This document shows, piece by piece, positions 1-64,000 of a DNA stretch of 64,000 nt. This DNA is from Lepiota brunneoincarnata (taxonomy: Eukaryota; Basidiomycota; Agaricomycetes; Agaricales; Agaricaceae), in contig JAEBUN010000019.1 of assembly GCA_023014365.1 (NCBI GenBank), positions 918,071 through 982,070 on the forward strand, read 5' to 3'. Numbering within the stretch: the stretch's first letter is position 1; each line of letters begins with the position of its first letter. Made by a program: the position numbers and the translations under genes. The notes under the pieces were generated by a model, which was given only the letters and a program-made list of their open reading frames with translations, was not told where the DNA came from and searched no databases.

Positions 1-1623
1 GGAGAACAGAAAACATACCACCTAGCCAAGAAAGAAGTATATTGGCCAGGAATGTTGACATTCATAAAGAACTATGTCAAAGGCTGTCCAGAGTGTCAGC
101 AACACAAAATCATATGCAGACCGGATCACATACCAACTCAACCAATCCCACCATCACCTTCCAGATGCCCATTTGCTCAAAATTTATGGGATCTTACCAC
201 CTAGTGCCAGTCATAATTGTAAGGGGACTGGTGTTGTATGCTCTGCGTCACGCTCCCCCTTATGCAAGGTACACCTAGGGATCTGCAGTTGGACGTCTGG
301 GCTTGGCCTTCCTAGCCAATGCCCGATGCCTGAGCCTGGTCTCGGCCTTCGGCCACCCCCATCCCCAAGCCCGATCCATGGGTGACTTCTTACTATTAGT
401 TGTTTGTTTATTGTTTGTGCACGTTATTACTGGTAGCTATTGTAGTGTTTGGTCATCTGGTCTGTGCGCAGACCACTATGTACATATATAGCGTGGGTGG
501 CAATTGTAAATCACCATCTGAATATCAACTTGGTTCTGGTGCTATATCCTCCCCTAATAATAATGCGATATTGTCCATGGTGGACCACAGCCTTACAAAG
601 GGGGTAATTTTCATCCCAACCTCAGATCAATCAAATGCCAATGACATTGGACAACTATTAATAGAAAAAGTCTTCACCAGATTCGGATTACCCGATAAAA
701 TCATATTAGATTGAGACCCAAGATTTGCTGCCAACTCCCTCCAAGAGCTAGCCAAATGCCTAAACATCCAACAAGCATGCTCAACCGCATACCATCCCCA
801 GACAGATGGTTCCACCAAACAATACAACCAAGAAATCGAGACCTACCTTGCCATATACTGCACCAGGAATCCCCTTGACTGGTCAGAAACCCTCCCTATC
901 ACCGAGTTCACACACAACTCCAAAATACATGCCTCAAGGCAGAAATCCCCATTTGAACTAATCATGGGATACAACCCTCCACCAATACCCACAGTAATGG
1001 AAACATCAAACTTTCCATCAGTAAATGAATGCATCAGACTTCTTGATGACACCAGAAAAGAAGCACACACGGCACATCAACTCTCCACCAACATTATGAA
1101 ACAAAGAACTAGAAAAACTGTCAAACCCCTTGAAACATGTCAAAAAGTATGGCTAGAAGCCAAGAACCTTAAACTTCCCTTCATCTCCAACAAAATATCC
1201 CCAAAAAGACTAGGACCCTTCCCCATCTCGGAAGTCCTATCACCACTCACATACAAACTAAAACTTCCAATCAAATGGAAGATACATCCAGTATTCCACT
1301 GAAACCTCTTAACCCCATACAATGAAACAGAAGCATACAGACCTCATCTGACACCACCGCCACCAGACATCATCAATGAAGAAGAAGAATACAAAATAGA
1401 AGCCATTCTAAACCACCGACAACACCACGGAAAACTCCAATACTATGTCAAATGGAAAGGATACTCCCACATGGAGAACAAATGGATCACCAATGAAACA
1501 CTCTGCACAAATACCAAAGAATATCTAACAGAATATAAAGAAGCTCATGGAATTCCCCAGAAAGAACAGGAACCCATCAAAACCTACCAAAGACAACTTC
1601 ATTCTCACACCAAACATACTTAA
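1..1623 (+). pseudogene. Ty3 integrase with C-terminal chromodomain (broken pol)
   Basis: Frame 1 at 1-200 reads a His/Cys integrase zinc finger ending in GCPECQQHK. The core follows after the inserted LTR: catalytic Asp in SMVDHS, Asp in IILD at about 706-711, and Glu in NQEIETYL near 838. The chromodomain is at about 1375-1530, with aromatic residues in YYVKWKGY. Two TGA stops interrupt the frame, at 712-714 (where the family normally has Arg in an SDRDP-like motif) and at 1300-1302. Both are what loss of a CGA codon by CpG decay would give. The 218-559 insertion and frame change make it non-functional. It would have inserted element DNA into chromosomes. Confidence 0.88.
218..559 (+). mobile_element. 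Solo LTR of the KH-element family
   Basis: This 342-base stretch matches the LTRs of the element at 13244-15200 along its length, beginning TGTAAGGGGACTGG and ending near CCCCTAATA (the expected terminal CA has become TA). It is flanked by the five-base direct repeat ATAAT at 213-217 and 560-564, which identifies it as a real insertion reduced to one LTR by recombination. It lies inside the integrase gene of the host Ty3 element. A TATA-like run (ACATATATAG) is kept near 481-490. It is more diverged than the two LTRs of the full copy, so it is the older insertion. Confidence 0.9.
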
Positions 1624-1625
1624 AG

Positions 1626-2750
1626 ATGCCCATGAACCTCGACCTCACTCACCCCCAAACCACCCTCCCTTTTTCAACAACACCTTCACCAACTTCCTCA
1701 TCATCTTCTGTCGTCATCATAAACAATGCAAGCATCGAACATACTACACTTCAAACAACTCCTGTTCCGGCCCTGTCTCCCTATACCCCCTCTCACACCT
1801 TCACCGCAACATACGCCTCCCTCAGGGATGAGACCCCCGACCCCAACGACACCCCAGAACCAACAGCCGCCCCAGCCGCCTCCCTTAGATACCATACAGC
1901 TGGAGTACGATCATATGGACCAGATCACCCTTCTGATGGAGATCTGCGTGAGGCTGCCACCGACGGAGCCTTTACGACTAAATTGGAACACACTTCAATT
2001 TCAGAATACGACCGACAACTCTGGTACAACTATACCCACCACATACGACAGACTAAGGCTCTCGCTACTGCGTACAATACGCAACGCGCCTGGGCAGAAT
2101 CACTCGAGCAACTTCTCCGCTCAAGATCAGACCTCATGTCCGAGGTGTCGAAGAACCTACCCAAACGAGATGAGGTACATACCTCGCAGCCCCCCACCAC
2201 AACCATCCCCACCACTACCATGATGACCACTGCCGCTATCATCACCACCATCCCCAACAAGGGAAGAAAGCCCACCAGTATCAGAAATCCCTTCAGACTT
2301 CTCACCCCCACCAAGGACACCACCCACACCATCGCCAATAACAATGTCCCAATTCGGAACTCCCCCAACCCCATTCACTCACGAACCAACCCCCGAACCA
2401 CCGACAGATCAGTCTGCATCCAATGCAGACACACAGGACACTGGGCCATGGACTGCCCCCAATTTGCCTGCCTCGGATGCAAGCAATATGCCCCAGGGCA
2501 CTACTTATACGACTGCATCAAATATAGATGCCCTCACTGCGCTGTCTTCCAACCGCACCATAAACGGACCAAATGCCCAAGTCAAAAGACTCGACACGCC
2601 CCCTACTCCAGAAATCCTACAACCCGTCCCTCGACCACTCCCACAACTCACCATCGATACATCGACCTCACCCATGACAATTACTACGAGGAATGCTACG
2701 ACGACGTGGCCGAATCAAACATTACAGGAGAACCATGCAGTTCCTTCTGA
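1626..2750 (+). CDS. Post-pol zinc-knuckle ORF of the Ty3 element
   Basis: This 374-residue open frame starts two bases after the TAA that ends pol (1621-1623), so reinitiation after termination is possible. The N-terminal two thirds are Pro/Thr/Ser-rich. Around residues 260-310 there are three Cys/His clusters: a canonical CCHC knuckle starting CIQCRHTGHWAMDC, then two C-x2-C-x6-H-x4-C variants, CLGC...H...C and CPHC...H...C. CCHC knuckles bind nucleic acid and normally sit at the end of Gag; here they lie after integrase. The frame is intact although pol upstream is broken. The DNA is C/A-rich, so open frames last longer by chance, and a second frame is open over 2344-2994. Function unknown; RNA binding is an inference. 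Confidence 0.6.
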   Translation: MPMNLDLTHPQTTLPFSTTPSPTSSSSSVVIINNASIEHTTLQTTPVPALSPYTPSHTFTATYASLRDETPDPNDTPEPTAAPAASLRYHTAGVRSYGPDHPSDGDLREAATDGAFTTKLEHTSISEYDRQLWYNYTHHIRQTKALATAYNTQRAWAESLEQLLRSRSDLMSEVSKNLPKRDEVHTSQPPTTTIPTTTMMTTAAIITTIPNKGRKPTSIRNPFRLLTPTKDTTHTIANNNVPIRNSPNPIHSRTNPRTTDRSVCIQCRHTGHWAMDCPQFACLGCKQYAPGHYLYDCIKYRCPHCAVFQPHHKRTKCPSQKTRHAPYSRNPTTRPSTTPTTHHRYIDLTHDNYYEECYDDVAESNITGEPCSSF

Positions 2751-3031
2751 AGCAAACCAAATCACCCCACCAGAAGAAAGGATCAAAAGTCCCCATTTCA
2801 GACACTTTCTATACGACATCTTTTACCCAGGACAACCCCCATCCCCAGAAACTGCCACAATACTCGATCTTCACAGAACTCCCACTCCCACCTTCTCCCC
2901 TGTCATTCCCCCCAGACCAGACTCCACCGACCAACCACAGATCGATTACTATGAACCAAATTACCTAGCCAAGTACCCGGAAGAAGGAAACTAATGAGTT
3001 GTATGGAAAACAACTCTAGAAACGGACCTAA

Positions 3032-3426
3032 TGTTATCAGAAGCCACATCAGAAGGATGGTTACTTTTAGTTCACATTCCCATGTCACTATGAAACCATC
3101 AGTAGTGTACATCAGAAGGACTATTCTTAGTATACGCCTCATGTTTTCTTTGTTTTCTTATCTCTGACTCATAGCTACCCCAGTCCAAACTATTATTAGT
3201 AGGAGTACAGCCACACTTAGGAGTATATAAGGATACAGTACAATACCTTGTATCCTTATCTTAGTGTTATAAAGTTCTTGCCTCCTATACCTCTTTGCCA
3301 TAACCGGCTGGACTTATAGTGCTCCGTCGTCTCCAAGTCACACTCAGTAGGACAGGACCAAGTCTGTATAGACATCCTGTGTCGAACCCCATGCTACTCA
3401 AGAGCAAACCCCTAACCCAGGTAACA
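3032..3426 (+). repeat. Ty3 LTR, family B (395 bp), plus orientation
   Basis: Begins TGTTATCAG and ends CAGGTAACA. It holds a TATA box (GTATATAAGG, about 3222) followed after about 30 bases by TATCTTAGTGTT, the segment that in the related 5' LTR at 10977 is complementary to the primer site. It is homologous to LTRs at 10977-11361 (plus), 16366-16749 (minus) and, degraded, 25856-26200 (plus). What follows it (CCATCAGTGG) is not a primer-binding site, so it acts as a 3' or solo LTR. The five bases on each side differ. Confidence 0.85.
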
Positions 3427-3918
3427 CCATCAGTGGTTCTCCCTATGTTTCACAATTGGAACCCATTTCCCAACTAGGTTATCCAATGTTTTGGCACCAT
3501 AATTGGGTTGGCTCCTTCCATTTTAGTCTCCTGGAGTTCCCTGAATCTCCTCCAGACATCTAAACTTTAGTGAATAAATCAGGCAGCCTTGTCCCTTCTC
3601 CAGGTGACCCCTCAGATTGTAAACCATCAATTTGCACTCTATTTTCCCTTGGTTTGTGGCTTCAGACAAATGTAGCTAGGAATATTTGTATACCCATGAT
3701 GTACCATTAATCATTAATTATCCCTCTGCCAATGGGTTGACATATTAGAGCCTTGGGTCATGTCCTAGGTATTTCCTTGCCTGGCCAGCAACTCAGGACT
3801 CATTCTGGCTCTCTTATTCCCTATAGCTAAGGGTTATTAAGAGTTTCTGCCTCAATTCCAAGGGTATAGGTCAAATAAATTCGATTTTTCAGGTATATTC
3901 AAAATTTTGGTGTATTAA
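3427..3918. other. No gene seen; repeat-derived spacer
   Basis: AT-rich sequence between an LTR and a truncated gag fragment. I see no open frame of note, no match to other parts of the window and no clear terminal repeats. It ends in GTATTAACA right where similarity to the gag at 12889 begins, so the right boundary may be the end of an unrecognised insertion. Confidence 0.4.
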
Positions 3919-5153
3919 CAGCACCCCCAGAAACACATTCCCCCAAAGGAACCAGTACCAACCAAATTGCAGACCAAATTGCCCCAACAACAATGTGCCA
4001 TATGCACAATTCTATCAAAGGAGTAACACTCCCAAATTTACACCACAAGACCCACATGCCATGGAAATAGACCATGTCTTAATGGAAGAAGGATATGAAG
4101 ATCCTTATTCCAAAATACCACAACTGGAATACACCAAAGAAGATCCCATCCAAGAATTATTAGAACTAGATGCTGTTGTCACCAGACAACAGATGAAAGC
4201 TTATCAGAAGCAAGAATGTTTCCAATGTGGAGCAAATGATTATTGGGTCAGCAAATACCCATACCCACCACCTACCAGACACCTCCCAGGAATGCATACC
4301 AATCTGCCACACCTGACCAGAAACCCAAATTGTCCCCCTTTCCAAGGAAATATGCCTAACCCTGCTTCAAATCCCAACAATGCAAGTATTCCCTTGCTGT
4401 TGCAGAAGTCACATCCCAAATGCACCAAATGGTGGATGAACTCAACCCCAAGTTACAACAGGAACTCCACTTTGCACTAGCTAAGGATCCGGAGATGTGT
4501 CCATTCCAGGATTTTTAAAATGGAATGCTGTCAATCGATGTGCCCCTGCACATTCCAGAATTCAGAAGGACTTTATGTACTCTCACTCCCAGAAGGACAA
4601 TTTCTTGATAAACTCTGTACAATTATGACTTTCCCCAAATAAACAATCCCTTTTCCTACCCATTGAGATTTGGAGTGAATGAACATCAAAACTCATGGCC
4701 ATCACTGCCCTAATTGACTCAGGAGCCCAAGGGAATTTCATTTCCCACAAAGTTGTTAAACAACATGGTTATCAAACCAAATGGCTGGACCAACCAATCC
4801 CTCTCAGCAACATTGATGGAACTGACAACCAACATGGCAAAATCCATGAATACATCAAAATCAAAACCATCATTGATGGAAGAGATTGCACACTAGAAGC
4901 ATATGTCACAAACACCAGTGAGAAAGACCTCATCATTGGATTTCCCTGGTTAGAACAATACAATCCTAACATCAACTGGAAAACCAAAACATTCTCTTGG
5001 AAATCCCAAATCAATCACCAAGACTTTTCCAAACTCCTCAGAACCCTACAACAACCTGTCAAACTCAACTCCATTGCCATGGACATAATGGCTGGAAAAA
5101 CCTCTCAACCCAAAGACAACCCAGAAGAATACATCAACCTTTCAAATGTTGAC
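3919..5153 (+). pseudogene. Truncated Ty3 gag C-terminus and protease fragment
   Basis: This segment parallels 12889-13243 plus 15206-16100 of the element at 10977, without the nested KH element. The gag tail (3995-4480) keeps a zinc knuckle that starts CFQCGAND, with Tyr where the sister copy has His. The protease frame (4695 on) has the DSGAQGNFIS active-site region and ends in IGFPWLEQYNP. It shows what the gag looked like before the KH element inserted. Similarity starts abruptly at 3919 and stops at about 5153, where a sequence starting TGTGAGAGAGG begins, so both ends are broken. It is a relic of the same family, not a working copy. Confidence 0.8.
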
Positions 5154-7588
5154 TGTGAGAGAGGAAATGTGCCTGTGCATGAAACTTGGCATATGCTCCC
5201 TTCTTACATTGTCCATCACTCCCAATGTGTTGTGACTCCCAAGGCATTGTTGATCCTGGTGGCACAATGCCCCCCTCCCTCTTTAGTGTAGTTCTTTTCC
5301 TTTGTAGTGGTAGTTACACATTTATTTTTCTTTGCAACATATTCTATCTTTTGTCGCTAATTGTCTAGGACTTGTAGTATAAAACAGGTGTGTGAGCACC
5401 TCTAGGAGGAAGTTTTTTGGGGGGGAGCCTTGCTCTCATTCTCTTGTTTTAAACAACCTCTCATTCTTTACCCTCTGTCATTACCCTATTCCTAATTTCA
5501 CTCCCTCTCATGTTCTTGCTCTTACGATGGACTTGAGGCCTTGTAACCATTTTGCCAGTTACACTTGTTTTTACTATTTTGTTGCAAACACTGAAAAGTG
5601 GATTACTTTATGAGATTGAAAATGAAGTTTGTTAACAGGTTTGCTAATTCTGACTTTATAAGTTTGTGAGGGAGAGGTTGTCACAGATCTCTAGAAATAT
5701 ATTCAATTCTAGTGTTTTTAGGGTCTTAGTAAGTTATTCTCTTAGTCTCCAACTAGACAGACAGTTGTCCTATCTGAATACAATGGGAACTTTGATGGTC
5801 ATTACTATATAATATGTTAACTAATGTCTTCACAATTTGATAAGTCAGGCAAAACACAAGCTTTTGCAATCAGTGAACCTCTGGAAACCTAGCGGACAAC
5901 ATGTTCTAATGGGCCCTAGCATACTACATCCTTTTCTCTTGACAAAACTATAAATTTACACTATCCAGCGAGACAGGCTTTTGACAAGCTCCTGCAGTAA
6001 GTGTCTTTAAGCTAGTAGGCCTAGCAGACAGTGTTATCTAATGGGCCCTAGTGCACTACAGCTTCTGAACAATGCAATAAAACTTTATACTACTCAGCGA
6101 GATAGGCTTCTTGTGAGCTCCTGCAGTAAGTATCTTTAAACTAGATAGACCTAGTGGACAGTGTTTTCAATGGGCCCTAGCATACTATGTTCACTTCTCA
6201 ATTAAACAGCTCTACAATTCAATGGTATACTTCTGAGGCAAGGCCTCTAAGAGGAACCCAAAGAAACGGAAGTTAGTGAACTTTCTACTTAAGAACAGAA
6301 GAGTTGTGGCAACTCATATTCAGTCCTTGAGTCAAGCAGAAGGGTCTATCAATATCTCAATCGTTTCAAAGGGTCTGGTTTTAAAGAGTATAACTTTTTA
6401 AATCTCTGGTGGTCTATGACCAAAGAAAATTGTGTAAAATTGCTTTAAATTCCTATCCTAATCGACCATACAATCAGAGGGGGGAAATAGGCAAGCAGTT
6501 TCTTGCCTCCCATGTAATTTACAGATGAGTTTTTATAACATTATACAATTGACTTATGGGTATACCTGAAACAAGCCTTCAGCTTCATCATTTTATTGTC
6601 TCCTCATCATTTAGGAGCATCATTCTATAAGTTCTGATATCAGCGACATAATTTGCTCTCAGGAACTTGCTCCCTAAGTGCCTGGTTATTTATATCACAG
6701 CCAGTTGGGTTAGCAAGTTTACTCACTTTTTATCTTTTTCTTGGATTCTCCACACCCGGGTTCTCAACCCTAATGTTCTAAAAGTTCTCTTCCATAGCCT
6801 TCAGGCAGTAAACTAATAGTAGAATTTAATTAGCTTGTTTCATTCTTATCAATCTTTATTTTCTAGTCCATCATTTCTGGTCTCTTTTGTTACTATGAGG
6901 GAGCATCCATCCCTGAGTACCCTCTTAGATACCCCCATCCAATCTTTTATCTTTCAATACCATCAGAGCTGTTTCAAGGGGACATTCTTGTCAGGGCATT
7001 AGCTAATCCCTACATTCTTTTGTCAAGATTCACTCCCAGACCTGTTATTATGACTAGGTACCATCCAGATGACATAGGTGTTGCGACTTGTCTGCTTTCT
7101 AGGGCAGAGGTGAAGAAATGGGTCTTTTGTGCAGTCATGAGTATCTTAACTAATATCTTAGTTAACATGGTATTGGATACAATGCTCAGGTACATTCATA
7201 CCAGAGTCATTCTTCCATAGCCTTATCACTAATAAGTTAGTTAACATCACTTTTACTTGTCTGGGTGTTCTGGTTCTGTTTCTGAGATGTCTGCCTTCAC
7301 ATATTTTAGATAGTATTCTAAGTCTCTCGCACCCAGTGTCTGACCATGGCCATGTACTGATATTATTTGGTAATGGAGAGTTAGTTACTTTATTAGCTAG
7401 TGATTTCACAAATGAAATGATTTTGCAGTGCAACAACGCAACTTTTTGTTCTATAACTGGAGCCCACCACAAGAGGCTTCTAGGTCTATCTATCCATCAA
7501 CATCACTCGCTTGCTCTCCCAGGAGCTCTTGCTTGCTGTCTGAGACCCAACCCTAGATCTGTCTGACACCTCTATTCCTCAGAACCTT
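5154..7588 (+). mobile_element. Probable LTR and leader of a second Ty3-type element
   Basis: The sequence starts TGTGAGAGAGG exactly where the gag/protease copy breaks off, has a TATA-like GTATAAAACAG near 5380, and a similar start (TTTGTGAGGGAGAGG) recurs near 5664. It contains a 130-base tandem repeat (5888-6200) and then about 1.4 kb without a credible gene, leading to a gag-like ORF at 7589. This order fits an LTR plus long leader, but I cannot fix the LTR ends or a target duplication. The short ORFs in it look like chance. Confidence 0.45.
5888..6200 (+). repeat. Direct tandem repeat, about 131-base unit, 2.4 copies
   Basis: Units start at 5888, 6020 and 6150, each opening with CCTAG(C/T)GGACA-like sequence and containing AATGGGCCCTAG. 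The first two also share CAGCGAGA(C/T)AGGCTT and GAGCTCCTGCAGTAAG-like stretches; the third is cut after about 50 bases. The copies differ by scattered substitutions and small gaps. Inside a retroelement leader such repeats may be regulatory or just replication slippage products; no function can be assigned. Confidence 0.75.
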
Positions 7589-8326
7589 ATGCCCTACTAT
7601 CCCTTTTCCAACTTGTCAACAGCATCTTCATTTTATATGGTATCTTGGCACACACCAGATTTGACAATGGCGTATTATGGAGCAAACTTTTACAATGATC
7701 AGCTCACTTGGGCCAGCACCCCAACAAGAAACCCTAACCCAAGCTGTGACCCAGCACCCCATTATGGTAATTATGCCCAGCCAGGTCCCCCAAGGCCTGG
7801 CTTTGTTCCTACGCAATGGGGCAATCCAGCAGATTCACCACCATTGTCCTCAATGGCACTACTATCAATAACTGCAAGCTCTGGATCATCTTCATCAACA
7901 ACAACCAGTTCCCCAGCAGGAAACCCCTTAGCACTGCAGGCTCCTCTGGCCTCTCAGCAGGCACCCCTGCCCCCACCACAGCTGCAGGTCTCTTGGATTC
8001 CTCAACAAGTGCCCTCTCAGGCTCCACAGCAGCCACCACCCCACTACTAGCCAGCAGCACCTGTCTAGCCCCAGCATATCTACCATCACTATCATGCCCC
8101 CCAGTCTAACTGACACATGCCAGCTCCTCATGACCATGGGACCCCCAAATTTGATAGCCAGCTGCTCTTGCTCATGTGGTTCTTCGACAAGATCAAAATC
8201 TTGGGTAACAATTGTGGTTTAACAGCTCACAAGCTGATTCAGCATAACCTCCATTATCTAGACAGTTGAGAATATGAGGTTTGGCAATCCTGCATTGCTA
8301 CTCAGGGCCATGACTGGGACCATTTC
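7589..8326 (+). pseudogene. Ty3-type gag 5' part, cut by a LINE insertion
   Basis: The first frame (7589-8050) encodes a Pro/Gln/Ser-rich leader protein containing WHTPDLTMAYYGANFYND, which I recognise as typical of gag starts in one basidiomycete Ty3 group. After a stop, another stretch (about 8150-8320) reads FFDKIKILGNNCGL and a tryptophan-containing helix, the usual capsid-like region of those gags, with a TAG-type interruption near 8268. The sequence ends at the T-run of the LINE at 8327, so the rest of the element is missing. It is a relic. Confidence 0.65.
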
Positions 8327-8404
8327 TTTTTTTTTTTTTTTTTTTTTTTAAATCAACAATTTATTTTGCAGGGCCTGTTAGCAGTCTGCACCAATGAGTA
8401 TCTA

Positions 8405-9790
8405 CTACATTGGATTAGCTAAAGAGATGGGGCCAGAGGCCCCATGTGATAAACTATGTATGGCTGCAAAGGGAGGGGGGGAAGGTGGCAGAGAGGGAGA
8501 AGAGGGTGGTTGGCTCACTCTGGAGGCAGGAATCCCTTGGGAAGCAGTAGGCTTTGGAGGAAAGGCAAAGGCAGCTGGGTTGTCTTGGAGAAATTGAACT
8601 AAGTCAGAGAGCAGCAGGGAAGTGTTGTGCTGAAGGTTGGACTTTGTCCTTGAGAAGTAGAGGCAGTCATAAAGGATGTGGTTCTGGGTCTCCAGGAGTT
8701 CACCACATTGGCATTGGACTGGTTCATCAGGGAAGAACTGCTGGTGGTATTTCCCAATAGGGGCATGGCTGGTAATACAGTGGGTGAGGTGAGCAGTGAG
8801 AGATGGTGGGTCCTTGGTGGTTAAGATGAGCCAAGTTCCATGGTGTAAGGATGATGGGGCAAAGGGCTTGTTGCTTTTATCAAAGATGGTGAGAAATTGG
8901 GAGCCATAGTATTTGGATGAGGCTGCAAAGTCCTTCTGCCACTCAGCAGATGCAGTAAGAGAAGCCTGAGCCTGCAGGAAGTCCAGTGTGGTTGGAGAAG
9001 CTGCAGAAGCAGGAAAGCGTGCAGATTTGGCCTCATGAGTGACTGAAGCCAAGGCAGGGAGCTGCCATGTGGAGGGGATTGAGACAAACTTGACTGTCTG
9101 GGAGGAAGAAGCTGCCAGCCAGGGGAATAAGGCCTTAATGACTGCCAGAGAGTGAGCCTGTCCAGAGTGGGGGAAGGGATCAAGGATGGTTTTACAAGAA
9201 GAAAAAGAAGAAGAAGAGATAAGGACAGTAATATCTGAAGCATTATCAACAAGAGAGAGAGAAGTACATAAACTAGAGTGCAAGGCAAATAAGGTAGCAC
9301 AGGATTGTTGACCCTGACCAGGGGAGAGAGATACACTAAAAATAGAGGAAGAAGAGAGGGTGATAGCAACTGAGGCTGATGTGCACAGCCCAGAATTGGG
9401 AAGGGGAGAGTGGGTAGAAATGAAAACTAAGGGAGAGAACTGGGAACAAGAGGAGGAGGAAATGATGGTGTCTACCCTACTGTGAAAGAGCTGAATCTCC
9501 ACAGGTGTGTGGGACCCAGGAGGAAGAGAGAGAAAGGAAAACCTATCTGAATATAAGTTAAGTAGGCGTTGGCCTGGTCTACCAACAGAAGGGAAAGAAA
9601 TCAGAGGGTCAGTGGCCTTGGCAGCCAACCTGTCAAAGTCCTGGAGAGCACCACCAGTCTGTCTGTGAATGCCTGGGGCAAGGAAGGGGATGATCAGTGG
9701 GTGCTTGACTGTGGAGGTAGAGCACCAATCCAGGAGGGAGTGAAGGGCATGAGTGTGGTGAAGCCTGCGAATGCAGAGGGCAGTTCTATC
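8405..9790 (-). pseudogene. LINE C-terminal region: RNase H-like and zinc cluster
   Basis: The long minus-strand frame 9628-8405 (407 residues) is in a different frame from the reverse transcriptase, so a frameshift lies near 9790-9800. The central part, rich in Ser and hydrophobic strands with acidic residues (SLVDNASD), is what remains of an RNase H domain. Further on, SHAPIGKYHQQFF and CQCGELLETQNHILYDC form the C-x-C-x8-H-x4-C cluster usual at the end of fungal LINE ORF2 proteins. The Pro/Ser-rich tail reaches to about 70 bases before the poly(A). Non-functional as a separate protein. Confidence 0.75.
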
Positions 9791-10940
9791 ACACAGTTTG
9801 CAAAGATGAAGGTGGAGGGGGGATAAGGCCAGCTAGTGCATTGACTCCCCCAACAGGAGAGGTCCTAAATGCACCTGTGATCCAGAGGCCAGCCTTGCAT
9901 TGAGCATGTCGGAGCTGAGAGAGGAGGCCCTTCACTTGGGCACCATGGAAGAACCATAAGGAAGAGCCATAAGTCATGATAGGGACTACACAGGAATGAT
10001 AGAGGAGATGCTTCTGGTCTGCAGTGAGGCCCCAGGCAGAGTTGCCAAGCATCCCCATAGCATGCACAGTAGTAAGGGCCTTGGTAGAATAGAACCATAC
10101 ATGGGCATTGAAGGATAGCCACCAGTCAAACCAGAAGCCCAGGTATTTCCAGACTGGTTTGGCAGTCAGAGGAGTGTCACCTGAGAAGAGAGCAAATCCA
10201 AGGTCTAAAGGAGCCACATCATTGTGGTGGCAGGAAAAGTGGAACACCTCTGTTTTGGAGTGCTCCAGAACTAAGCCAAGAGAGTCCATCAAGGAGTGAA
10301 TGACTGCATAAGCCTGGCAGAGAACAGCCAAGTTGTCAGCCCAGTCCTTGTGCTGCACAATAAGAAGGCCATCATCCACAAAAGAAAGAGCTGTAGCATT
10401 AATGTGGTCCATGGAGGAATGATGATCAAAGAGATGGAGGATGGGAGCCACAATAAGGGCAGAGAGGACAGGAGAGAGTGCAGAGCCCTGGCCTACACCC
10501 ACACTAGAAGGATACCACTCAGATTCAGCAGAGCCCCATACAAAGCATGTGCAGCATCCCACCAAATAAGACTGGAAGAAGGAGACAAGGGAAGCAGGAA
10601 AGCCCATAAGTCAAAGGATTTCCAGTAGAATCTCATGATTAATGGAGGGGAAGAACTGGGCAATGTCAAATGCCAGTACACTAGAGACAAGGCCCTTGGC
10701 CCAGCCAGCACAAACTACATGAGTGAGGAAGAGACCAGCATCTTCAGTGGACCTCTGGATGATGCCTCCCAGTTGATTGGAGTGGAAGATTCCATTAGAT
10801 ACAGCATCAAACTGCATGCAGCAGGCAATCATCTTCTCAATAAGCTTTCCTAGGGTATTAAGGAGGGCAATTGGGTGGAAAGACTTGGAAGTGGAGTAAG
10901 TCCTCACCCATGAAAAAACACTGGGGGATAATGCCCACAC
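9789..10940 (-). pseudogene. LINE reverse transcriptase domain, one stop
   Basis: Two minus frames in the same register (10940-10611 and 10607-9789) join across a single TGA at 10613-10611. Motifs are in the expected order: FHPIALLNTLGKLIEKMI (fingers), FDIAQFFPSINHEIL (motif A aspartate), GVGQGSALSPVLSALI (motif B), ALSFVDDGLLI (catalytic FVDD) and KPVWKYLGFWFD. The stop sits between EIL and LMGFP, where CGA (Arg) to TGA is the simplest origin. It would copy LINE RNA into DNA at the target nick. The N-terminal endonuclease is missing. Confidence 0.85.
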
Positions 10941-10976
10941 AGTCCTCTAGGAAGGACAGTGCTGTGGCCTGGTTAT

Positions 10977-11361
10977 TGTTATCAGAAGTCTTATCAGAAG
11001 GACAGTTATTTTTAGTTTACATTCCCATGTCACTATGAAAACATCAGTAGTGTACATCAGAAGGACTATTCTTAGTTTATGCCTCATGTCCCTTATCTCT
11101 GACTCATAGTTACTCTGGTCCGGACCATTATGGTAGGGGTACAGCCACACTTGGAAGTATATAAGGATATAGTACATTACCTTGTATCCTTATCTTAGTG
11201 TTATACAGTTCTTGCCTCCTATATCTCTTTGCCCTTAAACTGGCTGGACTATAGTACTCTGTTGTCTCCAAGTCACGCCTAGTAGGACAAGACCAAGTCT
11301 GTATAGCCATCTTGCCTTGAATGCCATGCTACTCAAGAGTGAACCCCTAACCTGGGTAACA
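10977..11361 (+). repeat. Ty3 5' LTR, family B (385 bp)
   Basis: TGTTATCAG to GGGTAACA. The TATA box AGTATATAAGG lies at about 11156-11166; TATCTTAGTGTT follows at 11191-11202, where transcription should begin. The reverse complement of exactly that segment (AACACTAAGATA) occurs at 11363-11374, one base past the LTR end. This is the layout used by Tf1/sushi-group elements, in which the RNA 5' end primes its own reverse transcription, and not a tRNA-type site. Confidence 0.85.
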
Positions 11362-11778
11362 AAACACTAAGATACTCTGCTGCTTATCTCTTGCTCACCC
11401 TCTACTCTACTCTGTCAACGTACTGAATGCATCAAGATACTCTGGTCATTCAAAACAATGTATGAAAGAAAACTGCCCCTCTGTGTAGCCATTACTACAT
11501 CCCTCAATCTCTCCCCACCAGAAGACCTGGCTTACCTACTCATTTTCATCTTTACCTCCACCACCACTCTCATCACATATCAAATAATCACCCTAGAACT
11601 TGAATGCATCATGTGCCCTTGCCACTGCTGTGTTGTCAGATTGTGGAGCTTGTACTCAGGAATCTCCATCATTGCAACCCAATTTTTCATTCTTCTAGCG
11701 GTAATCAACCGCTAGAAAACCATCACCACACCTCCCAAGAAGTTCTTGGCCTGAGAAACTCCATCACCTCCTCCTAAA

Positions 11779-13243
11779 TTGAGAAGTAGAATCTCCAGAT
11801 CAGGAACCCAAAATCCAGATCTCAGAAGAAATCCTATACCCACTCAAACACCATTGCCATTTTATTCCCCATCTCCATTTGACTCACCCACTCCATGTGC
11901 ATTTATATCCACATGCACTCAAACAAACTTTGCCAAAGAACTAGTGGAACAACAAAGATTACAACACAAAAAAGAATTAAAAGAATATTACAAACAAGAA
12001 GGAAAGGAATGCAAAGAAGCCAAAGAATATTGTGCTAAAGTAAACCCACTAAATGACTTTGAACTTCAAAAACTCAAATACACCCTCAAACAACCAAGAC
12101 AACTCTCCCAATCAGAAGAAGACCTATGTATGCATCACAAATATGCAGTAAATCAAGGAAAACCCCCCCCAGTAGACAACAACTCAGACATCTACATCAC
12201 TGACAACAACCAATCAGAACCTGACCCTCAACCACCCACATTACCCACACCAGTACAACCCTTAGCCCTACCAGCACCACTGCTGCCACCACCCGGACAA
12301 CTACAAATAACGGCCACTGCACAAAACCCAAAGGAGCTAGGACTCCTCAAACCCATCGCCTTTGATGGAACCAGAAGACTATTCAAAGACTGGATCTTCC
12401 AATGTGAAGTTTATGTACTCACTAACATGACCACTTACAACAACAACCTTGCCAGAACCCTATTTGTCTTATCAACAATGCAATCAGGAGATGCCCAAGC
12501 CTGGGCCAGACAATACCTCCATGAGAGGAACACCCAAACCCAAGCAGGACAACCCATAACAATGGAGTCATGGGACAACTTCACTGCCTGGCTTAGAGCC
12601 AACTTCACCCTGGCAGATGAACATGCATATGCATATACCAGACTCCAAACCCTGCACCAAGCAGGCAAACCAATGACTGAATTCAACGCTCAGTTTAAAG
12701 AACTTGTCCATCAATCTGGACTTAACAAAGATTGCACCCTGATTGATCTCTATCGCAAAGCAATCGATCGCCATATTGCAATGAAGATCAATGAATTGGA
12801 GAACCCTCTGACAACCATCACCGCTTGGTATACCCAAGCCAACAAACTTGATGATAACTTCTACAGAATCAATGCCCTCTATGGCACCCCCAGGAACACA
12901 TTCCCTCAGAGGAACCAATATCAACCTAACTGCAGACCAAGCCATCCAGACAACAATGTGCCCTATGCACAATTTTACCAAAGGAGCAATGCTCCCAGAT
13001 TCATGCCATGCAACCCACATACCATGGAAATAGACCATGCTGCAATGGAAGAAGGATTTGAAGACCCTTATCCTGAAATTCCACAACCAGAATATGCTGA
13101 AGAAGACTCCGCACAAGAACCATTGGAGTTAGATGCTGTTGTCACCAGACAACAAATGAAATTATATCAGAACCAAGAATGCTTCTGATGTGGAGCTAAA
13201 GACCATTGGGTCAGTAAATGCCCACAACCACCACCAACCAGAT
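11779..13243 (+). pseudogene. Ty3 gag (retrotransposon gag), interrupted
   Basis: A 469-residue frame runs to a TGA at 13186-13188. It has a charged Lys/Glu-rich helix (residues 50-115), a Pro-rich linker, and the Retrotrans_gag capsid region starting about residue 190 with FKDWIFQCEVYV and AWARQYLHER, ending before NTFPQRNQ. The zinc knuckle CF*CGAKDHWVSKC continues past the stop, so the stop removes the nucleic-acid-binding end. The sister copy at 3995 has CAA at this codon. Gag then continues at 15206-15462 beyond the nested KH element, ending in TAA. It would form the virus-like particle shell. Confidence 0.85.
13239..13243. repeat. Target-site duplication CAGAT, left copy
   Basis: CAGAT stands directly before the 5' LTR at 13244 and again directly after the 3' LTR at 15201-15205. 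Removing one copy and the element between them restores the gag reading seen in the sister fragment near 4275. This fixes both ends of the nested element. Confidence 0.95.
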
Positions 13244-13582
13244 TGTAAGGGGACTGGCGTCGTGTGCTTTGCATTGCGCCCCCCCTTACGCAAGGTACTT
13301 CTAGGGACCTGTGGTTGGACATCCGGGCTCGGCCTTCTTAGCCGATGCCTGATGCCCGAGCCCGGTCTCGGCCTTTGGCCACCCCCATCCCCAAGCCCGA
13401 TCTGCGGGCGACTTCTATTATTAGTTGCTTGTTTATTGTTTGCGTACGTTATTACTGGTAGCTATCGTAGTGTCTGGTTACCCGGTCTGTGCGCAGACCA
13501 CTATGTATATATATAGCGTGGGTGGCGATTGTAATCGCCACCTGAATATCAACTTGGTTCCGGTGCCTTACTTCCCCTAACA
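13244..13582 (+). repeat. 5' LTR of the KH element
   Basis: TGTAAGGGGACTGG to CCCCTAACA, 339 bases. The start is GC-rich with repeated GGC/CCG stretches. A TATATATATA box at 13506-13515 is followed by ACCTGAATAT at 13540-13549, the expected RNA start. An inverted repeat GGCGATTGTAATCGCC lies between them (13524-13539). Sites where it differs from the 3' LTR are all CpG-related. Confidence 0.92.
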
Positions 13583-13661
13583 GAATATTCAGGTCTCTAC
13601 GCGGACTTGCCACCCTAGCTCTCTGCACCCCATCTACCCTGTCCCCAGCCCTATCGCCAGT

Positions 13662-14813
13662 ATGCCTCACCGAAAGTCCTCAGGCAAGCAGAAAGCGACT
13701 GCGCCCACACTACCGACCACAGCCCCTGCCTCGGCAGGACCCTCGTGTTCAGGTGAGGACACTCAGGCCTTATTGGCCCGGATCGGCGAGCTTAACCGCT
13801 CGATCGGTTTGCTCTCGTCCCGCCTGCGCACCCTCGAGGAACGTCCCTCGATGGCTGCCGCCGGTCCTTCTCCAGCCGTCATTCAAACGGCCACTACCCG
13901 AAAGGGTCGCTCGCAGGTTTCTGCCGGCGCCCCACGCACTCCTAACCGCCCAGGCCCCACTCGCCCCTCGGTAAAAGGCACATCTACCGCCCTCCCGCTC
14001 TCGGCCTACTACCCGCAGGAAGACCAGGCCGATCACTATCAGACCACTCTCATCATCGCCGACGGCTTGAGTGGTCACGTGATTGGTCGCGGCGGCCGCG
14101 GCCTTAAACAGGTCGCAGACATTAGCGGCGCTCACCTCCGTGTCTATTCAGTGGCCACGGATGGTGCCGACGAGCGCCATGTCTCTATTAGGGGGACCGA
14201 GCAGCAACTCGGTGATGCCCTTGTGGTATTAGGTAAGCGGATTGCGCGCAAACGCGTCCATCTTCCCAAGACAAAGAAGGAGAAGACCACAGCGGTTTCC
14301 GGCCCCGCCTTGGCGGCCCCTGGACCGTCTGCTCCTGGAGCAGCCCAGGCTCCTGCTCCGGCCCGTACGGACCCCGTTGCCCCCGGCTCTGCCACCCCAG
14401 TCCCAGACTGGGCGCATCTGGGTGTGCGGTCCTCCTCGCAGGCCTCTTCAGTCGCACCCACTCCCCCTCACATCGCTACCCCGGCCGGCGTCCCGTCGAC
14501 AACTATGCGTACGGCTGCATCTACTCCTACCCCTACCCGTTCACCCGTGGTTTCTCGGCAACCGTCGCGCGGCTCCCCTATGCCCATCTCTACCCCCTCT
14601 GGCACGTCTACTCCCGGAGTCCCATCAGTCCGAATGGGAAGTGCCACCCCTACCCCGGCCTTGACCCCGATGGAGGTCAACAGTGTCCTCTCAACCTGGG
14701 GCCGGGAGGTTATGCCTACTGCCCCTGCCGACCGTCTTGATATGGCCCATTCCCTTGTGGTGGATGGGTCTGTCATTCGGCTAGCGGATGGCCGTTGGGC
14801 TCGCGCTTTTTAG
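13662..14813 (+). CDS. KH-domain protein of the LTR element (possible Gag substitute)
   Basis: An intact 383-residue frame, the only gene of the element. Residues 33-60 are a likely coiled coil with leucines at heptad spacing (LLARIGELNRSIGLLSSRL). A KH type-I RNA-binding domain spans about 125-195: TTLIIADGLSGHVIGRGGRG has the GxxG loop (G142-R-G-G145) flanked by the Ile/Val typical of the fold, followed by SGAHLRVYS and the final helix DALVVLGKRIA. A basic run (KRIARKRVHLPKTKK) follows, then a long Pro/Ser/Thr-rich linker, and an acidic/hydrophobic tail ending RLADGRWARAF. KH domains bind single-stranded RNA; the coiled coil could oligomerise. I infer a packaging or Gag-like role, not proven. 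Codon use is GC-rich, unlike the surrounding repeats. It has no CCHC knuckle. Confidence 0.85.
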   Translation: MPHRKSSGKQKATAPTLPTTAPASAGPSCSGEDTQALLARIGELNRSIGLLSSRLRTLEERPSMAAAGPSPAVIQTATTRKGRSQVSAGAPRTPNRPGPTRPSVKGTSTALPLSAYYPQEDQADHYQTTLIIADGLSGHVIGRGGRGLKQVADISGAHLRVYSVATDGADERHVSIRGTEQQLGDALVVLGKRIARKRVHLPKTKKEKTTAVSGPALAAPGPSAPGAAQAPAPARTDPVAPGSATPVPDWAHLGVRSSSQASSVAPTPPHIATPAGVPSTTMRTAASTPTPTRSPVVSRQPSRGSPMPISTPSGTSTPGVPSVRMGSATPTPALTPMEVNSVLSTWGREVMPTAPADRLDMAHSLVVDGSVIRLADGRWARAF

Positions 14814-14861
14814 GACAAAGGAACCAAGTCGCCAGGTCATCGACTCTTAAGAGGGGGCTGG

Positions 14862-15200
14862 TGTAAGGGGACTGGCGTCGTGTGCTTTGCATTGCGCCCC
14901 CCCTTACGCAAGGTACTTCTAGGGACCTGTGGTTGGACGTCCGGGCTCGGCCTTCTTAGCCGATGCCCGATGCCCAAGCCCGGTCTCGGCCTTCGGCCAC
15001 CCCCATCCCCGAGCCCGATCTGCGGGCGACTTCTATTATTAGTTGCTTGTTTATTGTTTGCGTACGTTATTACTGGTAGCTATCATAGTGTCTGGTTACC
15101 CGGTCTGTGCGCAGACCACTATGTATATATATAGCGTGGGTGGCGATTGTAATCGCCACCTGAATATCAACTTGGTTCCGGTGCCTTACTTCCCCTAACA
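14862..15200 (+). repeat. 3' LTR of the KH element
   Basis: 339 bases, same length and ends as the 5' LTR; preceded by the tract AAGAGGGGGCTGG and followed by the duplicated CAGAT. Six differences from the 5' LTR were counted, each a C/T or G/A change at a CpG. Four of the changed states are in the 5' LTR and two in this one, so decay has hit both. Confidence 0.92.
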
Positions 15201-15205
15201 CAGAT

Positions 15206-16365
15206 GCTTCCCAGGTATGTGCACCAGTCCCCCTCGCCCTGCGAGAAACCCCAACTGTCCTTTTCCTGGACAACAAAACACTTGTCCCAGATTTCTGAAT
15301 CAGAACAACCAATCATCACCCCAACACAAATACTCCCTTGCTGTTGCAGAAGTTGCATCTCAAATGTGCCAGATGGTCGATGAACTCAATCCCAAATTAC
15401 AACAAGAACTCCACTCTGCACTAGCCGAGGATCCAGAGATGCATCCATCCCAGGATTTTTAAAAAGGAACACTGTTGATCAATGTGCCCCTGCATGTTCT
15501 GGAACTCAGAAGAACTTTTCTTACTCTCACTCCCAGAAGGACATTTTCTTGATAAACTCTGTACAATTACAACTATCCCTGAATAAACAATCCCTTTTCC
15601 TACCCATTGAGATTTGGAGTGAACGGACATCAAAACCTGTGGCCATCACCACCCTGATAGACTCAGGAGCTCAAGGGAACTTCATCTCCCACAAAATCAT
15701 TGAATGACATGGTTATCAAACCAAATGGCTGGACCAACCAATTCCTCTCAGCAACATTGACAGAACTGACAATCAACATGGCAAGATCCATGAATACATC
15801 AAAATCAGAACCATCATTGATGGAAAAGATTGCACACTGGAAGCGTACATCACAAACACTGGTGAGAAAGATCTCATCATTGGATTTCCCTGGTTGGAAC
15901 AATACAATCCTGACATCAATTGGAAAACCAAGACATTCTCTTGGAAACCTCAAATCAATCACCAAGACTTTTCCAAACTCCTCAGAACTCTACAACAACC
16001 TGTCAAACTCAACTCCATTGCCATGGACATAATGGCTGGAAAAACCTCTCAACCTGAGGACAACCCAGAAGAATACATCAACCTTTCAAACATTGACCTT
16101 GACACCTTCTCTTTAGAAAGAGAAATGAACCCAATGCTTCTAACCCCACTAGAAGTAAACGCCAAAGCCACACATGCCACAACACTCCACAATGAGCGAC
16201 ACAACCCGACAAAATTGGCAAACCAAAAAGGAAAACAACCGGAATCAAACAAAGAACCATCCGAAATCCCTTAAAGATTTGCCCAATGGGCTAAAATATT
16301 CAACAAGAAAGCCTCTGAACGATTCCCACCATCAAGAACATTTGATCATGAAATTGAACTAAAAC
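15206..16365 (+). pseudogene. Ty3 gag tail, protease and start of pol
   Basis: After the nested element, gag resumes (GCFPGMCTSP) and ends with TAA at 15460-15462. From 15639 the protease reads TLIDSGAQGNFISHKII, with the catalytic DSG, then a TGA at 15704-15706 where the fragment at 4695 has CAA, then NIDRTDNQHGKIHEYIKI and IGFPWLEQYNPDINWKTK. Downstream linker reaches WAKIFNKKASERFPPSRTFD at about 16290-16350, the usual entry into reverse transcriptase, which is lost at 16366 to an inverted LTR. Aspartic protease would cut Gag-Pol; this copy cannot. Confidence 0.82.
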
Positions 16366-16749
16366 TGTTACCTGGGTTAGGGGTTTGCTCTTGAGTAGCA
16401 CGGAGTTTGACACAGGATGTCTATACAGACTTGGTCCTGTCCTACTAAGCGTGACTTGGAGATGATGGAGCACTATAAGTCCAGCCAGTTATGGCAAAGA
16501 GGTATAGGAGGCAAGAACTTTATAACACTAAGATAAGGATACAAGGTGATGTACTGTATCCTTATATACTTCTAAGTGTGGCTATACTCCTACTATAATA
16601 GTCCAGACCAGAATAACTACAAGTCAGAGATAAGGAACATGAGGCATAAACTAAGAATAGTCCTTCTGATGTACACTACTGATTGTTTCATAGTGACATG
16701 GGAATGTAGACTAAAAATAACTGTCCTTCTGATTAGATTTCTGATAACA
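16366..16749 (-). repeat. Ty3 LTR, family B, inverted (384 bp)
   Basis: Reverse complement of the family B LTR: on the plus strand it starts TGTTACCTGGG and ends CTGATAACA. It cuts the pol start of the plus-strand element on its left and lies next to a different Ty3 family's protease on its right. Flanking five-base sequences (AAAAC and ACCTC) do not match and no primer site follows it, so this is a solo or recombined LTR at a rearranged junction. Confidence 0.85.
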
Positions 16750-17690
16750 ACCTCAACACTTTACCTTCAAGTGCAGGTAGTGGAAAATGCTTCCTATGAG
16801 GTTTTACTTGGCTGTCCCTTCCTTACACTGACTAAAGCAGTCACACACCACTACCCCAATAGTGGTTTGAGCATCACACTCACTGACCCAAACACTCATT
16901 CAGTCATTACTCTTCCTACCTGACCTCACATCTGCCCCTTGCCTACTGGCCTGGTTTTTTTTAGCATCAATGATTTGGCACTTTGTCAAGGAGATACAGC
17001 ATTATCAACAATTCCTGTCATATACTTTCCATCTCAATCACTCCCCCCTCATGTTATATGATCTCCCCTCTCGTGTTCACATCTGCACCTTTCAAACCTA
17101 TACACAAGATTAAAGATATATTCAAAATTTGTCTTACTGAAATAGAGCCTGATAATAATATCCTGCCAGATGTGTATAACCTTGCCTACAAAAAGGTTGC
17201 TAATTGAGTCAAGCCTGTCACTACAACTCTACCCAAGGACTTCCAAATAGTCCAATAAGTCCCCTCCAATCCCCTGGCCTTCCTGCCAATGCTGCCTACC
17301 CATCCACCCAATTTCTCACCTGGCAAACAATATACAAATGAGTGAAAGGATGCTATGCAGGTAAACAAGGATGACTTCTTATAGCCTGACAAGGAGAGGC
17401 TTGTTCACCATCTTATCAAGCTTCAAGAGCTTGCATTTGCATGGAATGACTCTGAAAAAGGGACATTTTCATCCAACTACTTTGATCCTATTGTAATTCT
17501 GACAATCGAGCATATCCTCTGGGCTCTCAAGAATATCCCCATTCCCCCCTTTCTGGTAGCTCAATTTGCAATTTTTTCATTCTCTTCAAAATTCTAGTCC
17601 TTTCGACTTCATTCAACAAAAGCAGCTTTCTCCAGGGTTCAGACAAGGTTATATTCTAACTTCTTCTCCCAAAAATTGGCCATCAATTTT
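16750..17690 (+). pseudogene. Decayed pol fragment of another Ty3 family
   Basis: Readable pieces in changing frames: a retropepsin-type end (VVENASYEVLLGCPFLTLTK, then ITLTDPNTHSVITLPT) to about 16920; YKKVAN*VKPVTTTLPKDFQIV at about 17185-17255; then HHLIKLQELAFAWDDSEKG-like and a stretch resembling IEHIPWALKNIPIPPG at 17400-17560. These are consecutive blocks of the region between protease and reverse transcriptase in a common basidiomycete Ty3 group. Many stops and frame changes show long decay. Confidence 0.65.
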
Positions 17691-18524
17691 TTGGGTTCAT
17701 TGTTTTCCTTCATCCTTTGTTTCAAGAGTGGCAGGCATACCCCTACCCTTTTATGGTCACCAACACTACCTACTTTCTCTTCACAGGGCTCTATAGGCCA
17801 GTCACTTTAAGTTATATCTCCAATACCACTGCTATATATACTTACCAAAAACTTAGATTTTCTTTCACACTCTGCACCTTTTGGCAATATATGGTCTCTA
17901 TTATGATTTGCAATTATGATGCCTTTCAAGCAGCAGAATCCAGTACTACCATAACTCACAAATAATTTGGGTATACTACCTACAGTGGGCATCAAAACCC
18001 TTCTAATGTTTTTTTACTTTCAGTTATTCCTTGAATAGCTCTAGAGATACTAAAGCTAGGGACTTCATATTTTAAATATATATACTCCTATATCTTATCT
18101 ACAGATTGGTATAGCTATGATTACATAGAATTCCCTTTTTGGAATGTAATGAATTAAACAATATTTTCAGTACATTGGAAGGGTTTGCACCTCTCATCTA
18201 TAATCACATGATTTTGTTTAATGCAATCAAATAGATGCAAATAAAAATTATGTGACTATGTCAGATTATGTATATATACAGGTGCTTACTTCCCATGCCT
18301 AACCCAACTCCCCAACCTACCTTACCCTGCCATGAGATCACTTTCTACTACTTAAATCAATTATATCCTTTCTCTCCTAGACAAAGGGGTTTCTGCTACC
18401 CAAATCTCTTCTACTATAGGCCTAAGCCTTGGTACCATATCCAGACTTTGCTCCAACATCAATTAACACTCTCCAAGTCTGTTGGTGGCTGTCCACCCAA
18501 GCTTTCCTCCTCTAACACCTGTTA

Positions 18525-19222
18525 TGTTATGATCCGTGCTCCTTCTGTATCCGAGGATAACTGGAGACGGCCTTCAATCACTCTACAAGGTGTCCGAGAC
18601 GGTTGGCCTTATAGAGCTTAGTGGATCGTGCTCAATGAGATAACGAGGGAAGACGCCAAGTTAAGGCAGAGAGGTAAACGACCGCTGTTAACAAGATTAA
18701 AGCTTAAGGCTTTAATCTCTACTTGTACAGGCCTTATATACCTATGAGGTGCTATATACTCATTATAGGTTACTTGGCTGTTCTACTGGTCGTGCGCAGT
18801 CCTGTCCATGATGCACATCCTGGCTGATGGCATCCTAGTGTTATTTATATTACAATGAGTCAGTACTCTTGCTACTGCTGTGCGATGTTCCATCGCTTTC
18901 CTCTGACTCATAATCTTCTTCTCCCGATTGTATCTCCATGGAGTCCTCTCCGTTCTCGCTCTCCATTCTCTCAGTGCTTCCATCCGTGTCGGAGGTTGGG
19001 TCGGTTGATCCATGGTTATCTTCCTCGTCCTTGGGGTATTCCAATATATCCTCCAAGGTTATCTCCATTCCTGCTTCTCTTGCCAGGTCCTGCATGGCGG
19101 TGTAATATTCCCCTTCCTCGTCTTCGTATTCTTGTGCCCGTAATTGGTCTGTAGTCTCCTGTACCCATCTTGTAAAGTCGAACAATAATTCTTGTTCCTC
19201 CCGGTCTGGACTGTTCATAACA
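18525..19222 (-). repeat. Solo LTR, family D, copy 1 (698 bp)
   Basis: Ends TGTTATGA...TCATAACA, flanked by TGTTA at 18520-18524 and 19223-19227. It is read on the minus strand, because a TATA box (GTATATAAGG) lies two thirds along in that direction (about 18740-18730), which fits U3-R-U5 order. The U3 carries a 122-codon acidic frame at 19218-18850. It inserted into the Tc1 transposase gene. Confidence 0.88.
18850..19218 (-). CDS. Acidic ORF end encoded in LTR U3 (copy 1)
   Basis: 122 codons from ATG four bases inside the LTR: MNSPDREEQELLFDFTRWVQ, then a very acidic Ser/Glu/Asp tail. The same frame is intact in the second LTR copy (22482-22114) with only four residue changes. In the fragment near 24.8 kb the frame continues upstream, out of the LTR, through a purine tract. 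So this is probably the C-terminal tail of an internal gene that reads into the 3' LTR, and the ATG here may be only an internal Met. In a solo LTR it has no evident function. Confidence 0.5.
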   Translation of the reverse strand: MNSPDREEQELLFDFTRWVQETTDQLRAQEYEDEEGEYYTAMQDLAREAGMEITLEDILEYPKDEEDNHGSTDPTSDTDGSTERMESENGEDSMEIQSGEEDYESEESDGTSHSSSKSTDSL

Positions 19223-21379
19223 TGTTATGCTATCAAACTTATTGCCTCCCAAAAAGTTGATAATGCTGTCCAGGTCACTAAATCACTTCAAAATATGACC
19301 CAGCAATCTCTCTCTACCAGCACAGTTCACAGGGTGCTCAAGAGAGCTGGAATGAAAGCTGTAGTCAAGGTGAAACAACCTTTTCTCAGCACCACTCACC
19401 AGCAGAAGAGGATGGAGTGGGCAGAAGCACATGCCAACTGGACTCTGGAAGACTGGAAGAGGGTAGTTTGGTCAGATGAGACCAAAATCAATCATTTGGG
19501 GTCAGATGAGAGGCATTGGGTTTGGAAAAGGGGGTCAGAGAAGTTAAAAGCTAGGCTGGTAGATGGAACTAGGAAGTTTGAAGGAGGTTCCATCATGGTC
19601 TGGGGCTGTATGTTGTGGGAAGGGGGGGGATTCCCATGCAGAATTGAAGGGAAGATGGATGCTGACCTTTATGTCAGCATTTTGGAGGATGAACTGCAGC
19701 AGAGCCTTGGGTGGTACAAGAAAAGACAAGGGAAATTGTCTTTCAGCAAGACAATAAGCCCAAAAACAAGAGCTGGACAGCTACAAAGTGGTTTAAAAAA
19801 GCTAAAATGGAGGTTATGGTATGGCCCCCACAGTCTCCTGACCTCAACCCTATTGAATACCTATGGACTTATATCAAAAGGAGGCTGAAGAAGTATGATA
19901 CTCCTCTTAGGAGAATATTGGAGTTGTGGGAGAGGACAGAGGCAGAGTGGAATAAGATTCCACCTTCAGTATGTCAGAATTTGATTGAAAGTATGTCTAG
20001 GAGGGTTCAGGCCATTTTGCAGGCTGGAGGAGGCTATACCAAGTATTGAATACCTATAATTGTATATTGTGTTTAATAAGCTGCAAAACCCTTCCAATGC
20101 ACTGAAAATATTGTTTAATTCACCACATTCCAAAAAGGGAATTTTATGTAATCATAGCTATACCAATCTGTAGATAAGATATAGGAGTATATATATTTAA
20201 AATATGAAGTCCCTAGCTTTAGTATCTCTAGAGCTATTCAAAAAATAACTGAAAGTAAAAAAACATTGGAAGGGTTTTGATGCCTACTATATGTATGTAT
20301 ATTAATGTGTAACATTATAGCCACAATTCACACATCCCTGATGAGCTCACACTCTCCCACTTTATGAGCACCACCCATATTAGTACCATCTCCTATATTT
20401 TTTTTGGCCATTCTCTCAAATTATTGGAACTACTTGAAATGAGTAAAGGATATATCACTGAGATTGTGTCCTTTATTACTTGCATTTGCTAGAAAAATAT
20501 TCCTAACCTGTCAACATGATCATTGATTCATCCCCACCACATTTATCTCCTTATTCAGGACTCATACTACAAGATGTTGCAACCACCTTCAAAACCAACA
20601 TTCTGCCTAATTTGGTCAAGTTGTTTACAACAACACTTGTATAGTCAAATGTAGCAATAGCTAATCTCTTTTTTTCTTATTCTACATCCCCTTATACTCC
20701 AATTTTTTATCTCCTGAACATTGTTGCACATCCCTTTCTGTTTATGAAACTGTGATAAATGTATTCAGAAATGCTACTAAACTATAGTTTTACTAATATT
20801 AAACTAGCTCAAACAACACAACTCATGTATAAATGCAAGTGGCACTTAGTCTATATATTGCTGACTGGTAAGTAGATCACTCAATTTTTGGTACTATCCA
20901 AGCTCCAAACCAGTTTTTAAACAGTGGAAAGCAACACCTAGCACTTTGTGCACCACATTCCCCAATACAGGTAGATTAATGTTATAGCTTCTACCCATTA
21001 TCACTATGCACACCCAATACCAGTCTATTTCCCATAAATTCAAACTTACTTCCAATATATGATCTTATACAATATCAAGCAATGCATCCCCAATAAATAT
21101 CCTTGCTACCATTGACCATGTCATCTTTGCAAGTTTTAAGTCCTTTGTATCCAAGCTTATATAAAAGGACCTCCTTGTCTGCATTGTCATTGATGAAGCT
21201 CATCTAATCCTTACACATGTATCAAGGGAACTACCCCTGATAGTAGGTTACTCTATTCTAAGTGATCACTCATTGACCTCAGTTTTGTTGGCTGCTTTGG
21301 GGTTCTCTGAGCATTATCTAGTCTAGGCACTTTTAGGAGTTATGGTCTAGGATACCTTAGACCTTACCTTGACACCCTC

Positions 21380-21585
21380 ATCTCTTTCATCACCATATAT
21401 ATATGTATATTCTATTCTTGTATATTGTTTATTGTTACTTGTACAATATCATCTAGCTACTGTAGTCATAGTTACAATGGCCTGGTCTGTGCACAAACCA
21501 TTATGTATAAATATGTAGTGCAAGTAAGGATTACAATCCCCACTCAAATATTATTTGGGTTTCAGGCCTGTACACTTTCTTAACA
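21380..21585 (+). repeat. Degraded LTR end of the KH-element family
   Basis: From TTGTTTATTGTTACTTGTAC through CCTGGTCTGTGCACAAACC to TTTCTTAACA this follows the last 200 bases of the KH-element LTR in order, including the TATA region (TATGTATAAATATG). The first part of the LTR is not recognisable. It lies within the helicase relic and is much older than the other copies. Confidence 0.7.
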
Positions 21586-21788
21586 ATATGCCTCTTTTCA
21601 GCTGGTAATGAGCCTCCTCTGGTGGCTGATATCCTTTCCAATCCAAATTATTACCATGACCACCACACTTCCCCTTACACTTGAATATGAACTATTTAGT
21701 ATAATTGGTATGATGTCAGCAATCACCATTAGGACTCCCACACTGAGGCCAAATATCTCATTTCAGGTCATATGTGTAATAAGCTCTC

Positions 21789-22486
21789 TGTTATGATCCG
21801 TGCTCCTTCTGTATCCGAGGATAACTGGAGACGGCCTTCAATCACTCTACAAGGTGTCCGAGACGGTTGGCCTTATAGAGCTTAGTGGATCGCGCTCAAT
21901 GAGATAACGAGGGAAGACGCCAAGTTAAGGCAGAGAGGTAAACGACCGCTGTTAACAAGATTAAAGCTTGAGGCTTTAATCTCTACTTGTACAGGCCTTA
22001 TATACCTATGAGGTGCTATATACTCGTTATAGGTTACTTGGCTGTTCTACTGGTCGTGCGCAGTCCTGACCATGATGCACATCCTGGCTGATGGCATCCT
22101 AGCGTTATTTATATTACAATGAGTCAGTACTCTCGCTACTGCTGTGCGATGTTCCATCGCTTTCCTCTGACTCATAATCTTCTTCTCCCGATTGTATCTC
22201 CATGGAGTCTTCTTCGTTCTCGTTCTCCATTCTCTCGGTGCTTCCATCCGTATCGGAGGTTGGGTCAGTTGATCCATGGTTATCTTCCTCGTCCTCGGGG
22301 TATTCCAATATATCCTCCAAGGTTATCTCCATTCCTGCTTCTCTTGCCAGGTCCTGCATGGCGGTATAATATTCCCCTTCCTCGTCTTCGTATTCTTGTG
22401 CCCGTAATTGGTCTGTAGTCTCCTGTACCCATCTTGTAAAGTCGAACAATAATTCTTGTTCCTCCCGGTCTGGACTGTTCATAACA
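21789..22486 (-). repeat. Solo LTR, family D, copy 2 (698 bp)
   Basis: Same length and ends as copy 1, flanked by CTCTC at 21784-21788 and 22487-22491. I count about 14 differences from copy 1, of which about half are CpG changes and only one is a transversion. It inserted into the helicase relic. The 122-codon frame (22482-22114) is intact. Confidence 0.88.
22114..22482 (-). CDS. Acidic ORF end encoded in LTR U3 (copy 2)
   Basis: Equivalent of the copy 1 frame at 19218-18850, 122 codons, differing by Glu/Lys, Asn/Ser, Glu/Gly and Glu/Lys exchanges in the acidic half. Only the first third (FDFTRWVQETTDQLRAQ) looks folded, a possible amphipathic helix. Its preservation reflects recent spread of the LTR rather than selection on this copy. 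Confidence 0.5.
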   Translation of the reverse strand: MNSPDREEQELLFDFTRWVQETTDQLRAQEYEDEEGEYYTAMQDLAREAGMEITLEDILEYPEDEEDNHGSTDPTSDTDGSTERMENENEEDSMEIQSGEEDYESEESDGTSHSSSESTDSL

Positions 22487-23164
22487 CTCTCTGCAACAAA
22501 CTGTCAACAATAAGTATTGCAAGGCCTTATTATACTTACCAACTAATTGCATTCTTGTTTTTTGCTTGTTCCTAAGAAAAACTAAGTATTATGCCCATCA
22601 TTTGGGAGTTTCTTTTTGCCACTTACAGGTTGGATATGAGAACCTTTCTGCTATACTTGACTATTTCCAAAATGAAGATGTATACAGATGTCTGGTTACA
22701 ACCTTGGCTCTTAGTATCAGCTTTGATGTTTTCCATGTCACACATGTCATTCATATCAACTTCTCTTATGATATGATTTCATTTACCCAAGAAGCAGGCA
22801 GAGCTGGCCATAGTTCCTCTAGCCTTCCAGTATTCTCAATTGTCATTCTATTGCCTAGCACAAAGCTTCCCAAGTTTTTATCACCAGACTATTTTGGAAA
22901 GCAGATTTTATATATGTCCCTTTTAAATAAAACATTATGCTGCCAACTTGAAACTCAGCAATTTTTAGATGGAAATGCCAAGCTATACTCTATGTTACCT
23001 AACCATGTATCTCTGTGATGTATGTGACTACATGACTCATGAACTACCTGAAGTAGCCCCTCCAGTTAGTAGTACTGTAGGATAGCAAAAGTTTTGCAAA
23101 AATTCATCATATAACCTTATTTAACAATAAACAAAAAATATTCCCACTGATCAACAACCCCATC

Positions 23165-24562
23165 CTACATGCCAAAAATAGCTGAACAAAAGAATACTGT
23201 CCCTGAACTATACTTCTTGATATGTGTAAAGCATCAGGAGGGTATTCCTGCTTATAAAATTGCTGATTTCTTTGGAGTCCATATTTCTACTGTCTATTAG
23301 GTTATCCATAGGCATAAAGAGTAAGTGTTAAATAAAGTGACAGATCACTTATGAGTTAGTAACAAATTATGATATATAAGTAATTAGCTGTTATATACAC
23401 CCATCCCTTGGGGATGTCAATTAGTGGATACCGAGTTTCATGCCTTGTGTCCATTTTGACAGGATGGGACCTTAGACTAGCCAAATCCTATTATGTGAAG
23501 GGGAGTTACATACAAAGAACCTTTACATTTGACCGAATCAGTGGGCTTATCAAATTACACTATTATTAACAATGTGTGAATACATCAGTGATTGTTGATC
23601 AACTTGAGCTAGTGACTAGTAATCAGTATGTCACTGATACTATTGACTCTACTCAGTTCAACAGTAAGGTCATCATGAAGATGCTCTCAGGTCTGGGAGA
23701 CCTTCCTTATTGGATGACAAGGCAATGTGATACATCAAAATTGTGCTGGAAAAAAATAGACACCAAACTCTCCATGAGATCACCTACACAATAAATGCTT
23801 CTCTTAGCTCCCCTGCTTATTCCCACACTATTTAGCATACTATTAGGTATCAATTGGGTCTTAGCCAATACATTGCTGCAAAAAACTATTTCTTAAGTCT
23901 TCCTATGTCAAAGCCAGGATGGTATGGGCAAGAGAACATTAGAGGTGGATAAAGGAGGACTGAATACATGTGATTTGGATAGATAAGGCTTCTGTGGAGA
24001 TTTGAAAAGGTTCAAAAGTGGTTTGGATATGGAGGAGAGCTGGTAGGGGGTACACAGAAAGATATTTGGCCCCTACTTTCAAGTTTGGAAGACAGAGTCT
24101 TATAATATGGGGGTGTATGGCACATGGAAAACTCAGTCCACTGGTTTGTATACCCAAGGGTGTAAGGATAGCTGCAAATTATATTAGCCTCATCCTTAGT
24201 GGACCATTATGGGATTTTTATGGAAATTTATTGAAGGAGAGGGGACAGGTAGCAGTGATAAAAGATGGAGCTCCAGTCTATCAGGCAAGGATCACCCAAC
24301 AATTCTGTGATTCCTGTCTCATTAATGGGCTTCTACATCTAGCTCAGTCACCAGATCTCAATCTCACTGAACATATATGGAGATATCTCAAAGTTAGAAT
24401 AAATGACCAATCAAAAATCTCCAAAAACCTTGACAAACTTTAGAAGGCAATTCAGAAAGAATGGAGGATGATTGATATAAATTATATTAATGACCTAGTC
24501 AAGAGTATACTCAATCATGTTTAGGCTGTCTATGAGGCCAAGGGCTATCATACAAAATATTA
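23165..24562 (+). pseudogene. Second Tc1/mariner-type transposase relic
   Basis: A helix-turn-helix piece (GIPAYKIADFFGVHISTVY, about 23230-23300) is separated by about 400 unrelated bases from the catalytic part. There KARMVWAREH, VIWIDKASVEI and LIIWGCMAHGK precede a 141-residue frame (24018-24443) with VIKDGAPVYQ (Asp), AQSPDLNLTEHIW (Glu) and RYLKVRIND; the end resembles AVYEAKGYHTKY at about 24525-24560. It has many stops and is more diverged from intact families than the copy at 17983. No terminal repeats were found. Confidence 0.75.
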
Positions 24563-24619
24563 ACATAATTTTAGATGTAGTTGTGGTAGCATAACAGTTC
24601 TTACCTCCTATATGTTAGG

Positions 24620-24730
24620 GTAACCTGAGAGACTCAAGTGACTCAGAGAGTCAAAATATTACTGTAGGGAAATCCTAAGAGAATATGGACAGTTGATGAC
24701 TGGAAGGAGGTAATTTTCTCCAATGAATGT
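24620..24730 (+). pseudogene. Short transposase scrap
   Basis: WTVDDWKEVIFSNECT is readable at about 24685-24730, the tryptophan motif before the first Asp of Tc1-type transposases (family form WSDES). Nothing else of the gene is visible; it stops where the LTR family D fragment begins. Confidence 0.45.
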
Positions 24731-25855
24731 ACCCATAGTTGATCTATAGTTTCTTGTAACTATCTTGTATAGTCAAAGACTAGCTCCAACTCTTTCTTAT
24801 CTGGGCTGTTCATAATATTATCCCCCTCATAAGGTCTGATGTCCTCATCAGACATATTCTCAGTATAGTCTGATAGGCTCTCCTGTGATGTTTGCTTTGG
24901 CAATGGAGTCCCAGTTAAAATAAGGATCAGGGTTTAGGGAATCACTTCTGTAGCTTAGGGGCCTAAGGACAGCAGATCTTGGATGAGGTTGATGATGATA
25001 GGTTCTCTGAAGTAGGTGATAGCAGATGTGCTGATGGATCAGTTCAGGAAGTTGGTGGCTTTTACCAGTAGGTATAGTAGTGGTGTGGGCAGCTGGAATA
25101 ATAATAGTGGGACCTTGAACTTGATTGAGGATAGGCCTGGCTAAGGTAAGATGTTATTTGATAGTATTTGTTGTAATGTGTCAAATATTGTGGTTTATGG
25201 CTTTGTATATAAGGAATTGAGCTCTGCTTGATATTCCTTGTGGGTGGTAATGTAGGCCAGATACTATACTTGCAGATTGATGCTGGTAAGGATTTCTTTT
25301 GCAATGTTTCTTGTAATGGCTAGGGGCAATCTGTTGACAATATCAACATTGGTAGCATATGCATCTTACTTTGATATAGCTGAATCAACAGCAGGAATTG
25401 TAGTAAGTTCTGGAGGTGGATATGTGAGTGGTGGTAGTTCTGATAGGAGCATCATCAGAAGTAGATATAATTTGTACAGCACTTGATAGCTGGTTACTCA
25501 TATCCACCATAAGAGTGTTGGAAGGTTGGGCAGTAGTCCTGATAAGTAAAATAAAGTGGTCCTGATTTTAGTTTCCATTGCTTAGGCTTGGGACTGGACT
25601 CTCAAATGGAAATTTGGTGAGAGTGGTTAATAACATGGCAGAAATTGTGGTACAGTTCTGTTCCTCTGCTGTGCTAGAAAGAAGAGTGGCACATAGTTCT
25701 TGGAATTCTGTTGTTCAGTCATGGATGAGGTATTTGTGATACAGAAGAGCAGTAAATATCTTCCAGCAGCTGTTAACCAAGGGTACCAGTGTTGGGTCAT
25801 GTTTAAGATAGGTTTCTGTAGTATGAAAGGGAACCTCATGTGAAAGGATGGATTG
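24731..25855 (-). mobile_element. Fragment of the family D element: 3' internal region and LTR start
   Basis: On the minus strand, internal sequence runs into the start of a family D LTR at about 24815 and covers about 85 bases of it. The junction has a purine tract (ATGAGGGGGATAATA) just before TTATGAAC, as expected before a 3' LTR. An open frame passes from internal sequence (NMSDEDIRPYEGDNI) straight into the LTR start codon region (MNSPDKKELELVFDYTR), then hits a stop. Upstream, Tyr/Ser/Pro-rich frames (25304-25062) are of unknown meaning. Broken at both ends. Confidence 0.65.
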
Positions 25856-26200
25856 TGTTATCAGAATACCTATCAGAAGGACAGTTATATTTAGCACATC
25901 TCTCTCATATTATATGTCACTCCAAAATGATCAGTAGTGTATATCAGAAGGACTATATTTAGTTATGACTTGTTCTGATTCCCTATGACTCATAATTACT
26001 TGAGTTTAGTTATTTATAGTAAGAATATAGCCACATCAAGTAATATATAAGGATATAGTACATTAATATGTATCCTTACATAGTATGGTGCAGTTCATTC
26101 CATACACAAGCTTCTACCCATATTTGTGTTTATAAATTGATAACTGAGTATCAAGTCTGTACAGATGCCCAGAGAGATTAAGTCATGTTACTACTAAGTT
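25856..26200 (+). repeat. Degraded Ty3 LTR, family B
   Basis: Starts TGTTATCAGAA and follows the family B LTR with many substitutions: the ATCAGAAGGAC repeats, TAATATATAAGGATATAG (TATA) and CAAGTCTGTACAGATGCC are still clear. The right end fades at about 26200. It is the most decayed LTR of this family in the window. Confidence 0.72.
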
Positions 26201-27480
26201 GTTGGAATTCTAGCATCATGCAAGCCTGTACAATGCATGTGATTTGAAATTGTTTTATTGTTTGTAAAAGCTTATTGCTGTAAATATTGTTTAAGTAGTT
26301 TACTTGGGTTGTACATAGTCATTGGTTTGCCTCACAACCTCATGTTGGAAAAAAGCATGCAACAGTGGCATGTTTGTTTGGTCTTGGTAAGTGATGATCC
26401 CTTACCCAGTTAACAGTTGCAGCCTTGGATGCTTGTCTGATGGATGTCATCTATTGGTTTATTAACTGTTCCTGATGCTTTATGAGTGCTTACCAGATTG
26501 GCTTGACAAGCAAGGCAGCCACTTATGCTGTTTGTAAGCAGAAGGGTCATCAGATAGTCTCACAGGGTGCAACAATGCATCTTGAGGCTGTAGTGATTAA
26601 CAATACCTGGGGCTGTCATGTTTGAATTTTTTTCCAAAAAATGATGGCCAGAACCAAAAAAGCATGGGAAAAATATCGGACATGTGTTTTTGAGCTCCTT
26701 TACTCGATTCAAGCTCAGTGCCGAAGTTTGAAAGGGATTCAACGAGTGGTTATAGATATACTAAACTGGTGGACTTTGAATGTCCTCGACTGTAGCCCCA
26801 ATGCTCGATTCAACTCTTTGGTAGGGTAAAGCACAACACCAGAACCCTAATTCACGCATGTGCATTGTCTCAGCCAACATCTCGGACCCGACTCGAAGAA
26901 GTATTTGACACCGGTCCTTGAAGGCTATTGCATGGCTGATTGATGACCCTAGGTTCCACCTTCCAAGACATACCACACGATCAAGTACGGTTTGGATCAA
27001 TCCTCCTCCCACCGCAACTCTGAGCCAACCACCCAGTGCCTGCAACCGATGTTCCGTTGCACCATCCTGCGTCAACATAACACCTTGAAACCACGGTAGT
27101 GGGCCATGGTTGTTGCCGGTTCATATACCCTCCGGCTGTTGGGTTCAGTTCAGGGCTGGTCGACCGAGGTTCTGTTCCAATGGGTAAATTCCGGTGGCGG
27201 TGGGCGCTACTCTCCCTTAAGTTTAAACATTCAGTATCGGCTGATATTCTGCTTGAAAATTTCGCTCCCCATGCCGCTGTTTATGACGAGAAGATTTACC
27301 ACGTGGGTAGTAGGTACTATTGATTTGTTTCAGCGATACGTCGCAGAACGGGTCGTGGAAGTGGTACGTTGAATCATTCATTCGCTGATGGTTCGGCAGG
27401 CGTTTGCTCAGGCTCGTCCGCGCAGACATATAGATGACTTCCCATGGATAATTGATGGCCGACCCAACTAGATACAAGAA
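26201..27480. other. No supported gene; edge of the repeat island
   Basis: Up to about 26760 the sequence is AT-rich and repeat-like, with short frames such as one reading MMARTKKAWEKYRTCV that I cannot assign. From about 26820 the composition shifts to that of the gene arm. Frames of about 100 codons on both strands (27078-26761 minus, 27106-27372 plus) show no recognisable domain. The stretch 27480-27000 lies beyond the stop of the oxidoreductase and may hold its terminator. Confidence 0.5.
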
Positions 27481-29335
27481 CTAATACCGTCTAATGGGGG
27501 TAAATGAAAATAAGTAGCTGCCTGCGATCACGGCTGTCAGAAGTCCCAAAATAAGGGCAGCGGGAGCAATATTCGTCTTCGAGAGCCTCATGTCCCTTGT
27601 TGCGTCCGGTACCCACAAGTACATCCGAAACAACGCTTGCAAACCACCAATAGTGTAATCTGGTGTTTCCATTGCAATGGTAGTGCCTCCAATCTGTCGA
27701 CTTAAGTCTGCTAGCGCGAGCCGACGTATCATTATCGTATACCATGCCATCTTGAACCCAGCCCCGACCAGCTTCACCTTGCTCAGGCTTCTCCAAATTA
27801 AGCGAAATGGCCACAATTCCAAGAACTCTGGCGTCGACAGGTCAGGGTCGACACCGAATGGTTCATCACCGCCTTCCTTCGACGTGTGGCCTTGCTCGTA
27901 CTGCCTCATGATATCAGGTATATGTGGACAAACCACCGCACTTCGAGCGATTCCGAGCATATCGGTCTGACCAGACTGTAATGCGGACCGTAGAAGGTCA
28001 GGGGTTCGAAGACCACCCGTCAGTATGATGACAGGTCGTGAGCGTGATGTGAATCCCGCAGAGGTGAGACTTTTTTTCGCTTGTTGAGAGAATCGAGAGA
28101 ACAAGGCTTGTCTCTTGCTGTGTTTTGTCGTTTCTGACATCATGAATGCTACGGCACGGGCGTTGATAACGTAGTCATGATAGTAAGCCAAGGCGCTGTA
28201 CAGACCTGGGTTTTCATAATCTCCGCCACTGACGTCTATGAAATCAATCGTGCGCCATTTCGCGAGGTCAAGTACGTGATGTAGAGCACGCGTGTCTTCT
28301 GTTAGGTGAGACGATTTTCTCCGGTTGCCAATAGATGTGTCAATTAGGTAGTCGGAGGCATTTAGTTTGACCCCAAGAACGAAATTTTGGGGAACAATGG
28401 CACGTATAGCATCGACAATTCGATGGAGGAGCCTCAGCCCATTCTCCGAGCGAGTGGAGTACTGGTCTCCTCGTGTATTGGACTAGAACGAGTGAGAAAG
28501 GATACTCGTGAGGAGGGAACAACTGCCTACTTTGGGTGACAAGAATTGAGCCAAGAGGTCTAAAGAATGATTTCAGGTATAAACAAAGTGCGGGGTCGCA
28601 AACGACACTCACACCCATGCGCAACATGCAGCTCGATGCCGTCAAAACCAGCTTCATGCGCCAACCGCGCTCCTCTGACAAATCCTTCCACCACCTCATC
28701 AATTTCTCCAAGCGACATCTCTCGTGGTGTTTGGAACAATACGCTTTGTGCCATCGCGGCAATAGGATCGTCCATAGTCGTGCTTGTGCCAATACCAATA
28801 GCACTAGGTGCAAGGGGTCTCTCAAAGGGGTAGCGGCCCCCAACGAAATTTGCAGACTGGCGGCCAGCATGAGATAGCTGCATTATTGCGAGTGTGGCGC
28901 CCTCCGGGCCCCGGATGATGCCAGAAAGCGCCTTGTACGGTTTCAAACTGTCTTCATCAAGTCTGTCGGGCACAACCAAATCCCTGCCGAGGGTCAAGTG
29001 CGATTTGGATACCTGGACGTTACCGGTAATGACCATGCCCCAGTCATACCGCGACCAAAGGGAGTAGAGGGCGAGATGATAGCTATTTGGGGGGCCACCA
29101 AGAAAGTCTGCGAGGTGCTCATACATGGGTGCCTAGATCCATTCTTGTGAGTGATTTGGAAGGAGGAGCTGGTGAAGAATGGAACCTTCACAAGCCTATT
29201 ACGCGCTTTAGCCCCACATGGGAACTCGATTGGGGTGAATACCGCCTTTGCCACCATTCGAGAGGCTCCAACGTTTGAGAGGGGCGTGGGAATGCAATCC
29301 AAACTCACCTTGGCGACACTAATTCCTGACATCAC
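27481..29335 (-). CDS. NADH:flavin oxidoreductase, old yellow enzyme type
   Basis: Five exons can be joined in frame: 29335-29186, 29132-28613, 28559-28531, 28482-28206 and 28148-27481, with GT-AG introns of 48-57 bases, giving 547 residues. The order of motifs is that of the OYE/NADH oxidase TIM barrel: TPIEFPCGAKARNRLVKAP (FMN loop), WGMVITGNVQVS, LAIMQLSHAGRQ, AGFDGIELHVAHGYLLAQFL with the His that binds substrate, VDFIDVSGGDYE-like and VIILTGGLRTPDLL plus MLGIARSAVV (phosphate binding). The enzyme reduces activated C=C bonds using NAD(P)H and FMN. The tail ends in hydrophobic segments, one near YTIGGLQALFRMYLW and one before SYLFSFTPIRRY, so membrane attachment is possible. Exon 3 is only 29 bases. 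The start is the first in-frame Met and may be further on. Confidence 0.88.
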
Positions 29336-29344
29336 CTCGCTCTG

Positions 29345-29584
29345 TCATTGACCCATCGCGCTCCAACTCTGCTCTATGCCTGCCGTCAACAGGCTCATTA
29401 CTGGGTTTGCATCGTCCAATTCGAAATCGACTTCTTTTCCCCCTGACCGGAGATACCAGAATTCTGGATGAGGTTGGAAACAGTCAGCAGCGGCTCGAAC
29501 CGCGATGAGAGAACTCCAACCTCTGAGCAAACTCGGGCTGCACTCTTCCCACCCCTTCACTCCACCCATACGTCGACCAGCCAC
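29345..29584 (-). other. Unassigned minus-strand frame upstream of the oxidoreductase
   Basis: 79 open codons ending GIEQSWSAMGQ just before the oxidoreductase start. No domain is recognised. It could be leader sequence, part of a neighbouring unseen exon, or chance; I do not claim a gene. Confidence 0.2.
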
Positions 29585-30601
29585 CTCCGGATCTACGAGT
29601 CAGGATAAATGCACCGCTCATAACAGCACTGACAGGTCTGTTGAGCTGGCATGATTACATTTCGACATATTGAACATCTGACATCGCTGCATTCCGGTAG
29701 CAAGAATTTCCATCACCCCGACCCATCCACGGTGTGACACTTCGCTCCCAGAACGCAAGGGCCCGCTCATGTTTCAACGCGGCCACCAACGGCATCTAGT
29801 AAATTTTCGCGCGGTCGACAGGCTTTTTCGGCTCCACTGTTGGTACTATTCCTTTCTGGGCTTCTGAACTGCTTCTTCAGCGTCTATATTCAATAAACGA
29901 TCATTTCCAGGTTGGTGTTCTTTGACCTCTGGTACCTGAGGACGTACAGCGTCTCCACAGCTCCTCCGACTTTGAACCGATTTTGAAAATCAAGAACAGA
30001 CTAGTTCTCCTCCGTCTTCATGGGCAATTCTACGAACTACGTCGGGGAATGGTGTTGGCGCCCGGATCAAATGTCGCCCACCTTACCCGAGAAAAGTCAA
30101 TCGGCACCCTCAATACGGGTTACGCCCTCAGCGGGCCGTGCATCTCATGGCCTCCCTATCCGCACCCCGACAATTGACACCGCCTGCATCAGGGTGCCAC
30201 TATCATCAAGGGGCATTACGAATGAGGGAGCTTAGCCCGCTCTGCCATTTACGAGGAATGTCAACGCGATTTGCTGTGAAATGTCTTGGAAGCCGTTTGA
30301 CATTCATTCGGTGGATTTTGTGTGGCCTATCGGGCGGACCCCTAGCACCGAAACTCTGCTCCCGGGTGAGCAACAATATCTTTCCAATTAAATTCCATCG
30401 AAATCAGGGTAAATACCGAATGGCTTTGCAAGAGAACATGGACGACAAGGGTTGCGTTCGTTGGGAATTCGCATGAAAGATAGGGAAAGAAATACGCACA
30501 GAAAATCGTATAAAAGCTCTGGTTGGCAGCTTTCGTTCTCCAGTTCGAACACAATCTCGAGTTCAGACTACAATTTAAACATCCTCCACACTTCTCTAAA
30601 C
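29585..30601 (+). promoter_or_regulatory. Upstream region of hydrophobin 1
   Basis: No gene is seen. The region shares blocks with the upstream regions of the other three hydrophobins: a block around GGATCAAATGTCGCC (about 30064), then CTATCCGCACCCCGACAATTG (starting 30156), a TATA box TATAAAAG (30509-30516, 93 bases before ATG) and CTCCAGTTCGAACAC just below it, probably the RNA start area. Part of it (29740-29900) also matches 33225-33390, so the duplicated unit included far-upstream sequence. Confidence 0.65.
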
Positions 30602-31122
30602 ATGTTCGCCCGCATCTACACCGTCTTCTTCTTCCTCTTTGTCGCTCTCCCTCTCTTGACCACCGCCACTGCTGTTCCCCGCACTGAGCCTTCTAACAAC
30701 CAGTGCAACGTTGGCAGTCTCAGTTGCTGCAACAGCGTCCAGGCCGTACGTTGTTCAGTGGTGAACGGAAGTGACGATCCCTAACATCCATGATTTGACA
30801 AATAGGCCAATGCTCCTGGCATTAGCAGCCTCCTTGGTATTTTGGGCATTGTTGTTAACCCCATCACTGCCCTCGTCGGTAGTATGTACCTCCGCCTCCG
30901 GCCATGGGCCATATAACTAACGAGAGACTGCACAGTTAACTGCACCCCTATCAGCGTCATCGGCATTGGTGGCAACTCTTGCAGCGCTCAACCGGTCTGC
31001 TGCACTGGCAACCAATTCGTGAGCTCCCTCAAGTCAGTTGGATATTGCTTGTTACTGACCACTACCCAAACTAGAACGGTCTCATTAACGTTGGGTGCAC
31101 TCCCATCAACCTTAACTTGTAA
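30602..31122 (+). CDS. Class I hydrophobin 1
   Basis: Four exons (30602-30745, 30806-30881, 30936-31018, 31075-31122) give 116 residues. A secretion signal comes first ([16 protein letters not shown]), and the mature part has the eight-Cys order of hydrophobins: C before NVGSLS, a CC pair, single C in INCTPI, C in GNSC, a second CC pair in PVCC, last C in [10 protein letters not shown]. Class I is inferred from the spacing and length. Hydrophobins self-assemble at water/air surfaces and coat aerial hyphae and walls. Introns of 60, 54 and 56 bases sit at the same places as in the next two genes. First of four tandem copies on the plus strand. Confidence 0.93.
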
Positions 31123-31965
31123 ATCGGGTATGCAATGCTATTAGCCCGGTGGCTCCGGGTCCCTATTTACGCGTCCTTGCGCTTCTTTACGATTGAAGAT
31201 GTTGTATGTCTGTGATATTTATTACCGAAAATACCAGAAATGTGTTGAGATTGCGAATTTTACTTTGTGTCTGAGCCATCGCACATCCACGAAGTTGGAA
31301 CGAGTGAAATGCTCGCGTAGTATGCGCATACGAAAGGCAGGTGACAAGGGTAAACTCAATTCAAGAAGAGACAATCCTCATAGACGACTCTACAAACCAC
31401 GTCGGAGAATGATATTGGCGGATCAAATGTCCCCCAGGAATAAACAACCATCACCCCCACCCGCCCAGTGCGTCGAACGGGCCACGAATCCCATTTGGCC
31501 TCCGGCCGAGCGTCCATTGTTTCACCTTCCTATCCACACGCCGAAAATTGACATTTCCTGCGCCAGGATGCCAATATCATTAAGGAGTATTGCGACGGGG
31601 AAGCCTCGTCCGCTCTGCCGTTTACGGGGGACGTCAACGCGCTCTGTGGCGAAATGTCTGGGAAGCCGTTTGACATTCATTTGGTGGATTTTACGTGGCC
31701 TATCAGATTTCTCCTTAGCACCGAAAATATGCTCCCGAGAGTAACATCCTTTGAATTAGATTCCATCGAAATCAGGGCAAACGCTAACCAACTTTCCAAG
31801 AAAACATGGACCACAATAGGTAGGCTCGCTGTCGGTTTGCAAAGGACAGAAAAAGAAATGTGCGGAGGAAATCGTATAAAAGCCCTCTGGTTTTCTGCTC
31901 TGGTTCTTCAGTTCGAACACAATCTCGAGTTCAGACTACAACCTACACACCACATTCCTCTAAAC
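31123..31965 (+). promoter_or_regulatory. Intergenic region and promoter of hydrophobin 2
   Basis: Repeats the blocks seen before hydrophobin 1: GGATCAAATGTCCCC at about 31415, CTATCCACACGCCGAAAATTG from 31530, TATAAAAG at 31875-31882 (91 bases before ATG) and CAGTTCGAACAC at about 31909. The 183-codon open frame here (31193-31744) covers these blocks and is not a gene. A frame from 31654 into the hydrophobin is likewise only read-through of the leader. Confidence 0.65.
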
Positions 31966-32489
31966 ATGTTCGCTCGCATCTACAACGTCTTCTTCTTCCT
32001 CTTCGTCGCTCTCCCTCTCTTGGCCACCGCCACTGCTGTTCCCCGCACTGAGCCTTCCAACCAGTGCAACGTCGGCAGTCTCAGCTGCTGCAACCAAGTC
32101 CAGTCTGTACGTTGTTAAATACTATAACGTGGAAGGCGACGACTAATATATATGACCTGACAAATAGGCCAGCGCTCCCGGTGTTAGCACCCTCCTTGGC
32201 CTTTTGGGCATTGTTCTTGGCTCCATCACTGGCCAAGTTGGCAGTATGTCCCTCCGCCTCCGACTTACGGATCAGGTAACTGACGAGAAACCATACAGTT
32301 AACTGCACCCCTATCAGCGTCATCGGCGTTGGTGGCAACTCTTGCAGCGCTCAACCCGTTTGCTGCACCGACAACCAATTCGTGAGTTTCCGTGGAGACC
32401 ATCTAATTAGACATCACTTGGTACTGATTACCCAAATTTAGAACGGTCTCGTTAACCTTGGTTGCTCTCCCATCAACCTCAACTTGTAA
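31966..32489 (+). CDS. Class I hydrophobin 2
   Basis: Exons 31966-32106, 32168-32243, 32299-32381 and 32442-32489 give 115 residues, very close to hydrophobin 1: [13 protein letters not shown] signal, [15 protein letters not shown], a short hydrophobic Gly/Leu segment, [16 protein letters not shown] and PVCCTDNQF, then [12 protein letters not shown]. All eight Cys are present. Donor sites are GTACGT, GTATGT and GTGAGT. With gene 1 it is the most recent duplicate pair, since both exons and the promoter agree well. Confidence 0.93.
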
Positions 32490-34091
32490 ATTGAATACCC
32501 GATGACATTGGCACGATGACTCTGGGTATATATAAATGTTACAAATCACCCGAATGTTCTAGCCTCTCTGTGTTCCCCTGATCGACGATGTTGTATGTCT
32601 GTGATATTTACCACCGAAAATCCCAGAAATATATTGTGAGATGCAGACCTTACTTCGTATCTGAACCATCACAGACGGATATGAATACGGAATCAACGCA
32701 ATAAAATCCCGAACGAGTAGAAGCCTCACGCAGTATGCACATGTCCAAGGAGTAATGACAGGGGTAAGTCCCGGAAGCTGCGGAAAACTGGGTATTTACG
32801 AGTGAGCTTGGACTTGTACACTACCGATATCGACTGAGCAACCCAAGGCTCTATGGTATAGGTCCAAGGCCAGGGGGGGAGAGATGTGAAGAGGAGATAA
32901 TTAGGCTCAGTGAGTATACCGGGCGCGCTTGGGTATGCTACAAAGGTGACGGGTAGATATTTCTGGCAGCATATTCTTCTGACGACAAGGTTTGGCAGAT
33001 AAGGAGCAAGGCTGGAAAGTCATCGGAAGTGTGCTATTGCTGCTTCCGGACTGGGTGCGGATTGAACCTGTTCAAGAGGCTGATCGCTGTGCCTCGTAGG
33101 GCAATACAACTCACTCCCGAGCTGCTAATGGAAAGAACCGGGGGGACTCACTTCTGTCAACTGTTGCACAGCACAATAATTTCATCGCCTTGAATACGGG
33201 CCACTCCTGGAACACGAGGGATCCATCAGGTTTCGACGTGGTCACCAACGGCATTAATAGTTACGAAGAAACTCTGCGCAACAGACGGGCATCCGGCTCC
33301 ACTCCTGGTACCATTCCTTTCTCAGCTTCTGAGCTGCTTCTCCAGCGTCTATCTTTGGAGCATTGGGGCCTGCCTGTGCCTGAGGACGTACAACGCGCCA
33401 ATGGCCTCTAAACTTTTCAGCTTCCAGTCCATCGAGGACGAGACTATCTCCCACTATCTCAGAGGCAAATCGAGGAAGCATTCTCGGGAAGGGATACTAA
33501 CGCCAGATCAAATGTCGCCTCGCTATTTCCCCAGAGATTATTCGATCAGCCTCCACTCCGTCCAACACGCTGCACAACTGTCCAATTGTGTTACGGCCCC
33601 TTTATCCACACCCCGATAATTGACATGCCGCCCGTGTCAGGGGAGACGGAATGCTGTGAACTTCGGGCAACCATCATCAAGGGTGGCCACGATCACGGAG
33701 CCCTGTCTGTACTGTGTCTTATGGCGTACGCCAACAGGCCTGACCATTGAAGCTATGAGCGTTACGGAGGCTATTAATCATTCCTCTAGTGGGCTTAGTA
33801 TGGCCTGCCGTATGGCACTCTGGTATTCTAGACCCGCCATCGAGCACGTTGCATTACCTTTTGAATTAGATATCATCAAGATCAGGGGAAATCTCGAGCA
33901 CTTGGTCGAGAAAACGCGGCTGGCTATAGCCGAGCTTCTTGTGAAGAGTGCAAACCGCATGGAATAGGAATAAGGAATGGGCAGTAGAATAAGTCGTATA
34001 AAAGCGCTCCGGTTTCCAGCATTGGCTCTCCAGTTCGAACACCACCCCGGGTTCAGACTACTACCTCTACACTTTCATAAACCAACTAAAC
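32490..34091 (+). promoter_or_regulatory. Intergenic region and promoter of hydrophobin 3
   Basis: 1.6 kb with no supported gene. It has AGATCAAATGTCGCC at about 33506, TTTATCCACACCCCGATAATTG from 33601, TATAAAAG at 33997-34004 (95 bases before ATG) and CTCCAGTTCGAACAC just after. The stretch 33225-33400 is a duplicate of the sequence at 29740-29930. The frame at 33190-33411 (73 codons) lies in that duplicate; it is interrupted in the other copy, so it is probably not coding. Confidence 0.6.
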
Positions 34092-34622
34092 ATGTTCGTT
34101 CGTGTCTACAACCTCTTCTTCTTCCTCTTCATCACTCTTCCTCTCTTTACCTCTGCTACTGCCATCCCCCGCGCCAAGCCCTCCAAGCCCTCTAAGTCTG
34201 TCAACCAGTGCAACGTTGGCAGCCTCACATGCTGCAACCAAGTACAGAGTGTGCGTTGTTACAAGTTGAACGAGATCTACAAAACCACTCAATAAATTGA
34301 CAAACAGTCCAATTCTGCAAGTGTTACCAACCTCTTCGGTCTGCTGGGTCTTGCGCTTGGCCCAGTCACCGGTCAAGTCGGCAGTATGTCCCTCCGCCTT
34401 CGGCTCACAGACCAGATAATTAACGAGAAGCCCTGCAGTTAACTGCAGCCCTATCAGCGTCATCGGCGTTGGTGGAAACTCTTGCAGCGCTCAACCAGTC
34501 TGCTGCACCGACAACCACTTTGTGAGCTCCTTGACCACCCAATTGGATATTGCTTACTGATCCCCCAAATTCAGAATGGTCTCATCAATGTTGGGTGCAG
34601 CCCCATCAACGTCAACTTGTAG
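34092..34622 (+). CDS. Class I hydrophobin 3
   Basis: Exons 34092-34250, 34308-34383, 34439-34521 and 34575-34622 give 121 residues. The signal ([16 protein letters not shown]) is followed by a Lys/Pro/Ser insert (KPSKPSKS) absent from copies 1 and 2, then the same eight-Cys frame: [45 protein letters not shown]. Exons 2, 3 and 4 have exactly the same lengths as in copies 1 and 2. Likely a wall-coating surface protein, as for its neighbours. Confidence 0.93.
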
Positions 34623-35703
34623 GTCGGGCACGCGACGCCATCGGCACGGTGGCTGCGGGAGCTCGACAGTGACATTTACGATACGGTTATTCCGACCTCT
34701 ATGAGTTTCTTTTGATGGACGATATTGTGCATTGGTAATTGTTAACCCAGAAAATCCTTGGAAATATCCTGTGTGATTATAATCATGATCTCATTGCCCA
34801 ACTGATGTCAGTGAGTGACGGTGAAAATCGAGTCCTAGAACAGCAAGGCTGTTGGTTTCGAATCAAGGGTCATCACGGACAAAGTATGATTAAGGGTGAT
34901 ATTGGCCATCATTTAGGAAATAGCGAGTTCCCCCCGAGCTCCGAACAATGATTTTTCGGGAACAGGATCCACAGCCCCTTTACTTGTAAGACATACCATA
35001 GAGCCAGTTGCAGACTTATTGGACTGTATATGTTACGCATTGGCGATCGCTGAGAATGCCGGTAGGTGTAATAGTTGTAGGTAGTCTGTCGGCAGACGGC
35101 GACCGACTCCGGCGGAGCAGTATATACTTAGGTCCATTGAACATCGAATCTTCTTTCGTGAACGGTACTACTAGTCCAGACCGAATGTCAACTGTCGTCG
35201 CCTTAGTTGCCTCCCCAAGCACACGCCGCCTAACTATGCTGTTGATCCGGGGCCCGTATCCACACTCCGATGATCGACACTACCCGCGCCGGTGGGACGG
35301 AATGCAGTGAATACCGACCAACCATAATGAAGTCTGAAAATTAGAGGAACACGGAGATTTTGCTACGCTGTGTAGTGTGTACATATCAGCGAACTTGACC
35401 GCTTCGGTCAATACTAACGTCTTGGAAGCTGTTCAACATTCATTCAACGGATTTTGCATGGTCTAACGGGGCCTTGCAGTGCCATCTGGACCAGCTTCTA
35501 GCCGGGAGTCTGGCAAAGCACTAAATGCTTCGTCGAGGGAACGTGGTCGATCACAAACAAGCCCACTGCACGGAAATTTGAGCCCGCAAAGGCCATAAAA
35601 AAGCATGAAGCAAGGATCTCCCGAATTTATCTGTCCTACTTCCTCAGTCAAGTTCAGAGTACAACCCACTTACGGCTTGAACACTCTCGCCACATTTCTG
35701 AAC
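34623..35703 (+). promoter_or_regulatory. Intergenic region and promoter of hydrophobin 4
   Basis: No gene seen. The shared blocks are present but weaker: AGACCGAATGTCAACTGTCG at about 35178 and GTATCCACACTCCGATGATCG from 35256. The TATA box has decayed to CATAAAAAAGC (about 35594). The CAGTTCGAACAC block has become TCAAGTTCAGAG. This fits an older, more diverged member. Confidence 0.55.
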
Positions 35704-36208
35704 ATGTTCGCTCCTGTCTACTTCCACCTCATCCTCTTCAACGCGCTGCTTGCTGCTGCTACTGCTACCCCCCAGGGAGGATTCCCTAACCCCCGGTGCA
35801 GGGGTAGTTTCCAGTGCTGCGATTCTCTTGTGGCGGTACGTTGCCCAAAGTCAAGTCAAGGTGACTATCACTCATATACATGACTTGCTTGACCGCCGAG
35901 CAGGCTACCCGCGGCAACCTTGGCGATCTCTTCAATGTTTTGACTGATGCGCTCGGCCCCTCAAGGGTCTCGTTGGCGGTAAGTCTCTACGCGCTCGATT
36001 AGTGGACAAATCAGTCAACTAGAAGCCATACAGTTACCTGCAAAGCTCTCGGCTCCGTTACTGGAGATGGCAGTGACTCCTGCGCTAGTCAGTCGGTTTG
36101 TTGCACCCAGACCAACTTCGTAAGCCCCCCCAGTGCTATTATTACTCGGTACTGACAACCTGAGCCCAGGGCGGTATCATTTCCACTGAATGTACTCCTA
36201 TTGACTAG
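35704..36208 (+). pseudogene. Class I hydrophobin 4, one base short in exon 2
   Basis: Exons 35704-35835, 35904-35978, 36034-36119 and 36170-36208 align with the other copies. Exon 2 is 75 bases where the other three have 76, which puts exon 3 out of frame and brings a stop at the end of exon 3. The missing base falls in or next to a CCCC run (about 35956-35960). Without this shift all eight Cys would be present (RCRGSFQCCDS, VTCKALGS, DSCASQSVCC, STECTPID). So it is either a young pseudogene or a sequencing error in a working gene. The signal (FHLILFNALLAAATA) is intact. Confidence 0.8.
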
Positions 36209-36458
36209 CAAATCAAATTGCCATTAGCACAGTAGTTGTTTTATGTACTTGGGATTATTTTCACGATAGGACTCTTCCTACTCTTATGTTTTTCTTTCTT
36301 CATGGACGACCTGTAACAATCCTTGTGAGAATATTGCCCGATTTGTCTTCATGGTGAGGCCGCAGCCACCAGCACGTAGATTAAACGTCACGCAAATATA
36401 GGTAATACACAATATCCAATGTCTACGCACTCCTAGGAAAAGTATACTTCAAGGAGAA

Positions 36459-37251
36459 TTAGATCGATTTACGAACACCGGCGCCAAGGTCTTTGTTAGC
36501 TGGGTGGGCACCTTGTCAACAACAGATTAGTCAGTCTTTGTGTAACATCTGAAGAACTTTGTAGGGACATACCATGGCCGACAGCCCTCTCACGACGCGC
36601 CATAGCTTCTTTTTCGAGACGCTCAGCCTCTGCAAGTTCCTGTCCTTGCATTCTGAAGGCATTAGCCTCCCTACAAGGAACTGTTCAGCCACCCTCTGAA
36701 CAAAGCAATGCTTTCCCACTTACTGTTCCTTCTGCAACCCCTTTGCTTTCAAGGCATCACTACCGATCATTGTGCCAAGCGCGGATTCCACTTTACCCGT
36801 CATCCGATGACCTGCGCCACCTCGTTGCGTATGGTCTGGATCATTAAGAGCACCTGTAGGTGGGATACCAGTGGTCGCCTGTCCGTGACCAACCCCAGCG
36901 GAGGTGTAGGGATCGCCGGCGGCACCTCCATAGCCGTATGCGCCAGGCTTCTGGGCGGGATTCGTAGAGCCACGTCCATATTCACCCGTCTGGATCGATG
37001 CATTGGTGAGTAGGTGAAGTGTTTGAAATGTATGACGGTAATGGTTCACTTACTGTGCCACCATGGGGTATCCCTTCATTGTAGTAGTTTGGCTGGTTCA
37101 TGCCGGTGTGACCCTCCCCAGTGAGGGGCACGCCGGGGTGGAGGGGCCCTTGGTTCGCGCCGTGACCTGGACCGATACCTGCGGGATCCGTGGTCGCGGC
37201 GGTGTTCTACAAGATGTGAGTGATAAATTCGATATAACCTACGTTGAACAT
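36459..37251 (-). CDS. Gly/His-rich CsbD-like protein A
   Basis: Exons 37251-37243, 37206-37054, 36989-36724, 36670-36573 and 36511-36459 join to 192 residues; the sum is in frame. The first half is rich in Gly, Pro, Tyr and His (GPGHGANQGPLHPGVPLTGE, KPGAYGYGGAAGDPY). The second has GGAGHRMTGKVESALGTMIG and SDALKAKGLQKEQEANAFR, similar to the CsbD stress-protein helix, then QGQELAEAERLEKEAMARRE. The function in fungi is not established; a stress or cell-surface role is only suggested. The nine-base first exon with a 36-base intron is the weakest part of the model. A paralogue lies directly upstream. Confidence 0.72.
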
Positions 37252-37492
37252 ACATTGTTATGTTTCTTTTTGAAAAGAGGCATTGTCAGAGTGGGGCTTG
37301 GTCTCTGCGAGCTTTGTTTATATACGCGCATCCAATTGATTCATTCGCTCATACATGACGCGGAGGAAAGCCAACGGCAGAATTTGCAGCCCCGCTCTGG
37401 AGTACGGACGTCATCTACTTTCAGCGTGGGCAAGGCAAAAACACCAAGATTTGGATCGTAGATTAAGCAATTGATTCCCAATCGGTGTACTC

Positions 37493-38348
37493 CTAACTTC
37501 GATTGCACCCATACTTTGCGCCACTCTCACCACAATGACCACCGCCAAAGTCGACACCATAGCCCCCTCCAGCAGGACCTAAAAATAACGTCAGCCAATC
37601 CCACCAATTAGAAAAAACAAGCGCATACCTCGGCTACCCACCCTTTTCCTCAACACCGGGGCCTCGCGCTAAAGCCGCTCAGCCTCAGCAAGTTCGTTTC
37701 CCCGGGGGCGTAGCGCCTGTGCCTCTCTATATACCCAGATCGGAAATGAGTCAATTGACGCTCTTCCCTGATTCCAAGGACAGGTAAATGAACGGACCGT
37801 TCTTTCTCCATGCTCTTAGCTTGATAGCCCTCGCTCCCATTCGTCAAGTTACCGCCGGCGCCGTATCCAGAACTATATGATGCCGCATTCCCACCGGGAC
37901 TATATCCCATCTGTCCTCCAGGTCCATGCTCAAACCCCTGTGAGTGCAAGCGGCCACAGTCGCCTGCGTTGTCGAAGCCTCCAGGACCAGAATCATGCCA
38001 CGGCTCGGGCATGCTTTTGTACGGGACGTTCGTAGGTGCAGAGCCGTACTAAAGATGAGAAAGATTAATCAAGTCTCGCTAATGGGAGTGATACGGATAA
38101 GAATAAGGACGGACAGTGTCATGAACCGCGTTATATGCTTCCGCTGCGCCACTGTGGGTCGAGTGACTTGGTTCGTTGTGAGGTGTCGTTCCTGCGTAAG
38201 GCCTGCCCCCCTCTACATTGTGCGAGGGATTGTAATGCGATGTCTCAGTGCGAGTCTGTGAAAACTCAGTACTTGAATTCGGGGAGCGCAACAGGACGGT
38301 GCTTCTCACATCTTTCCCCTTCTTACCGAATAAACAGAACCACGGCAT
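37493..38348 (-). pseudogene. Gly/His-rich CsbD-like protein B, C-terminally truncated
   Basis: Exons 38348-38115, 38048-37798 and 37726-37669 give 180 residues ending at a TAG. The end EAQALRPRGNELAEAERL matches the paralogue A up to AEAERL, where A continues EKEAMARRE; here the next codon is TAG where a GAG is expected. Reading on past the stop and one more intron gives GPAGGGYGVDFGGGHCGESG, the usual Gly-rich end, to about 37493. So the stop is probably a recent nonsense change. The first exon has a basic start (MPWFCLFGKKGKD). The truncated form may still be made. Confidence 0.62.
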
Positions 38349-38586
38349 TCTGAGAATTAACAGGGAGAATAGCAAAATATGGACTTGTGGAAAGGTGGAC
38401 AAATTTTGGAATGCCCTGTATGGAATGTGCTGAGCGAGGTGAGTCGGCGACGTCATCCACAATTTGAGCTTAGCGCAGGTTTCGGGTGAGCCACTAAAAT
38501 ATCAATCGCCTCGATCGCCACACAGGAAAGGGGAGTGTTAACAGAAGCAGCGTGTTTGCATTAATGATAACGTGTCAGAATCAGAC

Positions 38587-39373
38587 CTAGTTCTGGGGAA
38601 TACGTTGGGAAATTTCTTCTCCATCCACAGGCCAAAAGTCAACCTCGAGCTCCACGACCCTCGCCCAAATAGATTCTGCACGCCTCCAAGCCTCCGAACC
38701 AGGTTCAATGCCGAGGCTGTTGACCTGAGTTTCTAGCCTATTCACGAAATTGATGAACTCCGGGGAGCTCCAGTTGGTCGCAAAAGAGCTGACAGCGGAG
38801 TCGGGCCGCGCAAGGGCATGTGTTCTAAGCTGCTGGGCGACATAGGACCAGGCATCGAGGTAGACCTTGGAATATACTCCGTGAGCTGCTGGTTAAATGG
38901 TTTGTCCATGAGGTACAAATTACCCGTTCCATTGCCCAAAGGAAAACCAACCCATCTTGAATGTTCCCGTTCTTAGAGATCCTCGCCATTTCAGCTGTAT
39001 ATGCCTTAGTCCCTTTCCTCTCCTTCCAACCTTCCATGAGAAGCCCCCATTTTGCGGCCGTGTCTTTGAAGAAGTTGACTTCCCGGACAATGTTTTCTAA
39101 GCAGAAGACCAATAATTGAAGGATGCTTTGATTTTTCTGTTCCTCAACCGAGGATAACCCGTGGGAGGAATCGTAGGGGATGCTCGAAATGAGTGCGCCG
39201 ATAAAGAGAGGGTACGCGTGTGCAGCATAGATGCGGTCCTGGGATAGCCAGAGGGCGAGGCGATTGAGCGGAACGGTGCCGTTTCCTGCTGCGGTGAGGA
39301 AGGCATGGTGGATGGCCTCTGAATATGAGGGTGTGGTGTTTAGATTTACGAGATGCTCTGTGAGAGAGGGCAT
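38587..39373 (-). CDS. TENA/THI-4-type protein (heme oxygenase-like fold)
   Basis: Two exons, 39373-38924 and 38865-38587, split by a 58-base intron, give 242 residues. Motifs of the family are in order: LTEHLVNLN, LNRLALWLSQDRIYAAHAYP, ALISSIPYDSS, LLVFCLENIVREVNFFKDTA, YTAEMARISKNGN and GLVFLWAMERVYLDAWSYV, ending in VELEVDFWPVDGEE. TENA/THI-4 proteins include thiaminase II-type pyrimidine salvage enzymes, but the fungal branch is not well defined. The catalytic Cys of bacterial TenA is not obvious here, so I give only the family. It has no signal peptide, so it is probably cytosolic. Confidence 0.82.
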
Positions 39374-39628
39374 GACAGGGTGGTGCTACTAAAGCCTGGG
39401 TGTACGGCTTTGAGCTTTTATGTGGTCGTGGATTGCTGCGACACGTTTTGGGCGCTAGAAATCTGTAGGATGGATATCAGTCATGACGAGGAGATAAGAT
39501 AGGGACTATTTGGCTTTATTTAAATCTGAAGTCATCAACAAAGTTTAAGCGAGCAGGAACAACCGGAAGTTAGTACAACACGGCTGCCCGCAAATCGGAG
39601 GGCGCACCTGTCCGCAACGGCTAGCACC

Positions 39629-40326
39629 ATGTCCAGCGCCATCGCATTGGAAACGGTCAAAAAGTTTAGAGTCAGACAACTCCTCAGGCTTGAGTCACAT
39701 ATCCGCCAGCTGGGTCCGCTTACGAAGGAGACCACCCCCAAACGCGAACCCAACTCGCAGGCCATCGTCCTCCCAAACCCGTTTATCCCGCGAAAAAACC
39801 CGCAGACTGGAAAATGGAGACCGCCAGTGTACTCGCTGCGGCAGCAAGCCGAGTTGGTCAAGAAGGCCAAGGCCAGTGGAATGCTTCACTTGCTGCCACC
39901 TGGTCCCAAGGCACCGCAGATGCGACTGGGCGTGATGGACGCCATCAAGAAAGCGCAGGAGCCAGCTAGTGCAAAGTCCTCTGATGATCAAAGGAGCGAG
40001 GAGGATAAGGTATGGCAGCAGCCGGTTGCCTGGGAGGGCAAGCTGAGAGTGAAGGAAGTGCGTGGTGCGGAGCTGGGCATCAAGTTATACGCAGGAAAGA
40101 AGAGAATGTTCAAAGGTCACAAGTGGGAGCGCGTGCTGCAGGATAGGTTGAAGACGCGGTTGATTCTCATGCGTGGTATGAAGAAGAGGATATCCGACTA
40201 TAAAAACGTGAGTTGGTCGTTCAGCGGTGGAGCTCAGTGCTAATTCTTGGCTAGTATTACAAGAGGAGAAAGCCCAATCCCCTCAAACCACCAAGGACTC
40301 TCAAATCACCTAAACTTCCCTTCTAG
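39629..40326 (+). CDS. mrpl25: Mitochondrial large-subunit ribosomal protein mL59 (MRPL25)
   Basis: Exon 1 39629-40207 and exon 2 40255-40326 (47-base intron) give 216 residues, a usual size. The hallmark region is WRPPVYSLRRQ-like (here RPPVYSLRQQAELVKKAKAS) followed by LLPPGPK; later MFKGHKWERVLQDR, and the basic end YYKRRKPNPLKPP. The protein is a fungal component of the mitochondrial large subunit. N-terminal residues 1-20 are basic (VKKFRVRQLLRL) and could aid import. It is head to head with the TENA gene (about 255 bases apart), so the two may share a promoter region. Confidence 0.85.
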
Positions 40327-40472
40327 TTTACAATTAATATATATATTCCGGTGAAAGCCGCATTGTTTGTGAAGGTTTATGTCGAGGGTCAGCCATGTAA
40401 ATTCACCTTTCATTCTTACACTTCCTTGCCTCTTACCAACTCCATCTCCTCTCTACTAAGAACTGAATAACC

Positions 40473-41642
40473 ATGGCCTCTTTCAAGTCAGACCGTGCCG
40501 CTCACAAGCCCTATAGCGTTAGCAATTCTTCTTCATGCCCTCCACCCCATGGCCCACACCATTAACACTCGGGCCTTAGCGACCGTCAACAGCAAGAGCG
40601 CCTGAAGGTCAATGGCTGCATGACAAGGCTCCAGGAACGGCGCGTTCAAGATCCGTAGCAGTACCGGCTCCTTCTTCTGGTGCACCTGCCGACAAAATTC
40701 TCGTCTCAAACCTCCATTATGAGATTACACCCAAAGACCTCACTGTGAGTCTCTCCCTCCCGACACCCAGACGCGAAACACACATTTTCCTTTTGTAAAA
40801 GAGTGCTATCTTAAGTGCTTTGGCACGTCAACCTGATCTTTCCCGCATCTCCTCTCCACTTATCCTTGTTACCCTTCAGTGAGCTAACGTGTACTCCCCC
40901 TAGGCCATCTTCGGGCAGATTGGCACACTCGTGCGTGAGCCACTAATTAGGGTACGGCAAGCCCCCGAGCTTCACCTACATTGAAAAACAAACACCAACC
41001 TTCCGACTCCTTCCCTCTTCTCTTGGTTGCACCTCGCCGTCTTTCAAAAAATTTCCCAATTTTCTGAAACGGTGACTAGTACGATCGCAGCGGCCGTTCC
41101 TCAGGTTCAGCCATCATCTCGTTTGAAACGGTGGCAGAGGCCGTGCGTGCCAAGAAACAATTTGAAGGCATATTAGCAAAAGGTATCTCGACCCCTTATT
41201 TTGTGTTTGGAGCGCATCGCTAATAAATATGTAATAACCCTCAAGGACAACCAATGTCGATCGATTTTCTGGCTCCCAAACAGCCCCGAGCTCGTTCTGC
41301 AAGTGCCCCTAATGGTTCGCTCCTCAACAGGATCCAAAAGCCACCCCTTCTCGACCGACTTAGTCGCGATGATACCCATGTGGCACCATCGCCCCCACCG
41401 TGAGTGTGCTCTTCTGCTACCATACTCCCCCAGTCGCTCAGCGCATAATCAGCGGAAGGGTTGGTCCCATACGGTCAAAGCCTCCACGCACGATGCGCAA
41501 GAAGGCCCCAAAAAAACCAGCGACTGCAGAAGAATTGGATAAGGAGCTGGATGCTTTTATGGGAGATGCCAGTACATCCGCTGCTCCTGTAGCTGGGGCC
41601 GCTACTGGCACCGCCACACCTCTGGATGTTGATATGGTTTGA
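40473..41642 (+). CDS. yra1: mRNA export adaptor, Yra1/Aly/REF family
   Basis: The clear exons are 40620-40744, 40904-40951, 41080-41182, 41246-41399 and 41453-41642. Before the RRM is WLHDKAPGTARSRS, a REF signature. The RRM has KILVSNLHYEITPKDL (RNP2), IFGQIGTLVREPLIRYD and GSAIISFETVAEAV (RNP1). The C-terminus has KKPATAEELDKELDAFM, the UAP56-binding motif also found at the N-terminus. Yra1 links spliced mRNA to the exporter. The start is uncertain: ATG at 40474 (MASFKSDRAAHKP) needs an intron before 40590 whose phase I could not make fit. The 159-base second intron is long for this locus. Confidence 0.82.
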
Positions 41643-41760
41643 GAGATTGATCGTTCTATGTTTTTGTGCCTACGTTCTGTCCTGCCTGTACTAAATGCCA
41701 CACTTAATATGCAATAAAATGCGTCTTGGCGGAAAAAGCAAAATCTCATTGCTACATTAG

Positions 41761-41834
41761 TGGCCAACGTGGGGGTCGAACCCAAGACCTTCGCGTTATT
41801 AGCACGACGCTCTAACCAACTGAGCTAGTCGGCC
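41761..41834 (-). tRNA. tRNA-Ile (anticodon AAU)
   Basis: On the minus strand, 74 bases fold as a cloverleaf: acceptor GGCCGAC/GTTGGCC, D arm GCTC..GAGC with AGTTGGTTA, anticodon arm TCGTG-CTAATAA-CGCGA (loop with AAT) and T arm TTGGG-TTCGACC-CCCAC, with one mismatch at its base. The discriminator base is A. No intron. It reads AUU/AUC codons after A34 is deaminated to inosine. Confidence 0.95.
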
Positions 41835-42500
41835 AGTATCTACTCGAGCAGCTGCTCCCATGACCATACCCTACTTACAAGACTGGTCAAGCTCCCTCTG
41901 ATTGTCTACGCGGTCTTTGTGAGGATCCATGGTGTGTCTTGGCCTCTAAATGGTCTCCAGTGTGCAGGTCTGCTTAATCTCTACTGGGAGCTGACAAATG
42001 CAAATAAACTGAATATTTTACAAGGGTTGCAGCAACACAAAACCCCGGTCACATAGAGCAGTCTCCGGCAGCCTCTACCTCCCAGACATCCTAGGCGCTA
42101 AGGGCAGCATAATGGCATTAGCATCCCTCTTGGAGAAATCTGGGGCCTACATAAAATCTGGCAAAGGTCCACCACAACAATGCCACCCAGCCTTCAATGA
42201 CATCCCACACCATGACCATTTAATGGGGCCTCTTCCAGGCCACCAAATGTCCCAGTAACTAACATTTGGTCTCAAGGATAAATGGTGGACCAAGGCGGCC
42301 GTCCAGCGTCCAAAAGCGGATTTTTCCATATTTACTGAGGGTCAGGGCCTGTCAGAGGGGGCATGAGACCCCACAGCTTGATCTGTAACATGGATGGTGA
42401 CGATAATACGCCGCCAAAGCTGCTTTCAAGCTAATTGCCATGAATTACGTGCTCAGAATCAAGACGGCAAAACTACAACCAGTTAACTCCAATTTGATTC
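41835..42500. other. No gene seen between tRNA-Ile and aip1
   Basis: 666 bases without credible frames. There is an inverted repeat CCAAATGT...ACATTTGG with an 11-base loop (about 42242-42268). It probably contains the aip1 3' end signals. Confidence 0.4.
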
Positions 42501-45200
42501 TCATGCATGAAAAGTTACATCCCACAAACGAACAATCCCATCCGCACCAGCGCTAGCCAGTTTATTGTCTCCAACCCACAAAACGCCATTCACACCATTC
42601 GAGGCAGCATTCCTGATAGCTATGTACTGGAGCGGCTTCTCGACACTCCAGACGTAGACGTGCGTATCGAGTGAGCCGGAAGCGAGGTGTCGAGAATCCC
42701 CCGTCCAAGAGAGTGAATTGATGCGTGCAGAGTGCATTGACCATCGACCGGTTATTATCTGAATGCAGCGAAATGAAAGTGATTGGTGTAGAGAGGTATG
42801 GACGTGCGCGGATTAAAACGAACCTGTTTTCCTACAGCATCGTAAAGGATGATTTTTCCCGAAGACTAGTAAAAGCGGTAAATCTTGTGAAACTCATTTG
42901 ACATGACTAGGAGAACTACTCACATCACCAGCCGCGAGGTATTTCCCATTGGGCGAGAAAGCCAATGAAGTAATGACAGCCATGTTGTTCTCGAGGATAC
43001 TTGTCTCCTTTAAGGATTTGCCGTCCCACTCATGGAGCCGCGTTTTATGGTCCTGCGATACCTTTATCTCCCGCTCATGGGTTGGATAGAGGATGGATAT
43101 CGCACCTCTCCACCGATAGCGACCGTTGTCTGGTGTGCTGCAATAGCACTTGGGGCATACTTGGGCTTTTGTTCGAAGACTTTCTGATTCGAACGGAATG
43201 CTTCAATGGTGCCGATTCCTGCTACGAACACGGTTGAATCGCTCGCTACCGCAAGGGATTTGGGTTGGGTAGCGGTAGGAGCTGATGCAGGTCTAGGAAG
43301 AAATCAGATCCCACCTCTAATGGCTCCTGAATGACTTACACAAAACTATCTCCAGAGATTTCTCGTACCTTATCATCCCACCCAGCAGAGTAGATCCTAT
43401 CATCAGAAGGTGACGGAGCCAATCCGACAACATATGTTGAGTGATGATCACCAGACAAGGGCTTAGATTCATCCTTTCCAAGAGAGTAAGAGAATATACG
43501 GCCTGAAGCCGTACCTGCCAGAAAAGTGCCACTGGATTTATTTGCTGCGATAGTGTTGATAGTTGTTTGTGGTGCCTACGATTGAGTAAATGAGAATCAG
43601 AGATGAATGGGGGTACAATCAAGGCTTACGCTAAGGATTCTCGCTGGCTTGCTTGGTGTCCTGGGATCGAAGACGTTTAGGTCGCCACCAAGCGACAAGG
43701 AAACCAGGTTATTCTCCCCGCTCCAGGTGTTACCCATTTGCTGGTCCTCGATTCTGGACCCAACAGTCCATGTTGTGATCACCTTGCGAGTTTCAGCATC
43801 CCCTGTGATACATCAGCTTCAATGCGCTCTCAATCTCGAGTGATAGATCCTTACAAAGTTTGACCGTTTTGTCTGCAGATGAGGTGAATAGGGTTTTGCT
43901 GGCCGGGCTCCAAGCAACGCCGAACTGAGAAGTGGTTGTTAATTTGGGCCTAAAGTGAACACGATCAACGTACAATACTCCCTTTGTGCGGATTATCCGC
44001 TATTTCCGCTACGGTATCGCCAGTCTTTCCATCGTAAAGAAATATCTTCGAGTCAGAACCGACACTAGCGAAAAGATCACCCGAAGGTGAGAATTTGACA
44101 TCTTGAACAAATTTGGTGTGCGTCCTGATAATCTAGAATGGATTCCTGTTGAACGAACGGCCCTGCAAGAAGGGTTGAATCAAGTGATATACCTTGTCGA
44201 ACTTGAATGGCGGCCCTGTCAAACAATGAGATCAGCATTCAATACCCAACTCGGAAATAGTCACCTTGGTGGAAGACAATTGCGGCGTCATCTGAAGCAG
44301 TCGCGGCTCTGAAGGGTCGCTGTTGGCGAATCGAGACAGCATTGATCACCTAAATTCCCCCGTGAGAGCTTACTCCCGATGACACGAATTCGGCCCTACA
44401 TGCCTTGGAATGTCCGCTGATATCCCCACTGGAGGTCCCGGTATCCATGCTAAAGGCATATCCAAAGCTGCCCGAACATCTTCGCTTCAGGAACTCCACG
44501 ATTTAAGAAACACAAATAGACTCACCGTTCCCTTCCATCACCGACAGCAATGATCCTTTTACCTTCTCCATCCCAGGCGAGATCATTTCTTCACACCCAC
44601 GCCGAAACAACGGCCAGGTAAGAGCTCCAACACGTGGATCAAATGTGAAAAGAAACCTTACATCCTCCCCGAAATGACCTTGTACTCCCCCTTCAAAACC
44701 TGGTCCTCACCAACCGTATCCCAGATCCTTACTTCATCCCATCAGTACACAATCGAAGTGGTGCAAAATATCATTCACGACATTTAATCAACATCCCGCA
44801 GCTCAAGCCTGCCATAAACGAAGTGCTCACCGGTCCCACTGACATCCCCCGAAGCGCAATAATACCCTGTTGGTGAGAACCTCGCGGTCGTTGCATTATG
44901 CACATGTCCCAGATATGTTTCCGTATGCAAGGTCGGTTTCTAAATATTTTTATTGCGTGGGCATCTTCAGGGGCGAGAACACTAGCACCCACGCTTAAAT
45001 CTCTTATCTGTGCATCACCCACAGCACAATTGGATCATCAGAATCGCTCGTTTGTTTATTGAGCCGTGTGAGAGAACACGCACGATCACAGTCTTCCCAT
45101 TCGTGTAGATAACCTTGTCCTTGTGCGAGCTGATCTTCGTCGCCACCCCGCGTGTCGTAACCGGATTTGAAGGGAACAACCCGCTGCTCTTGAATGACAT
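42501..45200 (-). CDS. aip1: Actin-interacting protein 1 (WD40), Aip1
   Basis: A gene of many short exons. It begins MSFKSSGLFPSNPVTTRGVA at 45200, the family's usual start, then ETYLGHVHNATTARFSPTGY and CASGDVSGT (44930-44820), KFVQDVKFSPSGDLFASVGS (44100-44020), FGVAWSPASKTLFTSSADKT (43925-43860), LVSLSLGGDLNVFDPRTPSK (43710-43640) and, at the end, NSLSWTGDSRHLASGSLDTH and LASAGADGIVRLWDV, stopping at 42501. Aip1 forms two WD40 propellers and works with cofilin to take actin filaments apart. All blocks are in order, so the gene is probably whole, but not every junction was checked. A partial copy of its 5' half lies at about 51650-52240. Confidence 0.88.
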
Positions 45201-45392
45201 TATCGATCTTGATATAGAGTTCAAACTAGAAGGGTCAACGGGGCTGCGATAATGAAGGCGGGCCCTGCTTAAAACGTCGCGTGTCTGTGCTGATCCCGCA
45301 GGCCGCAGCAAGCCCTGGCACCGCTGTGGTATGAACCCGAACATGATGGCCACGTGACCGCAAATAATACTAAGTAGTATTACATGTCTCTC

Positions 45393-46811
45393 TTACACTT
45401 CATCTCCTCCTTGTTCAACAGCCGAGTCACCTGGCGGATTCGTTCGGAAATGAACTGCCGTGCTGAGTGTCACCCCATTTGTAGCACCAATGGGCGCCAC
45501 GCTGCTCACACTGTCAACACTCTTCGTCGAACGTCCCAATGCTACCTGTACAATGATGAGGATGGGCATGATGCACTTGTTCTTGTCTAAGTTTTGTCGT
45601 CAAACACCGGTAAATTTCTGCTCACCACTACTCTGTCAATTATCGCTAGGCCGATGAGCTTTAACCTTGTCAACACAAATGACTCGCATATCCCCCACTG
45701 AAGCACGTACTGCATATTGGGTCGATGATAATATTATAGTCATGATGATTGCGGCGGTGTATATGAATCCAGACTCAATTCTACAGGTCACATTAAGCAC
45801 CGAACCATCAGTTATTTCTAGTCGCTTACAAGATTCCAACGGCCACATTCATTTGCCGTGAAACGCTTCTGCCCATTAGTCTACCGGCTTCTCGAGCAAT
45901 CCACCAGATCCTTCTCGCTACAATTAATCGGTCAGCCGGTATAAAAACATTTTCAAATCTACTCACCTGCCGCCAGTGTCAAAATAATATTGAGCACAAA
46001 AACAATTATTATATACACCGGCATGAATGACTTGAGTTTTTCTGAGGTCGTGGCTTCGCTGGTAATGCCGAACGCTGGTATCTCGCATCAGTGCGGTTAT
46101 ACACGCAAAGTGTCCTGTAACATACCCGTTCCCACCAATAACACAGCTCCAGCCCCCCACCCGACCACCTTACTGTGGCTCCAAATTATATAGCATCTGA
46201 CTATCTGCTTTGCGTGAGCGCGTAGCTCGAACGAGTAATAGGAATAACTCACAAGGAGAACGTCGGCCATCAGACTGGCACGCGATCCCGGTGAACTTCA
46301 TCTTCCCTGATGTGAAGGATTGAGATTCGAAACTTACTTATTCACCAGGTGAAACAGGAATTTAGGATATAACAGCCGAAATAATTCTCGACTGTCCCCA
46401 GTGCGAAGAATGTCCGTCTGGTTCAGCACAGCACTGTATGTAATGCCCATGTCCGCGGTGGCCAGAACGAACATAATGCTCATCGCAACGAGTGACACGT
46501 TTTGTAATCGCCCCCGTTTCCTCAGGAGGATGATCAAACTTGCCCAGAACAAGATGAAATGGATTCCTGTATGTTGCCTCCCGTGAGTACTTCCATTAAA
46601 TCGTCATATCGGGGCAAAAGTACCGTATACTAGTGTTTCGGCCTACAGGGGCAGCAGCACAGACATATTTATTAGCATATTCTGTCGTGTGGGGTCGGTC
46701 TTGTCCGACAACAGGACGTACCAGAGCAGCCGCCAGAATCGATCGGAAAGGCGCAGTGAATGATTGTTCCCAAACATTCACATGCACTCTTGTTGTGTAT
46801 TTCCCCGACAT
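45393..46811 (-). CDS. Multi-pass membrane protein, copy 1
   Basis: About nine short exons can be followed from MSGKYTTRVHVNVWEQSF (46811) through AETLVYGIHFILFWASLIIL, VSLVAMSIMFVLATADMG, LVNKLMADVLLVRCYIIW, a segment ending in MPVYIIIVFVLNIILTLAAG and GRIWWIAREAGRLMG, to IESGFIYTAAIIMTIILSS and the hydrophilic tail ending PPGDSAVEQGGDEV (TAA at 45393). I infer about six or seven membrane spans. It belongs to a large integral membrane family of mushroom-type fungi without a known function, sometimes compared with receptors. It lies about 190 bases downstream of the aip1 start on the same strand, and is the best kept of the four copies. Confidence 0.75.
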
Positions 46812-47629
46812 CGCGAGCTCTGACTGCCAGTAGTAACCCCAAGTAGCACTGCGCAATGTGTCGGTGGTAGTGGGGGAAAGGGGGAGTGTATTGCAGTCGC
46901 CTTACTACTCACATGTTATTAAGTCAACGAGAGTATCTATGACGGCCTTTTGATCCGCCGGAGGGTAGTCATCCGGAAAATTGAAAGGTCGCCCATCACC
47001 CCATCCCACGCTCAACCATTACGCTGCCCGAGGGGAATGTTATTTCGGTCCCAGACGGGCGATCCATAGCGTCGCTGTGCCACTTGTCCCATGTAACGTC
47101 TGTCCGAGCAACTGAGGGTGATGGTGAATTCTCTATCTTCCTGAAGAACACAATGGCCTCTCAGGTCCCTCGGCTAGGGATTCTCGATCAATTTATCATC
47201 CGTAAAAATAATAATTTCTCACGTCAGTTGTCGAACTGCCAGTCGCGAGCGCCTGAGCTAGGAGCCGTCGAACTATATCGGTAACGCACACAGCCGGCAC
47301 AAGATGTATACTCCTAATTCGCTTTCAGAGTTCCTACAACGCCAGGGCATTCTCGCTGCGCGCTGTGAAGTGTCCTCCTGGGCGGCGCCTGGAATCCCCA
47401 GCCCTCGCCGCGGGAGGGAATACCCGCCGGGGTTTGGCCCGCTGTTCCCGATGTTCTACTGCAAAGCGATGAACCCCAACCCGGACAGTCGTCAGTGTTG
47501 GAGCAATTCGCTGAAAACTCTAGAAACGGCTATACACAGGTTTCTGACATACGACAAGGCGTATAAAAAGTGGCCCCCTTGGATCCTCGGCGGAATGGTA
47601 GGAAATAGGTGGGCGGACGGACAAAACAA
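46812..47629. other. Upstream region of membrane copy 1; no gene supported
   Basis: Open frames of up to 151 codons (47304-47759 plus) show no domain and overlap the membrane-gene fragment on the other strand. GC content is that of the gene arm. I read this as promoter and spacer. Confidence 0.4.
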
Positions 47630-47960
47630 TCCAAACCACCAGAGCTATGCCCAACGGATACATCAGTGCCGATTCAAGCACGCCCGAAGCGCGTCAACTA
47701 GCTCTGACCCACAGAATTATTATCGCAATCCGATGTCTCCGGGTATGCTGCTCCTCTAGCGCCACCCAAGCTGCCTTTACTTGCTACTATATCCTCCCCG
47801 CTTGTCAAACAAATGTGCCTTGGCCCGGGATCAGGCAACGAACTCATAAATGTTGTACCGTACGGTGAGGATGATATCAGTGTCGACCACAGATCTGACA
47901 AGTATGTAGGTTACCGATCGATCTACACGAATCACGAATTTGGTCTCCGATTATCTGTGC
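47630..47960 (-). pseudogene. Fragment of a fourth membrane-protein copy
   Basis: On the minus strand, an AAG acceptor-like site before CGGGGAGGATATAG gives GRI**QVKAAWVALEEQHTRR and HRIAIIIL, then ESALMYPLGI: the cytoplasmic GRIWW segment and the next span of the family, with the two Trp codons changed to TAG stops. The adjoining bases up to TATCCTCCCCGCTTGTC match the same place in copy 2 (about 48585). The rest of the gene is absent. Confidence 0.65.
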
Positions 47961-48043
47961 TGGCCTTTCTAAGACCCCTTTAGCCACCAGAACGCTTGCG
48001 AATTTGTATCAGCAACTCTCTAAAAGCTACTACTCCGCTTTAA

Positions 48044-49510
48044 CTATGTACGCATTAGTCCACCCTCGGTGTGTGAACTGTCATCATCTATGGCAGCTGT
48101 TAAGGTACCCGCTAATTGTCGATCGCTGTCATTGTGGGTATATCGAGATACTTGCGCTCCTAGCTTCCCATTTCCAAAGCGATTGAGCCCGACTTGGACG
48201 ACCATCAAGGTGGGCGCAACCCCCTAGATAAGTTTCAAGACAATTCAATGGTAGTCGAATGGTACAGAAGAACGCAACACACCACAAGCCGCATGAGCGT
48301 GACTGCCATCGCCCGCTGAAGGAGCATGCTCTAAATAAGAACTGGTATTGGATGGATAAATCTGTGATAAGACTCACCCCGGCCTGGGGCACGGTGTAGT
48401 GGAATAGTATGAATAAGATGATGCCTAGGGGATATATCGAACCTGATTCAAGTCTCCGCACTGGTAAGTCAGCTGAACAGAGGATCAGATTTCGGATAAT
48501 TCAGGCTCACAAAATTGCCACAGCAGAGCGATATCTCCTGATATGGTGATCTTCCAGCATTCCTCTTGCCGACCTCATTAACCACCATATCCTCCCCGCT
48601 TGTCAAGCTATCAGAATTTGATTCCCAATGTAAGAGGGAGGACATCCATACCTGTCGCACCTGTAAGGATGAGGTTGGTGGCCAAAACAGATCCAAGATA
48701 CAGGTAATTGAGGAGGTTGGCTACACGAGGACTGGATACTGTTTGGAATGTTGCCCTATCCCGATATATCCGCAGGCTCTAGGAGAATCAAACAACACGA
48801 TGTATAATGTGCTTCATTAGTGCTTACCCGTCTCCGCGACGACGCAAGCACCCCCCACATAGATCCAGCACCTACTACCCCTACCCCATACCACGTAACA
48901 CCGGTACAACTTTTTTTGAATCAATATGAGGGCAACATTAGGAGGTCAAACACTCACAAGAAGAAAATCTGCTACCAAACTGTCAATCGTGAATATCATC
49001 TCTGAAATAAGCCGTGAGCCTCTGACTTGTTGGTGATGAAGATCGCATCTTTGGGGGTCAAGGGCACAAGTAAGGCATCCAAGTTTTCATTTTCAACCGT
49101 AGGTCGGAGGTACCAACCAACTGCTCGCATTGTGATTAAAACGTCGAGCGTTGCAGAAACGAATAATATGACGAGGGCTGTGAAGACTACTTGGTGCGTC
49201 GAACGGCGATTGAGGAGCATGAAGTTTAAGCAGGCAAGGAAGAGAACGAGGTGGATCCCTTTGGTACGATCAGATTCCTGAGATCTCATGTTACTTCTGA
49301 AACTAACTCTTACCATAAAACATGAGCTCGATCTTGAGTATAATATATGTTAATACACTGCCATAATATTCCTAAAGATGTGAGATATCTTACCAGGCCT
49401 GCGAGGATGAGAGATGTTAGCTCAGATATAAATGCTTCATGCTGGGGATTATGCCGTGTTTCCAGGCTTTGCTTTAGAAGCGAGGTAGAATGTCATAAGG
49501 GTGGCGAAGT
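48044..49510 (-). CDS. Multi-pass membrane protein, copy 2
   Basis: Follows the same plan: FISELTSLILAGL, IELMFYGIHLVLFLACLNFM, VVFTALVILFVSATLDVLIT, FITNKLVADFLLLYRCYVVW, VVAETACGYIGIG, AGRIWWLMRSARGMLEDHHI, RRLESGSIYPLGIILFILFH, MAVTLMRLVVGVAPTLMVVQ, and a tail ending GGLMRT (TAG at 48044-48046). Introns are short and at matching points. I could not find an in-frame ATG for the first exon (about 49500), so the N-terminus is open and the gene may be damaged there. Function unknown. Confidence 0.6.
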
Positions 49511-49811
49511 AACGATTGTTTGACAGGCTGTGTACTCTACCACCACATCATATATATCGAGGCAGGGCTCCCAAGATAGATTTGACAGACGGATCGAATC
49601 AATTTAAAACTTGATCGCAGCTTCCAATGATGCATGTCGTCCGTGAAACCAGAGAAGTGTAGGCGGAGGACATTGTTGATGTTCAGATCCATGGCAGGCT
49701 TCTACGCAAGTGGCGCCCTCGAGTCATGGGTGGTTTCCAGGGACTGTAGCCTTCGGCACGGGGCTATGGATGACTTCGAATCTGGGGCGCTCACCGGTTC
49801 TCGGGATTTGG

Positions 49812-51184
49812 CTAGGAAATATGAGTCGACACACTCAGATTATTTCGTTCCCGCGCCGAGTCCAATTGTGCCATCTTTCGATCGGAAAAGCGATTGAGTC
49901 CGACTTGGACAATCATCAAAGTCGGGGCAATCCCCTGACCATTCACTCAACACCCAGCGGTATCGTGAGCAACATGCACTCACCACCAGTCGCATGATCA
50001 TGGCAGTCAAGCCCCACTAGATAAAGATGTTCACTGCAACGGTCTAAGCACATTGGATAACACGTACACTCGAATTCGGAACGATGAGTGAAACAATCAT
50101 AAATGTCAGGATTCCTAGCGGATATATTGAACCCGACTCAAGCCTGGGAAGCGAGGGTTCAATATACAATGTAGAGAATTCAGCTCTGAGTATCCCACCT
50201 ACAGAATAGCAGTTGCTGTACGATACAACCGCACATTTTTCTCTCCAAGCAGTCCTCTGGAGGCCTTAACCAACCACCAGATCCTTCCAGCTAGTTGAAA
50301 GTATGTGAGTCAGCGAATGGAGCTGGTAGCTGTTCGTGCACATACCCGTCAACCCGGTCAGAACGATATTGACTGCAAAGATAGCCCAGATGTATAGACG
50401 ACTGAGGACATTCACCGCGGAGATGGAGAACGTCGGAAACGCGATCGCAATGCCCACATAACCGCAAACTAAAGTAAAGTCAGTGAAAGAGAGTCGTAGC
50501 GTCGTTCCAAGTTGACCTGTTTCAGCGACCACACACAGACCAGCAATTATATGCACTACCCCATATCATATAGCAACGGAAAAGCTGGCATGACCATTAG
50601 TTGCTACCCATGACGTTAGAAAAGCTTACATACAAGTAGAAAGTCAGCGACAAGACTACCCGGAGAAATCACTCAGTGTTGAAGCGCGTTTCAATGGTGT
50701 TAGAAAGGGACGACGTACTTGTTGGTGACGAATATGGGGTTTTTGAGGTTGAGGGGGGCCATTAACATGGCCAGATTTCTACTTTCAATTGCCCGTGAAA
50801 AGTTCTTCGTGACGGTCCGGAGCGAGATGGCAACGTCTAGTGTAGAGGAAGCGAACATTATAATGAGGACGCATGCTACCAGTTTATGGGTGGTTTGACG
50901 ATTGAGCAGCATAAAATGCACACAAACAATGAATAGAACAAGGTGGACCCCTGTGAGCAAGGTTATATACCATCGTCTTTAGGCTTGGGACGCACGATTC
51001 ACGAACCATAAAGTAGTAGTTCAACCTGAGCGTGTGCAGTATATGGGGCTCGGTGCATCGACAAAGAAGAAATCTCACTCACAAGTCCTGCAATGACGAT
51101 GGGTGTTATCAACCGTAGTAGAGTGCTGTATTCGTCAGCACCCTGTGTTAGCCTGCTGGGGTCCGAGCCAAACTGCGTGGACAT
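49812..51184 (-). CDS. Multi-pass membrane protein, copy 3
   Basis: Starts MSTQFGSDPSRLTQGADEYS at 51184 and reads LLRLITPIVIAGLVELLLYG, VHLVLFIVCVHFMLLNRQTT, HKLVACVLIIMFASSTLDVA, FVTNNLVADFLLLFRCYMIW, VCGYVGIAIAFPTFSISAVN, GRIWWLVKASRGLL, LESGSIYPLGILTFMIVSLI, GLTAMIMRLVVGIAPTLMIV and a tail ending SVSTHIS (TAG 49812). Between CYMIWG and VVAET it is 14 bases shorter than copy 2, which shifts the frame there unless an unseen splice corrects it. So it is either a recent pseudogene or has a different exon edge. Confidence 0.6.
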
Positions 51185-51649
51185 TGGTCAAATCAAGCTC
51201 TGTAAACATGAGCACTTTATGACCCACTAAATTTTATACTGACCTACATTGCCAAGGGCAGTGCTGAAGGTATTAATATGCTGGCACATGCGCGACTAGG
51301 CAAGAGACAGACTGCGGTTATGGCCGCCCATTGTGATCGGGGTGTTCATCTGTCCCTATAAATACGCCAACGGTCACAGTAGATACACAAAGCCCGGTAC
51401 TCACCTACATTCAGTCTGACAGAGCGCCCCTATAGGTGTTAACCTGATTGTGCCGACCACTGAGATTACTTGTAAAAATTCGAGGGGATAAGGTTGGCGC
51501 TTCGAACAGATGGAACAGGAGGCGGCGGTGGTGAACCATCGTACACGTGGTCAATGGAGCAAGAATAACAGTTCGAATGGTTGAGCGTAATTCGGACTAT
51601 CATAATGCCCTGCGATTTGTTACGAAGAATAGACCGCTCAGGACTGCCT

Positions 51650-52240
51650 TGTTCTACCAATACTCAATAGAAGCGGTGTGAAATAGAATGGTAAAAGATC
51701 ACTCACGATATCCCAATAGGGCCTCGGTGACACGTTCAATGCCTAATGGCCATGAAAACGCTCACCAGTCCCACTCGTGCGCCTGAAGCATAACAACACC
51801 CTGGTGGCGAGAACCTCGCAGCCGTTGCGTTGTGCACATGGGCCAGGTATGTTTCCATACTCGGCGATGGTTTCTGCGGAGATGTGTCCCAGGTTGCTTG
51901 TCCGGCTTTCAGTCAAGGGCAAAATAGCAGGCACCCAGGCTCAAATCTTTTGTCTGCGCATCGCCCACACATAGTTGGATCGTCAGAGCTGCCCATCCGT
52001 TGGTTCAAGCGCGTAGAAGGGCACGCATCAGATCCGATAACATCTTCCCGTTCACGTAGATAGCGCGATCCTCGGGGGTTGGGCAAACTGATTTTGGTCC
52101 CGCCCCGCGTATCCTGGCCGGATTCAAAGGGTGGAATATTTATCACCAATTCAAGCAAGCGCAAACAGGAGTTGTGAACGAACGAGTGGCTAGAGTACTG
52201 TGTGAATGTCACCTATCCTGCGGCAAGCCCCGCTATGAGC
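51650..52240 (-). pseudogene. Duplicated 5' fragment of aip1
   Basis: The sequence follows aip1 positions of about 44760-45310 in the same orientation: CTCACCAGTCCCACT, GGTGGCGAGAACCTCGC, CAGGTATGTTTCC, TTTTGTCTGCGCATCGCCCA and CTGGCCGGATTCAAAGGG all have close counterparts. After the last of these the part with the aip1 start codon is replaced, and a short upstream piece (CTGCGGCAAGCCCCG) recurs at about 52220. Substitutions and gaps are many and there is no open frame. Together with the membrane gene copies between the two it marks a local segmental duplication. Confidence 0.78.
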
Positions 52241-52681
52241 TTGCACTTGAGTGGCAACATGGAATATATCATCGATATTATCAATCGTCAATGCGTCATC
52301 ATTGGTCATGAAGATATAAGTACTGAGGGTTGGCCAGATCTCTAACGATCCGGTCCGCCAGAATCAACGTATCCATTATCATACCACGTCAACAGAACAG
52401 CGACGAGTTGGTGTGGGAGGAGTGAGAAATCATCATATAAGAGGTCGTCAAAGGTTAAATGGGTAGATCGCAGATATCAAGATGAGGAATAAAGTGAATG
52501 GATGAGGTGGGGAAAGGTAGTGTAAATTCCGCCAGGTAGAGAACGTCCGAAGATACGTAAAGGTAGGTGTGAAAATATGGAAAGAGTAAGATTACGGTGT
52601 CACCAGGAATGAAGGGTAAGATCAGGAGGAAAAAGTGGAATAGGCACATGAGATGTCAGGGAGGAATCCAACAGAAGTGTT
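52241..52681. other. No gene seen; downstream of the Rrm4-like gene
   Basis: Short frames only. Probably the 3' region of the minus-strand gene that ends at 52682. Confidence 0.4.
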
Positions 52682-55571
52682 TCACTTGTTGAGATTAAGG
52701 CTGAGGACCTTGTCTTTGAGGATAGTGGGATAGCTGTTCATGAGATGAGCAAGAGCACGGAGGTCCTCCTGGTCCAAGAGAGCAATGGTAATTTTGGGCT
52801 AAACAGAGAAGAATAAGGGACGGCTCGACACAGGGAACAAAACTAGCGACTCACAGCGCCCTTGACTCCGAAGGACTTGATAACCTTGAACCTGGGTGGA
52901 TAAAGGTAGTGAGCATCCTCTATCCCATCTTGTAGTAAGCAAACTTACAACTTATCGCCAAGCTGCTGCTTCTGCTGTTGAATGGGCTTATCGCGCAAGC
53001 TATCAACAAATTCGTCGGTAGCCCGAACCACAAGAGCATCAGCCTTGGGTACAGGCAAAGCGGCATTCGGGTCTGACGCAAGCTTGAGAATCTCAGTAGC
53101 GGGCAATTTGGCCAGAGATGCAACAGAATATGCCGAAGTCGGGCCGGAAGGTGTCGCTGGCATGGGTGAGGCTGCTGCAGAACCGCCCCGAGAAGAAAGA
53201 TCAGGTGTCCTTGGTGACTCCTCCACTCTTGGCACAATCTTCCTGGCCTGGGGGGTGACTGGAGGTGAAGGTTTAGCCGCCGATTCGATGGGCGGGGAAT
53301 TTCCACTGTCATCACTTTCCAACACCATTTTTGCATCCACCAGTTTCGCGCGGAGAACCTCGGAATTGAATAAACACATGGCACGCTCTCGTTTCGGCAA
53401 ACTCATGAGGAGGTCAGTAAGCTCGGATTGATGAGCGCGTTCAAGCTTGCAAATAGCATTATAGATCCTCTCTCTCTCGGATAGCGGAGGGATAGACCCC
53501 GAAGGAGACGAGGTCCGAGGAGGAGTGGACAGGGCGGCGTTGACGGAAATGGGAGTGGATGGGTGTTCTGGTGCACTTGCGGTGGCATCGGGATTAGTAA
53601 GAAGCGAATCTTGGGATGCGGCCGCAGAGGGCGCGGGTGAATCTGAGGGAGGCGAGGAACTGGTGGATTGTGGCTTCGAGTTCTTCGCCTTCCAAGAATC
53701 CACATGTTCCTTCAGTCGGACAGGGTCTTCAATGATTTGGAGAACCTCGCTCAGGGAGGCTGTCACAAGAGACTCCACAAGTGCATCGATATCGCCCGAG
53801 GGCACAATGTCTAGTGACCTCACACGGCGCATGAGCTCCCCAGTCAAAACCTCCTTGCGTACAACAGGAGTCAACGAGGAGAGGTCGTCATAGCGTATAG
53901 GTATGTTAAGCGTGCCTGAAAGTGCAGCCTGTTGTCTGTTAACTAGATGAAGCACGAGATTCATCTGGCACGACTCACATTGAAGTAGCTCCCTGAACCA
54001 CGCCTTCCTCTCTCAGGGCGATCTTTGTAGTTGGTCTTGGGTGATCCGAGAACAGATGGACGTGTACGCGGACTGGACCAACCGACGAGTGTCTCTCCTG
54101 CTTCACTAGCCGCTGGGCTGGTTGCTCCGCTGGAACCCCTTGGATGGCCATTGTGTCCTCCATATCGCTGGGCGAGTTTCTCCTGCCGGAGTTGTTTAGG
54201 TTCATGTAGGCGAACAACAACCTGCTTGGAACCCAGTTGGGCTCCATTCATAGCATGCATGGCCGCAGAGGCTGTTGATTGAATTTAGATTGCTGGTCGG
54301 ATATGTTTGATATACACAGTACAGACCTTGTTCAGGTGTTTGGAACGAGACGAAGCCAAAACCCCGACTTTCGCCACTCTCGTTTCTCATCACTCGAGCA
54401 CTATCGTGGAATTAGTACTTTGCTCTTAGCATAATATCACAAGACAAACCTAACGATTTGACCGAACTATGCATTTGATTGTTACTCGATATCATAGTGG
54501 CAGATAGGGGCTCTCTCACCTGACGGAAATGAGTAAAAAGCCCATTTGAGTCGATCTCAGGATCAAGGTTCTGCACCGTGTCGTGTAAGAGTCGTGTTCC
54601 GATGCCAACTACCACCTCTTACCTTGCAGAAGAGATTACAAGGATCAATCAGTCCGCTGTGGCTACTTGATCCCGGGCCGCTTAACGGCGCCAACTGAAC
54701 TTGTTGACCTGGGCCATGAAGGAAAGGACCGGGGGATCGAACAGGGTAGGGCGCAGCGCCAGGAGGCGAATACTATAGCATCAGGTTGAGGGTTAGAGCA
54801 TTAAATAAGCCCGGCACGCGACAGAACCCACCTGAGGTGGATAGGGACTGAATTGCGGGCTAGCAGGGACGAAGCTAGGAGCAGCCGCATTGAAGTCAGC
54901 CACTGTGCCACTAGCCTTCCTCGGTGTATAGACCTGAACGGCAATGTTCTGCCCATCTACATCCGCACAATGCATCGCTTCCTCCGCATGGCGTGCGTCT
55001 TCCTCGCTCCAAAACTCCACCACTCCTGTGTCTGGGCCAAATTGGGTATGGGCGCGCACGGAGGCTAAGGCTCCGAAAGGTCGGAAAAGATCGTAGAGCT
55101 GCGAGTCTGTGTACCCTGGAGGTAGGTACTTAACCAAGCGAGGATGCGCAGTCGGGGCCGGAAGAGGCGCCGGTGGGTTGAAAGGCGAGAGGACGAGGGA
55201 CACAGGAGGTTGGAGGTCCGGAATTGAACGCGCTTGAAGGATAGCTAAAGCCTTCTCAGCTGGACGTAGAAGGTCAGTTGAGTTGAGAAACACGTGTAGA
55301 ACGTGCTACCCGGCGTGATAGAGGAAAGCATACCTTTGTCCAGGTATTTGAATTCAATCGTGCCCGAGAGTGGATTGTTGGATCCATCACGGGGAATTCT
55401 GGGTCTAAAAGGACCGCAATTTATGAATGCAGCAACTATGCTTTCATCGGTGACATAGGGTGGGATATTGGAGATGTAGAGGAGAGGTTCATGAAGGTAT
55501 GGGTGTGGCTGAGGCCCATGGAACCCAGAGTCTTGATGGTAGTCGTAAGGGTGATCCATCGCGATAGACAT
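52682..55571 (-). CDS. rrm4: Rrm4-like RNA-binding protein: three RRMs and MLLE repeats
   Basis: Starts MSIAMDHPYDYHQDSG (55571). RRM1 has LLYISNIPPYVTDESIV; RRM2 has RLVKYLPPGYTDSQLYDLF and TGVVEFWSEEDARHAEEAMH; RRM3 has NLFCKNLDPEIDSNGLFTHF and ESRGFGFVSFQTPEQA (RNP1). After a Ser/Pro linker come helical blocks: SLTPVVRKEVLTGELMRRVR, then IYNAICKLERAHQSELTDLL, and a canonical PABC/MLLE at the end with QQQKQQLGDKLFKVIKSF and LDQEDLRALAHLMNSYPTIL, stopping at 52682. This order is that of Ustilago Rrm4, which carries mRNA on moving endosomes by binding PAM2 motifs through MLLE. Introns are short, one exon being only 17 bases (TTCGGTCAAATCGTTAG, about 54460). Orthology is inferred from architecture. 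Confidence 0.82.
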
Positions 55572-55804
55572 CGATAATCTGCGGAACTCAAGAGCCCGAG
55601 GAGAGGAACACGGCGGCTGGCGCGCGCTGGGGTGTTCCAAGACAGGAATGGCCTGACGACAACGGCCTCGTCGAGGATAGAGACGAGAACAACACAAAAA
55701 GTTCAAAGCTATTATGTTGCTTATGTAATATCCTCTCAGCTGATTGTCGCGCTACCAATCAATTGCCAAAAAGTCTATAGTCTTCTAGGATGTTCATAAC
55801 TTCA

Positions 55805-56321
55805 TTACTCCCTTCCACAAATACAATAAATTATCCTTCTTGTTTCATTCCTCTTTCCACAACGTTTCACTGAAGAAGACATTGTCAGATGTCGGTGGAG
55901 AATTACCAAGCGATAACGTACAGGATGCCGCCGACGAGCAGATATGCTATGTGTACGACGATGCAGTCGCACAAATTCTTGGTCGGTTGTTACATGTCGT
56001 CCATTTTCAAAAGCGAGTAAGCTTCGAATATATGCCATTATGCTATAAAGAGCCATGATCAGGAAGGTCACAAGTAACCCGGATAGGAGCTCACCTCAAA
56101 CGAGGCTGGTGTTGACAATTACTCGAAGGACCGGGATTTTCAATTGCTTGCGTATCGTCAAAGGTCGTAGGAGTCGTCAAGATATCAAATGACGGTAGCG
56201 CTTGTGGGTTCACATTGAAAACCGTCCGCACAACATCACTGGCTTCGCCACCCAACGGAGCAGCTGCGACGAGCGCAAAGAACGTCGCAAGCAGCGCAAC
56301 GAAGTAGAACCGCAAGTACAT
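55805..56321 (-). CDS. Small secreted protein, unknown
   Basis: MYLRFYFVALLATFFALVAA at 56321 is a strong signal peptide with a likely cut after APLGG-type sequence, followed by DVVRTVFNVNPQALPSFDIL. The first exon runs to about 56095. A GTGAGC donor there can join an AG at about 56020, giving a basic Arg-rich second part to a stop at 55805. Up to that donor the protein has a single Cys. No known domain. It is convergent with nothing and lies about 230 bases upstream of the Rrm4-like gene. Could be an effector-like or wall protein; that is guesswork. Confidence 0.42.
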
Positions 56322-57266
56322 TCTCCGTCGTGGTTTCCTTTGTAATATCTTCAAGGAGGGGAGGGGCTGTGATGTGTGCGGGAGATGTCGCAGATACCTG
56401 CCAGTGGATATATACGCAGCAGCAGGATCAATCAGCGTCCAAGAACCGCAAGACTCGAGCCAACTCGAGCGGATTGCGTTTCGAAGCAAGGTGGTTCCTA
56501 GTTCAACTCCGAGCCAAGTTCCCCGCGGAAATGGAAAGCTGCTAACAGCGGGGAATCACAGAAGAGGCTTTTCGAACGAGGTTATCGGGCTTATATGCGC
56601 CTCGGAATGCCCTTGGAGAAACGAGGGAGACGGTCCTACTTATGGCGCCGCCCCACCACTCGGTATACCAGACATGGACACATTTAATGATAGGCATTTT
56701 TAGAATTGTATCCAAGTCAGATGCTGTGGCCCTCCCATGATGAGCGATATCTGCAACGGACGTATGTCCAGTGGATTCTATGGTCACCAATGATTTAACG
56801 GTGATGACAAGTGCAACGATCAAATATCCGAGCCGACATTGGCTTACCAGGGTTTCGTGCGAATCACCGTCTTATGTTTGGCCGTCCTGTCTACATGGGG
56901 TTTCATGTTTCCCAAACTTATAAATCCAAGTAATTAAGAAGACAACTCGAGCTGGGACAAGGATAAGCTCGAATGCAGAGCTTATTCATGATGAGACATT
57001 ACCATTTGTCGTTCAAACAACGCCTTTGAGGATGTTTGAGAGCGCGTCACAATTCTAATTGGGCAATCGAGCGCGAACGCCACATCAACCAGGGGTCTTA
57101 CCTCCGACCGATGGCAACGGTTTATTTGAGACACAATGGGCGACATCAGTTCAGGGTGTCTCAGTAACATGACACCGGGCGACGTAGCCAGGCGGGCTCA
57201 TCCATAATCAGATACAACCAAGAATCACAGGCGGGCACGGAGGCAGTGCTAAGGGGCAGGTTGTAT
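56322..57266. other. Spacer, no gene supported
   Basis: Upstream region of the small secreted protein and the 3' end of mad3. The frames at 56374-56703 (plus) and 56823-56542 (minus) have no recognisable domain. Confidence 0.4.
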
Positions 57267-58765
57267 TCAGGCGTCATCTACCATCTGCGCATCGGGATAG
57301 TTCTTTAGGGGATCCTTCCTCAAAGCTTCCGCCTCTGAAGTAGGGGTGGGTGCCTTCAACCCGGCCTTTTTAACCTTGATGACGGAATCCGTCACCGGGT
57401 TTGCGGGTGATGCAATCGCGGCCGTCTAAAAATGAGGATCCATGAACCCAGGAACACGGACACATAATGTGAATCCCATACCCCATCCTTAAACGGCGCG
57501 AACTCCGGAGTTGCGGGAGGTACCGCGGATACACCACTTTCTTGTCCGTCAATAAATGGCACAAAGGAACTCTTCGCCGGGGTTTTTGGAATCAATGCCG
57601 AAGACTTTGATGGTAGAATAGCAGGCGGTGGCATCTCCTCCGGACTAGGATCACGATACACGGCGATTTTGGAGGCGACAGCGGAACTGGAGGAGGCAAC
57701 GCGTTTGCTGCGACCAGGCTGCTTCAGCGTTGTTCCGGCGAGTTTCTTGACCTCTGGAACGTTCTCTTTGATTCTAGTTTTACGGGTTCCCAGATCCTGC
57801 CATGTATCAGCTGATGACTCTACAGCCTGCGATTCGGCGCCTGTAAGGTCAACAAAGATTTGTAGTTTGGAGTTCGACGATGAGGTCATAGGGACAGAAT
57901 TGGATAAACTGCGCGTCGATGCTTGAGCTCTGGAGGAGGATGAAGAGGAAGTAGAGGGAGCGGAAGACTTGAGTGATGTTGTTGCGAGAGCCGTTCTTGG
58001 CTTCTGGGAAGTAGTGGTGATGGTTGGAGGTGGAAGCATGAGGTTGCTCATCATCCGCTTCTGGAAATCATTATACCGTTCTTGCAGATGTTCAAGAGGG
58101 GTAGCTCGTCTGGCAATGCCCAGGTTGTAGGCTCCATCTGCCTCCTTGCGGCTAGGCGGCTGGTTAGGCAGTGAATGAACGCGCTGGATATGGACTCACC
58201 GGCCATCCCTCTCAAGCACCGCAGCGTATTCTTCGTACAGAAGCGCGAAGCTCGCCCCGATCTCATTTGCAATCAAGAATTTATAGATGATCACAGGCTT
58301 TTCGACGTAGCTGGCATATAGCAACCATAGTTTCAGGTATTTGATATCTCCTCTCCACTTTCCTCCCTTGTGATCTTTCAATACGCGGGTGGCTTCCTCT
58401 AACAGCTCAAGAAGACCTGATTCGGCGCTATGGCCTTGAGGATAATTATCAAGTGTCCAGTTTACGAATTGCCAGTATGCCTCGAGAGCGTCTCCATCCT
58501 CGTCGTCCAAGACTATCTCTATATTGATCCGTAGACGATTGCGAGTAGCAGAGAGCTTTGCCTCGCGCTTGCGGCATGTGGGGTTGCGAGGACGGCGGAG
58601 GAGCGCAGTTACGAGTCGGCCTGTTCCAAGAGGCTGGACGTTTTCCTTTGCGGCCTCAAGGACATCACAGTCGACCACTGCTGTATCGTTGTCTTGGAAT
58701 ATGTCAATCGTGCCCTTCTGATAGCATGTCGAAGGAACGGGAGCTTTCTGAGAAGTGGCGATCAA
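57267..58765 (-). CDS. mad3: Spindle checkpoint protein Mad3 (BubR1-like, no kinase)
   Basis: Three exons (58765-58200, 58151-57482, 57425-57267) give 464 residues. A first KEN box is in AAKENVQPLGTGR (near residue 38), followed by the Mad3/Bub1 homology region, a TPR-like helical domain: AYWQFVNWTLDNYPQG, LLELLEEATRVLKD, YLKLWLLYASYVEKP and the ALLYEEYAAVLERDGR...YNDFQKRM end. A Ser/Thr-rich stretch leads to a second KEN in TRIKENVPEVKKLAG. Two KEN boxes and no kinase domain are the pattern of fungal Mad3, which joins Mad2-Bub3-Cdc20 to hold back the anaphase-promoting complex. The C-terminus ends in DAQMVDDA. A leading exon upstream (ending KIIDTEHVV) cannot be excluded. Confidence 0.87.
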
Positions 58766-59251
58766 TTCTGAGATTCAATACTTGATAAATATCACAGGAG
58801 CGCGTTCTACATACCTCACCACGTGTTCGGTGTCGATGATCTTTGGCCCTTTAGCCTTAAAGTTAGTGTGCGAAACCGACTGAGAGCCCGTGACCAGGGA
58901 TCCTGCCAGTCCTGTAGTGCTGCTCCCTAAACAACCTCCGTCACCCCTTCCAACATGAAGAGGGTTCGGCAACTGTTTCCAACGACCCGAATGAAACCAC
59001 ACCAGTGTGTCTAGCAATGGGACGCCACCTTGAATTCTGCCCACTTTTGCACCCTCCGCAGAAGGAAACTCCGGGGAAGAGGAACATGGAACACGTCGAT
59101 CGAGTGGCTCTGGGTTCAAATCAAAGGCGACTTGGTGAGGGCGCTGGACAGGACGAATCCGACGTCAGCGCAAGGAAACCCCGTCTGATGACAGCCTCGA
59201 TGATGTAGTCCCCGCACCCGATTCCAGTACTTCGAGCCCAAAGCCACCTCA

Positions 59252-62071
59252 ATGGTGGTAGCATGGCCCCATTCTCACCAAAAGAAACTACGTATACCGC
59301 TGACGGGCGGTACGGGTGACAAGAGCGACACTCAAAAGACTGAAGAGCCCCCAGCCAAAAGAACGAAACTTGACGACGCTCCTGGCGTCGACTCAATTCA
59401 AGAGAATATCATTCCCAAGCCTTCCCCAATCACTTGTCTTCCCTGGAGATTCTTGCAGAAATCCTGTTACTCACTGCGATGCCCCGGCGATTTGCTCGCC
59501 GTCGCCCGAACGTGTAAAGCGCTCTGTGTGCAGCTCTTGAGCCCAGATGCCAGCTTTATCTGGAAAAAAACCAGGATTGCAGTCGAACTTCCTGGCCCGG
59601 AAGCATTCGACGGGACAATGGAGGACAACGGACCAAGTACAAGCACGACCGGGGTCAAGTGCTTCATTGGGAGAGAAGCTGCTTATGCGGCTTTCATTTT
59701 CGATGGTGGCATTTGTGAGGTAAGATAATAAACACCCTGCTCATAGTGACCCCTGATATTCTCCTCCCAGTCATGTGGAGAGGAGACAAAAAGGAAGTAT
59801 TTGTCTTTTTCATTGAGGCTGCGAACATGCGAGAACGTGGGTGGCCTTGATTGTCGTATCATTCCCGTGCAGACAATGACGATTCGGATTAGGCGGATTG
59901 TATTCGGGCGATCAAGTTCGTAGCTTTCAGGATGATGGAACGCGTCGGATTCTCACCTTGTCGACAGAAAGCAGCTACTGAACGAGACAAAGGACTATGC
60001 AGATAACGGCAGTTGGTCTACTGTTCCAGTTGTAGAATCATCCTCGCTATTGCCAGGTAAGCCACTCTGTGGCTCGGATGAGACAAAAACGATTGAATCT
60101 TCCAAAAGCACACTTAGCTGGCTCGCCCACAACATGTACACGCAGGCACATTCACGCGCTTTGCCACAGAATACTAATTAAGGGAACATCCAGGGCCTCG
60201 TATCATAAAGGCATCAAGGCCGAACCTTGTAATAGCGGCTGTCCAGAAGTATGCGAATCGAGGGCAGGAGGTCCGTTTCCGAACCCTCAACACATCTGTT
60301 TTACTCATCGCGAGAACCTAGGAAATTGACTGTGCCCTCACACGGAACAATGCGTGGATGCAGGTGACTTAAACTCGACACAGTTGCATGATGGATGCTG
60401 ACCCCCTCAGCTTTGTGTTGCTTTGGTTCTCTGGAGAAACTCCTGGGAGACCGCGCTTCGTGTTGTGAAGGATGCCAATAAAGCTAGGTAGCGAATCTCA
60501 CGTTCTTCTACTTGATAATCTAATGGGTTTCAGGGCCTCGGTGTTCGCTAACAAGGAGGGTTGGGTCTACTCGGATATCCTTGAAACCACTTCCTACATC
60601 AATTTTTCCGAGGGAAAACTCAAATGGCGCGAAAATACGACGATGGCAGGTCAGTGTCTATGCCCAGCGGCTCGGAGTTCCTTTGCTGACTCCTTATTGC
60701 TGTTTGTAGAACTAGAGGAACTACGGCCTACGATCGCGAAAGAGCTTTATCACCTTCGGGAAAAGAGAACCCGGAAAGAGATGACGAGAATCCGGGAGGC
60801 AAATCGAAATGATATATGGAAATTCTACCAAAAACTCATGTCGAAACCCGATAAATACCCCTTTCTACCCCCATTTTCCACCTTCTTGAAACTACCCGCA
60901 ATCGAGCTTCTTCAATCTTCCGACCTAGTTGCTGCAAAAATAGGGGTTAAAACCGTCGTCGCCGGGGATTCATTCACGAACAAGATGATCAAGCAGCAGA
61001 TCGAGCAATGGGTTGAGCAGGCAAAACATGACCTATTGGACAGTTTGGGCTGCGGCAAAGAGTGGAACGAGATGGTCCCAGCACTCCAAATGCCGCACCC
61101 AGTTTTGCGTTTGGACGCGAGATGGAATTGTCGGGTTTGCATCAAGTGGAGAAGAAATACGAGATGGATGGGTGTCTAGACTTTGCTGGAGTCTGTAGGC
61201 ATGAATGTAAAGTAAAGGAGGGTAAGAGCCGTCGAAAAGGAACAGCGAAACCTTGGCAGGCAACTAATTTCGTCAGGGATGAACGAGTGAGCATTTGTAA
61301 CACTCTTATCCTGGGTTTTCTGATGGAAATTAGGCATGTGCTGTCGTGAGGACGTGTTTCGACCGCGTAGATTTGAAGATGGGGGAGCTGGGAAAGATTA
61401 CCAGTCTTTTTAAGAACACCATCTGGATTTGCGAATCTTGTAACCCACATCTTTTGGTACGCGCGGAGAGTCTCGTAAGCATTCTGCTCCCTCCGCTTTG
61501 ATAGACTCGTTGGACTCACCTCCAGTTCCTCAATCACCTAGATTGGTCATTCTCACCGCCACGCAAACCTCATGGAAATCGGATGTCTATTATCCGGGAG
61601 CACCGCCCCCCCATGGCCCAATACCTTTGGTCTCACGCAGTGGCTACTATCGGGCAAAAAAGACTCTGCAAAATGGGTGGAGAAGAGCATCTACGCCTGC
61701 AGGCACTGCCACAGAACGAAAGGCCAATCCCGCATTCAAGAAAAGCATGATAACGACAATTCAAACGGCCCCGAATTGGTAGAACAGAAAGCCCCTGATC
61801 AGGAAACGAACAAGACTGAGAAACATACGGAACAATGCAATTCGAAGAAAGCAAGAGGGAAAGACTCGAACAGGTTTCACTTGAACGGCCTCCGGTCCCA
61901 CCTCAGCTCTAAGTATGTCCCACGAATGATCAAATAGCGTCTCGCCTAACCGTATCTCCTACGAAGGCACAAAATTCATCAGATTCGCGATGAAGATTAT
62001 TATTGTTCCGAGCTGGTTCCCTACGACGGGTTTGCCCTGATCAATGCAATGCTGTCCTCCGGCTGGACATA
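59252..62071 (+). pseudogene. F-box-type protein, probably frame-shifted
   Basis: The F-box is split over two frames at about 59445-59520: SLEILAEILLLTA in one and PGDLLAVARTCKALCVQLL in the other, then SPDASFIWKKTRIAVELP. Further exons give AYAAFIFDGGICE and SCGEETKR, then from 60540 ELRPTIAKELYHLREKRTRK and related helical repeats, HPVLRLDARWNCRVCI (a Cys pair), GVCRHECKVKEGKSRRKGT, WICESCNPHLL, and a Cys/His end HQIRDEDYYCSELVPYDGFA at about 61960-62050. F-box proteins choose substrates for SCF ubiquitin ligases; this arrangement is a large family in some Agaricomycetes. The frame break in the F-box is within one exon, so it is either an inactive copy or a sequence error. Confidence 0.55.
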
Positions 62072-62909
62072 GAACATCCTCGGAGCAATTCTAAACAACG
62101 GTGATTAGGGGCTCATAGTGCAGCGCCGTGCTGCGAAGGGAAAAGCGTACATTACATATGATTGTATACTATTCCAAGGAGATTGCTCTAAACCCTCGGT
62201 GTCACCTCAAATCAGATCACATGCACCCTGATAAATATCAAGGTTGGTCGCTTAATCAGAGCTTCCACTGGTGCTCCTCGTGGTTATGCCTGCAATGAAC
62301 AATTATCCAGGATTCGCCTGTCTTGTCCTTACCCACAGAAATGCTTCCAGTGCTTCAACTCCGCTTCGACTCTTGTTAGCAGCTACATCATCGCTAGCTT
62401 ACCCATAGAGGACCTGCCCAAGTGCCGCGGAAGACCGTGACGAAATTTCCCCATCCCTACCCACTCAATACTTCACATTCCTCGCATCCGAGTACGTACT
62501 AATGGCTCGTTCTTCTCACACTAGATCAATCGTTGTTGAAAGTTTCTCCTTGTGTAAAAGTGCCCAGCTCTAATTCATTCTTTGGGCCGGGAGATGGAAG
62601 ACGCCGGTGCGCCCGATGCTCCAGAGATACGCCTTCGACTCTGTTGACCAAAAAAAATTCATGACTTGCCTATTCACGTCAGGCACACAAAGACCATGGA
62701 AACTGAAGAGCTCGAAATTGTCATCTGTTGTCCTGGTTTACGTACATATTGCTTTCGACTCGAAACAGTTGGAAACCACCGGATACCCCTATGGCCCAAA
62801 TTTACACGTACATGGTCTTTGTTGTACAAATTCCGTAGCGCCGATTAGTAAAGAAGGTTACGAAGGCCAGGCTAACCAAGCAAGTAAGCTGTGAGGGCAG
62901 TCAAGGCAA
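62072..62909. other. Spacer, no gene supported
   Basis: The 95-codon plus-strand frame at 62607-62894 shows no domain. The region lies between two convergent gene ends. Confidence 0.4.
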
Positions 62910-64000
62910 TCACTGGAACGCCAATTTCCAAGCAATGGGCCCGGTTAGTATTGCTATCGCTGGCACCCGCAGTGGAATTAGAGGGAGAGGGGGCCAAGGG
63001 AGAGGGAGGGCAGTTGAGGAAGAGGCTGTCGAGGAAGAGGCTGTTGTAGAGGGAGGAGCTAGAGTGGATGTGATAACGGGTGCAGTAGAGGAGATTGCAG
63101 CACTCGCGCTGCCCACCTCGACTTGGATGTAGTTAGCCTAGACAAAAAGTTGTCGAGAACGGGAGGAGCCAAAGACAATTTCAACTCACGGCAACAAGAT
63201 CACCTAGGTGGGATTCCTGGGTACAGGATATTTCATTCATAAGGACCTCAGCAACTTAGAAAGAATGAGCACGTACAGCCACAAAGGCAGTCCAGTTCAT
63301 AGGAGCTACAGGCAAGCCGGGCCGAGAGAATTGAGCCGGAGGGGCGAAGTCTGGGGGTTGCTCGTAGATGACGATGACATAACTGAGGGGAGAGATGGGT
63401 CATTTCCAAGCATTTTGAATAAGCACAGGTATGACTAGCCGGTGAGGTCCAGAACCAGAACCAGGGTTGGGACCAGTGTAAGGTGTGATGGTTGTTGCTG
63501 AGGCGTTACTGACGGTCGAGTCTGCGGCATACGTGCGAGAGCGGAGGTATGCATGAAGTCAAGCAAGGCAAGTGCATCGTTATGCTTACTTTGGAGGATA
63601 GTTACATTGAACAGGAGCCAATGACGGTTCGTACCAATGGAGATAATGACCTCAGGAGCACCCGCATCCATCATAGCCAGGACGAATGGGCCGTCCAATG
63701 GGGCTGAAGATTGAAGTGACATACTGGGGGTCCGTGCAACCTCTGAACATGATTGTTTTTCCCTCGTTCGATCTGAACGAAAAAGATTCGAACGCACGCT
63801 GTCTGCCAAAACTTTCGCCTGGGTCGATATTTCCTGTGTCTGTTTATCATTGAGTTGCTGGGAAATGGCGGGATTACTACAATGCTTACTATTGAAATTA
63901 ACATCGAGGATGCCCTTCGGTTTAAAAGAAGGGAGGAAGTCCGGGACGATGTGCGATTGGTTGAAGTGAGCCTCAATGACCTCAAGTTCGAAGTCGAAGT
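62910..64000 (-). CDS. PEBP-like secreted protein, 5' end beyond the window
   Basis: The minus-strand exons read EAHFNQSHIVPDFLPSFKPK and GILDVNFNS, then PLDGPFVLAMMDAGAPE (the place of the DPDAP ligand motif), NRHWLLFNVTI, TITPYTGPNPGSGSGPHR (GxHR motif), YVIVIYEQPPDFAPPAQFSR, ESHLGDLVAANYIQVEVG, and a Ser/Thr-rich tail ending in a hydrophobic stretch before KLAFQ (TGA at 62910-62912). This is the phosphatidylethanolamine-binding protein fold in the secreted fungal form, related to carboxypeptidase Y inhibitors. The tail could be a GPI-anchor signal. The start and the signal peptide are beyond the right edge. Asp-Pro of the first motif is changed to Asp-Ala. Confidence 0.75.

Follow-up and report, generated by a model that had tools for sequence, protein, structure and literature searches.

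We analysed a 64,000-nucleotide stretch of a contig of the basidiomycete Lepiota brunneoincarnata (JAEBUN010000019.1, positions 918,071 to 982,070; hereafter the window, whose own positions are used below). At 13244–15200 the window carries a short LTR element coding for a protein with a KH domain. The features of this KH element, together with a solo LTR of the same family, are as follows.

13239..13243, no strand: target-site duplication CAGAT, left copy, adjoining the 5' LTR and supported by the empty-site alignment
13244..13582, + strand: 5' LTR, TGTAAGGGGAC...CCCCTAACA, 339 bp
13506..13516, + strand: predicted TATA-like box, seen in the sequence and also in most of the 30 best copies
13540..13549, + strand: self-primer ACCTGAATAT, the predicted RNA 5' end
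13585..13594, + strand: primer-binding site ATATTCAGGT, complement of 13540–13549
13662..14813, + strand: ORF of the KH protein, 383 aa, the longest of the element
13752..13841, + strand: N-terminal helix of the structure model, residues 31–60 (a coiled coil by inference)
14001..14258, + strand: KH domain, type I, residues 114–199, with a GRGG loop, from Pfam and fold
14667..14681, + strand: PMEVN, residues 336–340, resembling the chromovirus Gag motif PM[DE][IVL]D (N for D)
14667..14804, + strand: C-terminal mini-domain of the structure model, residues 336–381, without a named fold
14849..14861, + strand: polypurine tract AAGAGGGGGCTGG, purine-rich and directly 5' of the 3' LTR
14862..15200, + strand: 3' LTR, 339 bp
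15201..15205, no strand: target-site duplication CAGAT, right copy, adjoining the 3' LTR
218..559, + strand: solo LTR of the KH-element family, 86%, with ATAAT at either side

The two LTRs are identical at 333 of 339 positions (6 mismatches) and enclose an interior of 1279 bp, which makes 1957 bp in total. With direct LTRs, a 5-bp duplication, a primer site and a polypurine tract, the element has the structure of an LTR retrotransposon. It inserted into the gag part of a decayed Ty3 element, whose ORF at 11779–13188 matches Retrotrans_gag (Pfam). The two flanks, joined through a single CAGAT, align without gaps over 330 nt and at 86–87% identity to L036 and L040, which are uninterrupted copies of the Ty3 family that the KH element hit. 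Because the joined flanks align gap-free to uninterrupted Ty3 copies, the KH element is a real insertion and its boundaries are certain. The delimitation given in a preliminary description of this DNA (339-base LTRs, CAGAT duplication, purine tract) proved to be exact; of the two or more further LTR copies which that description counted in the window, we found one, the solo LTR at 218–559, besides the pair itself.

The insertion is surrounded, at 3029–16750, by the nested remains of a single Ty3 family, among them the copy hit by the KH element; a second decayed copy of this family lies at about 3900–5150. Further along, at 18525–22486, two paired LTRs of about 698 bp (98%; TGTTATGATCC...CATAACA) enclose no more than about 2.6 kb; a self-primer was looked for in this pair and none was found. 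At 30226–34531 lie three tandem copies of a gene-like unit, the product of which has a signal-like start and a 10-residue stretch that presumably resembles class I hydrophobins; a Pfam search with one such hydrophobin-like fragment gave no match.

We examined the KH protein by family, fold and structure searches. Pfam matched KH_1 to residues 129–187 (E 2.6e-8, above the curated cut-off), no other family matched the 383-aa ORF up to E 1, and no capsid-like domain was found by Pfam. The structure model was confident only in parts (mean pLDDT 66.8, pTM 0.35), namely in the helix at residues 31–60, the KH domain at 114–199 and the mini-domain at about 336–381. The Pfam score, the fold and the GxxG loop all assign the KH domain to type I; its nearest solved relative, by sequence and by predicted fold, is KH3 of hnRNP K, followed by other hnRNP K, Nova, PCBP and FUBP KH domains. 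Searched against a library of viral folds, the protein gave weak matches only (best E 3.6e-4, TM-scores under 0.2), and no named fold was found for the C-terminal mini-domain. The single intact ORF, the KH domain with its GxxG loop and the lack of pol are thus as first described, while the coiled coil claimed in the same place stands as a modelled helix from which a coiled coil is deduced.

We compared the domain with KH genes of the host at four hnRNP-type places, which were chosen from a longer match list; the best host domain scored 29.7 bits (L042). The element protein has the type I KH fold and GxxG loop of host proteins of the hnRNP K and PCBP type, and a host gene of this kind may be the source of its KH domain. 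However, the host genes L042, L043 and L044 carry several KH stretches, whereas the element protein has one, followed by a conserved block of its own.

To find further copies we searched the genome (55.6 Mb, 95 contigs) in six frames with the KH protein. The search gave at least 107 matches in at least 78 loci, both counts being lower bounds. We examined 38 copies, the 30 best loci and 8 lower-scoring ones, with L031 and L034–L037 excluded; the sample was ranked by KH match, which favours good copies. An intact frame of 383–387 aa was present in 25 of the 30 best loci; among the lower-scoring loci L046 was intact (398 aa) and the other seven were truncated or broken, so that 26 of the 38 copies have an intact KH ORF. 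Perfect 5-bp duplications were identified by script in 26 of the 30 best loci, or in 27 with L022, where the flanks were read by eye; an LTR end is missing in L006, L015 and L019. LTR pairs are identical in L005 (100%) and least alike in L027 (about 81%, with gaps). The KH frame was kept in 21 of 22 copies whose LTRs are at least 97% alike (L015, with 68 bp comparable, excluded), the exception being L049, in which the LTRs are 97.2% identical and the frame is broken. The KH family is multi-copy, with young intact copies.

Two main subfamilies were distinguished, A (the window type) and B (about 81–85% protein identity to the window), with L024 and L029 further out. In one copy, L025, the LTRs are of type A (97%), but the KH region that they enclose is only 80–84% like that of the window. 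Two other loci, L035 and L037, encode proteins only 36–37% identical to the KH protein of the window; at positions 1–2501 of each there is a second KH family with a self-primer pair of its own and with both KH frames damaged. The contigs of these two loci, C53 and C59, may be two haplotypes of one region.

We analysed selection on the KH frame in intact copies only (25 of the 30 loci). Between young A and young B copies the mean dN was 0.0845 and the mean dS 0.272, a dN/dS of 0.31 in frame, against 1.22 and 1.39 when the same alignment was read in the other two frames; the KH part alone gave 0.23. Fisher tests gave p about 1e-10 for two single A–B pairs and 2e-9 to 8e-6 for three pairs that include L024 or L029. 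Within the subfamilies dN/dS was 0.51–0.57, as it should be when copies drift once inserted. The contrast was weaker against L024 (A group, 0.45 in frame, 0.90 and 0.86 out of frame), with 0.96 in the coiled-coil part and 0.85 in the linker at 206–330; between A and B the C-terminus evolves fast (0.81). Purifying selection acts on the KH frame. The preliminary description had staked its reading on several copies with intact ORFs, on dN/dS below 1 between them and on conservation of the KH frame among copies, and the family bears this out: 26 of the 38 copies examined are intact, and the frame is conserved (dN/dS 0.31, compared with 1.22 and 1.39 out of frame). A chance ORF is ruled out by the intact copies together with the frame-specific dN/dS.

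We searched for pol between the same LTRs with patterns for the ends of the interior and with the LTR. The primer-site pattern (up to 3 mismatches) matched the genome at 56 places, 54 of which have KH within 300 bp; the two exceptions are KH copies split by complete nested Ty3 elements (L031; L032–L034). The pattern made of the tract plus U3 gave 59 matches, 57 with KH within 300 bp, the exceptions being C32:273349, where KH lies at a distance of 511 bp, and C56:69254, which has 3 mismatches and no KH. Both patterns derive from the KH family, and an autonomous element with other sites would escape them. The LTR search, in which 40 of 411 candidates were scored and 42 matches obtained, found nine LTR pairs at element spacing, every one of them flanking KH; the remainder were three single LTRs beside KH and others that are partnerless among the matches listed. 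RT or integrase between the LTRs of KH elements, which the preliminary description had named as the outcome that would make this copy a mere deletion, was found nowhere by the genome patterns or among the 40 of 411 LTR candidates scored, apart from nested Ty3 insertions. KH-less short copies of the family were not seen in the primer-site, tract or LTR searches. L031 and L032–L034, with KH far from the primer site, were considered as an autonomous version in the genome and rejected, being split by complete Ty3 elements.

Priming of reverse transcription was analysed next to the 5' LTR. The primer site ATATTCAGGT (13585–13594), the ten bases after LTR+2, is the exact complement of ACCTGAATAT (13540–13549), which starts 34 nt after the start of the TATA-like box. 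All ten positions pair in 28 of the 29 copies that have both sites, and they do so in three forms: ACCTGAATAT/ATATTCAGGT in 8 copies, ACCCAAATAT/ATATTTGGGT in 19 and ATCTGAATAT/ATATTCAGAT in 1. L028 is a hybrid of a B-type RNA start and an A-type primer site, with 8 of 10 positions paired. A fourth form, ACTTGATTAT/ATAATCAAGT, occurs in the 36%-identical KH family. Because the copies are related, the four forms, and not the 28 copies, are the independent evidence. Changes in the primer site are matched by changes in its pairing partner in the LTR, and RNA folding of three KH leaders placed the self-primer and the primer site in one stem. Two hybrids, L028 and L025, point to template switching among packaged RNAs, with different subfamilies meeting in one particle.

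In tRNA-primed elements the sequence after the LTR begins with TGG. Priming by tRNA was rejected for the KH element, where the sequence 3' of the LTR has no initial TGG and pairs with the LTR instead. Its primer site is, as in Tf1, complementary to the RNA 5' end, here a predicted one, and we strongly infer from this complementarity that reverse transcription is primed by the 5' end, folded back onto the primer site. The same relation between the primer site and the element's own RNA 5' end is described for the Ty3 elements Tf1/Tf2, Tj1 and Tcn1 (PMC4600332, PMC7175516), which are self-primed like the KH element but autonomous, whereas the KH element has no polymerase.

A candidate source of the enzymes is the chromodomain Ty3 element inside L032. 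It has a 453-bp LTR pair (100%) and open gag and pol frames; Gag contains Retrotrans_gag and a zinc knuckle, and pol contains protease, RT, RNase H, integrase, a Tf2-1-like SH3 and a chromodomain. Its LTR begins with TGTAAGGGGAC and ends with CCCTAACA; these tips match those of the KH element at all 11 and 8 bp, and the rest of the LTR is unrelated. As in the KH element, the primer site starts 2 nt past the LTR, and ten bases of it pair within the element's own LTR. The two elements thus have in common the LTR tips, the 5-bp duplication, a G-rich tract, self-priming and the 2-nt offset; in contrast, the chromovirus has both gag and pol, the KH element has neither, and beyond the tips their LTRs are unrelated. 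In a search with the L032 LTR (40 of 234 candidates scored) all copies were 97–100% alike, with at least 12 pairs about 5.7 kb apart, and the family is young because its LTR copies are so alike.

We compared these LTR tips with those of the other Ty3 elements at hand. The other two Ty3 families with a clear LTR start begin with TGTTATCAGAA (L036, which also self-pairs) and TGTCATATCC (L031), while L041, a decayed relative of the L032 Ty3, also has TGTAAGGGGAC; no LTR pair was found in the stretches examined of L038–L040. A G-run followed by TGTAAGGGGAC within 10 bases was matched 58 times, with many overlapping readings and mostly in the helper type, and the reversed control of this pattern gave no match. 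Downstream of pol, L036 (8053–9321) and L038 (6771–7995) have long open frames, some with several CxxC-type zinc motifs, which are either extra genes or chance frames.

Protease, RT and integrase are probably supplied to the KH element in trans by a chromodomain Ty3 family of the same genome. The LTR tips in common with the L032 chromovirus are what a satellite of it would share, their recognition by the integrase being putative. Against L032 as the helper, the tips are the only DNA it has in common with the KH element; LTR homology is described as unnecessary for trans-mobilisation (PMC10886601). A helper other than the L032 family is possible, as the comparison covered few Ty3 families.

We collected relatives of the KH protein from databases: 45 at E up to 1e-3 and, by profile, 132 at E up to 1e-4, of which the best 120 were kept. 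They occur in Agaricales, with Phlegmacium glaucopus and Termitomyces among those named, and in many environmental sequences; the named relatives point to an agaric or close kin as the host. In an alignment of 46 members, which comprises the protein of the window plus the first set of 45 relatives but not the further profile matches, KH_1 was found in all 46 and no other Pfam family in any. The KH domain and the block that follows form the conserved core; beyond them come a P/S/T-rich linker, a short motif and an RG-rich tail or another end. By simple count the RG-rich tail is present in 51 of 92 KH proteins, and the other ends include the mini-domain of the window protein. A search for relatives with their flanks confirmed none of 45 pattern matches in viral_contigs and none of 60 in genome_contigs.

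The short motif was compared with the Gag family of the proposed helper. PM[DE][IVL]D occurs in 117 of 120 Gags of this family (120 of 408 found), and it ends 10–12 residues before the zinc knuckle in the 114 Gags in which the knuckle was also matched. In the KH proteins the pattern [PAST]M[DEQ][IVL][DN], chosen after seeing the sequences, occurs in 56 of 92 (those of at least 280 aa out of 123), mostly as PMQVD and PMQID; in shuffled controls the values were 1.17 (Gag) and 0.2 (KH). Only 18 of the 92 have the stricter form of the Gags, M[DE][IVL]D. Among the four local Gags, those of L036 and L038 have a like motif and that of L031 lacks it. A comparison of the KH and Gag profiles picked the motif stretch without reaching significance (probability 2.3%), and no Gag profile matched the KH proteins significantly. 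The five residues may be a Gag-derived junction, a docking motif or a coincidence, and we regard them as a lead.

We consider it somewhat better than an even bet that the KH element is a non-autonomous, self-primed LTR satellite, in which a selected KH protein does Gag-like RNA handling and a helper provides the enzymes. Its RNA would start at R and fold back to prime reverse transcription, and chromovirus enzymes would copy it and integrate the cDNA by recognising the common LTR tips. The KH protein would oligomerise through its N-terminal helix, use the KH domain and the basic stretch that follows to bind its own element RNA, and bring this RNA to or into the helper particle, perhaps by way of the Gag-like PM[DEQ][IVL]D segment; as an RNA adaptor it would resemble Gag but lack a capsid domain. 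We are less certain of oligomerisation, RNA binding and placement in the particle. Replacement of Gag by KH fits because the LTR tips of the helper match, because of the Gag-like motif and because many relatives have an RG-rich tail. More tentatively, and with a little less than even confidence, we suggest an old lineage of KH-based Gag mimics, widespread in mushroom-forming fungi, with the helix, KH in place of the capsid, the junction motif, and a basic or RG tail in place of the zinc knuckle. In such a mimic the junction motif would possibly be a helper protease site or a docking site, and the protein would direct self-primed RNA into chromovirus particles.

The main rival is that the KH protein acts outside the particle, in export, stability, translation or escape from silencing of the intronless element RNA, with all packaging left to the helper Gag. 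The KH domains closest to it are of the hnRNP K and PCBP type, found in host proteins with roles in the export, stability and translation of RNA; host KH proteins reportedly act on retroviral RNA as well, and the protein has no capsid domain, all of which favours such a role. We nevertheless consider it rather unlikely, since the Gag-like motif and the RG-rich tails, although compatible with it, would be unexpected from it alone. A further possibility is that a captured host KH gene is a passenger, or a gene with an effect on the host, and that the element moves by its RNA signals alone. TRIM and Helenus LTR elements are described as moving without genes (PMC10886601), and the host KH genes, best at 29.7 bits, are weak but real relatives. 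This reading is improbable: selection between subfamilies is purifying, each of the nine LTR pairs found (40 of 411 candidates scored) encloses KH, 54 of 56 primer sites have KH next to them, and no KH-less short copies were seen.

It is very improbable that the KH element arose long ago by deletion from an autonomous element with KH plus pol. One fungal genome was searched whole, and some contigs of the relatives, 5–16 kb or longer, could hold such an element; in the genome searched, however, the copies with paired LTRs carry KH alone. The element is not a recent deletion, because subfamilies at 70–85% protein identity keep the short layout.

To our knowledge, a non-autonomous LTR element either is empty, has retained a Gag or has arisen from a parent by deletion. 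We found no description of a KH-bearing LTR element in the literature searched, a partial set with few subscription papers. Plant TR-GAG elements (for example AT5TE33540) have LTRs, a single Gag ORF and no pol, and are thought to move with the enzymes of an autonomous relative (PMC8704663). The KH element likewise has LTRs, one ORF and no pol; in contrast to TR-GAG, which resembles its autonomous parent, it has only the LTR tips in common with its proposed helper, and its ORF is not a Gag, KH_1 being the only family in 46 of 46 members. It works like a satellite retrotransposon, yet it is not a TR-GAG. TRIM, SMART and Helenus elements are described as small, with a primer site and a polypurine tract, mobilised in trans and without protein, and the primer sites of Helenus as matching tRNAs (PMC10886601). 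The KH element is similarly small and has both priming signals. It differs by self-priming and by its selected 383-aa ORF in 1957 bp, whereas a TRIM is under about 1 kb and codes for no protein.

A selected, non-Gag RNA-binding protein as the sole cargo would be another way to parasitise a retrotransposon, and the KH family makes the choice of element RNA for packaging testable. Self-priming has been kept, by changes at both sides, in an element without a polymerase of its own. The finding further suggests that, among fungal and environmental sequences, many KH proteins that are unannotated and called 'hypothetical' may belong to mobile elements rather than to the host.
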